Origin: Nitrospiria bacterium | GTDB taxonomy: Bacteria > Nitrospirota > Nitrospiria > DASWJH01 | Direction of reading: 5' to 3' | DNA: 35,648 nucleotides | NCBI GenBank assembly: GCA_036397255.1 | Contig: DASWJH010000034.1 | Span: 1 to 35,648 of the forward strand | In this document: piece by piece, positions 1-35,648 of the stretch | How positions within the stretch are numbered: position 1 is the stretch's first letter | Layout of the letters: each line of letters begins with the position of its first letter | Notes under the pieces: model-generated | What the model saw: only the letters and a program-made list of their open reading frames with translations | What the model was told of the DNA's origin: nothing | The model's database searches: none | Program-made: the position numbers and the translations under genes

Positions 1-636
1 CTCGGAAACCGGTATGGTATGGGTCACCGTACGGCTGGGAAGATCAATGATAGAAAGTGTATCGGACTTCTCATTGGCCACCACCGCGATCTGTGCCGTT
101 GGGTTGATATCCACACCCAAGGGTTTCTCTCCCACGGAAACAGTCTGCAACACCGAATAGGCCAATAGATCCACAAAACTGACCGTGTCATCTTTTTGAT
201 TGGTCACCACAGCGATTTGATTTCCCGGATCGATGGCCACTTCCTGGGGGTCTTTGCCCACCACCACCGTGGCCAGCTCAAAACCGGAGGTTAAATCGAT
301 AATTTGAATGCTATCGATTTTCTCCAGCACCACCACGGCCACATTGTTTTGGGAATTGACGGCCACGTCAATGGGACGGGAGGAAAAGGAAAGTGTTGAA
401 GTAACGGTATTGGTGGAAAGGTCGATGACTTTTAAATCGTTGGACCCTTTATGAATGACAGCAGCCTGGTTGGTTTGGGAATTAATCGCCACCGCTTCGG
501 GTTCAACCCCCACGGATAGGGAAACCGGGGCTGAGGCGTGGAGGGAAGAAAAGGAGAAAAGAAGAAAAGCGACACCGAAAAGAAAGATAACCAAAGGTTG
601 GATAAAAGAAGACGGGGGGAATCTTCGCCAATCCAT
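1..636 (-). CDS. Exported YVTN-type beta-propeller repeat protein (C-terminus cut off by window edge)
   Basis: The minus-strand frame is open from an ATG at 636 to the window start, giving 212 residues with the C-terminus outside. A good ribosome binding site (AAGGA) lies about 8-9 nt upstream of the ATG. The first 34 or so residues form a signal peptide: basic start MDWRRF, a hydrophobic stretch, then a likely cleavage after LHASA. The rest is a set of roughly 40-residue repeats with recurring VAVV/IAVV strands, followed by a short polar turn and IDL strands (NVAVV, then two QIAVV copies). This is the pattern of YVTN-family surface or periplasmic beta-propellers. These proteins usually mediate surface binding or scaffold roles, but no specific function can be assigned. 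It is divergent from pgpA. Confidence 0.72.
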   Translation of the reverse strand, partial: MDWRRFPPSSFIQPLVIFLFGVAFLLFSFSSLHASAPVSLSVGVEPEAVAINSQTNQAAVIHKGSNDLKVIDLSTNTVTSTLSFSSRPIDVAVNSQNNVAVVVLEKIDSIQIIDLTSGFELATVVVGKDPQEVAIDPGNQIAVVTNQKDDTVSFVDLLAYSVLQTVSVGEKPLGVDINPTAQIAVVANEKSDTLSIIDLPSRTVTHTIPVSE

Positions 637-987
637 GGCTGTTTTTCCTTAAGATTTAAAAAAATTAATGGTTACATAAAAAATCAAATTCCGCTGTGAA
701 TATCAGATTTAAAAAAGTCTGTCAATAAATTTTCTTAGATTGTTGCAAAAAAATTCACACTGGTTAAAAACTTAGCCGGATAAATATGTAAAAAAAAATT
801 AGTTAAATTTTTAATTACATTTCAGGGAAATTTTGAGAAAAAGGTGAAAAGTTAACTATTGCCTAAAACAAAATCTACCTTTAAGAAAAATAAAGATAAA
901 TTAAAGTAAATTCTATTAACGAAGTAAACCTCTGAAACCTTGATTTCAAATTCTCCCTTTCTTCATTGACTTTCCCATCCCATTTCC
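637..987. other. AT-rich divergent intergenic region
   Basis: About 350 bases between the divergent beta-propeller gene and the pgpA promoter. The stretch is strongly AT-rich with many A and T runs and no convincing ORF or RNA gene. It must hold the promoter of the minus-strand gene, but I see no hexamer pair good enough to call. Confidence 0.5.
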
Positions 988-1016
988 TTGACTCCTTTCA
1001 GGCAGGGTGCTAGAAT
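988..1016 (+). promoter_or_regulatory. Sigma70-type promoter for pgpA
   Basis: TTGACT at 988-993 and TAGAAT at 1011-1016 are separated by exactly 17 bases, a near-consensus -35/-10 pair. The predicted transcript start is near 1023, about 26 nt before the TTG start chosen for pgpA. Confidence 0.65.
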
Positions 1017-1048
1017 AATTTTCTTTTTTGGGTAAGGAACCGAACTAC

Positions 1049-1507
1049 TTGAATAAATTAGCGATTCTGATCGCCACGGGCTTTGGGAGTGGCTACAGTC
1101 CGTTTGCTTCGGGAACCGCAGGAAGCCTTGTTGGGTTGGTCATCTTTTGGGGGATCAGCGGGTTATCTCCCCTTCCCTATTTTCTTTTATTGGTCATCTT
1201 ATTTTTGATCGGCTGGTACTGCGCGGGGGTTGCGGAAAAAAATTTTAAAGAAAAGGATAGCAGCCGCATTGTCGTGGATGAAATTCATGGCATGCTGTTA
1301 ACCCTTTGGGCCCTTCCTCATCACACCACTTATATCATCGCCGGATTCTTTCTGTTCCGCCTCTTTGATGTTTGGAAGCCCTTCCCAGCACGCTACCTTG
1401 AAAGGAAAGTGCCCGGCGGTTTAGGGGTCATGCTGGATGATACCGCAGCGGCATTGTATGCCAATGGAATTTTGCACGGGGTAAGGATGTTGAATATTTT
1501 GGGATAG
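1049..1507 (+). CDS. pgpA: Phosphatidylglycerophosphatase A
   Basis: PgpA removes the phosphate from phosphatidylglycerophosphate to give phosphatidylglycerol, at the inner membrane. The 152-residue product is the usual family size and is mostly hydrophobic with several membrane segments. The N-terminal GSGYSPFASGTAGS stretch and the acidic VVDEIHGM motif in the middle are typical of the family, as is the late MLDDTAAALYAN segment. I chose the TTG at 1049 because AAGGA at 1034-1038 stands 10 nt before it. An earlier in-frame TTG at 1028 would lie almost at the predicted transcript start and has no binding site. The gene heads the pgpA-cinA-thpR-recA string, an arrangement also common elsewhere in bacteria. 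Confidence 0.88.
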   Translation: MNKLAILIATGFGSGYSPFASGTAGSLVGLVIFWGISGLSPLPYFLLLVILFLIGWYCAGVAEKNFKEKDSSRIVVDEIHGMLLTLWALPHHTTYIIAGFFLFRLFDVWKPFPARYLERKVPGGLGVMLDDTAAALYANGILHGVRMLNILG

Positions 1508-1510
1508 CTT

Positions 1511-1552
1511 ACCCCCTCACCTTACCTCTCCCCCCGGTGGGTGGAGAGGTAA
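1511..1552. repeat. Short palindromic intergenic repeat (GC-rich hairpin)
   Basis: The intergenic space between pgpA and cinA holds a perfect 10-bp inverted repeat (TTACCTCTCC at 1522-1531 and its complement at 1543-1552) with an 11-nt loop, preceded by CCCCCTCACC. The form resembles the dispersed CCCTCACC...CTCTCC...GGAGAGG palindromes found between genes in many bacterial genomes. A related element lies near 31480-31530. It could also act as a weak terminator or mRNA hairpin, but no U-run follows. Confidence 0.55.
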
Positions 1553-1591
1553 CATTAGGTCAAAAAAAATTAATTAAGGAAAGGTCAGTTT

Positions 1592-2842
1592 GTGAAAGCG
1601 GAAATTATTGCAACCGGATCAGAGTTATTGGTCAACAGAACGGACCGGAATTCCCTGGTAATTTCAAAACACCTGGCCTCTATTGGGATCGAAGTACGGT
1701 TTATCACCATTGTGGGCGATCATGAAGAAGATTTAGAAGATGCCCTTCAACGATCACAAAACCGGGCAAACCTTACGATTGTCACAGGAGGCCTCGGAGC
1801 AACCGACGATGATATTACTAAAAAAGTGGTTTCCCGTGTGACCAATAAACGCCTGATTCTCAGAGAGGAAATTTTAAAAAAAATCTCAGACCGCCTTTCG
1901 GGCCAAAACAGAGAAGTGACCGCGCGGCATGAGCGCATGGCGCTTCTTCCCGCACAAGCTCACTTGCTGGAAAATTCCGTGGGAACCGCTCCAGGTTTTC
2001 TCATCAAACATGAAAAAGGAATTTTAATCTGCATCCCCGGGGTTCATAAAGAAGTACAAGCCATGGTTCCAGGAGTGGTCCTTCCGGCCCTCAAACCCTA
2101 CCTAATCGGGCCTTTTACGATTCATAGGAAGTCATTCCGAATTACCGGGTTGATGGAATTACAGGTGGAGGAGAAATTAAAAGGGCTGAATTTTACAGGT
2201 TATCCGATTCAAGTTGGCGTCACCGCCCATACGGCAGGTGTGGATATCCAGATTCAATACACCGGAAAGATGGAAACGGAAGGAAAAGCGGTATTAAATG
2301 AAATCGGCCAAAAACTCGCCACTGAGTTTGGAGATGTCCTTTATGGGTTTGGAGAAGACACCCTGGAGGCAGAGGTGGGAAAACTCCTGACCCAATTAAG
2401 ACAGACCCTTGCGGTGGCTGAATCTTGCACGGGAGGATTGATGACCCATCGTTTAACCAATATCCCGGGGAGTTCTAACTATCTGGAACGGGCCGTGGTC
2501 TCTTACAGCAATAAAGCAAAAGAATCCCTTTTGGGGGTTTCTCCCGAAACGCTTAAAACCCTTGGTGCGGTTTCCCTCCAGGCCGCCAAAGAGATGGCCG
2601 AAGGCATCAGAAAGCTGGCCCACACCGATCTCGGATTTTCCATTACCGGCATTGCGGGGCCTACCGGGGGAACAGAAGAGAAGCCCGTGGGATTGGTCTT
2701 CATGGCACTCGCCCACTTTTCAGGGACACAGGGTTTTCGGTTTCAATTTTTTGGAGACCGGGAGACTATTAAATGGAGAAGCGCACAGGCTGCATTGAAT
2801 GAGTTAAGAAAATATCTTTTACAGGTGGTTAAGGGATCGTAG
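1592..2842 (+). CDS. cinA: CinA family protein: MoCF-like domain plus nicotinamide-nucleotide amidase
   Basis: The 416-residue product has the full-length two-domain CinA layout. Residues about 1-170 form the molybdopterin-binding-like (COG1058) domain with the TGGLGATDDD motif. Residues about 260-410 form the CinA C-terminal (PncC) domain with the hallmark VAESCTGG motif and a late TGIAGPTGG motif. In studied members the C-terminal domain deamidates nicotinamide mononucleotide in pyridine nucleotide salvage, and the N-terminal domain can hydrolyse ADP-ribose. The start is a GTG at 1592 with a strong AAGGAAAGG upstream. It is followed 4 nt later by thpR, so the two are probably co-transcribed with recA. 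Confidence 0.93.
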   Translation: MKAEIIATGSELLVNRTDRNSLVISKHLASIGIEVRFITIVGDHEEDLEDALQRSQNRANLTIVTGGLGATDDDITKKVVSRVTNKRLILREEILKKISDRLSGQNREVTARHERMALLPAQAHLLENSVGTAPGFLIKHEKGILICIPGVHKEVQAMVPGVVLPALKPYLIGPFTIHRKSFRITGLMELQVEEKLKGLNFTGYPIQVGVTAHTAGVDIQIQYTGKMETEGKAVLNEIGQKLATEFGDVLYGFGEDTLEAEVGKLLTQLRQTLAVAESCTGGLMTHRLTNIPGSSNYLERAVVSYSNKAKESLLGVSPETLKTLGAVSLQAAKEMAEGIRKLAHTDLGFSITGIAGPTGGTEEKPVGLVFMALAHFSGTQGFRFQFFGDRETIKWRSAQAALNELRKYLLQVVKGS

Positions 2843-2846
2843 CCAG

Positions 2847-3440
2847 ATGCCCACCACCCGTACATTTATTGCTTTACCACTTCCGGAGGAGATTCAAAAA
2901 GCCCTGGGAGAACTACAAGGGCGGTTAAAAAAAGAATTACCCCAGGTTCGATGGACAAACCCTGAAAACATGCATCTGACATTAAAATTTCTAGGAGAGG
3001 TCGAAAACGATCTTTTACCCTCCATTGAAAAATCGCTTGGGGAAATTGCCTCCCCCTATGAGACGTTCTCTTTATGTGCCAATGGGCTCGACTGTTTTCC
3101 TCCTAAAGGGTCCCCCAGGGTGATTTGGGTTGGACTCCAGGAGAAAACGGGGACTTTGATGCAACTGGCCGACCGCATTGAAAATGAAATGGAGACATTT
3201 TCCTTTCCAAAGGAAAAAAGGGCCTTTACACCGCACCTAACATTGGGGCGGGTCCGCTCGGATCAGAAAACTAAAATCTCTTCACAAACCATGAAAGAAA
3301 TAGTACAAAAGGAAGGCTCCACTGATTTCGGGAGTTTTGAAGCAAACCAGGTGCTTTTGGTCAAAAGCGAGCTCACCCCGAAGGGACCGGTTTATTCCAA
3401 CCTGGCCACCATTCAGTTAAAGGAAAGGTTGTCTTCTTAA
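2847..3440 (+). CDS. thpR: RNA 2',3'-cyclic phosphodiesterase (2H family)
   Basis: The 197-residue product carries the two HxTx tetrapeptides of the 2H phosphoesterase fold: HLTL at residue 43 and HLTL at residue 130, spaced as usual. ThpR opens 2',3'-cyclic phosphates at RNA ends and was earlier called 2'-5' RNA ligase LigT. The N-terminal RTFIALPLPEEI segment is typical. It starts 4 nt after the cinA stop codon. The cinA-thpR-recA order is common in several phyla, which supports the call. The ribosome binding site is only moderate (AAGGGA about 11 nt upstream, inside the end of cinA), consistent with translational coupling. Confidence 0.9.
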   Translation: MPTTRTFIALPLPEEIQKALGELQGRLKKELPQVRWTNPENMHLTLKFLGEVENDLLPSIEKSLGEIASPYETFSLCANGLDCFPPKGSPRVIWVGLQEKTGTLMQLADRIENEMETFSFPKEKRAFTPHLTLGRVRSDQKTKISSQTMKEIVQKEGSTDFGSFEANQVLLVKSELTPKGPVYSNLATIQLKERLSS

Positions 3441-3448
3441 AAAATATG

Positions 3449-3476
3449 TTTTCAGCAATCGTTAAACCTTTATCAT
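3449..3476 (+). promoter_or_regulatory. Possible promoter in front of recA
   Basis: TTTTCA at 3449-3454 and TATCAT at 3471-3476 are 16 bases apart in the short thpR-recA gap. The match is imperfect. No LexA-type operator that I recognise overlaps it, so SOS control cannot be claimed. Confidence 0.33.
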
Positions 3477-3506
3477 TCACCGATGGATCAAAATAGGAGA
3501 AAAACC

Positions 3507-4580
3507 ATGCTTGAAAAAGAACAAAATCGAATGAAAGCCCTGGACCTTGCGTTCACCCAAATTGAACGGCAATTTGGAAAAGGGGCCATTATGAAACTAG
3601 GCTCCAATAGCCTGGCAACGGATGTACAGGTAATTTCCACCGGGTCACTGGGCCTTGATATCGCTTTAGGCCTGGGGGGTTTACCAAGAGGCCGGGTAGT
3701 AGAGATCTATGGGCCGGAATCCTCCGGGAAAACAACCCTTTCCTTGCAGGCCCTCGCCCAAGTCCAGAAAGAAGGAGGAACCGCTGCCTTTATCGACGCG
3801 GAGCATGCTCTAGATGTGACCTATGCCATAAAGCTAGGTGTAAATACAGATGATCTTCTGGTCTCTCAACCTGATACGGGAGAGCAGGCACTGGAAATTG
3901 CCGAAACACTGGTCCGAAGCGGTGCCGTTGATATCATTGTCATCGATTCCGTAGCGGCCCTGGTTCCCCGGGCGGAAATTGAAGGAGAAATGGGGGATTC
4001 CCATATGGGTCTGCAGGCGCGGTTGATGTCCCAAGCCTTAAGGAAACTGACCGCGGCCATCAGTAAATCCCATTCCATCGTGGTGTTTATCAACCAAATC
4101 CGGATGAAAATTGGCGTAATGTTCGGAAACCCAGAGACCACAACTGGTGGAAATGCTTTAAAATTCTACTCCTCCATCCGTTTGGATATCCGCCGCATTG
4201 AAACCCTCAAAGACGGCCAGGAGGTCATCGGTGGCCGGGTTCGTGTAAAGGTGGTGAAAAACAAAGTTGCCCCTCCCTTTCGCCAGGCCGAGTTCGATAT
4301 CCTGTTCAATGAGGGGATTTCAATAGTAGGAGAACTCATTGATTTAGGGGTTTCCCAAAATATTGTCGAAAAAAGCGGAGCCTGGTATTCTTACAAGGGG
4401 GAAAGAATTGGCCAAGGGCGCGAGCAGGCCAAACGGTATCTGAAAGAAAATCCAAAATTGGTCAAAGAAATTGATGAGAAAATCAGACAAGCCTACGGTC
4501 TGATTAAAAAACCCGAACCCAAAACAACCCCAACGGCTTCAAAAACAGGTACCCAAAAAGAACAAACGAAAACCGGATAA
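3507..4580 (+). CDS. recA: Recombinase RecA
   Basis: RecA forms ATP-dependent filaments on single-stranded DNA for strand exchange and for LexA cleavage. The 357-residue product has Walker [10 protein letters not shown] at residues 69-77, the FIDAEHALD segment, Walker B-like [10 protein letters not shown], the DNA-binding loop 1 region around [14 protein letters not shown], and loop 2 around [18 protein letters not shown]. All are near-invariant in RecA. I chose the ATG at 3507 because AGGAGA stands 6 nt upstream; an in-frame ATG at 3483 would add eight residues without a better site. The lysine- and threonine-rich C-terminal tail is normal. No recX follows; pilT takes that place before alaS. 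Confidence 0.97.
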
Positions 4581-4658
4581 AACCTCTCCTTTCTTCAAAC
4601 GTGAACATCTTTGGGAGGGGAGATTATCATTTGAACTGTAACCGCCTAGGGAATGTTC

Positions 4659-4687
4659 GGTCTATTCTGAAGAACTCAGGATAGACC
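4659..4687 (+). other. Hairpin between recA and pilT
   Basis: A 12-bp stem (GGTCTATTCTGA at 4659-4670 against 4676-4687, one G-U pair) with a 5-nt loop ends 22 nt before the pilT start codon. No U-run follows, so it is not a standard intrinsic terminator. It may be a 5' leader structure or an mRNA stabilising or processing hairpin. Confidence 0.5.
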
Positions 4688-4709
4688 TCAAACCCAGAGG
4701 AGAGGGAAT

Positions 4710-5864
4710 ATGAACATAAATGATCTCTTAAAAGCCGCCCTTGAGCAAAAGGCCTCCGATCTCCATCTCAAAGTAGGAAATCACCCCACTCTTCGGGTGG
4801 ATGGTCATCTTACCCCGGTGACTGACCAGCCAAAAATCAGCCAGGAAGATGCCATTTCCGTGGCGTTTTCCATCATGAGCAATGGCCAAAAACAACGGTT
4901 CAAGGAAAAAAATGAAATCGATCTTGCCCACAGTGCAGCGGGATTGGGGCGCTTCCGTGTCAATATCTTTCAACAAAGGGGAACAATCAGTCTTGTTTTC
5001 AGGGTCGTCCCAACCAAAATCCTGACCATCGAAGAATTGCATCTTCCCACGGTTCTTGAAAAACTGTCTATGGAACCCCGGGGGTTGATTTTGGTGACGG
5101 GAACCACAGGAAGCGGAAAATCAACCTGTCTTTCCGCTTTAATCGATCATATTAACCGAAACCGCACCGATAATATCATTACCATTGAGGATCCCATCGA
5201 GTTCCTTCACCGGGACCGGAAAAGCCTGGTCAGTCAAAGGGAAATCGGAAACGATACCGAATCTTTTAGTTATGCCCTTCGAAGCGCACTTCGGCAGGAC
5301 CCCGATGTCATTCTGGTGGGCGAAATGAGGGATTTTGAAACCATCTCTACCGCCTTGGTGGCGGCCGAAACGGGGCACTTGGTGATGAGCACCCTTCATA
5401 CCATTGACGCCACTGAAACCATTAACCGTATCATTTCAGTCTTTCCCCCCTATCAGCAAAAACAGGTCCGCCTTCAATTGGCTTCAGTGATTAAGGGCAT
5501 TGTCTCCATGCGATTGGTCCCCAGATTGGATGGAAAGGGACGTGTTCCAGGGGTTGAAATAATGATTGCCACACAGACCATACGGGAGTGTATCATTGAT
5601 CCCGATAAAACCCGCAGGATTCATGACGTGATTGCCGCCGGTGCATCTCAATACGGCATGCAAACATTTGATCAATCTCTTTATGATCTCTACCAAAAAA
5701 AAATGATTAGCTACGAGGAGGCTCTCCGCTGGTGCACCAATCCAGAGGATTTCACCCTTAAAATTAAAGGCATTCAAACTACCAGTGAAGTGGCATGGCA
5801 AGAGTCTGAGAAACTCGAGCAGGATACGTCATCCGAATTTAAAATCGAGCGGTTTGGAAAATAA
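4710..5864 (+). CDS. pilT: Type IV pilus retraction ATPase PilT
   Basis: The 384-residue product matches the GspE/PilT secretion ATPase family and the PilT subgroup. It has an N-terminal PAS-like region opening with LLKAALEQKASDLHL, Walker A GTTGSGKST at residues 131-139, the Asp box IEDPIEF, Walker B DPDVILVGEMRD, and the His box AETGHLVMSTLHT. PilT hexamers power pilus disassembly for twitching motility, attachment or DNA uptake. A GAGGAGAGG site precedes the ATG. No other pilus genes lie in the window. The roughly 20-residue acidic tail is slightly longer than in E. coli PilT. The usual AIRNLIRE-type segment seen in some PilTs is not evident, so a PilU-like role is possible. Confidence 0.9.
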   Translation: MNINDLLKAALEQKASDLHLKVGNHPTLRVDGHLTPVTDQPKISQEDAISVAFSIMSNGQKQRFKEKNEIDLAHSAAGLGRFRVNIFQQRGTISLVFRVVPTKILTIEELHLPTVLEKLSMEPRGLILVTGTTGSGKSTCLSALIDHINRNRTDNIITIEDPIEFLHRDRKSLVSQREIGNDTESFSYALRSALRQDPDVILVGEMRDFETISTALVAAETGHLVMSTLHTIDATETINRIISVFPPYQQKQVRLQLASVIKGIVSMRLVPRLDGKGRVPGVEIMIATQTIRECIIDPDKTRRIHDVIAAGASQYGMQTFDQSLYDLYQKKMISYEEALRWCTNPEDFTLKIKGIQTTSEVAWQESEKLEQDTSSEFKIERFGK

Positions 5865-5868
5865 CCGT

Positions 5869-5914
5869 AAATTGGGAATCCCCTAAACTGGTCCCAATTT
5901 TCTTAGATTTTTTT
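5869..5914 (+). terminator. Intrinsic terminator after pilT
   Basis: Inverted repeat AAATTGGGA (5869-5877) and TCCCAATTT (5892-5900), 9 bp, followed by a T-rich run ending in seven Ts at 5908-5914. It starts 4 nt after the pilT stop codon. Confidence 0.65.
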
Positions 5915-5971
5915 AATAGTCCATTTAGAAAACCACTACTTTTTTTTCCAAAAACCTCAAGATAAGGCCTC

Positions 5972-5995
5972 GCATTTTTTTTCGAAAAAAAATGC
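5972..5995. repeat. 24-base perfect AT-rich palindrome
   Basis: GCA plus eight Ts, then CG, then eight As plus TGC: a perfect 24-bp self-complementary sequence in the pilT-alaS gap. In RNA it could form a second terminator-like hairpin; in DNA it is a possible cruciform. Confidence 0.7.
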
Positions 5996-6048
5996 AGGGT
6001 TTTTCAATAGAACCCCGCCCCTACCATTTCAACCTTTGTTTTTAGGGC

Positions 6049-6079
6049 TTTACATCAACTTACCCAAAAATGATATAAT
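6049..6079 (+). promoter_or_regulatory. Extended -10 promoter for alaS
   Basis: TATAAT at 6074-6079 is preceded by TGA (6071-6073), an extended -10 element. TTTACA at 6049-6054 is a possible -35 with a long 19-base spacer. The predicted start near 6086 leaves a leader of about 65 nt before alaS. Confidence 0.6.
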
Positions 6080-6151
6080 ACTGCTTCTATCCAAAAGGGG
6101 ACACCTAAGCCAAAAAAGTCCCTCTTGTAATCACAAAAAAGAAATGAGATT

Positions 6152-8782
6152 GTGAAGTCATCAGACATTAGAGAGAATTTCTGCCAATTCTTTATAAACC
6201 ACGGGCACACGAGGGTTTCCAGTTCTTCCTTGATTCCCGCCCAGGATCCAACCCTTCTTTTTACCAATGCCGGAATGGTTCAATTTAAAGGAGTATTTTT
6301 AGGAGAAGAAAAACGTCCCTACAAGCGGGCCATTTCAATCCAGAAATGCATGCGCGCGGGTGGAAAACATAATGACCTTGAAAATGTAGGCAAAACCCGA
6401 CGGCATCATACCTTTTTTGAAATGCTGGGAAATTTCTCCTTTGGGGACTACTTTAAAAAAGAAGCCATTGAAATGGGGTGGGAATTCCTTACCCGTGATA
6501 TGAAGCTCCCTGGGGATCGGCTTTGGGTCACCGTTTTCCGGGAAGATGATCAGGCTTCGGATATATGGAAAAACCAAATTCGCCTTTCCTCAAACCGGAT
6601 TATTCGAATGGGAGAAAAAGATAACTTTTGGCAAATGGGGGAAACCGGACCCTGTGGTCCATGTTCTGAAATTCACATCGACCAGGGTGAATCTTTGGGC
6701 TGCGGAAAGCCCACCTGTGCGGTCGGGTGCGATTGCGATCGTTACCTTGAAATATGGAATCTGGTCTTCATGCAATTCGATCGAAGCCTCGATGGAAAAC
6801 TGACCCCGTTGCCGAAACCCAGCATTGATACAGGAATGGGGGTGGAACGTTTGGCTGCCATTACTCAAGGGGTATCCAGCAACTATGATAGCGATCTTTT
6901 CAAACCCCTTCTCCATTCCATTGCCGAACGAAGCACGGTCCCCTATGGATCCAGCGAAAAAGAAGATATGGCGATACGGGTGATTGCAGATCATTTACGT
7001 GCCCTAACCTTCTTACTTTCCGATGGGGTCCTCCCCTCCAATGAAGGGAGGGGGTACGTTCTGCGCCGGATTCTTCGGAGAGCGGCCCGGTTTGGAAAGG
7101 TCTTATCAATTAATGAGCCCTTTTTATATCAACTTTCTAATGAAGTAATCGATTTGATGAGAGGAGCCTATCCTGATTTGGAAAGATCCCGGCAAACAAT
7201 CTCCCAGATCACTCTAGGTGAAGAAGAGCGGTTTCTTCAAACACTGGATCAGGGGATGAAAACCCTGACCCAAGTCATCCAAGAGGTTAAACAAAAGGGA
7301 AAGCGCCAAATTCCCGGTCAAGAACTTTTTACCCTTTACGACACCTATGGGTTTCCGTTGGACCTGGCGGGGGAAATTGCCCAAGAAAATCAGTTAGCCC
7401 TGGATGAAGCAGGTTTTGAGGAAGCCATGGATCAACAACGGGAGCGGGCCAGGGCAGCCACCCAATTCTCCACGGAGGATGCTCCTTCCAAAGATACTTT
7501 TAAGGAAATTCTTCAAGACACGGGAGAAACCCAATTTGTGGGTTATGAGACCCTTGAGGCAGAGCCAACCCTTATTGCCATCATTAGGGATGGCCAACGG
7601 GTTAAACGGGCACTGGAAGGGGAATCGGTGGAACTGATCTTGGATTCCACCCCATTTTATGGTGAGGGAGGCGGGCAAGTTGGGGACCAAGGTCTTTTGC
7701 TTCGCCCCAACGCCAGTGTGGAATTACATAACACCATTCACCCTCTCCCGAATCTTTTTCTCCACTTGGGGAAGGTGATTCAGGGAGAAATTAAAGAGGG
7801 GGAGCGGTTTAATGCCATCGTTAACCAAAAGACCAGAAAAGGTGCCGAAAGAAATCACACCGCCACTCATCTCCTTCATTCCGTTCTTCGGGAATTGCTG
7901 GGGGACCATGTCAAGCAGGCAGGATCTTTAGTGGCCCACGATCGCCTCCGGTTTGACTTTTCTCACTTTAATCCTCTCAACGATCGAGAAATCCATCGTA
8001 TTGAGGAAGTCATCAATGAGCGGGTCCGCCAAAACTTCGCGGTGAAAAAAGAATGGATGGACATCGATGAAGCCCTCTCCAGAGGAGCGCTGGCCTTTTT
8101 TGGTGACAAATATGGAAGCCGTGTCCGGGTCGTTGAAATCAATCACTTTAGTAAAGAGCTGTGCGGAGGAACCCACTGCCGAGAAACGGGTGAAATCGGT
8201 TTATTTAAATTGGTTCACGAGGGGGGTATTGCATCGGGTGTTCGGAGAATCGAAGCCCTCACGGGAGAGATGGCATACAAGTTTTTCAAACACCAGGAAG
8301 AGGATTTTAGGGAATTGGCCTCTCTTTTAAAAGTTCAACCGGTGGATGTCCTTGGGCGAGCAAAAAAACTTTTAATTAATATGAAAGAGCAGGAAAAAGA
8401 AATCCACCGTTTAAAGGAAAAACTCTCCTCTTCACAAACTCGTGACCTGGCAGAAAACGTCAAGGAGATGAAGGGGATCCAAGTGCTGACCAAACGCTTG
8501 GAAAACTATGATATGAAGGAACTCCGATCGGTTGCAGATCAGGTCCGAACCCGTTTTCCCTCTGGAATTGCCCTGCTTGGTTCCGTAAAAGAAGGAAAGG
8601 TCTCTCTTATCATATTGGTTTCAAAGGATCTGGTCTCCCGTTATCAGGCCTCTGAGTTGATTAAACCAATTGCTTCAAAAATTGGGGGAAGCGGGGGGGG
8701 GCGACCGGATATGGCTCAGGCAGGGGGCAAAATTCCAGAAAGTTTAGACGCCGCCATGGACATGATCGGCCAACTCCTATAA
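6152..8782 (+). CDS. alaS: Alanine--tRNA ligase
   Basis: AlaRS charges tRNA-Ala and clears mischarged Ser/Gly. The 876-residue length is normal. Visible parts in order: the class II aminoacylation core starting KSSDIRENFCQFF, with NDLENVGKTRRHHTFFEMLGN-type motif 2 and the GMGVERL motif 3 segment; the editing domain with HTATH (His569, His573) and Cys671/His675 in CGGTHC; and a C-terminal coiled coil and C-Ala domain ending in the glycine-rich GGSGGGRPDMAQAGG signature. The start is a GTG at 6152 with a weak ribosome binding site. An ATG at 6144 begins a 4-codon out-of-frame ORF overlapping it. Upstream in-frame codons offer no better start. Confidence 0.95.
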   Translation: MKSSDIRENFCQFFINHGHTRVSSSSLIPAQDPTLLFTNAGMVQFKGVFLGEEKRPYKRAISIQKCMRAGGKHNDLENVGKTRRHHTFFEMLGNFSFGDYFKKEAIEMGWEFLTRDMKLPGDRLWVTVFREDDQASDIWKNQIRLSSNRIIRMGEKDNFWQMGETGPCGPCSEIHIDQGESLGCGKPTCAVGCDCDRYLEIWNLVFMQFDRSLDGKLTPLPKPSIDTGMGVERLAAITQGVSSNYDSDLFKPLLHSIAERSTVPYGSSEKEDMAIRVIADHLRALTFLLSDGVLPSNEGRGYVLRRILRRAARFGKVLSINEPFLYQLSNEVIDLMRGAYPDLERSRQTISQITLGEEERFLQTLDQGMKTLTQVIQEVKQKGKRQIPGQELFTLYDTYGFPLDLAGEIAQENQLALDEAGFEEAMDQQRERARAATQFSTEDAPSKDTFKEILQDTGETQFVGYETLEAEPTLIAIIRDGQRVKRALEGESVELILDSTPFYGEGGGQVGDQGLLLRPNASVELHNTIHPLPNLFLHLGKVIQGEIKEGERFNAIVNQKTRKGAERNHTATHLLHSVLRELLGDHVKQAGSLVAHDRLRFDFSHFNPLNDREIHRIEEVINERVRQNFAVKKEWMDIDEALSRGALAFFGDKYGSRVRVVEINHFSKELCGGTHCRETGEIGLFKLVHEGGIASGVRRIEALTGEMAYKFFKHQEEDFRELASLLKVQPVDVLGRAKKLLINMKEQEKEIHRLKEKLSSSQTRDLAENVKEMKGIQVLTKRLENYDMKELRSVADQVRTRFPSGIALLGSVKEGKVSLIILVSKDLVSRYQASELIKPIASKIGGSGGGRPDMAQAGGKIPESLDAAMDMIGQLL

Positions 8783-8842
8783 TAAAATAGAGTGTCAATA
8801 TTGGAAGGACGTGATTTAAGAATAACATTGGAGGAAATAGTT

Positions 8843-9133
8843 ATGCTTTCAACACTAAAAACTTTGGCCTATGCGGGTCTCGGGATTCAGGACAAACTCA
8901 ATGAAGTTCTGGAGGATCTCGCAAAACGGGGGCAACAAAGCAAAGGCGAAATGGCTAAAACCGTTGCAAAAGCATTTAGCAATTTGGAGCGGAGGGGAAA
9001 AGAACTCAGGGGTAAAGAAAACCATATTCTCAACCGTGTGGCTGAAGGCTTAGGGCTCCCTTCTAAAAACGATATTGACCGTCTCGAAAAGAAAATCCAA
9101 GAACTCTCCAAAAGAAAAACAAAGGAATCCTAA
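8843..9133 (+). CDS. Small phasin-like (polyhydroxyalkanoate granule-associated) protein
   Basis: A 96-residue protein starting at the ATG at 8843, which has GGAGG about 8 nt upstream. A longer reading from the GTG at 8792 lacks a site. The sequence is largely helical: a hydrophobic-amphipathic N-terminal helix, a lysine-rich middle, and a C-terminal coiled-coil segment GLPSKNDIDRLEKKIQELSK. That segment closely follows the leucine-zipper-like ending of PhaF/PhaI-type phasins. Phasins coat storage granules, and some small family members bind DNA or act as chaperone-like coiled-coil proteins. No PHA synthase is in the window, so a granule role is inference. It lies 60 nt after alaS. Confidence 0.6.
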   Translation: MLSTLKTLAYAGLGIQDKLNEVLEDLAKRGQQSKGEMAKTVAKAFSNLERRGKELRGKENHILNRVAEGLGLPSKNDIDRLEKKIQELSKRKTKES

Positions 9134-9147
9134 ACCCCATGACCACT

Positions 9148-9178
9148 AAAAAGCCCTTTTTGAAAAAAAAGGCTTTTT
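9148..9178 (+). terminator. Intrinsic terminator after the phasin-like gene
   Basis: AAAAAGCC (9148-9155) and GGCTTTTT (9171-9178) form an 8-bp stem whose 3' arm supplies the U-run. It lies 15 nt after the stop codon at 9131-9133 and separates the alaS unit from mltG. Confidence 0.65.
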
Positions 9179-9208
9179 ATGAACGCTCTGTTCATAAAAG
9201 CTCTGTTA

Positions 9209-9217
9209 TGGTATATT
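9209..9217 (+). promoter_or_regulatory. Extended -10 promoter abutting the mltG start codon
   Basis: TGG-TATATT (9209-9217) is an extended -10 element. A start 7-8 nt downstream would fall on or next to the mltG ATG at 9225. A poor -35 (TTCATA, 9191-9196) is 15 bases upstream. Confidence 0.45.
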
Positions 9218-9224
9218 TAACCCT

Positions 9225-10271
9225 ATGAAACAAAGGCAAAAACCTACAACCCTTTTCTTCGGGGTGGTCTTTTCCATCGGACTTTTTTCGTTTACCAGCA
9301 TTCTATCCGCCAACTTTTTCTTAACAGACTTAGAAAAAAAGGGGGTCTCCAAAACCATCGAGGTTCCCATCGGAACCAGTTTAAGCGGATTGGCCCACCT
9401 TTTGAAAAAAGAAGAGCTTATTTCCAAAAAAACCCCTTTTATCATCTTGGGGAAATTGACCCGTTCGGAGCGAAAAATTAAACCGGGAGAATATTCATTA
9501 GACCCTTCCATGGGTCCCCTGAAAATGATGGAAATGTTCAAAAATGGAAAAGTGGTTTTACATGAAATCCGAATCCCGGAGGGTTATACCGCTGAGCAAA
9601 TAGGCCGTCTTTTAGAGAGGAAAGGACTTATTACTCAAGGAGAGTTTTTGAAGTGGGTGGAAGATCCCGGACTTATTAATCGCTTCGGGATCAATGCGCC
9701 AAGCATGGAAGGGTACCTTTTTCCGGAGACCTATTTCTTTCCAAAACATTTGGGAGGTGAAGAAATCATTCAAACCATGGTTTCCCGATTTGAAAAAACC
9801 TTTCCCCTGGAATGGCGGGAAAGGGCCAAAACCCTCAATTTGACGGAACATGAGGTGGTCACCCTTGCTTCTATTATAGAAAAAGAAACCGGAAAAGGGG
9901 ATGAACGAAATTTGATTTCAGCCGTTTTTCATAACCGGATCAAACGAGGGATGCCCCTTCAGAGCGATCCAACGGTGATATACGCTCTCCCGAATTTTAA
10001 CGGAAATTTAACCCGTAAACACCTGTCCTATCTTTCCCCGTACAATACCTACCGGGTGAGAGGACTTCCCCCTGGGCCCATTGCTAATCCCGGAACCCAA
10101 TCCATTGAGGCCGCGCTCTACCCTGCCGATGTTAACTATTTTTATTTTGTTTCAAAAAATGATGGAAGCCATTATTTTTCAAAAACACTCGGAGAACATA
10201 ACCGCGCCGTTCAACTTTACCAAATGAATAGATCTTCAAGTCATGCCATGAAAACATCAGGAACCCGGTAA
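9225..10271 (+). CDS. mltG: Endolytic murein transglycosylase MltG
   Basis: MltG (YceG family) cuts nascent peptidoglycan strands and is thought to set glycan chain length. The 348-residue product has one N-terminal membrane helix (about residues 8-30), a LysM-like region (about 45-115), and the YceG catalytic domain. The LASIIEKETG motif places the catalytic glutamate at residue 219. LPPGPIANPGTQSIEAALYP and the YFVSKNDGSHYFSKT segment are family hallmarks. There is no Shine-Dalgarno sequence before the ATG, and an extended -10 element ends 7 nt upstream, so a leaderless transcript is plausible. It overlaps deoC by one base (TAATG). Confidence 0.93.
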   Translation: MKQRQKPTTLFFGVVFSIGLFSFTSILSANFFLTDLEKKGVSKTIEVPIGTSLSGLAHLLKKEELISKKTPFIILGKLTRSERKIKPGEYSLDPSMGPLKMMEMFKNGKVVLHEIRIPEGYTAEQIGRLLERKGLITQGEFLKWVEDPGLINRFGINAPSMEGYLFPETYFFPKHLGGEEIIQTMVSRFEKTFPLEWRERAKTLNLTEHEVVTLASIIEKETGKGDERNLISAVFHNRIKRGMPLQSDPTVIYALPNFNGNLTRKHLSYLSPYNTYRVRGLPPGPIANPGTQSIEAALYPADVNYFYFVSKNDGSHYFSKTLGEHNRAVQLYQMNRSSSHAMKTSGTR

Positions 10272-10972
10272 TGTTTAAAAATGCTCGGCAACTTTCCCAA
10301 CTTTTAGACTACACCCTGCTATCCCCAACCGTGAGTCAAAAAAATATTGAAGACGCGGCCCAATTAGCAATTCATTATCAATTCGCCGCTTTATGCGTTC
10401 CTCCTACCTACGTGGAACACGCCCAAAAAATTCTGACCCATTCCAAGGTTAAGGTGTCCACGGTCATCGGATTTCCATTAGGCCACTCCTCCATTCCCGT
10501 TAAAATCCTTGAAGCCATGGAAGCCATTAAACATGGTGCCCAGGAACTGGAAGTCATGATCAACCTGGGGTTTTTCAGGGCCGGGGATGAAGATTATACA
10601 CTGAATGAAATCCGTAACATCATGAATGTAAGCCATTCCTGTATTCATAAAATCATCATTGAGACCGGACTTTTAACCCAGACGGAAAAGAAAAAGGCCT
10701 GCCAACTGATTATGAAAACCGGGGCCGCATTTGTAAAAACGTCCACGGGTTTTGGACCCTCGGGGGCAACGACTGAAGATATACAGTTATTGACCCGAGA
10801 AGCAGGAAAAAAAGCAAAAGTCAAAGCTTCTGGAGGAATTCGAAACCTTCAAAGGGTCGAGGAACTGTGGAAAGCAGGGGCCAGTCGAATTGGAACCAGT
10901 GCGGCGGTATCCATCATGAGGGAATTTGAAAATCAATCTGGTCTTCAAAACCGCCACTCCAAAGCATCGTAA
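10271..10972 (+). CDS. deoC: Deoxyribose-phosphate aldolase
   Basis: DeoC splits 2-deoxyribose 5-phosphate to acetaldehyde and glyceraldehyde 3-phosphate in deoxynucleoside breakdown. The 233-residue product has the class I aldolase TIM-barrel signatures. The Schiff-base lysine is Lys156 in FVKTSTGFGPSGAT, and the second active-site lysine is Lys185 in KVKASGGIRN. The N-terminal LLDYTLLSPT and VIGFPLG motifs are also typical (usual DHTLL is here DYTLL). It is translationally coupled to mltG through the overlapping TAATG and is followed 9 nt later by the ridA-like gene. Confidence 0.93.
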   Translation: MFKNARQLSQLLDYTLLSPTVSQKNIEDAAQLAIHYQFAALCVPPTYVEHAQKILTHSKVKVSTVIGFPLGHSSIPVKILEAMEAIKHGAQELEVMINLGFFRAGDEDYTLNEIRNIMNVSHSCIHKIIIETGLLTQTEKKKACQLIMKTGAAFVKTSTGFGPSGATTEDIQLLTREAGKKAKVKASGGIRNLQRVEELWKAGASRIGTSAAVSIMREFENQSGLQNRHSKAS

Positions 10973-10981
10973 CGGAACCCC

Positions 10982-11443
10982 ATGTCTGTTGAAGCCAAGC
11001 TGAAAGAATTGGGTATTTCCCTTCCACCTGCCCCCAGGCCCGTAGCCGCATATGTTCCCGCCGTTAAAAGCGGAAATCTTCTTTTTTTAAGCGGGGTCAT
11101 TCCTTTTGTGAATGGGAAAATGACCCATGTGGGAAAATTAGGAAAAGAAATTTCAACCGAAGATGGCTACGAGGCCGCACGGATTAGCCTCCTGAATGCA
11201 CTGGCGATCATCAAGAGTGAATTGGGGAGTTTAGATCAGGTTAAACAGATCGTAAAACTGACCGGATATGTGGCTTCTAGCCCGGGGTTTACCCAGCAAC
11301 CCCAAGTAATCAATGGCGCTTCAGATCTCTTGATTAAACTCTTTGGTGAAAAAGGTTTACACGCCCGGGTCTCCGTTGGGGTTGCTGAATTGCCTCTGGG
11401 CGCCTCCATCGAAATTGAACTGGTTGTGGAATTAAAAGGTTAA
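10982..11443 (+). CDS. RidA/YjgF family protein (enamine/imine deaminase-like)
   Basis: A 153-residue protein of the RidA (YER057c/UK114) superfamily, in the longer subgroup that opens with a VEAKLKELGISLPPAP-type segment. Members of the RidA clade hydrolyse reactive 2-aminoacrylate and related imines; other subgroups have different or unknown substrates. The core FLSGVIPF strand, the alternating amphipathic helices and the C-terminal ARVSVGVAELPLGASIEIE segment are visible. The Arg in HARVSVGVAELPLG matches the ligand-binding arginine of the family. It is last in the mltG-deoC-ridA unit and converges on the minus-strand antiporter operon. Confidence 0.85.
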   Translation: MSVEAKLKELGISLPPAPRPVAAYVPAVKSGNLLFLSGVIPFVNGKMTHVGKLGKEISTEDGYEAARISLLNALAIIKSELGSLDQVKQIVKLTGYVASSPGFTQQPQVINGASDLLIKLFGEKGLHARVSVGVAELPLGASIEIELVVELKG

Positions 11444-11595
11444 ACTCCTTTCCATTAAAATAAAACGCCCCCTATTATTCCCCCTTAATTCATTTGTTTC
11501 AATACCATTATTGAGCCATTGAACGATCCTAAACCTTGGGAAAATGGGTTGGGTTAGCCTGACAAAAATATTTGGTTAAATGAAGGAAGAGGATT

Positions 11596-13386
11596 TTACA
11601 AATAATACAAAAGGAGGGATCCCAACAAAAAGAGAGTTACCCAAAGAACCGTGGTTCCAATAGGCCAATGGTAAACCTGATCCCCCGGGTATAAGGATTG
11701 TTCCGTTTTTACCTTTTTTTCTAAGGCCTTCACTTGGGAAGAACCCGCCCATCGCCCCACATGAACCACCAGTTTTTCAAATCCGATTTGGATGGCTGCC
11801 AAAGGATTTTGGCTGAGCCAGAAAAGACCACGAGGGATTTCTTCAAAAAATATTTTTCCGAATTGGTTTCCGATTCGCACTCCCGGTTGATTTAAAAACC
11901 AAACCAAGGCTTGGGCCCCTTTCCGGTAGAACCAATCCGTATCCAACGAAATGGTCTTTGTTCTCTGAAGGTGTGGTAAAAGAAGAAAGAAAGCCAAGGC
12001 TGAAAAGGCCAAAAGCTGGAGCTGGCTAAGCACATGGTCCAGTGTATACGGAACAAAATTGACCGGAAAAGGGAGAATCGCATATAGGACACCGGGCACC
12101 ACCCCTAAAAAAATGCATAAAAAAGAGAGTAGGCCCATGGCCCAGAGCATATGGTTGGGGGGTTCCTGGGTTCGTATTCCGGAATCTTTAGCAAAAAAAA
12201 CAAAATAGGGAAATTTAATGCCCGCATGTAAAAATACCCCTGCGGAGGCCAACGTTAGCATCAACCAAACAAAGGGCATATTCTCCTGCGTGGAAGCCGT
12301 AATGACCATGGCCTTGCTCACAAACCCGCTAAATAAGGGAAAAGCAGAAATGGACGCAGCCCCCACGAGAGCAAACATAAGGGTTAGGGGCATCGTTTTA
12401 TAGAGACCCCCTAAATCGGTGCATTTGGTTTTTCCAGTCATATGCAGAACAGCTCCGGCCGACATAAGCAAAAGGGCTTTATATAAAATATGGCAGAAAG
12501 CATGGGAAATGGTTCCGTTAAGCGCCATTTGGGTGCCGATCCCAATCCCGGTGATCATAAACCCCACCTGATTGATAATGCTATAGGCCAGGATCCGCCT
12601 CATATCATTTTCCAAAATCGCCCAAACGATTCCGTAAAGGGTCATCATAACCCCGATCCAGATGAGAATTTCCGTTCCCGCAAAAGAACGGGCCAAGACA
12701 TAGACCGCGGTTTTAGTCGTAAACGCACTTAGAAAAACCGTTCCGGTCACGGTCGCTTCAGGGTAGGCATCGGGCAACCAAGCGTGAAGAGGGGGTGCAG
12801 CGGCATTGAGGATAAAACCAAAGAAAATGAAATAGGTTGCCCAACTTTCCAAAGACATTCCATCAAACGCCATTGAACCCGTTTGGGATTGATACATGAC
12901 AATCCCCACCAGAAGAAATACACCCCCCAAAATATGGACCAGGACATAACGGAACCCCGCACCTTGGGCCGCTTGGGTCCCCCGGGCCCAAATCAAAAAG
13001 ACAGAAGAAAAAGCCATCATCTCCCAAAAGATAAACAAAGAGAGAAGGTCTCCAGCAAACACAACCCCCAATGAACTGCCTACATAAAGAAAAGCCGCCA
13101 CATGTTCCTTATTGTCTTTCACATGGAGAGAGAATAAAGCTCCGGAAAAAGCCATAATGACAAAGATGTAACCAAACGCCTTGCTTAAGGCATCCACACG
13201 AAGCAAAACGAGAGAATGACCAAAAAAATCAAACCCCCAATTGATCCCTTCGGGGATTAGAAAAAGGCTGATTCCGCCCAGGAGCGGAAGGCCAAGAAGC
13301 AAAGCCTTTTTTGAATGCCCCTGGAAAAAAGGAATGAACAAGGAACCCACGAGAAAAATCAACCCAGGAGGAACCCCGCTAGTCAT
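11596..13386 (-). CDS. NuoL/HyfB-like antiporter subunit, last gene of the minus-strand Mrp operon
   Basis: A 596-residue multi-pass membrane protein of the proton-antiporter (NuoL/M/N, MrpA/D) family. The TM5 glutamate is Glu122 (FIFWEMMAF), the TM8 lysine is Lys225 (FTTKTAVYVLA) and the half-channel histidine is His201 (PPLHAWLPDAYPEA). The TM7 lysine seen in MrpD/NuoM is replaced by Asn194 (FILNAAAPPLH). The C-terminus beyond about residue 440 is longer than MrpD. It resembles the lateral-helix region of NuoL, with WLNQPGVRIGNQFGKIFFEEIPRG-type amphipathic segments and a final membrane helix. The ATG at 13386 overlaps the previous gene by 8 nt, so it is translationally coupled. It probably provides a third ion-translocating unit. 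Confidence 0.82.
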   Translation of the reverse strand: MTSGVPPGLIFLVGSLFIPFFQGHSKKALLLGLPLLGGISLFLIPEGINWGFDFFGHSLVLLRVDALSKAFGYIFVIMAFSGALFSLHVKDNKEHVAAFLYVGSSLGVVFAGDLLSLFIFWEMMAFSSVFLIWARGTQAAQGAGFRYVLVHILGGVFLLVGIVMYQSQTGSMAFDGMSLESWATYFIFFGFILNAAAPPLHAWLPDAYPEATVTGTVFLSAFTTKTAVYVLARSFAGTEILIWIGVMMTLYGIVWAILENDMRRILAYSIINQVGFMITGIGIGTQMALNGTISHAFCHILYKALLLMSAGAVLHMTGKTKCTDLGGLYKTMPLTLMFALVGAASISAFPLFSGFVSKAMVITASTQENMPFVWLMLTLASAGVFLHAGIKFPYFVFFAKDSGIRTQEPPNHMLWAMGLLSFLCIFLGVVPGVLYAILPFPVNFVPYTLDHVLSQLQLLAFSALAFFLLLPHLQRTKTISLDTDWFYRKGAQALVWFLNQPGVRIGNQFGKIFFEEIPRGLFWLSQNPLAAIQIGFEKLVVHVGRWAGSSQVKALEKKVKTEQSLYPGDQVYHWPIGTTVLWVTLFLLGSLLLYYL

Positions 13387-13624
13387 AATAACCCTCTTTT
13401 TTCTTCAAAAAATAACCCAAAGCGTTAGAGAAAAAAACAATCACGACACAAGCAAGAAAACCATATAGCGCATTAAAACCGGGGATACTCTCCCACGGAA
13501 AGGTGGTGTGCTTATGAATAAAAAATTCAAAAACCAATAAAAGGATTAAAACCAGATAAAAGATTCGTTTGATCCTTTTAATATTGCCCGGATGATCAAA
13601 AAAATCGAATTCTTTTTTCATCAA
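13379..13624 (-). CDS. Two-helix small membrane protein of the Mrp operon
   Basis: An 81-residue protein with a charged N-terminal cytosolic segment (KKEFDFFDHPGNIKRIKR) and two membrane helices at about residues 20-37 and 50-70. They are joined by a loop FIHKHTTFPWESIPGF and followed by a basic-acidic tail. It overlaps the upstream antiporter gene by 4 nt (ATGA) and the downstream one by 8 nt, so it is built into the operon. I know of similar unnamed proteins beside MrpD-like genes, but I have no established function. A structural or lipid-gap-filling accessory subunit is the simplest inference. Confidence 0.8.
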   Translation of the reverse strand: MMKKEFDFFDHPGNIKRIKRIFYLVLILLLVFEFFIHKHTTFPWESIPGFNALYGFLACVVIVFFSNALGYFLKKKEGYYD

Positions 13625-15099
13625 GAGGATCCTCCATTGAGACTTCCAACCACTAACCCCGCAATTTTCATAAAAAAAGATGGCGCCACAAAAAGTAAAA
13701 TGGTCCCCACAGCCGTCACAAGGATCGGTCCTATCATCCAGGGTGGCGCTTCCTGGATTCTAGGTTCCTCCCGGTCCGGGAGGTCTTTAAGAAATGCCGC
13801 ATGAATAATGGGAAGAAAATAGGCTGCATTTAAAATGGTACTGATGATCAATACACCAATGGCAAAAATATGGTGCGCTTCAATTGCCCCCATGAGAAGG
13901 TACCATTTACTGATAAACCCTCCCGTTAATGGAACCCCGATCATGGAAAAGGCGCCAATCGTAAATGCGATCATGGTCAGAGGCATTTTTTTTCCGATTC
14001 CGTTTAATTCGCTCACCTTGGTTTTATGGGCAGCGACATAAATCGCTCCCGCACAAAAGAAAAGTGTAATTTTACCGAAGGCGTGAACCACAATTTGAAG
14101 AGTGCTGCCATAAATTCCCCCCGGCGTCAGTAAGGCCACGCCCAGCACAACATAGGCCAGTTGACTGATGGTGGAATAAGCTAATCGTCTTTTTAAATTG
14201 TCTTGCCGAAGGGCAACCAAAGAAGCCACTATCACTGTAAAAGACGAAAAATAGACCAAACCCATCCCAAGGCCCACATCCCGAAGGAGGTCAATTCCAA
14301 AAATGTCCAAGGAGATCCTCACAATGGTAAAAACGCCTGCCTTAACCACCGCCACTGCATGTAATAAAGCACTCACCGGTGTCGGAGCAACCATGGCCGC
14401 AGGAAGCCAGGAATGTAGGGGAACCAACCCGGCCTTGGTCGTCCCAGCCAGAAAAAGGATAAAGATCAGGGTGACCATCAGATCGGAGGTTTTTCCAGTT
14501 AAAATCCCCTGTCGGGAAAATTCCAGTGTCCCAGCAGTATGATAGGTAAGAAAAACAGCGGTTAATAGAAAAGCAAAAGAGGTTCCCAGTAAGTAGGTCA
14601 GGTACCGTCTTCCGGCCTGAAGGCTTTCCTGGGTCTGCTGATGAATAACGAGGGGATAAGTGGAAAGGGTCAGAATCTCATAAAACAAAAAGAGGGTAAA
14701 TACATTGGCGGAAAAAGCAATCCCCAACGTGGCCGATATGGCCACGGAAAAAAAAATGTAATACCGGGTTTGGTCGTGTTCATTTAAAGAACGCATATAC
14801 CCAATGGAATACATGGAGGTAATCAGCCACAACAAAGAGGCGGGAACCGCAAAAATCATTCCTAAGGCATCCACCCGGAAGGCTATATCCAGCCCGGGGA
14901 GGATACTCCCGAGGTGTGTGTAAATGGTTTTACCCTCTAGAACATCCGGAACCATCGACAACACCATTAGGATTTTTATGACCGATGCAATCAGAGTCCA
15001 AGACTCACGGAGGTTGGGTGATTTCCCGGACAGACCTATAAATGGTATCGCAATCAGTGAAACGAGAAGTGTATAAAAAGGAACGGAGGATTCGACCAT
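13621..15099 (-). CDS. MrpD/NuoN-like antiporter subunit (second copy in the minus operon)
   Basis: A 492-residue, about 14-helix protein of the proton-conducting membrane transporter family. Key residues are complete: Glu141 in TM5 (FLFYEILTLSTYPLV), Lys222 in TM7 (GTTKAGLVPLHSWLP), His229 and Lys253 in TM8 (AVVKAGVFTIVRI). The PTPVSALLHAVAVVKAG segment is closer to MrpA/NuoL style than to the neighbouring MrpD, so this subunit may stand in for the MrpA N-terminal half, which is absent as a large fused gene. It lies 1 nt after mrpD and overlaps the next gene by 4 nt. Confidence 0.86.
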   Translation of the reverse strand: MVESSVPFYTLLVSLIAIPFIGLSGKSPNLRESWTLIASVIKILMVLSMVPDVLEGKTIYTHLGSILPGLDIAFRVDALGMIFAVPASLLWLITSMYSIGYMRSLNEHDQTRYYIFFSVAISATLGIAFSANVFTLFLFYEILTLSTYPLVIHQQTQESLQAGRRYLTYLLGTSFAFLLTAVFLTYHTAGTLEFSRQGILTGKTSDLMVTLIFILFLAGTTKAGLVPLHSWLPAAMVAPTPVSALLHAVAVVKAGVFTIVRISLDIFGIDLLRDVGLGMGLVYFSSFTVIVASLVALRQDNLKRRLAYSTISQLAYVVLGVALLTPGGIYGSTLQIVVHAFGKITLFFCAGAIYVAAHKTKVSELNGIGKKMPLTMIAFTIGAFSMIGVPLTGGFISKWYLLMGAIEAHHIFAIGVLIISTILNAAYFLPIIHAAFLKDLPDREEPRIQEAPPWMIGPILVTAVGTILLFVAPSFFMKIAGLVVGSLNGGSS

Positions 15100-15100
15100 A

Positions 15101-16591
15101 TTATGTTTTTCCCAAAAGCATTTGAGCGGCTAATTCGGCAATGGAGACGGGAATAAAAGCGAAGACACCAAAAACCAAACACAAAGAGGCAACCCCTAAA
15201 GTGGGGACAACCATTCCTGGGGGACCCTCCTCCCGTTGCCTTCCACTCTCCTGACCTTGGGCCCCTTTAAAATATACGTTCTCAATGATTCTCCAAAAAT
15301 AAACGGCCGTCAGCAATGAGCTTAACAAAATAATGGGAAGGGCAATCCATTTACCTGCTTGAAGGGCCCCGACACCCAAATACCACTTACTGACAAACCC
15401 TACCGTCAACGGGACCCCAATCATCGAAAGGGCACTCACGGTGAACGCTGCCATGCTTAAAGGCATCCGCTTTCCCATTCCTTTCAGCTCAGAAATCTGT
15501 GTGATTCCGGTTTTGTATATAATGGCACCCACCACCAGAAAAAGACCCCCTTTCATCAAAGCATGATTTAATAAATGAACTAAACCTCCCACCATGCCTG
15601 TTTGATTCCCTAAGGATATACCTAAGACAATATACCCGATCTGGCCCACACTGGAATAAGCCAGCATCCTCCGAATATCCGTTTGGCTAATGGCCAGGAC
15701 CGGACCCACCAGCATCGCGGCCATTCCAAGGTAAAATAGAATTTCCGTAACCGGAACCATTTTAAAATCGAAACCGGGAGAGAAAACGGTGAACATAATG
15801 CGCACCAAGGCATAGGCCGAAACTTTGGTCGCAGTGGCGGCCATAAAGGTTCCCACCACTGAAGGCGCATAGGTGTAAGCATTGGGAAGCCAGATATGAA
15901 AAGGGAAAAGGGCAACCTTGATACACAGCCCGACGACCAAAAAAGCAAACCCCGTCAACACCACTTTGTTTTCATACAGGGGGGGTAAAAGAGTCGCCAA
16001 ATCGGCCATATTCAAAGACCCGGTGACCATATAAAGGTATCCAATTCCCAATAGAATAAATGTCGCTCCGATGGTCCCAAGAATCAGATAATTATAACTC
16101 GCCATCAGGGCTTCTCTTTTTCCACCCATGGCAATCAACACATAACCACTGAGGGCTGAAATTTCCAGAAAAACATAAAGGTTAAATATGTCCCCGGTGA
16201 TGACAATGCCAAGAAGACCAGTGACCAAAAGCATAAACACGGCATAAAAGAGACCCACCTTTTCTTTGGGTATTTCTTTTTCCACACTCTTCCAAGAATA
16301 AACCGTCACCACAAAGGCCATGAAAGAAATAATGACCAATACAAACCCACTCAAATAGTCCACCACATATTCGATTCCCCATGGGGGCTCCCAATTGCCC
16401 AGGAAATACCTCACCCGCCTCCCGGTCATCACCTGGGAGAGAAGCCAACTGGAGCATAAAAAAGAAAAACCGGTGGCCCCCACTGAAAAAAACCATGCAT
16501 ACTGAACCCGGATTCTTCCAAACAGCGGGATCAGGACTGCGGCAAAGAGGGGTAAAATAATCGGAAGGATGGGGAGGTGTTGGGCCATCAT
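15101..16591 (-). CDS. mrpD: Mrp antiporter subunit D
   Basis: A 496-residue MrpD/MnhD: a 14-helix ion-translocating subunit with Glu143 in TM5 (NLYVFLEISALSGYVLIA), Lys225 in TM7 (GLCIKVALFPFHIWLP), His232 and Lys256 in TM8 (ATATKVSAYALVRI). FLEISALSGYVLI followed by NAYTYAPS is typical of MrpD. In Mrp antiporters MrpA and MrpD carry Na+ (or K+)/H+ exchange. Two ATGs (16591, 16588) begin the frame; the first overlaps the mrpC stop by one base (TAATG), giving coupled translation. A paralogue is at 25767-27236. Confidence 0.92.
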   Translation of the reverse strand: MMAQHLPILPIILPLFAAVLIPLFGRIRVQYAWFFSVGATGFSFLCSSWLLSQVMTGRRVRYFLGNWEPPWGIEYVVDYLSGFVLVIISFMAFVVTVYSWKSVEKEIPKEKVGLFYAVFMLLVTGLLGIVITGDIFNLYVFLEISALSGYVLIAMGGKREALMASYNYLILGTIGATFILLGIGYLYMVTGSLNMADLATLLPPLYENKVVLTGFAFLVVGLCIKVALFPFHIWLPNAYTYAPSVVGTFMAATATKVSAYALVRIMFTVFSPGFDFKMVPVTEILFYLGMAAMLVGPVLAISQTDIRRMLAYSSVGQIGYIVLGISLGNQTGMVGGLVHLLNHALMKGGLFLVVGAIIYKTGITQISELKGMGKRMPLSMAAFTVSALSMIGVPLTVGFVSKWYLGVGALQAGKWIALPIILLSSLLTAVYFWRIIENVYFKGAQGQESGRQREEGPPGMVVPTLGVASLCLVFGVFAFIPVSIAELAAQMLLGKT

Positions 16592-16941
16592 TATTTCTGC
16601 TGGCTCAATATTTTGTCTTCTTCTATATGTCCATAGGATTCGTAAATCCGGGAGATCAGGGCGAGGGCAACGGCGGTGGTACTGACGGAAACCACAATGG
16701 CAGTCAAGATGAGGACATGGGGTAATGGATTATCATATTGGCGGGCGTATTCCCACACAATCGGGGCTGTTCCTCCAGTAACCTTTGAAATGGAGATATA
16801 AAACAGGAAAACCGCGGTTTGAAAGACATTCATACCAATAATTTTCTTTACAAGATTTTTTTTGGCAATCATTGCGTAAAATCCGATCATCATCAGAAAA
16901 ATATAAATCCAGTAGTTGTATTTGGCCAATATAAATTCCAT
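16591..16941 (-). CDS. mrpC: Mrp antiporter subunit C (NuoK-like)
   Basis: A 116-residue, three-helix NuoK homologue with the conserved KKNLVKKIIGMNVFQTAVFLF segment and NPLPHVLILTAIVVS in the third helix. MrpC is needed for assembly and ion transfer in the Mrp complex. The start ATG overlaps the mrpB stop by one base (TAATG). The C-terminal acidic-polar tail EEDKILSQQK is normal. Confidence 0.92.
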   Translation of the reverse strand: MEFILAKYNYWIYIFLMMIGFYAMIAKKNLVKKIIGMNVFQTAVFLFYISISKVTGGTAPIVWEYARQYDNPLPHVLILTAIVVSVSTTAVALALISRIYESYGHIEEDKILSQQK

Positions 16942-17363
16942 TAAGATTTTCTCCTTGCCATTTCAAAAAACAATATGGTCATTACAGAAGCCACTGTAAT
17001 ACCCACACCGATCTCAATCCCCAGAATTCCGATGTGGCTTGAAAATTGGGGGGTTCCTAATGGCAGAACTCGGTATTCCAAAAAGTGGCCCCCGATTAGA
17101 AGAGTCAGTAATCCAATCCCGGCATACAATAAAACCCCCACACTGCTCAAAATATCTCCTGCTTTTTGTGAATAAGTTTTTCGCACCGCTTCAAAACCAA
17201 AAACCAGGCCATATAAAATCATACTGGCCCCCAAAATCACGCCCCCCTGGAAACCACCACCGGGCCCCGCTTCCCCATGCATGATCACGTACAAACCAAA
17301 CAGTTGAATAAAGGGGATAAACTTTGCCGCGATAAACCGAATAATGACATTCCCTCTACCCAT
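16941..17363 (-). CDS. mrpB: Mrp antiporter subunit B (MnhB domain)
   Basis: A 140-residue, four-helix MnhB-domain protein. The N-terminal VIIRFIAAKFIPFIQLFGLYV segment, the glycine-rich GEAGPGGGFQGGVILGAS loop-helix and the C-terminal GIEIGVGITVASVMTILF helix are diagnostic. It corresponds to MrpB (MbhF in membrane-bound hydrogenase nomenclature). It overlaps the preceding MbhE-type gene by 8 nt and mrpC by 1 nt. Confidence 0.92.
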   Translation of the reverse strand: MGRGNVIIRFIAAKFIPFIQLFGLYVIMHGEAGPGGGFQGGVILGASMILYGLVFGFEAVRKTYSQKAGDILSSVGVLLYAGIGLLTLLIGGHFLEYRVLPLGTPQFSSHIGILGIEIGVGITVASVMTILFFEMARRKS

Positions 17364-17697
17364 CCCGAGAGGTTCTCCTTAGTAAAAGAATCACGGAAAG
17401 ACCCGCTGTAAAGATCACCACGGTCTCCCCGAGCGTGTCATACCCGCGATAACTGGCTAGAATCCCGGTGACCATATTCTCAACACCTGTCTCCTCTATA
17501 ATCTTTTCAATATATCGGGGAGCGACATGAAGATTAGCAGGAGCGTGGGGATCCCCGAATCCCGGCATATCCAATGTCCCATAGATCAAAACACCACCGG
17601 TTATAAAAACAATGAGAAAGGAAATGAAGTTAAAAACCCTTTTTCTCCTTTGATGGGTGTTTTGCTGACCCTGTGGATTTTCAATTGAAGGTTTCAT
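17356..17697 (-). CDS. MbhE-type subunit (equivalent of the MrpA C-terminal end)
   Basis: A 113-residue protein with an N-terminal basic tail, one membrane helix (about residues 22-42), a periplasmic-type segment with the family motif GDPHAPANLHVAPRYIE, and a C-terminal helix TLGETVVIFTAGLSVILLLRR. This matches the MbhE / MrpA C-terminal module (Pfam MrpA_C_ter-like). I take the start at 17697, where ATGA overlaps the preceding stop. A longer open frame from 17895 only reads through the neighbouring gene in another frame. In the plus-strand cluster the same region is fused to the MbhD part (24377-24907). Confidence 0.85.
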   Translation of the reverse strand: MKPSIENPQGQQNTHQRRKRVFNFISFLIVFITGGVLIYGTLDMPGFGDPHAPANLHVAPRYIEKIIEETGVENMVTGILASYRGYDTLGETVVIFTAGLSVILLLRRTSRDG

Positions 17698-17930
17698 TCT
17701 TCCTCTTTTCGCTTCGTCCGACTCAATGCGGCAATCAAAAGAACTGTTGTAATACCTGCCCCTACCGACGCTTCGGTAAAGGCCACATCCACTGCATTCA
17801 GGCGGGTCCAAACCAATGCCATCATCAAACTGTAGATTCCTAAAATCATAGTCGCACCGAGAAGATCTTTCATCTGAATGGCACCGATGGCGCAAATGAC
17901 CAAAATCAGTAGAAGGAGTATGTCAATCAT
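17694..17930 (-). CDS. MbhD/DUF4040-type subunit (MrpA C-terminal domain as a separate gene)
   Basis: A 78-residue, three-helix protein with the DUF4040/MbhD pattern: KDLLGATMILGIYSLMMALV followed by NAVDVAFTEASVGAGITTVLL. The acidic residues in DVAFTEA lie in the middle helix and are conserved in MrpA C-terminal, MbhD and the NuoJ-like position. It overlaps mrpG and the MbhE-type gene by 4 nt each (ATGA). Its separation from the following MbhE module contrasts with the fused copy in the other cluster. Confidence 0.87.
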   Translation of the reverse strand: MIDILLLLILVICAIGAIQMKDLLGATMILGIYSLMMALVWTRLNAVDVAFTEASVGAGITTVLLIAALSRTKRKEEE

Positions 17931-18310
17931 GGGATAGCATCTCCAGGTTTTGATGAGGAAGAATGGTGACCACCCTGGGTGGGATCTCCTTCGTTAGATG
18001 ATCCCGCCGGGGATTTTAACCAAGGTTTTAACCCAGCCAAATAAGCTGCCTTCGCAACCGCATGGGTAGCGGTTGGATTGGCGATAAAGATAAAAAGGAT
18101 TATCAACCAGAGTTTGATGCTTTCAAAGGAAAAGCCTTCATAGATAAACAACCCCACCAAAACAAAAACCTGCCCCATGGTATCTGCTTTTCCTGCGGGA
18201 TGAATCCTTGAGAAAAAATCAGGAAACCGGATAATTCCAATAGAAGCCACTAGAATAAAAAAACACCCAATGGCTAGAAAACCAGCTGATAATAAAACAT
18301 GAAATTCCAT
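17927..18310 (-). CDS. mrpG: Mrp antiporter subunit G
   Basis: A 127-residue protein, three helices then a polar tail, with the MrpG motifs GIIRFPDFFSRIHPAGKADTMG and NPTATHAVAKAAYLAGLKPW. The frame opens with TTG at 18313 and ATG at 18310. I chose the ATG, which overlaps the mrpF stop (TGATG). The C-terminal 25 residues (SPAGSSNEGDPTQGGHHSSS) are hydrophilic and longer than in the paralogue at 24048, and are probably disordered. Confidence 0.9.
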   Translation of the reverse strand: MEFHVLLSAGFLAIGCFFILVASIGIIRFPDFFSRIHPAGKADTMGQVFVLVGLFIYEGFSFESIKLWLIILFIFIANPTATHAVAKAAYLAGLKPWLKSPAGSSNEGDPTQGGHHSSSSKPGDAIP

Positions 18311-18567
18311 CAATCGAGGTTTCCGCTTTGGATATACTTCAATATAGCCACCGTTGCAATGAAGTTAATGATTGCATAAACCAGGGCAATATCCAAAAAT
18401 TGGGGGCGATCATATATAAAACCAATTAAGGCTAATAGGACCACGGTCTTGGTCCCTATCAAATTGGTGGATAAAATCCGATCAAAAACGGTGGGCCCAG
18501 AAAGGGCTCGATACAACACCACCAGTATGGCAATCACAACAAAGACCGCAGCAACTTGAAACATCAT
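18310..18567 (-). CDS. mrpF: Mrp antiporter subunit F
   Basis: An 85-residue, three-helix MrpF. The signature LYRALSGPTVFDRILSTNLIGTK and the later DIALVYAIINFIATVAILKY match the family. Two ATGs start the frame (18567, 18564). GAGGG inside the end of mrpE is the likely ribosome binding site. It follows mrpE by 6 nt. Confidence 0.92.
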   Translation of the reverse strand: MMFQVAAVFVVIAILVVLYRALSGPTVFDRILSTNLIGTKTVVLLALIGFIYDRPQFLDIALVYAIINFIATVAILKYIQSGNLD

Positions 18568-18573
18568 GATTTA

Positions 18574-19041
18574 TTAACCCTCAATGGGCTTAATTCGCTT
18601 TTCCATTTCCTGAAAGCTCTGAGCATCATATTCAGTGATGGCGTGAATGATATATTGGCCTTCTTCATCCACATCGATGGTGACGGTTCCCGGTGTCAGG
18701 GTAATCGAATTGGCCAAGGCCACCCTTCCCAATTCGGTCTTTAAACGGGTTTTGGTCTTCAAAATGCTGGGTTGTATCGGCATTTTCGGATGAAGGGTCC
18801 GGTAGGCCACATCGAGGTTGGCAATCACAATCTGATATAAAAACCAAGGCAGGTATTTTATAACCTGAAAGGTTTGGTTCATTAACGTTTTTAAACGGAT
18901 CCCTTGAAACAAAAATTCATGAGAAAAAAAGGCCACCCCATAGGAACAGACCACCCCCAACATCAAATGCATGGCATCGAAATGTCCGGATAACAGAATC
19001 CAGAATGAAAAAAGGACCCCAAAAGTCAATACAACACTCAT
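18574..19041 (-). CDS. mrpE: Mrp antiporter subunit E
   Basis: A 155-residue MrpE with two to three N-terminal helices, the YLPWFLYQIVIANLDVAYRTLHP segment, then the soluble domain containing LANSITLTPGTVTIDVD, which is nearly invariant in the family. The frame is open to an ATG at 19149, but I place the start at 19041. AAGGGG lies 5 nt upstream of that ATG, and a near-consensus promoter predicts a transcript start near 19066, inside the longer reading. First gene of the minus-strand operon. Confidence 0.9.
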   Translation of the reverse strand: MSVVLTFGVLFSFWILLSGHFDAMHLMLGVVCSYGVAFFSHEFLFQGIRLKTLMNQTFQVIKYLPWFLYQIVIANLDVAYRTLHPKMPIQPSILKTKTRLKTELGRVALANSITLTPGTVTIDVDEEGQYIIHAITEYDAQSFQEMEKRIKPIEG

Positions 19042-19072
19042 TTCCACCCCTTCAGGCTTATAAAGGGCTCTC

Positions 19073-19101
19073 ATTATAGAGGGCATATAAACCCAAATCA
19101 A
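19073..19101 (-). promoter_or_regulatory. Sigma70 promoter of the minus-strand Mrp operon
   Basis: Read on the minus strand: TTGATT (19101-19096), 17 bases, then a perfect TATAAT (19078-19073). The predicted start near 19066 gives a leader of about 25 nt with a good ribosome binding site before mrpE. Confidence 0.72.
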
Positions 19102-19531
19102 GCGCCTGAACCCGATGATGCTACCATCTTTTAGAAAAGTATTCTGCATCTAATTGAGTTCTTTTGCTTTATTTTAAAAAATATTTTAAAAAAGTTCCTC
19201 AGATTCTCATAAGGTAGCAGAAAATTTTTTCCTTCAAAAAAAACCGCCTTATGATTTAGATCGGCAGTTTGATCAAGTTTCATTAGAAAAATTTAAAGGG
19301 AAAAGATAAAAATAGTATATTATTTTTCCTTTTTTTAAGAGAAAAATATTTTTGAAATGGAAACCCGAAAAGAAAAGCTCAAAGAGGGGATACTAAAAGA
19401 AGCACTGGTTTTTTCTAATTTGAAATGTAACCTTCCAATAAAAACAAATCCTATTGTTTTTAAATCCCTTTTCAGATAAAATTGCGGAAATTTCCTGGGT
19501 ATAATTTATACCTCCTCATCCCAAGGGATTC
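19102..19531. other. Divergent AT-rich control region between the two antiporter clusters
   Basis: About 430 bases of AT-rich sequence with two near-identical ATTTTAAAAAA blocks near 19170-19195. TATAAT at 19500-19505 is a possible -10 for mpsC, but I find no good -35 at 16-18 bases. I see no gene here. Confidence 0.45.
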
Positions 19532-19915
19532 ATGAAACCCATAAAGAAAAAAGGCCAGATGGAAGCGGAAATCAGCAATGCCATGGTCCAGTTTGAAAAA
19601 GAATACATGGGAAGGGGGCCAATTGAAACCAAAACCTATATCATGGATGATATGATCCTGGTTCGTCTGAATGGGGTCCTTACCCATGCGGAACAGCAAC
19701 TGGCCAAAAACCCTACAGGGACGGAGCTCATTAAAAAAATTCGGGCCAATTTATTGGAACAGGCAAGGGCGTTACTGATCGAAACCATTGAAAAAATCGT
19801 TCCCGTAAAGGTTGTAAGCCTTCATACCGATATCAGCACAAAAACGGGTGAAAGGGTTATCATTTTTACCCTTATGGAAAATTTAGAGCAGCAGTTATCC
19901 AACCATTTTTCTTGA
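19532..19915 (+). CDS. mpsC: MpsC family protein (DUF2294), copy 1
   Basis: A 127-residue soluble protein of the DUF2294 family, named MpsC after the staphylococcal MpsABC system in which MpsA is NuoL-like and MpsB is the DUF2309 protein. Family features are the MEAEISNAMVQFEKEYMGRGP opening, DDMILVRLNGVLTHAEQQLA, then KIRANLLEQARALLIETIEKI and a final beta segment with STKTGERVIIFTL. The ATG has AAGGGA 5-6 nt upstream. The biochemical role is not settled; the family often sits with transport and DUF2309 genes. It precedes dabA on the same strand, and a second copy closes the cluster at 31058. Confidence 0.86.
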   Translation: MKPIKKKGQMEAEISNAMVQFEKEYMGRGPIETKTYIMDDMILVRLNGVLTHAEQQLAKNPTGTELIKKIRANLLEQARALLIETIEKIVPVKVVSLHTDISTKTGERVIIFTLMENLEQQLSNHFS

Positions 19916-20005
19916 CCTCAATACCCACGGCGGGTTACTTTAAAGAGGATTAAGATAATCTGAATGATTCTCCATAAAAGGATCAGTTGGATTATCCGTT
20001 AATTC

Positions 20006-20095
20006 GGCCGAGAAAAATAGATCGGCTTTTTTAAAAGGTAAGGCGCACAAGCCGTGAGACAACCCTCTCGTCAGAGGGAGGTTTCGTGGAAGGTA
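20006..20095 (+). ncRNA. Structured leader region upstream of dabA (unassigned)
   Basis: A GCCGA/TCGGC hairpin (20007-20011 with 20022-20026, followed by six Ts) competes with a CGGCTT/AAGCCG pairing (20023-20028 with 20049-20054). Next is a long hairpin: 20053-20060 with 20081-20088, an AA/AG internal loop, then CCCTC/GAGGG closing a 6-nt loop. It ends just before the terminator at 20096-20138. It matches no riboswitch class I can recall. It could be an attenuator leader or a small RNA. Confidence 0.4.
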
Positions 20096-20138
20096 GGCCA
20101 GCACATTTCCTGAAAAGGGTATGCTGGTCTTTTTTTTT
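20096..20138 (+). terminator. Strong intrinsic terminator upstream of dabA
   Basis: GGCCAGCA (20096-20103) pairs with TGCTGGTC (20122-20129; one G-U), followed by nine Ts (20130-20138). It ends 117 nt before the dabA ATG, so it either ends the mpsC transcript or acts as an attenuator. Confidence 0.75.
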
Positions 20139-20255
20139 CTAACCAATAGTTGTTTTCAAAAGTTGCCCCATGAGGGCACTGAATCAATCCAAAAATTGGA
20201 TTTACATTTCCACAGTTTCGCTTCCCAATAAACGTGAAGGGAATAAAAGCAAAAA
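20139..20255 (+). other. dabA 5' region
   Basis: Between the terminator and dabA lie a TGCCC/GGGCA hairpin (20164-20168 with 20174-20178) and an ATCCAA-AAA-TTGGAT palindrome (20187-20201), a possible operator. No good promoter hexamer pair was found. AAGGGA about 12 nt before the ATG is the only ribosome-binding candidate. Confidence 0.4.
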
Positions 20256-23200
20256 ATGCCAATCGGAACTTTAGAATCAATTCATTTCAAAGCCTTAGAA
20301 AATTCCGAAAGAGCTCAAGTCCGCAACTGTGTTGATCAGGCCAATCAGTTCATCGCACGGTGCTGGCCACTGCGAACGTTTATATATCGAAATCCCCTTC
20401 AAGAGTTGGAACACCTCCCTTTCCACCAGGCCATCAACCAAGGACAGGATTTATTTGGAGGCCAGGGGTATCTTTCCAATGAATCTTATAGAAATCTTTA
20501 TCATTCAGGGAAAATAACCGACGCCTCCATTTTGGAGGCATTAAAAAAATCCCAGTGGCCTCTGGAGGTGGATAACATTCTCCCCCTTGGAAAAAAGAAA
20601 GTTGATCCAATTAAGATACTCAGACTCCATTTAATTTATGGAATGGATCCCATTCGTAATTCCATATTCCATTGGAGGGTGGGGAACGAAAAGATATTGT
20701 CCCGATACCGTTCGGATGTCCCCGTTTCAATCAGAAAAGACCCTGAAACAGGGATCATCCCTTTCCTCTGGCAGGGCATCTTGAGAACCTTGGGTATAAC
20801 CCATAACCTCGAATTCAAAGATAAATCCGAAAAGGACCCATCTTCCCCCACCACCTCCAAGGAAGGGGAAAATTTCCGGTTTTTTCTAATAGACCTTTCT
20901 AAGGTTGGAAACCGGTGGACTTTGGGTGATTGGATTCAGGAAATAACCGAGATCCCACTAAGAAAACAAATCGATGACCAGATGATAAAATGGTGTTCGG
21001 CTTTTTTAGATGAAGGCATGGCGTCCTGGGAAATGCCGTCTCGTGAAAAAGGTTTTTACCATTCGTGGCTAGATGTAGCTTCACTCGATCGATCGGCTGA
21101 AATCGGAAGAATAAAAAACTTTTCATATAAAATTCGGGGGCTTCCCCAGAACCCCGAGGACACCATTGCAGGATGCCTCACACAGATGGGTGTAAAAAAC
21201 CACCTCTGGCCCGATTATTTGAAACGTCACCTCTCTCAAATGCCAGGATGGGCAAGCTTCATAAAGTGGCGTACCAATGAGCCCGAAAATATCTGGCAAC
21301 AACTTTACCCCATTGATCCTACTCAATATTTGGCGGTCCGTCTTTTTTACGAGTCAGAACTGGTTGATTCCATTTGTCAAAAAACATGGAACATCAAAGG
21401 GTCGCTTTCCGAGATCCAAACCTTCTTTCGAAAATTTCCCGAAACTTATCCCCTGGCCAACCGGGGGGATGAGAGGGTTGAGAACCCGGCAGACCATTAT
21501 CGCTTGAACATCGCCTGGCGTTTTTTTAATCTTGCCCAATTTCTGGGTCTCGATCAGGATGATATTCAAAACCTTTCTCAAAAAGAGGTCAAAAAGGCAT
21601 TGGAACTCCTTGATGCCTTTCCATCGGAACACCATGGGGTTATTTGGCTTCAAGCCCTTGAGCTTTCCTTTCGAAAAACTCTTCTGGAAAAATTGAGTGC
21701 ACCCCATCAAAAGGATCCATCAAAGCCCCAAAGCGCCCCCCAAGCCCAGGCGATTTTTTGTATCGATGCCCGATCCGAATACCTTCGCCGCCACATGGAA
21801 AATATTGGCCCCTACGAAACATTTGGATTCGCTGGATTCTTTGGTGTTCCCATTTGTTTTCGCCCTTATGGATCAGACACCGAATGGTTGCTCTGTCCCG
21901 CTTTAATTAAACCCGAGAAAAGGGTCTTTGAAATTCCTTTGCCTGCGCATGAAAAAGAAACCCAGAAAAATGAAACGGGATCCAAATGGCATCATTCAGG
22001 GCACGGCATCTTCCATGATTTAAAAGCCAACAACTTCTCCGCTTATTTCCTGATTGATTTTCTAGGAGGTTTATTTGGCCTTACCTTTATTGCAAAAACG
22101 TTTTTCCCCTTCGCCTACCAGAGATTTCGTGAAAAGCTCCACCACCGATTGGTTCCAAAAGTTCCAACCCAGCTTCTCTTGGATCGCCCCTCTGAAGCGA
22201 ATTCATCAGAGCGAGGTAACGTGGGATTTACCCTCGAGGAGAAAACAACACTTTTAGAAAACGGCCTGCGACTAATGGGTTTAACAAACCATTTTGCGCC
22301 GGTGGTTTTTCTTTGTGCACACGGGAGCACCTCAGAAAATAATCCCTATGCGGCTGCATACGACTGCGGAGCTTGTGGAGGAAACCACGGAGGACCGAAT
22401 GCCCGGGCGCTGACCTCCATCGCCAACACCCCCGAAGTACGAAAGGCGTTAAAGGAACGGGGAATTGAAATTCCCTCTTCCACCCTATTTATAGCTGGGG
22501 AACATAACACCACAACCGATCAGGTCATTCTCCTTGATCAGGAAGCCATTCCTCCCTCTCATCACGCAAATGTATCCCAGCTTCAAAAGGACCTCGACCA
22601 AGCGGGAGGGTTGGCCGCTTTTGAGCGCGTTAAAAAGCTTCCCGGAGCCCCCCATGCAAAATCCGTTGAAAATACGTTCCGTCATGTCCGGCAAAGAAGC
22701 GGGGACTGGGCACAAGTCCGGCCAGAGTGGGGCCTTTCCAGTAACGCAGCCTTTATTATCGGAAGAAGAAAGCTGACTCAAGGAATCCCTTTAGACGGAC
22801 GGGTGTTTATGCATTCTTATGACCCGGAACAGGATGGGACCGGAAAAGCATTAGACACCATTATGACTGCCCCCCTGTTGGTGGTTCAATGGATTAGCAT
22901 GGAGTATTATTTCTCAAGCACGGATCCTTTGGTTTACGGAAGCGGGAGCAAAGTTTATCATAATGTTGTTTCAGGAGTTGGGGTTATTCTGGGTCGGCAG
23001 AGTGATTTAAGACCAGGTCTCCCCGTGCAGTCGGTCATGAACGGGGAGATTCATTTTCATGAACCCATGAGGCCTTTGGCCATTATTGAATCCCCTATTG
23101 AAAGGGTCCAGGGAATTATTGACCGCCATGAAAAACTTCAACAGCTTTTCAACAACCATTGGGTAAATCTTCTCGCTGTGGATCCCATCCTTGGGGTTTT

Positions 23201-23261
23201 TCAGGAATACCAAGGAAATGGACGCTGGGAAAGTTTAAACCTGAAAATCTCTTCCCCTTAA
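20256..23261 (+). CDS. dabA: Inorganic carbon transporter subunit DabA (DUF2309, MpsB)
   Basis: A 1001-residue cytoplasmic-face protein of the DUF2309 family. DabA carries a beta-carbonic-anhydrase-like zinc site and, with a NuoL-like partner (DabB/MpsA), converts CO2 to bicarbonate vectorially, powered by a cation gradient. The four site residues are visible: Cys502 and Asp504 in FCIDARSEYLRRH, His689 in CAHGSTSENNPY and Cys704 in YDCGACGGNHGGPNAR. The His-to-Cys spacing of 15 equals that of the studied Halothiobacillus protein. The N-terminus (NQFIARCWPLRTFIYRNPLQ) and C-terminus (EPMRPLAIIESP, NNHWVNLLAVDP) are typical. Here it heads an Mrp/complex-I-like membrane gene set, 38 nt upstream of mrpE, rather than pairing with a lone dabB. 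Confidence 0.95.
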   Translation: MPIGTLESIHFKALENSERAQVRNCVDQANQFIARCWPLRTFIYRNPLQELEHLPFHQAINQGQDLFGGQGYLSNESYRNLYHSGKITDASILEALKKSQWPLEVDNILPLGKKKVDPIKILRLHLIYGMDPIRNSIFHWRVGNEKILSRYRSDVPVSIRKDPETGIIPFLWQGILRTLGITHNLEFKDKSEKDPSSPTTSKEGENFRFFLIDLSKVGNRWTLGDWIQEITEIPLRKQIDDQMIKWCSAFLDEGMASWEMPSREKGFYHSWLDVASLDRSAEIGRIKNFSYKIRGLPQNPEDTIAGCLTQMGVKNHLWPDYLKRHLSQMPGWASFIKWRTNEPENIWQQLYPIDPTQYLAVRLFYESELVDSICQKTWNIKGSLSEIQTFFRKFPETYPLANRGDERVENPADHYRLNIAWRFFNLAQFLGLDQDDIQNLSQKEVKKALELLDAFPSEHHGVIWLQALELSFRKTLLEKLSAPHQKDPSKPQSAPQAQAIFCIDARSEYLRRHMENIGPYETFGFAGFFGVPICFRPYGSDTEWLLCPALIKPEKRVFEIPLPAHEKETQKNETGSKWHHSGHGIFHDLKANNFSAYFLIDFLGGLFGLTFIAKTFFPFAYQRFREKLHHRLVPKVPTQLLLDRPSEANSSERGNVGFTLEEKTTLLENGLRLMGLTNHFAPVVFLCAHGSTSENNPYAAAYDCGACGGNHGGPNARALTSIANTPEVRKALKERGIEIPSSTLFIAGEHNTTTDQVILLDQEAIPPSHHANVSQLQKDLDQAGGLAAFERVKKLPGAPHAKSVENTFRHVRQRSGDWAQVRPEWGLSSNAAFIIGRRKLTQGIPLDGRVFMHSYDPEQDGTGKALDTIMTAPLLVVQWISMEYYFSSTDPLVYGSGSKVYHNVVSGVGVILGRQSDLRPGLPVQSVMNGEIHFHEPMRPLAIIESPIERVQGIIDRHEKLQQLFNNHWVNLLAVDPILGVFQEYQGNGRWESLNLKISSP

Positions 23262-23299
23262 TGTGAGAAGAAACCGATGGTGGGGGAAAAGGAGCATTA

Positions 23300-23785
23300 A
23301 TGTATACTGTAGGAACATTTACTCGAAACGCTTTCCTTTTATTTCTCCTTTGGGTGCTCCTTTCAGGGAGGATGGAACCCTTATTTCTGGTTCTGGGATT
23401 GGTCACTGCTGTCGGAATTTCAGCGTTGCACGGCCGGCATCCGGAACCACCCCATCCCACCATCCCTTTTTTCCGCTTTATGTTTTTCCTTCCCTGGCTT
23501 TTTTACAGAATCTTATTAAGTAATTTCCATACCGTCTTTTTGATTCTTCACCCCCGGTTGCCGATTAATCCCAAAATGATTCTATACCAAACCCACCTGC
23601 GAAATCCCGCTGCCATAACCCTACTGGCCAATTCAATCACATTAACCCCCGGAACGGTCACCGCCGAGGTAAATTCTTCGAACCTGGTGGTGCATGCTTT
23701 GGATGAAGATTCGGCAAATGACTTGGTCACGGATCGCTTGGAAAAAAAAATTTTTTGGGTTTTTGGAAAGAAAGGAACTCAATAA
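23300..23785 (+). CDS. mrpE: Mrp antiporter subunit E, dabA-linked copy
   Basis: A 161-residue MrpE with N-terminal helices, the LPWLFYRILLSNFHTVFLILHP segment and the conserved LLANSITLTPGTVTAEV stretch. AAGGAG lies 5 nt before the ATG. It overlaps mrpF by one base (TAATG). It is clearly paralogous to the minus-strand copy at 18574-19041 but diverged in the N-terminal helices. Confidence 0.92.
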   Translation: MYTVGTFTRNAFLLFLLWVLLSGRMEPLFLVLGLVTAVGISALHGRHPEPPHPTIPFFRFMFFLPWLFYRILLSNFHTVFLILHPRLPINPKMILYQTHLRNPAAITLLANSITLTPGTVTAEVNSSNLVVHALDEDSANDLVTDRLEKKIFWVFGKKGTQ

Positions 23786-24051
23786 TGTCAATATTTTTCC
23801 TTGGAATCCTGTTGGTTTTAGCCACCATCATTTTAATCTACCTTTACCGTGTTCTACAGGGACCAACGGTTTTCGACCGACTTTTAGGGTTAAATGGAAT
23901 CTCAAGTAAGGCCATTATGCTTCTAGTGATTATCGGAACCCTCTATGAAAGGGTGCCCATGTTCGTGGATATCGCCGTGGGGTATGCATTGATCAATTTG
24001 GTCGGCGCCCTAGCCGCAGCCAAGTATTTGGAGCATAAGGATTATAGATGA
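23785..24051 (+). CDS. mrpF: Mrp antiporter subunit F, dabA-linked copy
   Basis: An 88-residue, three-helix MrpF with LYRVLQGPTVFDRLLGLNGISSKAI-type signature and DIAVGYALINLVGALAAAKYL. I place the start at 23785, where ATG overlaps the mrpE stop (TAATG); an upstream ATG at 23755 only reads back into mrpE. It overlaps mrpG by 4 nt (ATGA). Confidence 0.91.
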   Translation: MSIFFLGILLVLATIILIYLYRVLQGPTVFDRLLGLNGISSKAIMLLVIIGTLYERVPMFVDIAVGYALINLVGALAAAKYLEHKDYR

Positions 24052-24386
24052 GCGTTTTGGTGGTCGTTCTCATTTTGACTGGACTTTTTTTTCTGATCGT
24101 TGCCGCCATCGGGATGATCCGTTTGCCGGATGTTTTTACCCGATCCCACGCCCTAAGCATCACCGATACCCTGGGTATCGGCCTTGTGCTATCCGGACTA
24201 GCCCTTTATCAAGGATTCACCGACAGCGCGTTGAAAACGGTCCTCATCCTAATCCTGTTGTATCATCTAAATCCCGTCATTTCTCATGCTACCGTGAGGG
24301 CCGCATTGAGATCCGGCCTTAAACCGTGGACCCGGGAGAATCCCAAACAGGTTCCTCAAGAAAAAGAGGAGAAAAAATGTATTTAA
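24048..24386 (+). CDS. mrpG: Mrp antiporter subunit G, dabA-linked copy
   Basis: A 112-residue MrpG with GMIRLPDVFTRSHALSITDTLG and NPVISHATVRAALRSGLKPW. Where the minus-strand copy has RIHPAGKADT, this one has RSHALSITDT, a change in the conserved loop. It overlaps mrpF by 4 nt and the following fused subunit by 10 nt. Confidence 0.9.
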   Translation: MSVLVVVLILTGLFFLIVAAIGMIRLPDVFTRSHALSITDTLGIGLVLSGLALYQGFTDSALKTVLILILLYHLNPVISHATVRAALRSGLKPWTRENPKQVPQEKEEKKCI

Positions 24387-24907
24387 CGGTCGCCATCCCC
24401 CTATTGATTTTACTGGTTCTCACCGCCGCAGGAGCCATTTTTGTGAAAGATTTGATAGGTTCGGTTTTTATCCTGAGTTCCTACAGTTTTTTCCTTGCCC
24501 TTCTTTGGGCCTGGCAAGGAGCGGTGGATGTGGCATTCACTGAAGCCGTAGTGGGGGTGGGGTTGTCCACCATTTTTCTTCTACTTACTTTATTTTTGAC
24601 CGGTTCCGACATCAGCCAAACCCGGTACTATCGTTCCTCCTGGATGGTCCTGGTAGGCCTTGTGGGATTGGGGTTTATTATGGTATTCGGTGCCCAGGAT
24701 TTACCCCGTGTTGGTAATCCCGCCTCTCCGGCCAATACCCATATCTCCCCCGCCTACCTTCGACAAAGCCTGAAAGAGACCCAAACCCCCAATGTGGTCA
24801 CATCCGTGCTGATGGATTACCGTTCCATGGACACCCTGATCGAAACCACTGTAATTTTTACTGCAGGAATTGCAACCAGTCTGCTCTTAAGAAGGAAACC
24901 GGAATGA
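24377..24907 (+). CDS. Fused MbhD-MbhE-type subunit (MrpA C-terminal region)
   Basis: A 176-residue membrane protein joining two modules that are separate genes in the minus-strand operon. Residues about 1-75 are DUF4040/MbhD-like (KDLIGSVFILSSYSFFLALL, AVDVAFTEAVVGVGLST). Residues about 85-176 are MbhE-like (GNPASPANTHISPAYLRQ and TLIETTVIFTAGIATSLLLRR). The ATG at 24377 has GAGGAG 5 nt upstream; an in-frame ATG at 24326 lies inside mrpG and adds only polar residues. It overlaps mrpB by 4 nt. It supplies the part of MrpA that contacts MrpB/C in known Mrp structures. Confidence 0.9.
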   Translation: MYLTVAIPLLILLVLTAAGAIFVKDLIGSVFILSSYSFFLALLWAWQGAVDVAFTEAVVGVGLSTIFLLLTLFLTGSDISQTRYYRSSWMVLVGLVGLGFIMVFGAQDLPRVGNPASPANTHISPAYLRQSLKETQTPNVVTSVLMDYRSMDTLIETTVIFTAGIATSLLLRRKPE

Positions 24908-25353
24908 TCTTCCCCCACGATAGCACCATTGTAAAAACACTCAGTCGCATTTTGATTCCGGTAATACAGCTTTACGCGGTCTACCTCATTTTTCATGCCC
25001 AGTACAGTCCGGGAGGAGGATTTGTGGGGGGGGTTCTATTCGGGGTGAGCCTGATTTTAACGGTACTGGTTTTTGGAAGCCGCTATTCCCGAGGGTTTAT
25101 TGAAAGGGTGGCCTTTCGGTCCGATGGCCTGGGTTTAATGGTCTTTGGAGGAATTGGACTCCTTTGCATTCTTTGGGGTGGAGAGTTTCTCAATTACGCC
25201 GCACTTCAAATCCCCGGGTTGGAAAACCCCTCCAAGCGGGCTTTGGGAATTGTTGGAACCCAAATCGGAGTTGGGATTGATGTGGCCGTTGTAGCCATTT
25301 CGATTTTTTTTAGTTTATCCCCCCAGGAAAATGAGGAGGATACCCATGTTTGA
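24904..25353 (+). CDS. mrpB: Mrp antiporter subunit B, dabA-linked copy
   Basis: A 149-residue MnhB-domain protein with LSRILIPVIQLYAVYLIFHA, the glycine-rich YSPGGGFVGGVLFGVS segment and GTQIGVGIDVAVVAISIFF in the last helix. It starts with ATG overlapping the previous stop (ATGA). The mrpC start lies 8 nt inside its 3' end. Confidence 0.92.
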   Translation: MIFPHDSTIVKTLSRILIPVIQLYAVYLIFHAQYSPGGGFVGGVLFGVSLILTVLVFGSRYSRGFIERVAFRSDGLGLMVFGGIGLLCILWGGEFLNYAALQIPGLENPSKRALGIVGTQIGVGIDVAVVAISIFFSLSPQENEEDTHV

Positions 25354-25720
25354 AATTTTTTTTTCTCGGCCCAATTTTATGGCGTTTATCCTCCTCTTTC
25401 TTTTCGGGCTTTTCATCATGGTCACCCATAAGAATCTCATTAAAAAGTTGATTGGAATGTACCTTTTACAAACCAGTGTCATCCTGTTCTTTGTTGCCCT
25501 GGGAGTAAAGGAAGGGAGCACGGTTCCGATCCTCCTTTCCCCTGAATATTCCCAGGGGGCCTCCTATGCCAATCCTCTGCCCCAAGTTCTGATGCTCACC
25601 GCCATTGTGGTGGGTGTGGCAACTCTGGGCGTCTCATTGGCCCTGGTTATTGCCATCTATCACCGGTATAAAACTCTGGAAGAGGATGAACTCGTCAAAA
25701 GGCTGGAACCTGGTGAATAG
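25346..25720 (+). CDS. mrpC: Mrp antiporter subunit C (NuoK-like), dabA-linked copy
   Basis: A 124-residue, three-helix NuoK homologue with HKNLIKKLIGMYLLQTSVILFF and NPLPQVLMLTAIVVGVATLG. The start at 25346 has GAGGAGG at 25333-25339, whereas the upstream in-frame ATG at 25331 overlaps that site. The loop between helices 2 and 3 (VPILLSPEYSQGASYA) is slightly longer than in the minus-strand copy. Confidence 0.9.
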   Translation: MFEIFFSRPNFMAFILLFLFGLFIMVTHKNLIKKLIGMYLLQTSVILFFVALGVKEGSTVPILLSPEYSQGASYANPLPQVLMLTAIVVGVATLGVSLALVIAIYHRYKTLEEDELVKRLEPGE

Positions 25721-25766
25721 GCCACTACTACGCAGGTCTAACTAAGATTTAAAGAAATGATAAAAC

Positions 25767-27236
25767 ATGATGACTAACCTCCCCGCTTTTTTATTTTTAA
25801 TTCCCTTCGTGGTAGCTATCTCTATGCCCATGGTGGGCCTGATTCGCAAAAACGTCTGCTGGCCTGTGGCACTTGTGGCACTCTCCTCCATGAGTGTGGT
25901 TTCTTTTTTTGCTTTTCACCATGTCTATTTGAATGGACCCATCAGTTACCGGTTTGGTGGGTGGGCCCCTCCTCTGGGTATTGAATGGGTATTGGATGGG
26001 CTGAGCGCCTTGGTGATGATACTGGTTAGCCTCATGGGCCTTCTGACGGTGTTTTATGCAGGGCCGGGTGTCCAAAAAACCATGAGCCAAAAAATCGTGC
26101 CTATTTACACGCTGGTCTTGCTTTTAATTTCAGCGCTGACCGGGATGGTCATGGCCGGGGATCTTTTCAACCTCTTTGTGTTTTTAGAAGTGGCTTCCTT
26201 GTCCGCTTATGCATTGGTGGCCGTGGGGGGAGGGCGTGCCTTGATTTCATCTTTCCGCTATTTGATGCTGGGAACCATCGGAGCCTCGTTTTATCTGCTG
26301 GGTGTGGGATATCTCTACGCAGCCACCGGAACCCTAAATATGGGAGATCTGTCTCTTCGCCTTTCAGAAATCTTGGAATCCCGTACTGTCCTTTCAGGGG
26401 TTGTGTTCCTGCTGATGGGACTGGCGATCAAGATGGCTTTGGTTCCGTTACATGGATGGCTTCCGGACGCTTATGCCCATGCCCCGGAACCCATCTGCCC
26501 CATCGTCGCCGCATTAATGACCAAGGTTGCACTTTATGCACTGGTTCGGATCACCTTTTGGGTTTTGGGAATTGAAACCATTTTTGGAAATATTCCTTTT
26601 ATGGTTTACCTTGGATGGATTGGCGCCATTGCGACATTGGCTGGAGCGCTCCTTGCTCTCTCTGAAAAAAACATCAAGCGCATGTTCGCCTATGGCGGCT
26701 TGTCCCATGTTGGGCTTGTGGTGCTGGGTATTAGTCTGGGGAACAAGACCGGTTACACCGGCGGGATTTTTTATTTGTTAAACGATGCGGTGATGCAGGC
26801 TGGATTGTTTTTTATAGCAGGGACCCTAATATACCGATACGGGGTAAAAAACGTCTCTGATCTTACTCAAATTGGAGGGAAAATGCCCTGGACGGTAACC
26901 GCCTTAATTGTCACAGCATTGTCAATGGTCGGAATCCCTCCCACAGGGGGATTTTTCGGAAAATGGTATCTTGTTCTCGGCGCATTGGAAATCGGAAATT
27001 ACCTTGCAGTAGCCGTCATTATTGTGGGCACGCTGCTGACCTTAGCGTTTTTTATAAAAATCCTGGAAAAGATGCTTTTTGAGGAAAGGCAGGCCCCGAA
27101 GCTTCCCGGTTTAGAAGCACCATTTCCCATGCGGTTGGGAATGGGAATGGTGGTGGTCAGCATTTTGGTGTTGGGAATTTTCAGTGATCCAACGATTCAA
27201 TTAATTCAAAACGTCGCCCTTCCCTCTGGGTTCTAG
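25767..27236 (+). CDS. mrpD: Mrp antiporter subunit D, dabA-linked copy
   Basis: A 489-residue, 14-helix ion-translocating subunit. Conduction residues are intact: Glu141 (LFVFLEVASLSAYALVA), Lys222 (GLAIKMALVPLHGWLP), His229 and Lys253 (ALMTKVALYALVRI). The DAYAHAPEPICPI segment after the TM7 motif is unlike the NAYTYAPSVVG of the minus-strand copy, so the two are well-separated paralogues. It follows mrpC after 46 nt with no strong ribosome binding site (ATG at 25767 or 25770), the loosest junction in the first half of this operon. Confidence 0.91.
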   Translation: MMTNLPAFLFLIPFVVAISMPMVGLIRKNVCWPVALVALSSMSVVSFFAFHHVYLNGPISYRFGGWAPPLGIEWVLDGLSALVMILVSLMGLLTVFYAGPGVQKTMSQKIVPIYTLVLLLISALTGMVMAGDLFNLFVFLEVASLSAYALVAVGGGRALISSFRYLMLGTIGASFYLLGVGYLYAATGTLNMGDLSLRLSEILESRTVLSGVVFLLMGLAIKMALVPLHGWLPDAYAHAPEPICPIVAALMTKVALYALVRITFWVLGIETIFGNIPFMVYLGWIGAIATLAGALLALSEKNIKRMFAYGGLSHVGLVVLGISLGNKTGYTGGIFYLLNDAVMQAGLFFIAGTLIYRYGVKNVSDLTQIGGKMPWTVTALIVTALSMVGIPPTGGFFGKWYLVLGALEIGNYLAVAVIIVGTLLTLAFFIKILEKMLFEERQAPKLPGLEAPFPMRLGMGMVVVSILVLGIFSDPTIQLIQNVALPSGF

Positions 27237-27267
27237 GGTATCTCATGATTAGGAATCATAAAGTTCC

Positions 27268-29460
27268 ATGACCTGGTTTTTTATTCTAATCCCTTTGCTT
27301 CCTTTTACCGCTTTTCTTTTCCTGGTGCTATTTGGCGGACGGATAAAGGACCAATGCCATCGATTGACCATTCCGGCGTTATCCCTTTCCTTCCTTTTTT
27401 CGGTCATCGCCTTCTATACCATTTTAAAATCAGGCCCCATCCGTTTGGACCTCTATACCTTTATCGATTCAGGAACATTAAAAGTAGACCTGGGTCTTTA
27501 CCTCGACTCCCTTTCGGTTCTTCTCCTTTTATTGGTTACCGGTGTAAGCACCCTTGTTCACATCTTCTCTTCCCGCTATATGCAGGGAGACCCTCGGTAC
27601 CCCCGATTCTTTGCCGTCATTTCTCTTTTCACCTTTTCAATGCTTATGCTGACCATGAGCACCAACCTCTTCATGCTTTACCTATTCTGGGAAATCATGG
27701 GAATCTGCTCCTATTTGTTGATTTCCCATTGGGCAGAAAATCGATCTTCCTATGAATCAGCCATGAGGGCATTCTTAGTCAACGCAGCCGCTGATATCGG
27801 TCTTGGGTTGGGTATTTTTCTCACTTTTGTGACCTTTGAAACATTGGACATTCAACAGATACTGGCCGGGGCAGAAACCAAAGTGGGTCAAACGGTCAAT
27901 CTCCTTGGGTGGTTGGGCCTCCAATGGAACGTTGAAGTCCTGACCCTGATCGCATTGTTACTATTTCTCGGGGCAATGGGTAAATCAGCCCAATTTCCTT
28001 TCCACATTTGGCTTCCCTTTTCCATGGAAGCCCCTACACCGGTCTCGGCCCTGATTCACGCAGCAACGCTGGTAAAAGCCGGTGTCTTTCTTGTTCTTCG
28101 AATGAGCCCTTTGTTCATTCTATCTCCTACCGCGATGAATGTGATGATCATCATCGGGGCAATAACGGCTTTTTTAGGTGCAACGGTCGCTTTAACACAA
28201 ACGGATATCAAAAGGATCTTGGCCTATTCCACCATGAGCCAATTGGGATTGATGATACTGGCTTGCGGTGCGGGAGCCTTTATCGCCGCTACATTTCACC
28301 TGCTGGCCCACGGGGCCTCAAAAGCTTTTCTATTCCTCTCTGCCGGAAGCGCCCTCCAACACCTTGAAGCAACTCCTCACGTTGAAAAAGAAGAACAACC
28401 AACAGCATGGTTTGCCTTCCCCCCTTCTACTTTAATCAGTGCGTTCTCTTTAGCTTGGCTTTCCCCCGTGTTGATTGCCTTGAGCGGATATGGAATGCTC
28501 TGGTTTAGTCCGAGGTCTAACGGACTCTCTCCTCTGTTTTGGTTCATTGCCTTAATGACCGTTTTCCTTACGGCTTTGCATCTTTCCAGAGGGTTAAACC
28601 GTGGAACAAACAAAAAAATGGGCCCGCCCGGGGTCACCCCTTCATTGGTATCTCCCAACTCCTCACTTTTTTTGGGTTTACCAGGCCTTGGCCCAGCGGT
28701 ATTGATTGCCACTATTTCCAGCTTGGTTCTCGCCGGGGCACTTGCCTGGTTCTGGGGCGGTATCACCACATTTCTTTACCCCACGGTGGCACTTTCGGAG
28801 TTACCCCCAAACCCCTCCAAATTGAGTTTTTTCACCATGATGCTTATATTGGCAGGGTTTGGTGCAGCTCTTTTAGGCCTAATCTTTTCGCAGTTTAATC
28901 TTTATGGATTCATCCAAGGTTCTCCAAAAAGGGTGGGATGGTATAAGCGGTTTTATGTTCTGACCCATAACAAATGGTACATGGATGAAATCTGCGATGC
29001 CTATATCGTTCGCCCAAATTTAAAGTTTTCCCGCTGGCTTTGGGAGGCCGTTGATATGCGGCTCATTGAACGTTTCACCCTGTTTTCAGCGGATGGTACC
29101 GTTTCATTTTCCAGGTGGTTATGGAAATCTGTGGATGTTCGGATCATTGGGAGGGTGATTGAAGGAACTGCCGGATTGACTGTCGGTTTGGCGCGCTGGC
29201 TTTGGGCCTCCGTAGACATTCGCGCGCTGGGATGGCTAGTGGATGGAACGGCAAAAATCACCCAACAAACGGCGGGGTGGCTTTGGCGCTCTGTGGATAT
29301 CCGCTGGTTAGAGCGATTTGTAAATGGCATTGGCAGAAAAAACGAGGCTGCTGGACAAACGCTTCGTGAAATTGAACCCAGCATGCTTCAGCATCAGTTA
29401 TTGGTCATGATCTTTGCGTTGGTTGCGGCATTGATTCTTTTTCTACTATTCTTACTATAA
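27268..29460 (+). CDS. nuoL: NuoL-like antiporter subunit with four C-terminal 27-residue repeats (possible DabB-type partner)
   Basis: A 730-residue membrane protein. The core has Glu142 in TM5 (YLFWEIMGICSYLLIS), Lys239 in TM7 (GAMGKSAQFPFHIWLP), His246 and Lys270 in TM8 (MEAPTPVSALIHAATLVKAG). The N-terminal part is NuoL-like; the VKAG ending of the TM8 motif is MrpA-like. After about residue 560 the NuoL-type NKWYMDEICDAYIVRP segment leads into four exact-length 27-residue repeats (residues 588-695), each beginning (S/A)(R/G)WLWxxVDxR, then a final membrane helix. In complex I this area is the long lateral helix along the membrane arm. It may be the DabA partner or an arm-extending subunit. 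Upstream lies a small ATGATT-AGG-AATCAT palindrome. Confidence 0.88.
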   Translation: MTWFFILIPLLPFTAFLFLVLFGGRIKDQCHRLTIPALSLSFLFSVIAFYTILKSGPIRLDLYTFIDSGTLKVDLGLYLDSLSVLLLLLVTGVSTLVHIFSSRYMQGDPRYPRFFAVISLFTFSMLMLTMSTNLFMLYLFWEIMGICSYLLISHWAENRSSYESAMRAFLVNAAADIGLGLGIFLTFVTFETLDIQQILAGAETKVGQTVNLLGWLGLQWNVEVLTLIALLLFLGAMGKSAQFPFHIWLPFSMEAPTPVSALIHAATLVKAGVFLVLRMSPLFILSPTAMNVMIIIGAITAFLGATVALTQTDIKRILAYSTMSQLGLMILACGAGAFIAATFHLLAHGASKAFLFLSAGSALQHLEATPHVEKEEQPTAWFAFPPSTLISAFSLAWLSPVLIALSGYGMLWFSPRSNGLSPLFWFIALMTVFLTALHLSRGLNRGTNKKMGPPGVTPSLVSPNSSLFLGLPGLGPAVLIATISSLVLAGALAWFWGGITTFLYPTVALSELPPNPSKLSFFTMMLILAGFGAALLGLIFSQFNLYGFIQGSPKRVGWYKRFYVLTHNKWYMDEICDAYIVRPNLKFSRWLWEAVDMRLIERFTLFSADGTVSFSRWLWKSVDVRIIGRVIEGTAGLTVGLARWLWASVDIRALGWLVDGTAKITQQTAGWLWRSVDIRWLERFVNGIGRKNEAAGQTLREIEPSMLQHQLLVMIFALVAALILFLLFLL
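29029..29352 (+). repeat. Four tandem 81-bp coding repeats in the nuoL-like gene
   Basis: Four in-frame units of exactly 81 bp encode SRWLWEAVDMR, SRWLWKSVDVR, ARWLWASVDIR and AGWLWRSVDIR starts at a constant 27-residue period. The second halves also align (IEGTAGL, VDGTAKI, VNGIGRK). NuoL proteins usually have about one such unit. Confidence 0.9.
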
Positions 29461-29474
29461 GAAGACGCACCCCC

Positions 29475-29503
29475 TTTTACCCTGAACGGGGTTTAGGGTA
29501 AAA
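29475..29503 (+). other. Hairpin between the nuoL-like and nuoM-like genes
   Basis: TTTTACCCT (29475-29483) and AGGGTAAAA (29495-29503) form a perfect 9-bp stem with an 11-nt loop, 15 nt before the nuoM-like ATG. An A-run rather than a U-run follows, so this is more likely an mRNA processing or stability element than a terminator. Confidence 0.5.
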
Positions 29504-29518
29504 AAACGGTTTCACATT

Positions 29519-31054
29519 ATGGACAATCTTCTTCAAAACCATCTTTTAAGCATCATTCTCTTTTTTCCCGCCTTGGGGATGACCATCATGGCGTTTGTTA
29601 AACATCCCACGGTAGTGCGTTGGATCGCACTTGGCTTTTCCATGGTCACATTTCTTCTATCGCTCCTTCTATGGTTCCGGTTCGACCCCAATCACCCAGG
29701 CATGCAGTTCGTTGAACAGGCTGAATGGATGCCGACCTTTAACATTCAATATGCAATCGGCATTGATGGAATTAGTATTCTCATGGTCATGCTCACGACG
29801 CTCTTGACGCCATTATGCGTCATTTGTTCCTGGACCAGCATACAGGAAAGGATTAAGACCTTCCTTATGCTTATTCTTTTGGTAGAAACGGCCATGCTGG
29901 TGGTATTCACCGCCTTGGACCTTTTCCTGTTTTTCATGCTGTGGGAAACCACCATGATTCCCATGTATTTTATAATCGCGCTCTGGGGAGGCCCTCGGCG
30001 AATTGCGGCCGGTCTTAAATTTGTGATTTACAGCATTGTCGGAAGCCTTTTCCTTCTGGTTGGGATTTTAGGTCTTTATCTTGAAGGCGGAAAAACCTTT
30101 GACATAATCATTTTAACCTCCCAGATTTATTCCGGAGACGCCCAATTTTGGATTTTCCTGACCTTGTTTTTAGCCTTCGCAATTAAACTGCCGATGTTTC
30201 CTTTTCACACCTGGCTTCCAGACGCCCATGCGGAGGCCCCCACCGCAGGAAGCGTTATCTTAGCGGGCATTCTATTAAAAATGGGGGGGTACGGTTTTCT
30301 CCGGTTGGTTTTACCCATGCTTCCCGAAGCCATGGTCACTTTTACGCCCTGGGTATTGTGGCTTTCGATTATAGGGATTTTGTATGGCGGTTACATGGCA
30401 CTTGCGCAAAGCGATATCAAGCGACTCATTGCTTATTCTTCCATTTCACACATGGGGTTCGTCACCCTTGGAATCTTTGTTTTGAACAAACAAGGGATTG
30501 AAGGGGCAGTCCTTCAGATGTTTAACCATGGCATTACGACAGGGGCATTATTTTTTGCGGTTGGTTTTCTGTATGACCGTACCCATAAAAGAATGATTTC
30601 CGATTATGGTGGGCTTCATAAACCCATGCCCCGTTTTATTACATTTTTCTTTATTTTTTCAGTTGCATCCTTCGGGCTTCCAGGAACCAATAACTTTATT
30701 AGTGAATTTCTGGTGTTGATAGGAACCTCTCTTCATAGCTTCATCATGGTGATCCTGTCCATAGGAGGGATTCTTCTCGCCGCATCCTATATGCTTTGGA
30801 TGATGCAACGTGTGGGATTGGGTCAGATCAAACATCAAAGCAACGCATCTTTACCTGACCTGACACCTCGTGAAACCGCCACTTTGGTTCCTCTAATCAT
30901 TTTGGTCTTCTGGATTGGTCTCTATCCGCGACCCTTTTTTAAAATAATGGATTCCAGTGTAACACACCTGCTCAGGATGATCCCCTCGGCTCAGGGGACT
31001 ATTTTAAAAACAGAAGACAGCCCATCTCAAAAGAATGCGAATCCAGGAGGATAA
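29519..31054 (+). CDS. nuoM: NuoM-like antiporter subunit
   Basis: A 511-residue, 14-helix protein closer to complex I NuoM than to MrpD. It shows the opening PALGMTIMAFV, AIGIDGISILMVMLTTLLTP, Glu143 (FFMLWETTMIPMYFIIALWGG), Lys223 (FAIKLPMFPFHTWLPDAHAEAPT), His230 and Lys254 (LLKMGGYGFLRL). SISHMGFVTLGIF and GTNNFISEFLVLIG are also NuoM hallmarks. No NADH- or quinone-module genes accompany it. The ATG at 29519 has no obvious ribosome binding site. The downstream mpsC begins 4 nt after its stop. Confidence 0.92.
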   Translation: MDNLLQNHLLSIILFFPALGMTIMAFVKHPTVVRWIALGFSMVTFLLSLLLWFRFDPNHPGMQFVEQAEWMPTFNIQYAIGIDGISILMVMLTTLLTPLCVICSWTSIQERIKTFLMLILLVETAMLVVFTALDLFLFFMLWETTMIPMYFIIALWGGPRRIAAGLKFVIYSIVGSLFLLVGILGLYLEGGKTFDIIILTSQIYSGDAQFWIFLTLFLAFAIKLPMFPFHTWLPDAHAEAPTAGSVILAGILLKMGGYGFLRLVLPMLPEAMVTFTPWVLWLSIIGILYGGYMALAQSDIKRLIAYSSISHMGFVTLGIFVLNKQGIEGAVLQMFNHGITTGALFFAVGFLYDRTHKRMISDYGGLHKPMPRFITFFFIFSVASFGLPGTNNFISEFLVLIGTSLHSFIMVILSIGGILLAASYMLWMMQRVGLGQIKHQSNASLPDLTPRETATLVPLIILVFWIGLYPRPFFKIMDSSVTHLLRMIPSAQGTILKTEDSPSQKNANPGG

Positions 31055-31057
31055 TCA

Positions 31058-31417
31058 ATGGATTCTTTAAAAAACCTTGAGAAAAAAATTTCAGTTGATT
31101 TTTCTGACTTTTATGAAAAAGAAATGGGTTTTAAGCCTCCTCTCGTAAAAACCGCCATACAGGAAGACCTCCTCATTATTCGTATTGAAAATGCTCTGTC
31201 CCCTTCTGAAATTATTTTGATCAGCCAGGAAACAGGAAAAAGATTAATCAAAGAAATGAATGAAAAATTGGCTGAGGAAATATTACCTAATTTACAAATC
31301 GTTCTTTTTCCTTTGACGGGGAAAAAAGCAGTCGGACTTGAAATCGAGCTTCATGAACGGGGCCACGAAAAAGTGTTCCTGATCACGCTAGAATCTCCTA
31401 ATGAAGTCTCTTCTTAA
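31058..31417 (+). CDS. mpsC: MpsC family protein (DUF2294), copy 2
   Basis: A 119-residue soluble protein that aligns along its length with copy 1: an N-terminal helix SDFYEKEMGFKPP, the DLLIIRIENALSPSE strand-helix, a LIKEMNEKLAEEILPNLQIVL segment and a C-terminal GHEKVFLITLE strand. Identity to copy 1 is low by eye, so it is an old paralogue or a different subgroup. GGAGG lies upstream and it starts 4 nt after the nuoM-like gene, so it is co-transcribed. It ends the dabA-Mrp-Nuo operon. Confidence 0.75.
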   Translation: MDSLKNLEKKISVDFSDFYEKEMGFKPPLVKTAIQEDLLIIRIENALSPSEIILISQETGKRLIKEMNEKLAEEILPNLQIVLFPLTGKKAVGLEIELHERGHEKVFLITLESPNEVSS

Positions 31418-31742
31418 AAGAATATCCAGAAGTGTTCTTAATGAAGGTCTCAGCGGCAAGACCGCGGGGTATCAAAAAGCCCCCTCCCTTAATCCCTCCC
31501 CCCTCGATGGGGGGAGGGAAGGTGGGGGGTGGAGATGGTTTTGGGAACCCCATCCAGAGATAAGTCGAAGGGCCCGCTACAACAGATCTACTGCGTCCCA
31601 CGCCGCAAGCGGCGGGGAATTGCCAGTTAAATTAACCCCTAATCCATTCAATCTCCCAACAGAGACCAGAAGAGATTTTTGCATTTGGTCTACCACCCCC
31701 CGAACCTATTCTTTAAATGGAATTGAGGGTCCCCAGAAATTT
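31418..31742. other. Non-coding gap between mpsC copy 2 and the sbtA leader
   Basis: The stretch includes a GC-rich palindromic repeat, a CGCCGC-AA-GCGGCG hairpin near 31600-31615 and unrecognised sequence. A possible weak promoter (TTGGTC 31685-31690, TATTCT 31707-31712, 16-base spacer) precedes the sbtA leader. An open frame through it has low-complexity proline/glycine content and looks spurious. Confidence 0.45.
31480..31530. repeat. GC-rich dispersed palindromic repeat
   Basis: CCCTCCCCCC (31494-31503) and GGGGGGAGGG (31509-31518) form a perfect 10-bp stem with loop TCGAT. Outer arms (CCCCCTCCCTT and AAGGTGGGGG) pair imperfectly. It is the same style as the element at 1511-1552 and probably a dispersed intergenic repeat. 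Confidence 0.6.
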
Positions 31743-31828
31743 GCTTGACCCGGAAGTATTTATTGGTGTTGAATGTCCGATTAGGAAGATAGCGGGAAGG
31801 GTCCTTGATTCAAAATAACCGGTCAAGC
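31743..31828 (+). promoter_or_regulatory. Candidate structured leader (aptamer-like) of sbtA
   Basis: GCTTGACC(C)GG at 31743-31753 is complementary to CCGGTCAAGC at 31819-31828, giving a 10-bp stem with one bulge that closes about 65 nt. Within it TTGAAT (31769-31774) pairs with ATTCAA (31808-31813). The terminator stem starts 4 nt later, the layout of a riboswitch or attenuator. It matches no class that I recognise. Confidence 0.42.
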
Positions 31829-31834
31829 TATAAG
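31805..31834 (+). promoter_or_regulatory. Alternative: promoter for sbtA overlapping the terminator stem
   Basis: TTGATT (31805-31810) and TATAAG (31829-31834), spacer 18 (or CTATAA, spacer 17). The predicted start near 31841 lies in the terminator loop, so this transcript would escape the terminator. Confidence 0.45.
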
Positions 31835-31867
31835 CCAACTTCTTAGAAGGGGAGTTGGCTTTTTTTT
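31832..31867 (+). terminator. Intrinsic terminator or attenuator directly upstream of sbtA
   Basis: AAGCCAACT (31832-31840) and AGTTGGCTT (31853-31861), a 9-bp stem followed by Ts to 31867. It ends 29 nt before the sbtA ATG and just upstream of its ribosome binding site. Confidence 0.75.
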
Positions 31868-31896
31868 CATCACGAGGTTTATAAGGAGGGGTTTGG

Positions 31897-32883
31897 ATGG
31901 CCGAGTTTTTTCAGCATTCACTCAATAACTTTCTTTCCCCGATGATCTTGTTTTTCATCTTGGGATGGGTGGCTGTATTGGCAAGGGCTAAAATGGAGCT
32001 CCCTGAAGAAATGGTCCGGGCCATGTCCTATTACCTCATGGCATCCATCGGGTTAAAGGGAGGCATTGAACTTGCCCACGAGGGGTGGAGTGTTTCAGTA
32101 ATCCTGGCTTGCCTGGCTGGTGTCTTTTTGGCAGGGTTACTTCCGGTTATTGGCTACGCAATCATCCGATGCTTCAGCGGCCTTTCGGCATTGAATGCGG
32201 CCGCTATCGCGGCCCACTATGGATCCGTCAGTGCAGTGACTTTCCTAACCGCTGCAACTTTTTTGACACGGCAAGGATATACCTATGAGGGGTACACAAT
32301 TGCGATGATGGCAGTAATGGAATCCCCCGCCATCGCCGTTGGAATCCTCCTCGCACGGCTTTCCTCTCAGGCTTCAACGCAATCCGATGGGGATACCTCT
32401 TTTAAAGAAATTCTCCGGGAGTCTCTTTTTAACGGTAGCGTGATGGTCCTTATGGGGGCCCTCATTATCGGAGCCCTCACAGGCGATCGGGCCCAAGAAG
32501 CCGTTGGCCCATTTTTCTTTAACCTCTTTCAAGGGGTGCTCTGCCTCTTTTTATTACACATGGGGGTTGAGGCCGCAAAACGTTTTTCAACCTTCAGGGA
32601 AGTAGGCGTCTTTCTAACCTTTTTTGGCCTTCTCATGCCCTTGATCGGAGCGAGTCTTGGGCTGTTCACAGGATGGCTGCTGGGTTTATCCGCGGGAGGA
32701 ACCATGTTGATTGCCATTTTGGGAGCCAGTGCTTCCTATATTGCCGTCCCCGCTGCCATGCACTTGGCCCTTCCCAAGGCGAACACGGCTTATTCCATGA
32801 CCCTTGCACTGGGCATCCCCTTTCCATTTAATGTCATTTTAGGAATCCCGCTTTACTTTTGGATTGCCCGGTTGATCACATAA
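31897..32883 (+). CDS. sbtA: Sodium-dependent bicarbonate transporter SbtA
   Basis: SbtA imports bicarbonate with Na+ across the inner membrane. The 328-residue product is an all-helical protein with two similar halves of about five helices. Family segments visible are FFILGWVAVLARAKMELPEE, YYLMASIGLKGGIELA and AAIAAHYGSVSAVTFLTAA with YEGYTIAMMAVMESPAIAVG. The last of these carries the conserved ligand-site stretch of the SbtA (PF05982) family. The central loop (about residues 155-175, SSQASTQSDGDTSF) is short compared with the cyanobacterial protein of about 370 residues, where this cytosolic loop is part of regulation. AAGGAGGGG precedes the ATG. sbtB follows after 18 nt. Confidence 0.92.
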   Translation: MAEFFQHSLNNFLSPMILFFILGWVAVLARAKMELPEEMVRAMSYYLMASIGLKGGIELAHEGWSVSVILACLAGVFLAGLLPVIGYAIIRCFSGLSALNAAAIAAHYGSVSAVTFLTAATFLTRQGYTYEGYTIAMMAVMESPAIAVGILLARLSSQASTQSDGDTSFKEILRESLFNGSVMVLMGALIIGALTGDRAQEAVGPFFFNLFQGVLCLFLLHMGVEAAKRFSTFREVGVFLTFFGLLMPLIGASLGLFTGWLLGLSAGGTMLIAILGASASYIAVPAAMHLALPKANTAYSMTLALGIPFPFNVILGIPLYFWIARLIT

Positions 32884-32901
32884 TCAAGGAAGGAGAAAAC
32901 C

Positions 32902-33249
32902 ATGGCTTTTTACCCGAGACTTCAAACCATAAAAAAACTAGAAATCGTAATTGAGACCATCAAGCTGGACCAGGTCATCCAAATCATTGAAGAGGCAGGG
33001 GCTTCTGGATATACGATTCTCCCTTCCGTCACCGGTCGCGGAACCCGTGGACAACGGTTGGGGGGAGGTCTTACCGATGTATTTAAAAACGCCATGGTCA
33101 TCACACTGGTGGATGAGGCCATCGCCACCAAAATTCTTCAAAAAGTGGAACGGCTCATTCAAAACTTTGCCGGAATGGCCGTGGTCACCGATGCCCTCGC
33201 CCTCTGGCCAGATTACAGCCAAGAAACCCCTAAACCCCCTGGAACCTAA
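32902..33249 (+). CDS. sbtB: PII-like regulator of SbtA (SbtB-type)
   Basis: A 115-residue PII-superfamily protein with KKLEIVIETIKLDQVIQIIEEAGASGYTILPSV-type core, a T-loop region GRGTRGQRLGGGLTDVFKNAM and the C-terminal KILQKVERLIQNFAGMAVVTDALAL strand-helix. SbtB proteins are trimers that bind adenine nucleotides (cAMP, AMP, ADP or ATP, c-di-AMP in cyanobacteria) and gate SbtA. The cyanobacterial C-terminal CGPxGC redox loop is absent; the tail is short and proline-rich without cysteine. AAGGAG lies 6-7 nt upstream of the ATG. Adjacent and downstream of sbtA as in known pairs. Confidence 0.88.
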   Translation: MAFYPRLQTIKKLEIVIETIKLDQVIQIIEEAGASGYTILPSVTGRGTRGQRLGGGLTDVFKNAMVITLVDEAIATKILQKVERLIQNFAGMAVVTDALALWPDYSQETPKPPGT

Positions 33250-33484
33250 ATAAAAAGAAAGGGGGGTGTCCGCAAACCCAGAAGCTCTGGAACTTCGGAG
33301 AAGAAGCCGGTTTCAGAAAGGCGTAATAACCTCAAGATCCCTTTCACGGAATTTGAGAAGAGGTTTCCACCACTCCAAACCCATCGCTTTTTAAGAGGCC
33401 GTAAGGATGTTGCCACTCCTTGGGCCTTAAAAATTGGATTTTATATTGAGTTAAAAGGGGGAAACCGGCATAAAATTTTTTCCG
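33250..33484. other. Intergenic region after sbtB
   Basis: About 235 bases before the promoter of the next gene. There is a small CAGAAGCTCTGG near-palindrome around 33278-33290 but no clear terminator, gene or known RNA. Confidence 0.4.
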
Positions 33485-33513
33485 TTGACCTTTCCCCTTT
33501 TGTTTATAATAAT
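33485..33513 (+). promoter_or_regulatory. Promoter for the alpha/beta-hydrolase gene
   Basis: TTGACC at 33485-33490 with AATAAT at 33508-33513 (17-base spacer). TATAAT at 33505-33510 overlaps, with a short 14-base spacer. The leader to the ATG at 33590 is about 70 nt. Confidence 0.55.
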
Positions 33514-33589
33514 TCCCCTGTTTTGAATTTAAATATCCCATATTCTACCCAAACGTTTTTAAATAAAAAAATCAGAAAGGTTATGACCC

Positions 33590-34588
33590 ATGCCCATTGA
33601 TCTTTCAAAAAAGAGAATCATCATGATTCACGGTCTTTCCTCAAAACCTCCAAAGGAAGATCTCCATTCCCTTTGGATGAAATGTATTACTGAAAATATT
33701 CGTGTGGATGATGTGAACCTTGCAGAAACTTTAGAGAACCATCCCGAAGTGTTCAATTCCGCCTACTGGGCCAATGAAACCCCTCACCATATCGAGGATG
33801 ATGCCAATTACGTGAAAAAGCTTCAGATTAAAGTCAACAACGTCATTAAGGAGAGGAAAAAAATTAAAGATAAATTTCACGTTGGAACTGGGGAAAAAAT
33901 CGGAGCTTTCTTTAAGAACCGGGGATTGGATTTAGTCAAACTCCTTGCGGGGGCCCTTACCGTAAAGGATGATGTGATGAAGGCCTTCTTGCGGGAAACA
34001 GAGCTTTACGATGAAGACCAATACATTGCGGATAAAATACGCTTTCCTCTCGAATCTGCCCTCAGGGAGGCCTGGAGTAAAGGATGCGAGGTGGCACTAT
34101 TGGCCCATAGTATGGGAACTTTTATCACCTATGATGTGTTGTGGCGTTTTTCACACCGCAATGTCATAGGATTTAAGGAATTCAGAAAAAAACGGGTTAG
34201 ACTTTTTGCGACCATGGGATCTCCCCTTGGAGAACCTGCTGTTCGAGATATCTTGTTTGCCCGGCATCATAAAAACAAGGGAAAGCGTCAATACCCCACC
34301 AATATCGATTTCTGGCAAAACTATTCCTGCTTAGGGGATGTGGTATCCCATAAAAATAATTTTTCCGAACCCTTTTTTGAACCGATGCGCCAATTAAAAT
34401 TCTTTCCCAAAAACCACCCATACCGTTTGATTGACTACGACAATCTTCACAACCCTTTTCAAGTGGTCACACACGCTGAAAATAAACACCGGGAAAAAAG
34501 AAACCCACATAAATCCTATGGGTATCTGGTCCAGCCTCGCCTAGGAACCTGGGTTTCGGATTTTCTTCGAAATAAGCTGATGGATTAA
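33590..34588 (+). CDS. Probable alpha/beta-hydrolase of unknown substrate
   Basis: A 332-residue soluble protein without signal peptide. The N-terminal strand RIIMIHGLSSKP gives an oxyanion-hole HG. VALLAHSMGTFITYDVL carries a nucleophile elbow A-H-S-M-G, in which the first Gly of GxSxG is Ala. A later HNPFQVVTHAENKH region may provide the catalytic histidine, and GSPLG follows a strand as in lipase/esterase-like folds. A lysine-rich insertion (about residues 80-110) lies between the first strand and the nucleophile. I do not recognise the family further. It stands alone with its own promoter, converging on the lipoprotein gene. Confidence 0.7.
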   Translation: MPIDLSKKRIIMIHGLSSKPPKEDLHSLWMKCITENIRVDDVNLAETLENHPEVFNSAYWANETPHHIEDDANYVKKLQIKVNNVIKERKKIKDKFHVGTGEKIGAFFKNRGLDLVKLLAGALTVKDDVMKAFLRETELYDEDQYIADKIRFPLESALREAWSKGCEVALLAHSMGTFITYDVLWRFSHRNVIGFKEFRKKRVRLFATMGSPLGEPAVRDILFARHHKNKGKRQYPTNIDFWQNYSCLGDVVSHKNNFSEPFFEPMRQLKFFPKNHPYRLIDYDNLHNPFQVVTHAENKHREKRNPHKSYGYLVQPRLGTWVSDFLRNKLMD

Positions 34589-34647
34589 TAACGGGTTAAA
34601 GCCTAACTTGGATTTTTTGTCTCTGGGTCAAATTTGGATTGTTCCCC

Positions 34648-35295
34648 TTATTGAATTTCCAGGGAATTCACAAAATCATTGTAAAAAACCCATTTCCTTT
34701 TGACCAAGACCTGTTCAGTCGGTTTAAACTTTAAAATACTTTCCGGATTGAGTTCAACAATGATATTTGAAAATCTTTCCCCATGATCTGTCAAATAAAA
34801 CACCTGATAACGGCTTTCAGATTTATAAATTGAATAAATCGATTTTATTCCATTTAGGGAAACTTTTTCACTATAAAAAACTTTAAACGCTTCCTGGGAT
34901 AATTTATTTTGCCTTTCTATATAGGTTTTTATTATGGCTTCCCCTTGTTCTTCTAAGGGTCCGGAAAGTTTGGTTTTAGCCACAAACACATGGTATCTAT
35001 TTTGATCCATTAGAAAAGGAGCAAAACTCACATAAGAAAGTTTTTGGTCCCCTCCTTCATATACGGCCATAGATTTGAATATCGGTGAAGTTTCGGGGTG
35101 GGGAAGGGAAATACGAAAGGTATGTTGAGGCGAAAAATAAATATTATTTGAGATGGTTCCATCAATTTTTTTTGGCAAATTCTCCTTTTTGCTTACAGAA
35201 CAGCCCATTAGGATCATTAAAATTAAGAGAAAAAAGGGAAGAACCTTTACAGAAGATAGTATTAATTTAAAATGGATGAAATTATTTTTAGCCAT
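34648..35295 (-). CDS. Predicted lipoprotein of unknown function
   Basis: A 215-residue protein with a lipoprotein signal: a basic N-terminus, hydrophobic stretch FFLLILMILMG and lipobox LMGC with Cys32. The rest is a beta-rich domain with charged strands (TFRISLPHPETSPIF, YHVFVAKTKLSG, RYQVFYLTDHGE) and no motif I can name. There is no clear ribosome binding site before the ATG at 35295. An 8-bp dyad lies about 38-60 bp upstream. It could sit in the inner leaflet of the outer membrane. Confidence 0.68.
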   Translation of the reverse strand: MAKNNFIHFKLILSSVKVLPFFLLILMILMGCSVSKKENLPKKIDGTISNNIYFSPQHTFRISLPHPETSPIFKSMAVYEGGDQKLSYVSFAPFLMDQNRYHVFVAKTKLSGPLEEQGEAIIKTYIERQNKLSQEAFKVFYSEKVSLNGIKSIYSIYKSESRYQVFYLTDHGERFSNIIVELNPESILKFKPTEQVLVKRKWVFYNDFVNSLEIQ

Positions 35296-35332
35296 TTAAA
35301 TGTACAGAGACCATTTATTTTCCCAAGGTTTG

Positions 35333-35355
35333 AGAGTAGATGGCAAGTCTACTCT
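35333..35355. promoter_or_regulatory. Perfect 8-bp dyad upstream of the lipoprotein gene
   Basis: AGAGTAGA (35333-35340) and TCTACTCT (35348-35355) with a 7-base centre, 38 bp from the lipoprotein ATG. It could be an operator or an RNA hairpin in the leader; no promoter hexamers were convincing. Confidence 0.4.
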
Positions 35356-35526
35356 GAAACGTCTCCCATTGAAAGGTTTAATGAATCATATGCCGGGAGG
35401 GGGGATTAAATCTATGTTAATTAAAAATTTGGGGTTTTTGAAATTTAAATTCAAACAAGGTGTAAATAAAAAATGAACCGGGATAATCAAAAATTGGCTC
35501 ATCGTGGAAGTGAGTGGGTAAATTTT

Positions 35527-35648
35527 GTCATTACCCGCCTGTCCGGCGGGCACTTGCAGGCAGGGGAAAGCGAAAATCCAGGCCCTTCCCGTCATTCCCG
35601 CGAAACCTGTCCTCGAATGCCTCTATCGGGGAGCGGGAATCCAGAAGA
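35527..35648. repeat. Dispersed intergenic repeats at the right edge
   Basis: Two elements. CCCGCC-TGTCC-GGCGGG (near 35536-35552), followed by a TGCAGGCAGGG segment, is a small GC hairpin. ATTCCCGC (35594-35601) and GCGGGAAT (35633-35640) flank a CTCGAATG-containing core. Sequences of this GTCATTCCCGC...GCGGGAATCCAG type are scattered through many bacterial genomes. The rest of 35296-35526 is AT-rich with no gene seen. Confidence 0.6.

Follow-up and report, generated by a model that had tools for sequence, protein, structure and literature searches.

A conserved block of dabA, mrp and nuoLM genes suggests a larger ion-driven carbon pump in a Nitrospiria bacterium

In a Nitrospiria bacterium (GCA_036397255.1) the gene for the beta-carbonic-anhydrase-like protein DabA is found within a block of Mrp/complex-I-like membrane-arm genes, at positions 19,532-31,417 of contig DASWJH010000034.1; the window, that is the whole stretch of DNA analysed, is 35,648 nucleotides long. 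All genes of the block are on the + strand, in the order mpsC, dabA, mrpE-F-G, mbhDE, mrpB-C-D, nuoL, nuoM and a second mpsC. The block probably encodes a multi-subunit CO2 hydratase driven by ion-motive force, built as one membrane complex around an Mrp/MBS-type arm that has no redox subunits. This suggests a larger ion-driven carbon pump so far undescribed as a unit, and no publication joining dabA to Mrp was found in the literature.

Every gene listed for the block in an earlier sequence-only reading was recovered at its stated position on the + strand by Pfam and TIGRFAM profile matches. The features of the locus and its surroundings are:

11596..19149, - strand: second Mrp cluster, divergent, with E, F, G, MbhD (17694-17930), MbhE, B, C and three MrpD-like proteins (profile matches)
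19532..19915, + strand: mpsC, first copy (PF10057, Pfam 8.4e-40)
20042..20138, + strand: structured leader with terminator-like hairpin and T-run, between mpsC and dabA (fold)
20256..23261, + strand: dabA, beta-carbonic-anhydrase-like subunit (PF10070, 873.7 bits)
23300..23785, + strand: mrpE (PF01899, 1.3e-34)
23785..24051, + strand: mrpF, its ATG overlapping the mrpE stop (PF04066, 9e-13; start inspected)
24048..24386, + strand: mrpG (PF03334, 1.3e-22)
24377..24907, + strand: mbhD-mbhE fusion, equivalent of the C-terminal part of MrpA (PF13244, 2.6e-15; PF20501, 1.2e-8)
24904..25353, + strand: mrpB (PF04039, 2.7e-23)
25331..25720, + strand: mrpC, NuoK-like (PF00420, 1.1e-22)
25767..27236, + strand: mrpD, antiporter-like, with canonical TM12 motif (PF00361, 7.1e-56)
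27268..29460, + strand: nuoL-like, proposed DabB-equivalent (TIGR01974, 456 bits, over cut-off)
29519..31054, + strand: nuoM-like antiporter subunit (TIGR01972, 608 bits, over cut-off)
31058..31417, + strand: mpsC, second copy, weaker match (PF10057, 5.9e-18)
31897..32883, + strand: sbtA-like Na+/bicarbonate symporter, a functional neighbour (PF05982, 1.4e-110)
32902..33249, + strand: PII-like protein, SbtB candidate, a functional neighbour (PF00543, 6.9e-15)

The genes had been described as mostly overlapping, and from mrpE to mrpC starts and stops do overlap or nearly so; from mrpC on to nuoM the intergenic gaps are 31-58 bp, and 3 bp separate nuoM from the second mpsC. No Pfam family of a redox module (hydrogenase-like, NuoB/C/D/H/I) was detected among the genes tested between 9.2 and 35.3 kb, in agreement with the earlier statement that the block has no redox subunit. 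The range first delimited ends before the downstream sbtA- and sbtB-like genes and excludes the complete divergent Mrp cluster upstream.

The first mpsC is present, but owing to the intrinsic-terminator-like hairpin between the two genes it may not share a transcript with dabA. The leader folds with -43.2 kcal/mol (z -2.85); it has no Rfam match, no known riboswitch was found upstream of dabA, and its core motif was not found in related loci. At many of these loci mpsC adjoins dabA, mostly divergently.

The DUF2309/DabA domain covers the full length of DabA, the match extending over the whole 747-position profile (1-747). The zinc-site set proposed from the sequence (Cys502, Asp504, His689, Cys704) is confirmed by exact alignment to DAB2 (PDB 9rd0), in which Cys502 corresponds to C351, His689 to H524 and Cys704 to C539, while Asp504 and Arg506 form the Asp-Arg dyad (D353 and R355 in DAB2). 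The zinc set is intact in all complete DabA proteins of the Mrp type and of the NuoL+NuoM type. The hydrophobic finger comprises approximately residues 566-632, with Asp601 near its tip at the column of E444 of the DabA2 finger; the expected Glu is thus replaced, the acidity being kept, and Asp is common to the multi-subunit clade. All scorable members of this clade have Asp, as against Glu in 55/58 single-DabB types. Asp was rejected as an exclusive mark of NuoL+NuoM partners, since orphan giant DabA proteins without a linked channel also have it. An AF2 model of DabA (pLDDT 73) gave beta-CAs as its best PDB matches, weakly (E 0.004), and 9rd0 was absent among the matches of this structure search.

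Judged from its residues, the NuoL-like protein looks like the seat of DabA, because its TM12 ion site is lost as in DabB. The TM12 motif is found in 0/26 DabA-linked NuoL and 0/57 DabB but in 2/2 of the host's own complex I NuoL, and the DAB2 structure places the DabA finger at the TM12 ion site absent from DabB (PMC13144422). The TM5 Glu, here Glu142, is by contrast kept in all 26 DabA-linked NuoL and in both complex I NuoL of the host, and in none of the 57 DabB; R175 of the second ion pair is lost. The earlier claim of three conduction subunits, each with Glu/Lys/Lys, thus fails for the NuoL-like subunit, which is without the canonical TM12 site. In the tree NuoL and DabB form separate, well-supported groups. 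The HL-like tail, counted from the NKWYMDE motif, is 163 residues long, and the lateral helix contains four 27-residue tandem repeats spaced by exactly 27 residues; the AF2 model of this subunit is poor (pLDDT 61). The length of this helix was not adopted as a strict measure of how many subunits there are, since size classes do not match the listed genes: tails reach up to 145 residues without Mrp, and two Mrp size classes (135 and 163) have identical listed subunits.

MrpB to MrpG are all present, and MrpA is represented by the separate MbhDE and the NuoL-like protein lacking the TM12 site. Of the acidic MbhDE motifs, DVAFTEA is conserved in 22 of 23 proteins of this kind and DTLIE in all 23. 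As DVAFxEA and DTxxE they were matched to the Na+-path acids E706, D792 and E796 of MrpA by motif alone, not by alignment, and they make a Na+ path possible.

The order dabA-mrpEFG-mbhDE-mrpBCD-nuoL-nuoM occurs at 21 further loci in at least three phyla (Nitrospirota, Planctomycetota and Latescibacterota), so the association of dabA with the Mrp genes extends beyond this genome. The recurrence of ten genes in one order across three phyla puts the arrangement far beyond chance. Seventeen of the 21 adjacent loci are complete to nuoM; besides these, two are interrupted and one is unlinked. In the closed genome G039 the mrp-nuoLM block is otherwise the same, but dabA is encoded ~260 kb away from it. 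Among 58 sampled genomes of the class, the two with this DabA type were the only ones to have an MrpD of this type (>500 bits), and DabA-linked MrpD form a clade with support 100/100. Pairwise distances of DabA track those of NuoL (0.92), MrpD (0.89) and NuoM (0.81), to which shared ancestry contributes. Weak matches to the PII-like/SbtB candidate adjoin many dabA genes of the class, and at locus L255 such a match follows nuoM. The divergent Mrp cluster is outside the conserved block, and no such cluster accompanies dabA at the other loci examined; it is a possible Na+/H+ partner.

The Mrp genes are not needed in every relative, since six Nitrospira loci (L021, L023, L024, L034, L036 and L046) have dabA-nuoL-nuoM without Mrp. 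These Mrp-less DabA proteins nest among Mrp-linked ones in the DabA tree, and Mrp loss is therefore a possible origin of the dabA-nuoL-nuoM clusters.

The host has ATP-citrate lyase, and neither RuBisCO nor beta-carbonic anhydrase was detected in its genome; by gene content it is an rTCA autotroph. The possibility that the true partner is a canonical DabB encoded at another site in the host was rejected, since no such protein turned up among the genome's 15 PF00361 members. The host's own 2M complex I is encoded at contig C59.

We infer the following scheme of how the subunits assemble in a single complex, how DabA meets NuoL, and what the direction of flow, the stoichiometry and the use of Na+ would be. 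DabA would bind CO2 at its zinc site and be inactive until ions flow. Its finger would enter the NuoL-like subunit at the lost TM12 ion site, the two together making up a half-channel as DabB does in DAB2, while the TM5 Glu/Lys pair would couple adjacent channels. The long repeat-bearing lateral helix could clamp NuoM and MrpD alongside, and MrpB/C/E/F/G with MbhDE would cap the row with the module that in Mrp/MBS exchanges Na+ and H+. Ions flowing inward through several coupled channels would then drive irreversible hydration of CO2 to bicarbonate, the resulting proton being disposed of. Such an arm might supply more driving force per CO2 than the single-channel DAB, or let Na+ pay. It is a more tentative proposal that the block represents a distinct energy-coupling class, in which an Mrp/MBS arm with a non-redox DabA head uses coupled channels and a Na+/H+ module for one-way CO2 hydration, bicarbonate accumulation can be paid for by a Na+ gradient, and the ion:CO2 ratio is set by how many channel subunits there are.

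DabA might instead work with the NuoL-like subunit, perhaps also with NuoM, the Mrp genes encoding a separate Na+/H+ antiporter that keeps up the Na+ gradient used in SbtA-type bicarbonate uptake and clears away the protons of CO2 hydration. The downstream sbtA- and sbtB-like genes, the second full Mrp cluster upstream and the Nitrospira clusters without Mrp are all consistent with this, and mrp+nuoLM+bicA clusters have been published as ion homeostasis systems (PMC7784846). We nevertheless regard it as rather unlikely: the Mrp set lacks an MrpA antiporter half of its own, MrpA-N being NuoL-like (PMC7419157), and NuoL would therefore need to serve both DabA and Mrp. In addition, nuoL-nuoM still follow the mrp genes where dabA is encoded elsewhere, and the Mrp-linked NuoL has the long repeat-bearing lateral helix.

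An Mrp-type antiporter regulated by CO2, in which DabA gates Na+/H+ exchange by sensing or using CO2/bicarbonate and the output is pH or Na+ homeostasis and not carbon supply, would fit the conserved putative Na+-path acids, and it is chiefly in saline and alkaline lineages that related mrp-nuoLM clusters have been described (PMC12342949). It is improbable given the conservation of the full catalytic set including the Asp-Arg dyad, the bicarbonate-transport neighbours, and a host that is an autotroph using the rTCA cycle, in whose genome neither RuBisCO nor beta-CA was detected. CO2/bicarbonate interconversion yields little energy, which counts against a reverse mode with ions pumped outward through the arm by exergonic bicarbonate dehydration or another DabA reaction; we consider this mode very improbable. 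It follows a proposal of 2017 for ybcC operons, in which the number of membrane genes could set the ions pumped (PMC5700660), but hydration by DAB2 is vectorial with the reverse dehydration blocked (PMC13144422), and the Leu658 equivalent is conserved.

Complex I, MBH, MBS and Mrp have a common membrane arm, and the known heads, where there are any, are redox modules. If the hydratase reading is true, a DabA head means that the same arm is powered by, or powers, a non-redox reaction. DAB, dabA-nuoL-nuoM and dabA-Mrp-nuoLM would then be natural variants with one, two and three antiporter-like subunits for testing coupling rules, the mrp-nuoLM clusters that nitrite oxidisers of marine and alkaline habitats carry, until now seen as salt and pH tools, would be re-read as inorganic-carbon pumps, and a stronger or Na+-powered CO2 pump might become available for engineering.

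With the Mrp antiporter and the MBS/MBH arms the block shares MrpE, F, G, MbhD/E, B, C and D in MBH-like order, the acidic motifs of a putative Na+ path and a NuoL-like protein with an HL-like helix as in MrpA-N or MbsH'. It differs in the extra NuoM, in the NuoL-like subunit without the TM12 site, and in having DabA in place of the hydrogenase or sulfur-reductase module of MBH/MBS. The cyanobacterial NDH-1MS CO2-uptake complexes likewise combine a complex-I-like membrane arm with a CO2-hydrating subunit, but they are electron-driven, unlike the block with its lack of a redox module, and their hydration subunit is unrelated (see also PMC13144422).

DAB2 (DabA2-DabB2 of Halothiobacillus neapolitanus; PDB 9rd0, PMC13144422) has the same DabA fold family, an identical zinc and Asp-Arg set, a partner without the TM12 ion site and an acidic finger residue. 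It has one membrane subunit as against approximately nine here, no Mrp genes and no lateral helix of the length found here; its DabB is without the TM5 Glu, its finger has Glu where Asp is found here, and a four-residue insertion also differs. DAB2 is H+-driven and Na+-independent (PMC13144422). The sequence-only reading had treated DAB systems as two-gene only, but dabA(ybcC)-nuoL-nuoM clusters were reported in 2017 as 'clade C' of COGNAT (PMC5700660). These share the DabA, NuoL and NuoM clades, the Asp finger, the kept TM5 Glu and the lost TM12 site, and are without the mrpEFG-mbhDE-mrpBCD genes.

The Nitrospira 2M complex I likewise has an additional NuoM and a lateral helix extended by ~26-27 residues (PMC9040806, PMC12342949), and differs from the block in being a redox enzyme. 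Clusters of mrp with nuoL/nuoM have been reported from Nitrospira (2020, 2025) and interpreted as Na+/H+ antiporters, with no mention of DabA alongside them in the available parts of the two papers (PMC7784846, PMC12342949). The mrp-nuoL-nuoM(-bicA) clusters of lineage IV, presented as Na+/H+ antiporters with extra mnh-like genes, occur in relatives of the host and probably correspond to this cluster or to one related to it.

The combination of dabA, mrp genes, and nuoL-nuoM is a real, conserved gene module of several phyla. Scans with Pfam and NCBIfam recovered each gene of the block that the sequence-only reading had listed (mpsC, dabA, mrpE-F-G, mbhDE, mrpB-C-D, nuoL, nuoM, and a second mpsC; 19532-31417), in the same order and on the same strand. 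In line with the stated lack of a redox module, the tested genes in and near the block gave no match to a redox-module family. From mrpE through mrpC the neighbours overlap by a few bases, and 31-58 bp are found ahead of mrpD, nuoL, and nuoM. Features within and around the block are:

11596-19149, reverse strand: second complete Mrp cluster, E-F-G-MbhD-MbhE-B-C and three MrpD-like subunits, upstream and divergent
20042-20138, forward strand: RNA-like structured leader with an intrinsic-terminator-like hairpin (z -2.85), between the first mpsC and dabA
27268-29460, forward strand: nuoL, with 27-residue repeats at about residues 590-675 of the protein, found also at loci L003, L226, L230, and L233
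downstream of the block, same strand: SbtA-like Na+/bicarbonate symporter and a PII-like protein (SbtB candidate)

At the other loci, no such divergent cluster was observed in the vicinity of dabA. The leader, which had no Rfam match and was not found in the other fetched loci, is possibly an attenuator. An ORF at 31401-31748 (forward strand), which overlaps the second mpsC at its end, has no Pfam match and is probably not a gene. Another ORF without a Pfam match (33590-34588, forward strand, 332 aa) has a motif resembling the GLSS/HSMG of alpha/beta hydrolases.

The linkage of dabA to Mrp is not confined to the host, since 21 further loci have the genes adjacent and 17 of these are complete to nuoM. 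In a GTDB contig scan the closest DabA relatives (43-50%) were found in Planctomycetota (L002, L003, L004, L022) and Latescibacterota (L005), all with the mrp gene order of the block up to the contig ends. A search of 396 Nitrospirota genomes gave about 20 more DabA of the same type, nearly all from one family, and in 15 of these cases dabA adjoins the mrp block. At L231 and L234 dabA and the mrp block are separated by a second DAB system, consisting of a single-DabB-type pair with a PII-like gene. L255 is one more locus where dabA adjoins mrp genes. In genome G039 (L189, L131) about 260 kb separate dabA from an mpsC-mrpEFG-mbhDE-mrpBCD-nuoL-nuoM locus that is identical in other respects; mpsC and a LysR-type-regulator-like ORF are found upstream of its mrp-nuoLM block. 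Only G000 and G039 in the 58-genome class sample combine this DabA type with an MrpD above 500 bits, the next-best MrpD match outside the window being 209 bits. The type was found in one of 392 sampled Planctomycetota and one of 64 sampled Latescibacterota.

In the MrpD, NuoL, and NuoM trees the Planctomycetota proteins are placed beside those of G039 and the window protein outside, as would be expected if the block had moved between phyla as a unit. Mrp-linked DabA do not form one clade; the Mrp-less NuoL+NuoM type nests within them (97 SH-aLRT, quick tree), and Mrp linkage may thus be the older state of this clade. The DabA of the window sits on a long branch, and its exact placement is unsure.

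The host genome (3.35 Mb, 97% complete) represents a deep Nitrospirota lineage, based on the identity of its alanyl-tRNA synthetase to same-class genomes (54-61%), to loci titled Nitrospira or Nitrospiraceae (54-57%), and to Planctomycetota (about 41%). No other members of its family were among the relatives sampled. ATP-citrate lyase is present while the RuBisCO large chain and beta-carbonic anhydrase were not found in the genome, and the host is thus most likely an rTCA autotroph. It encodes a single DabA and 15 PF00361 proteins, of which six are window-encoded. The other nine resemble complex I, with a NuoL-M-M-N set among them, or hydrogenase-like clusters. No canonical DabB was recognised among the 15. 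The NuoL-M-M-N cluster (L127, host contig C59) is of the 2M complex I type, and its NuoL tail is 27 residues longer than that of the host's other NuoL (L128).

Several features bear on whether the Mrp subunits belong to the same machine as DabA. MrpA-N is homologous to NuoL and MrpA-C to MbhD/E (PMC7419157), so that the Mrp set of the operon is complete only when NuoL is counted in, which speaks for one machine. The NuoL lateral helix, with two to four tandem repeats (RWLWxSVDxR...) spaced by exactly 27 residues, would point the same way. NuoL tails are 135-136 or 162-163 residues long where Mrp genes are present and 85 and 112 in the two complex I NuoL of the host, and tail length across homologues steps by about 27 residues. 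However, Mrp-less NuoL tails span 92 to 145 residues and the helix is therefore no clean ruler, and that relatives manage without Mrp counts against a common machine. In favour of one machine, DabA distances also correlate with NuoL, MrpD, and NuoM distances (r 0.81-0.92), for which shared ancestry alone could suffice.

The acidic motifs of MbhDE are kept (DVAFxEA in 22 of 23, DTxxE in 23 of 23), and Na+ coupling is therefore possible. For MpsAB, the use of Na+ has been argued. DAB2, the DabA2-DabB2 CO2 pump of Halothiobacillus neapolitanus (PDB 9rd0), is driven by H+ (PMC13144422). The MbhDE motifs are putative equivalents of the MrpA Na+-path acids E706, D792, and E796 (PMC7419157), equated at the level of motifs.

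Clusters of ybcC-nuoL-nuoM-SulP have been reported with COGNAT, and more membrane genes were suggested to mean more ions (PMC5700660). Two papers describe mrp with nuoL/nuoM in Nitrospira, in one case also with bicA, and interpret them as antiporters (PMC7784846, PMC12342949). Among the open-access papers searched, none joining dabA to Mrp was found, which is weak evidence of absence.

In the DAB2 structure a finger of DabA places Glu444 at the site of NuoL TM12 Lys399/Asp400, DabB TM12-14 are displaced, and NuoL TM5 Glu144, part of a regulatory ion pair, is Ile in DabB (PMC13144422). At the finger column, every scorable DabA of the Mrp type or the NuoL+NuoM type has Asp, whereas 55 of 58 single-DabB types have Glu; the orphan giant DabA also have Asp. 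These giants (L243, L245, L248, L249, L258) are about 1450 aa long with an insertion of about 430 residues, and no antiporter-like gene is linked to them at these loci; a SulP-transporter-like ORF lies near the one at L248.

The TM12 motif, scored by a regular expression that is crude for NuoM, is found in none of 26 DabA-linked NuoL, none of 57 DabB, and both complex I NuoL of the host; the window NuoL-like subunit lacks it, while MrpD of the block retains it. TM5 Glu is present in all 26 DabA-linked NuoL but in none of the 57 DabB. The DabA-linked NuoL also have TM7 Lys (26/26) and TM11 Lys (25/26, the remaining one Arg). These residue signatures are the strongest sequence argument, from which we infer that the NuoL-like subunit would be the seat of DabA. 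It is very likely that the module is an enlarged carbon pump of the DAB type with this subunit in the place of DabB; all subunits may assemble into one complex, and the paying ion may be H+ or Na+. The NuoL-like subunit shares with DabB the loss of the TM12 site, which would make room for the finger, and with complex I NuoL the TM5 Glu of lateral coupling.

Follow-up and report, generated by a model that had tools for sequence, protein, structure and literature searches.

The window, the whole 35,648-nucleotide stretch of DNA analysed here, encodes a NuoL-derived subunit of 730 amino acids (here NuoL*; 27268..29460, forward strand; open reading frame matching NDH_I_L, PF00361 and PF00662, modelled with AF2) whose extended lateral helix contains four units of exactly 27 residues. 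We consider it somewhat probable that its gene cluster specifies a proton-driven CO2-hydration complex in which DabA sits on the NuoL-derived subunit, with a brace helix that would have grown by whole-unit duplication. What the sequences show is the units themselves, the quantised length of the helix, the conserved synteny, the loss of particular residues, the grouping of all such proteins in one clade and the varying number of units.

The four units, delimited by period analysis, occupy residues 588–614 (29029..29109), 615–641 (29110..29190), 642–668 (29191..29271) and 669–695 (29272..29352; all forward strand), the last being followed by a C-terminal anchor helix. Unit starts fall at residues 588, 615, 642 and 669, and each unit opens with (S/A)(R/G)WLWxxVDxR, the WLWxxVDxR part beginning at residues 590, 617, 644 and 671. 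Compared with itself, NuoL* has 42 identities at a lag of 27 versus no more than 12 at any other lag between 18 and 39, and its BLOSUM self-score at lag 27 (197) was reached by none of 5000 shuffles (lags 15–44; best 40). These comparisons and the motif positions confirmed the four exact 27-residue units at residues 588–695 that an earlier note on this DNA had described. The period score of NuoL* (0.481) was the highest among the 54 open frames of at least 110 amino acids in the window, followed by those of a 42-residue-period protein at the window edge (0.439) and of the antisense frame of the NuoL* repeat (0.333). The edge protein is an open frame running off the end of the stretch (1–648, reverse strand), and its period looks like a beta-propeller repeat.

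The earlier note had also suggested recent unequal crossing-over. Between the units of the window gene, amino acid identity is 33–48% and nucleotide identity 42–56%, 4–10 of the 9–13 codons for identical residues differ, and Tandem Repeats Finder did not detect the array in the DNA. Because identity between units is low at both levels and the DNA repeat finder was blank, we rejected a recent duplication in this gene and regard its units as old, with the period still exact. Twenty-seven residues correspond to 7.5 turns of a 3.6-residue helix, which is not a whole number, so successive units would be out of phase and may be hinged; the lack of phase counts against the brace proposed below.

NuoL* matched the NDH_I_L profile at 456 bits, above its cut-off. 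A structure search with the full-length AF2 model (mean pLDDT 77, pTM 0.77) returned E. coli NuoL as the best match (Z 42, about 510 aligned residues at 2 Å); the top matches were NuoL/ND5 proteins (Z about 37–42) and reached up to about residue 630. DabB2 was not among the 50 structure matches listed, which carries no weight either way. The model has the TM15, lateral helix and terminal helix of complex I NuoL, and the units fall within that lateral helix, which joins TM15 to the terminal helix. Helices in the repeat region were predicted at residues 569–621, 624–647 and 655–702, with a block pLDDT of about 42–73. The C-terminal 171 residues folded alone gave a mean pLDDT of 44, which carries no weight as evidence of shape. 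In both models the helix is interrupted close to the VD of the second and third units, a hint only, and a hydrophobic-moment scan had a weak peak at 90–95 degrees, to which we give no weight. The repeats are likely to be helical, as modelled, at a low pLDDT that leaves a straight brace unestablished; AF2 predicts helix, at low confidence, in place of the disorder that the earlier note had held would speak against its proposal.

A single (L/M)WxxxD unit was found by eye at the same place in 28/28 ordinary complex I NuoL loci of the class (L011–L038), in line with the one unit or so that the earlier note had expected there, and likewise in L003 of the window's own genome. None of the 28 has the four-unit C terminus, whose presence in ordinary NuoL the same note had set against its own reading. 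NKxYxDE and the C-terminal anchor are mostly 54 or 55 residues apart in ordinary NuoL versus 135 in the window NuoL* (+81), and this distance grows by whole units, from 54 to 81, 107/108 and 135, in a table that leaves out 27 NuoL-like ORFs without clear anchors and to which L078 was added by hand. This growth and the NuoL fold bear out the placement of the units in the lateral helix, each restarting the ordinary NuoL unit motif. Among 86 NuoLs of the examined loci, the same distance was 50–56 (n = 52), 79–86 (n = 16), 104–108 (n = 4) or 131 (n = 1), with 10 having no anchor and 3 (58, 68 and 97) looking mis-anchored; lateral helices grow in steps of about 25–27 residues. Such a step makes about 39–40 Å of helix at 1.5 Å per residue, or roughly one antiporter-like subunit.

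NuoL* lies in no complex I setting; its neighbours are DabA and Mrp genes, all on the forward strand. An MpsC-family protein (19532..19915; PF10057) stands upstream of DabA (20256..23261; PF10070, 873.7 bits), a protein of 1001 amino acids with the zinc motifs CIDxRSE, HGS and DCGAC and, by alignment to DabA2 of PDB 9rd0, a membrane finger. There follow MrpE (23300..23785; PF01899), MrpF (23755..24051; PF04066), with Asn in place of the cation-path Asp35, MrpG (24048..24386; PF03334), an MbhD/MbhE-type subunit equivalent to the C-terminal part of MrpA (24326..24907; DUF4040; PF13244, PF20501), MrpB (MnhB; 24904..25353; PF04039), the NuoK-like MrpC with its cation histidines replaced (25331..25720; PF00420) and MrpD (25767..27236). 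After NuoL* come NuoM (29519..31054; NDH_I_M, 608 bits, above its cut-off) and a second MpsC-family protein (31058..31417; PF10057). The Mrp subunit set (B–G plus the C-terminal part of MrpA) is present, MrpD being assigned by best NCBIfam matches that are MrpD models, none above its own cut-off. No nuoB–I genes of a redox arm were seen in the NuoL* cluster, and a reading of the window's ORFs alone recognised neither CupA nor a photosynthetic complex I redox arm. Directly after the cluster, and in favour of the CO2-hydration reading, lie an SbtA-like bicarbonate permease, named by reading and with no NCBIfam match, and a PII-like small protein with a weak family match (31897–33249, forward strand). 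A second, separate Mrp-type cluster with three antiporter-like subunits (11596–19149, reverse strand) stands back to back with the DabA cluster.

We searched the window DabA against 395 genomes of the phylum, of which 169 have some DabA and 19, including the window's, have the long type (E of 1.8e-247 or better). Twenty stretches were examined, comprising the other 18 long-DabA genomes, the DabA of genome G302 and the NuoL* locus of genome G039. NuoL* was readable in 15 of them; the remainder end within MrpD (L075) or at a contig end (L081, L056), hold the G039 DabA alone (L073) or have no such cluster (L086). The last of these carries a 1482-residue open frame with a DabA of related type (11978–16423) and no Mrp/NuoL cluster nearby. 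In a scan of named genomes covering the best 80 of 593 relatives, the top four hits had the same cluster: Pseudohongiella (L088), an Acidobacteria MAG (L089), Nitrospina (L090) and another Nitrospinae MAG (L091). The resulting 20 NuoL* proteins (the window, 15 loci and four named loci) span four phyla, the window's own plus Nitrospinota, Acidobacteriota and Pseudomonadota. A 2M-type complex I in the window's genome, together with the Nitrospira literature, suggests Nitrospirota as the window's phylum. The order MrpE-F-G-DUF4040-B-C-D-NuoL*-NuoM was conserved in 20/20 loci, 19 of them carrying DabA as well; in the exception, G039, DabA lies about 260 kb from the cluster, which counts against the one-complex reading. 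In two genomes (L078, 6570–12671; L075, 7021–13169) two DabA systems are nested: a conventional DabA/DabB pair, encoded on the other strand, separates the long DabA from MrpE.

Ten of the 20 NuoL* proteins have four units, nine have three, one has two and none has one; for the window and the 15 loci of the phylum search the split is nine with four and seven with three. In these 16 proteins the unit spacing was exactly 27 in 41/41 intervals, and the proteins fall into two size groups of about 698 and 725 amino acids, one unit apart. Irregular units do occur: they are blurred in L088 and L070, the third unit of L070 being degenerate, and the last unit of L085 is short by one residue. A tree built with 11 of the 14 ordinary NuoL proteins picked (all except L106, L112 and L153) separated every NuoL* from the ordinary proteins by a branch supported at 100/100. 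The Nitrospinota pair, with two and three units, nests inside family f12. Unit number changes about 5–6 times in the best tree, and at least three changes are forced by well-supported branches. Recent whole-unit copies were found in L074 (units 2 and 3; 93% amino acid and 95% nucleotide identity) and L091 (units 1 and 2; 78% and 85%). Unit number was constant among the sampled members of the genera g32 (4/4), g21 (4/4) and g28 (3/3). The earlier note would have counted variable repeat number among close strains against its proposal; the number does vary between genera and phyla, and among sampled congeners it is constant. Gene content stays the same at two, three or four units: units come and go whole, with no matching change in the genes of the cluster.

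The residues of NuoL* point to a DabA partnership. With E. coli NuoL numbering assigned by position relative to residues named in PMC13144422, TM12 Lys399-Asp400 is present in 36/36 ordinary NuoL versus 0/20 NuoL*, and Arg175 in 35/36 versus 0/20. NuoL* retains Glu144, Asp178, Lys229 and the central residues. Loss of the TM12 Lys-Asp and of Arg175 is as would be expected of a DabA partner, by analogy with DAB2, in which finger residue Glu444 of DabA stands in for Lys399/Asp400 (PMC13144422). In the window DabA, Asp601 occupies the finger carboxylate position. That residue is Asp in 24/26 DabA rows, the two conventional DabA having Glu, and the zinc motifs occur in 26/26, a set in which the window is counted twice (as L039 and as the window) and from which the motif filter missed the L089 DabA. 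Two ordinary DabB, encoded inside two of these loci, lack the Lys-Asp and Glu144 and keep Arg175, so that, judged by alignment, NuoL* and DabB break the same Glu144–Arg175 ion pair from opposite sides. NuoL* scored 428 bits against complex I NuoL, and the two DabB compared scored 249–254 bits against NuoL*. The sequences fit recruitment of NuoL* by DabA independently of DabB.

The Mrp base is altered as well. MrpF Asp35, a residue of the Na+ path that PMC7419157 calls invariably conserved, aligns with Asn47 of the window MrpF, and the position is Asn in 17/21 and Ala in 4/21; in B. subtilis, the same change to Asn had a mild effect (PMC7419157). At the positions of MrpC His37 and His40 we found Thr and Ile/Leu in 21/21; MBH-type MrpC likewise lacks these histidines. 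The channel residues Glu141, Lys222, Lys253 and Lys399 of MrpD and Glu143 and Lys223 of NuoM were kept in 21/21. The Mrp and NuoM subunits of the cluster thus appear to have kept their proton channels and lost their cation ligands, a contrast that the mild B. subtilis effect and the state of MBH-type MrpC speak against. The MbhD glutamate, which we take to be equivalent to E706 of MrpA, seems kept in the cluster, so some cation route may remain.

In the hybrid inorganic-carbon complex that we propose, NuoL* would be the distal subunit and carry DabA, with NuoM and MrpD next in the row as proton channels and, after them, an Mrp-type base with an altered cation site (MrpC, MbhDE, B, E, F and G). 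Inward protons passing through NuoL* and the DabA finger would drive CO2 hydration, by analogy with DAB2, and NuoM and MrpD would probably add proton steps to the coupling. The NuoL* lateral helix would act as a brace along the subunit row; through tandem copying of its 27-residue contact unit it would have gone from one unit to two, three or four. We infer the assembly into one complex, the direction of flow and the course of the extra helix, which may continue across the Mrp base or onto a neighbouring complex. The second to fourth units may contact the Mrp base, another protomer, several copies of NuoM or MrpD, or no partner at all. In E. coli, lengthening the lateral helix between NuoL and NuoM by six or seven residues removed most proton pumping (PMC3274701); since such short insertions are harmful, exact steps of 27 suggest a phase or spacing rule. 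A bolder version, which we put forward tentatively, makes the complex a redox-free counterpart of NDH-1MS, in which DabA would replace the distal NuoL half-channel, several antiporter-like subunits would couple more than one proton to each CO2, and the row would be held by a lateral helix longer than any other observed here in the complex I superfamily, made of two to four interchangeable 27-residue units whose number evolves independently of gene content.

The variable unit number could have other origins. A strict ruler, on which each added 26–27-residue unit spans one further antiporter-like subunit and four units mean three extra pumps, from other loci or from multiple NuoM/MrpD copies, applies to NuoL* a logic already in print for 2M complex I and Complex_I_3: Yu et al. 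2022 (PMC9040806), and Chadwick et al. 2018 as cited there, pair one insert of about 26 residues with one extra pump subunit. Three loci with two NuoM genes (L131, L141 and L157) fit this rule with one added unit, as does the window genome's own C59 cluster, where a 2M-type NuoL (L001) with a linker of 79 shares its contig with four antiporter-like genes. However, counted per locus, about 80 residues are found with only one NuoM and one NuoN-like gene in seven ordinary loci, and about 105 in two (L143 and L150). The latter NuoL genes (L150, 4753–6846, from Caldisericales; L143, 1132–3402) look like ordinary complex I NuoL with about three units beside the single NuoM and NuoN-like gene in view. 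NuoL* itself, at +81 relative to 54, contains the insert of about 26 residues known from the 2M type, whereas the extra NuoM of that type is absent, each NuoL* locus read having a single NuoM and a single MrpD. As orthologues with two, three and four units share the same three antiporter-like operon genes, the one-insert-per-extra-pump idea does not explain NuoL* unit number; counts of units against antiporter-like genes did not uphold the strict ruler, and we regard it as unlikely. What stands of the earlier note's proposal that the lengthened helix clamps extra subunits is that DabA, MrpD and NuoM adjoin; unit number as a count of clamped subunits is not supported in the form proposed. Neutral drift is somewhat easier to credit, though still rather improbable in our view: once two units exist, unequal crossing-over would add or drop whole units in an overhanging helix of low function, with selection on phase only. 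The recent copies in L074 and L091, the repeated changes in the tree and the decayed units of L070 and L088 are what drift would produce, but one-unit NuoL* is absent among the 20, unit number is constant within the three sampled genera, and old units have retained the motif.

Two further explanations detach the repeats or the cluster from CO2 hydration on a braced row. The cluster might be an ordinary group-3 Mrp Na+/H+ antiporter enlarged by two antiporter-like subunits, suited to saline or alkaline life, with DabA merely a neighbour; nuoL- and nuoM-like genes beside Mrp have been noted in Nitrospira papers and read as antiporter subunits, that is, as extra mrpA/mrpD-like genes (PMC7784846, PMC12342949). 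We doubt this, given DabA on the same locus in nearly every case, the loss of MrpF Asp35 and both MrpC histidines in 21/21 and the loss of the TM12 Lys-Asp from NuoL*. Still less probable is that the repeats act not as a brace but as a docking strip binding DabA or soluble partners (MpsC, PII-like) on the cytoplasmic face. The lateral helix does lie on the cytoplasmic side, and conserved Trp and Asp recur in each unit, but the same unit occurs in ordinary NuoL without DabA, and the DabA finger would dock in TM12–14 rather than in the lateral helix (PMC13144422).

Several known systems come close to the proposed DabA-carrying complex. Like the 2M complex I NuoL of Nitrospira and the MrpD2 of Complex_I_3 (PMC9040806), NuoL* has about 26 residues added in the lateral helix; unlike these proteins, which have one added unit, a redox complex I and an extra pump, it has one to three added units, no redox arm and no extra pump gene in the operon. 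With DAB2 (PMC13144422; PDB 9rd0) the NuoL* cluster shares the DabA zinc site and finger and a NuoL-like partner without the TM12 Lys-Asp and with the Glu144–Arg175 pair broken. DAB2, however, consists of DabA and one DabB with a short lateral helix, whereas NuoL* appears nearer complex I NuoL, has kept Glu144 and lost Arg175, and belongs to an Mrp/NuoM cluster. The Mrp/MBH membrane module likewise has MrpB–G and MbhD/E-type subunits, and its MrpA braces by a lateral helix (PMC7419157); in the NuoL* cluster MrpA is divided, a NuoM has joined and other residues stand in place of the MrpF and MrpC cation ligands. Cyanobacterial NDH-1MS, in which CupA is carried by NdhF3, the last subunit of the row (PMC6981117), also has a CO2-hydrating protein on a NuoL-type subunit of an antiporter-like row, the arrangement proposed here; it differs in being redox-driven and in a CupA fold unlike that of DabA, and the NuoL* cluster encodes no redox arm. 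The COGNAT paper noted NuoM beside some ybcC(DabA)–nuoL pairs (PMC5700660). A search of a largely open-access body of papers found no description of repeated NuoL units or of the full DabA–Mrp–NuoL–NuoM cluster.

Whether the lateral helix of complex I acts as a piston, clamp or scaffold has long been argued. Nature supplies, within one clade and on a constant set of subunits, lateral helices with about 27, 54 and 81 extra residues, which makes the question testable. This series also means that an insert of about 26 residues alone is no proof of an extra pump subunit, a step used in genome reading. If the products form one complex, some autotrophs would have a CO2 pump on a complex I/Mrp chassis that the literature covered here takes for a salt antiporter.
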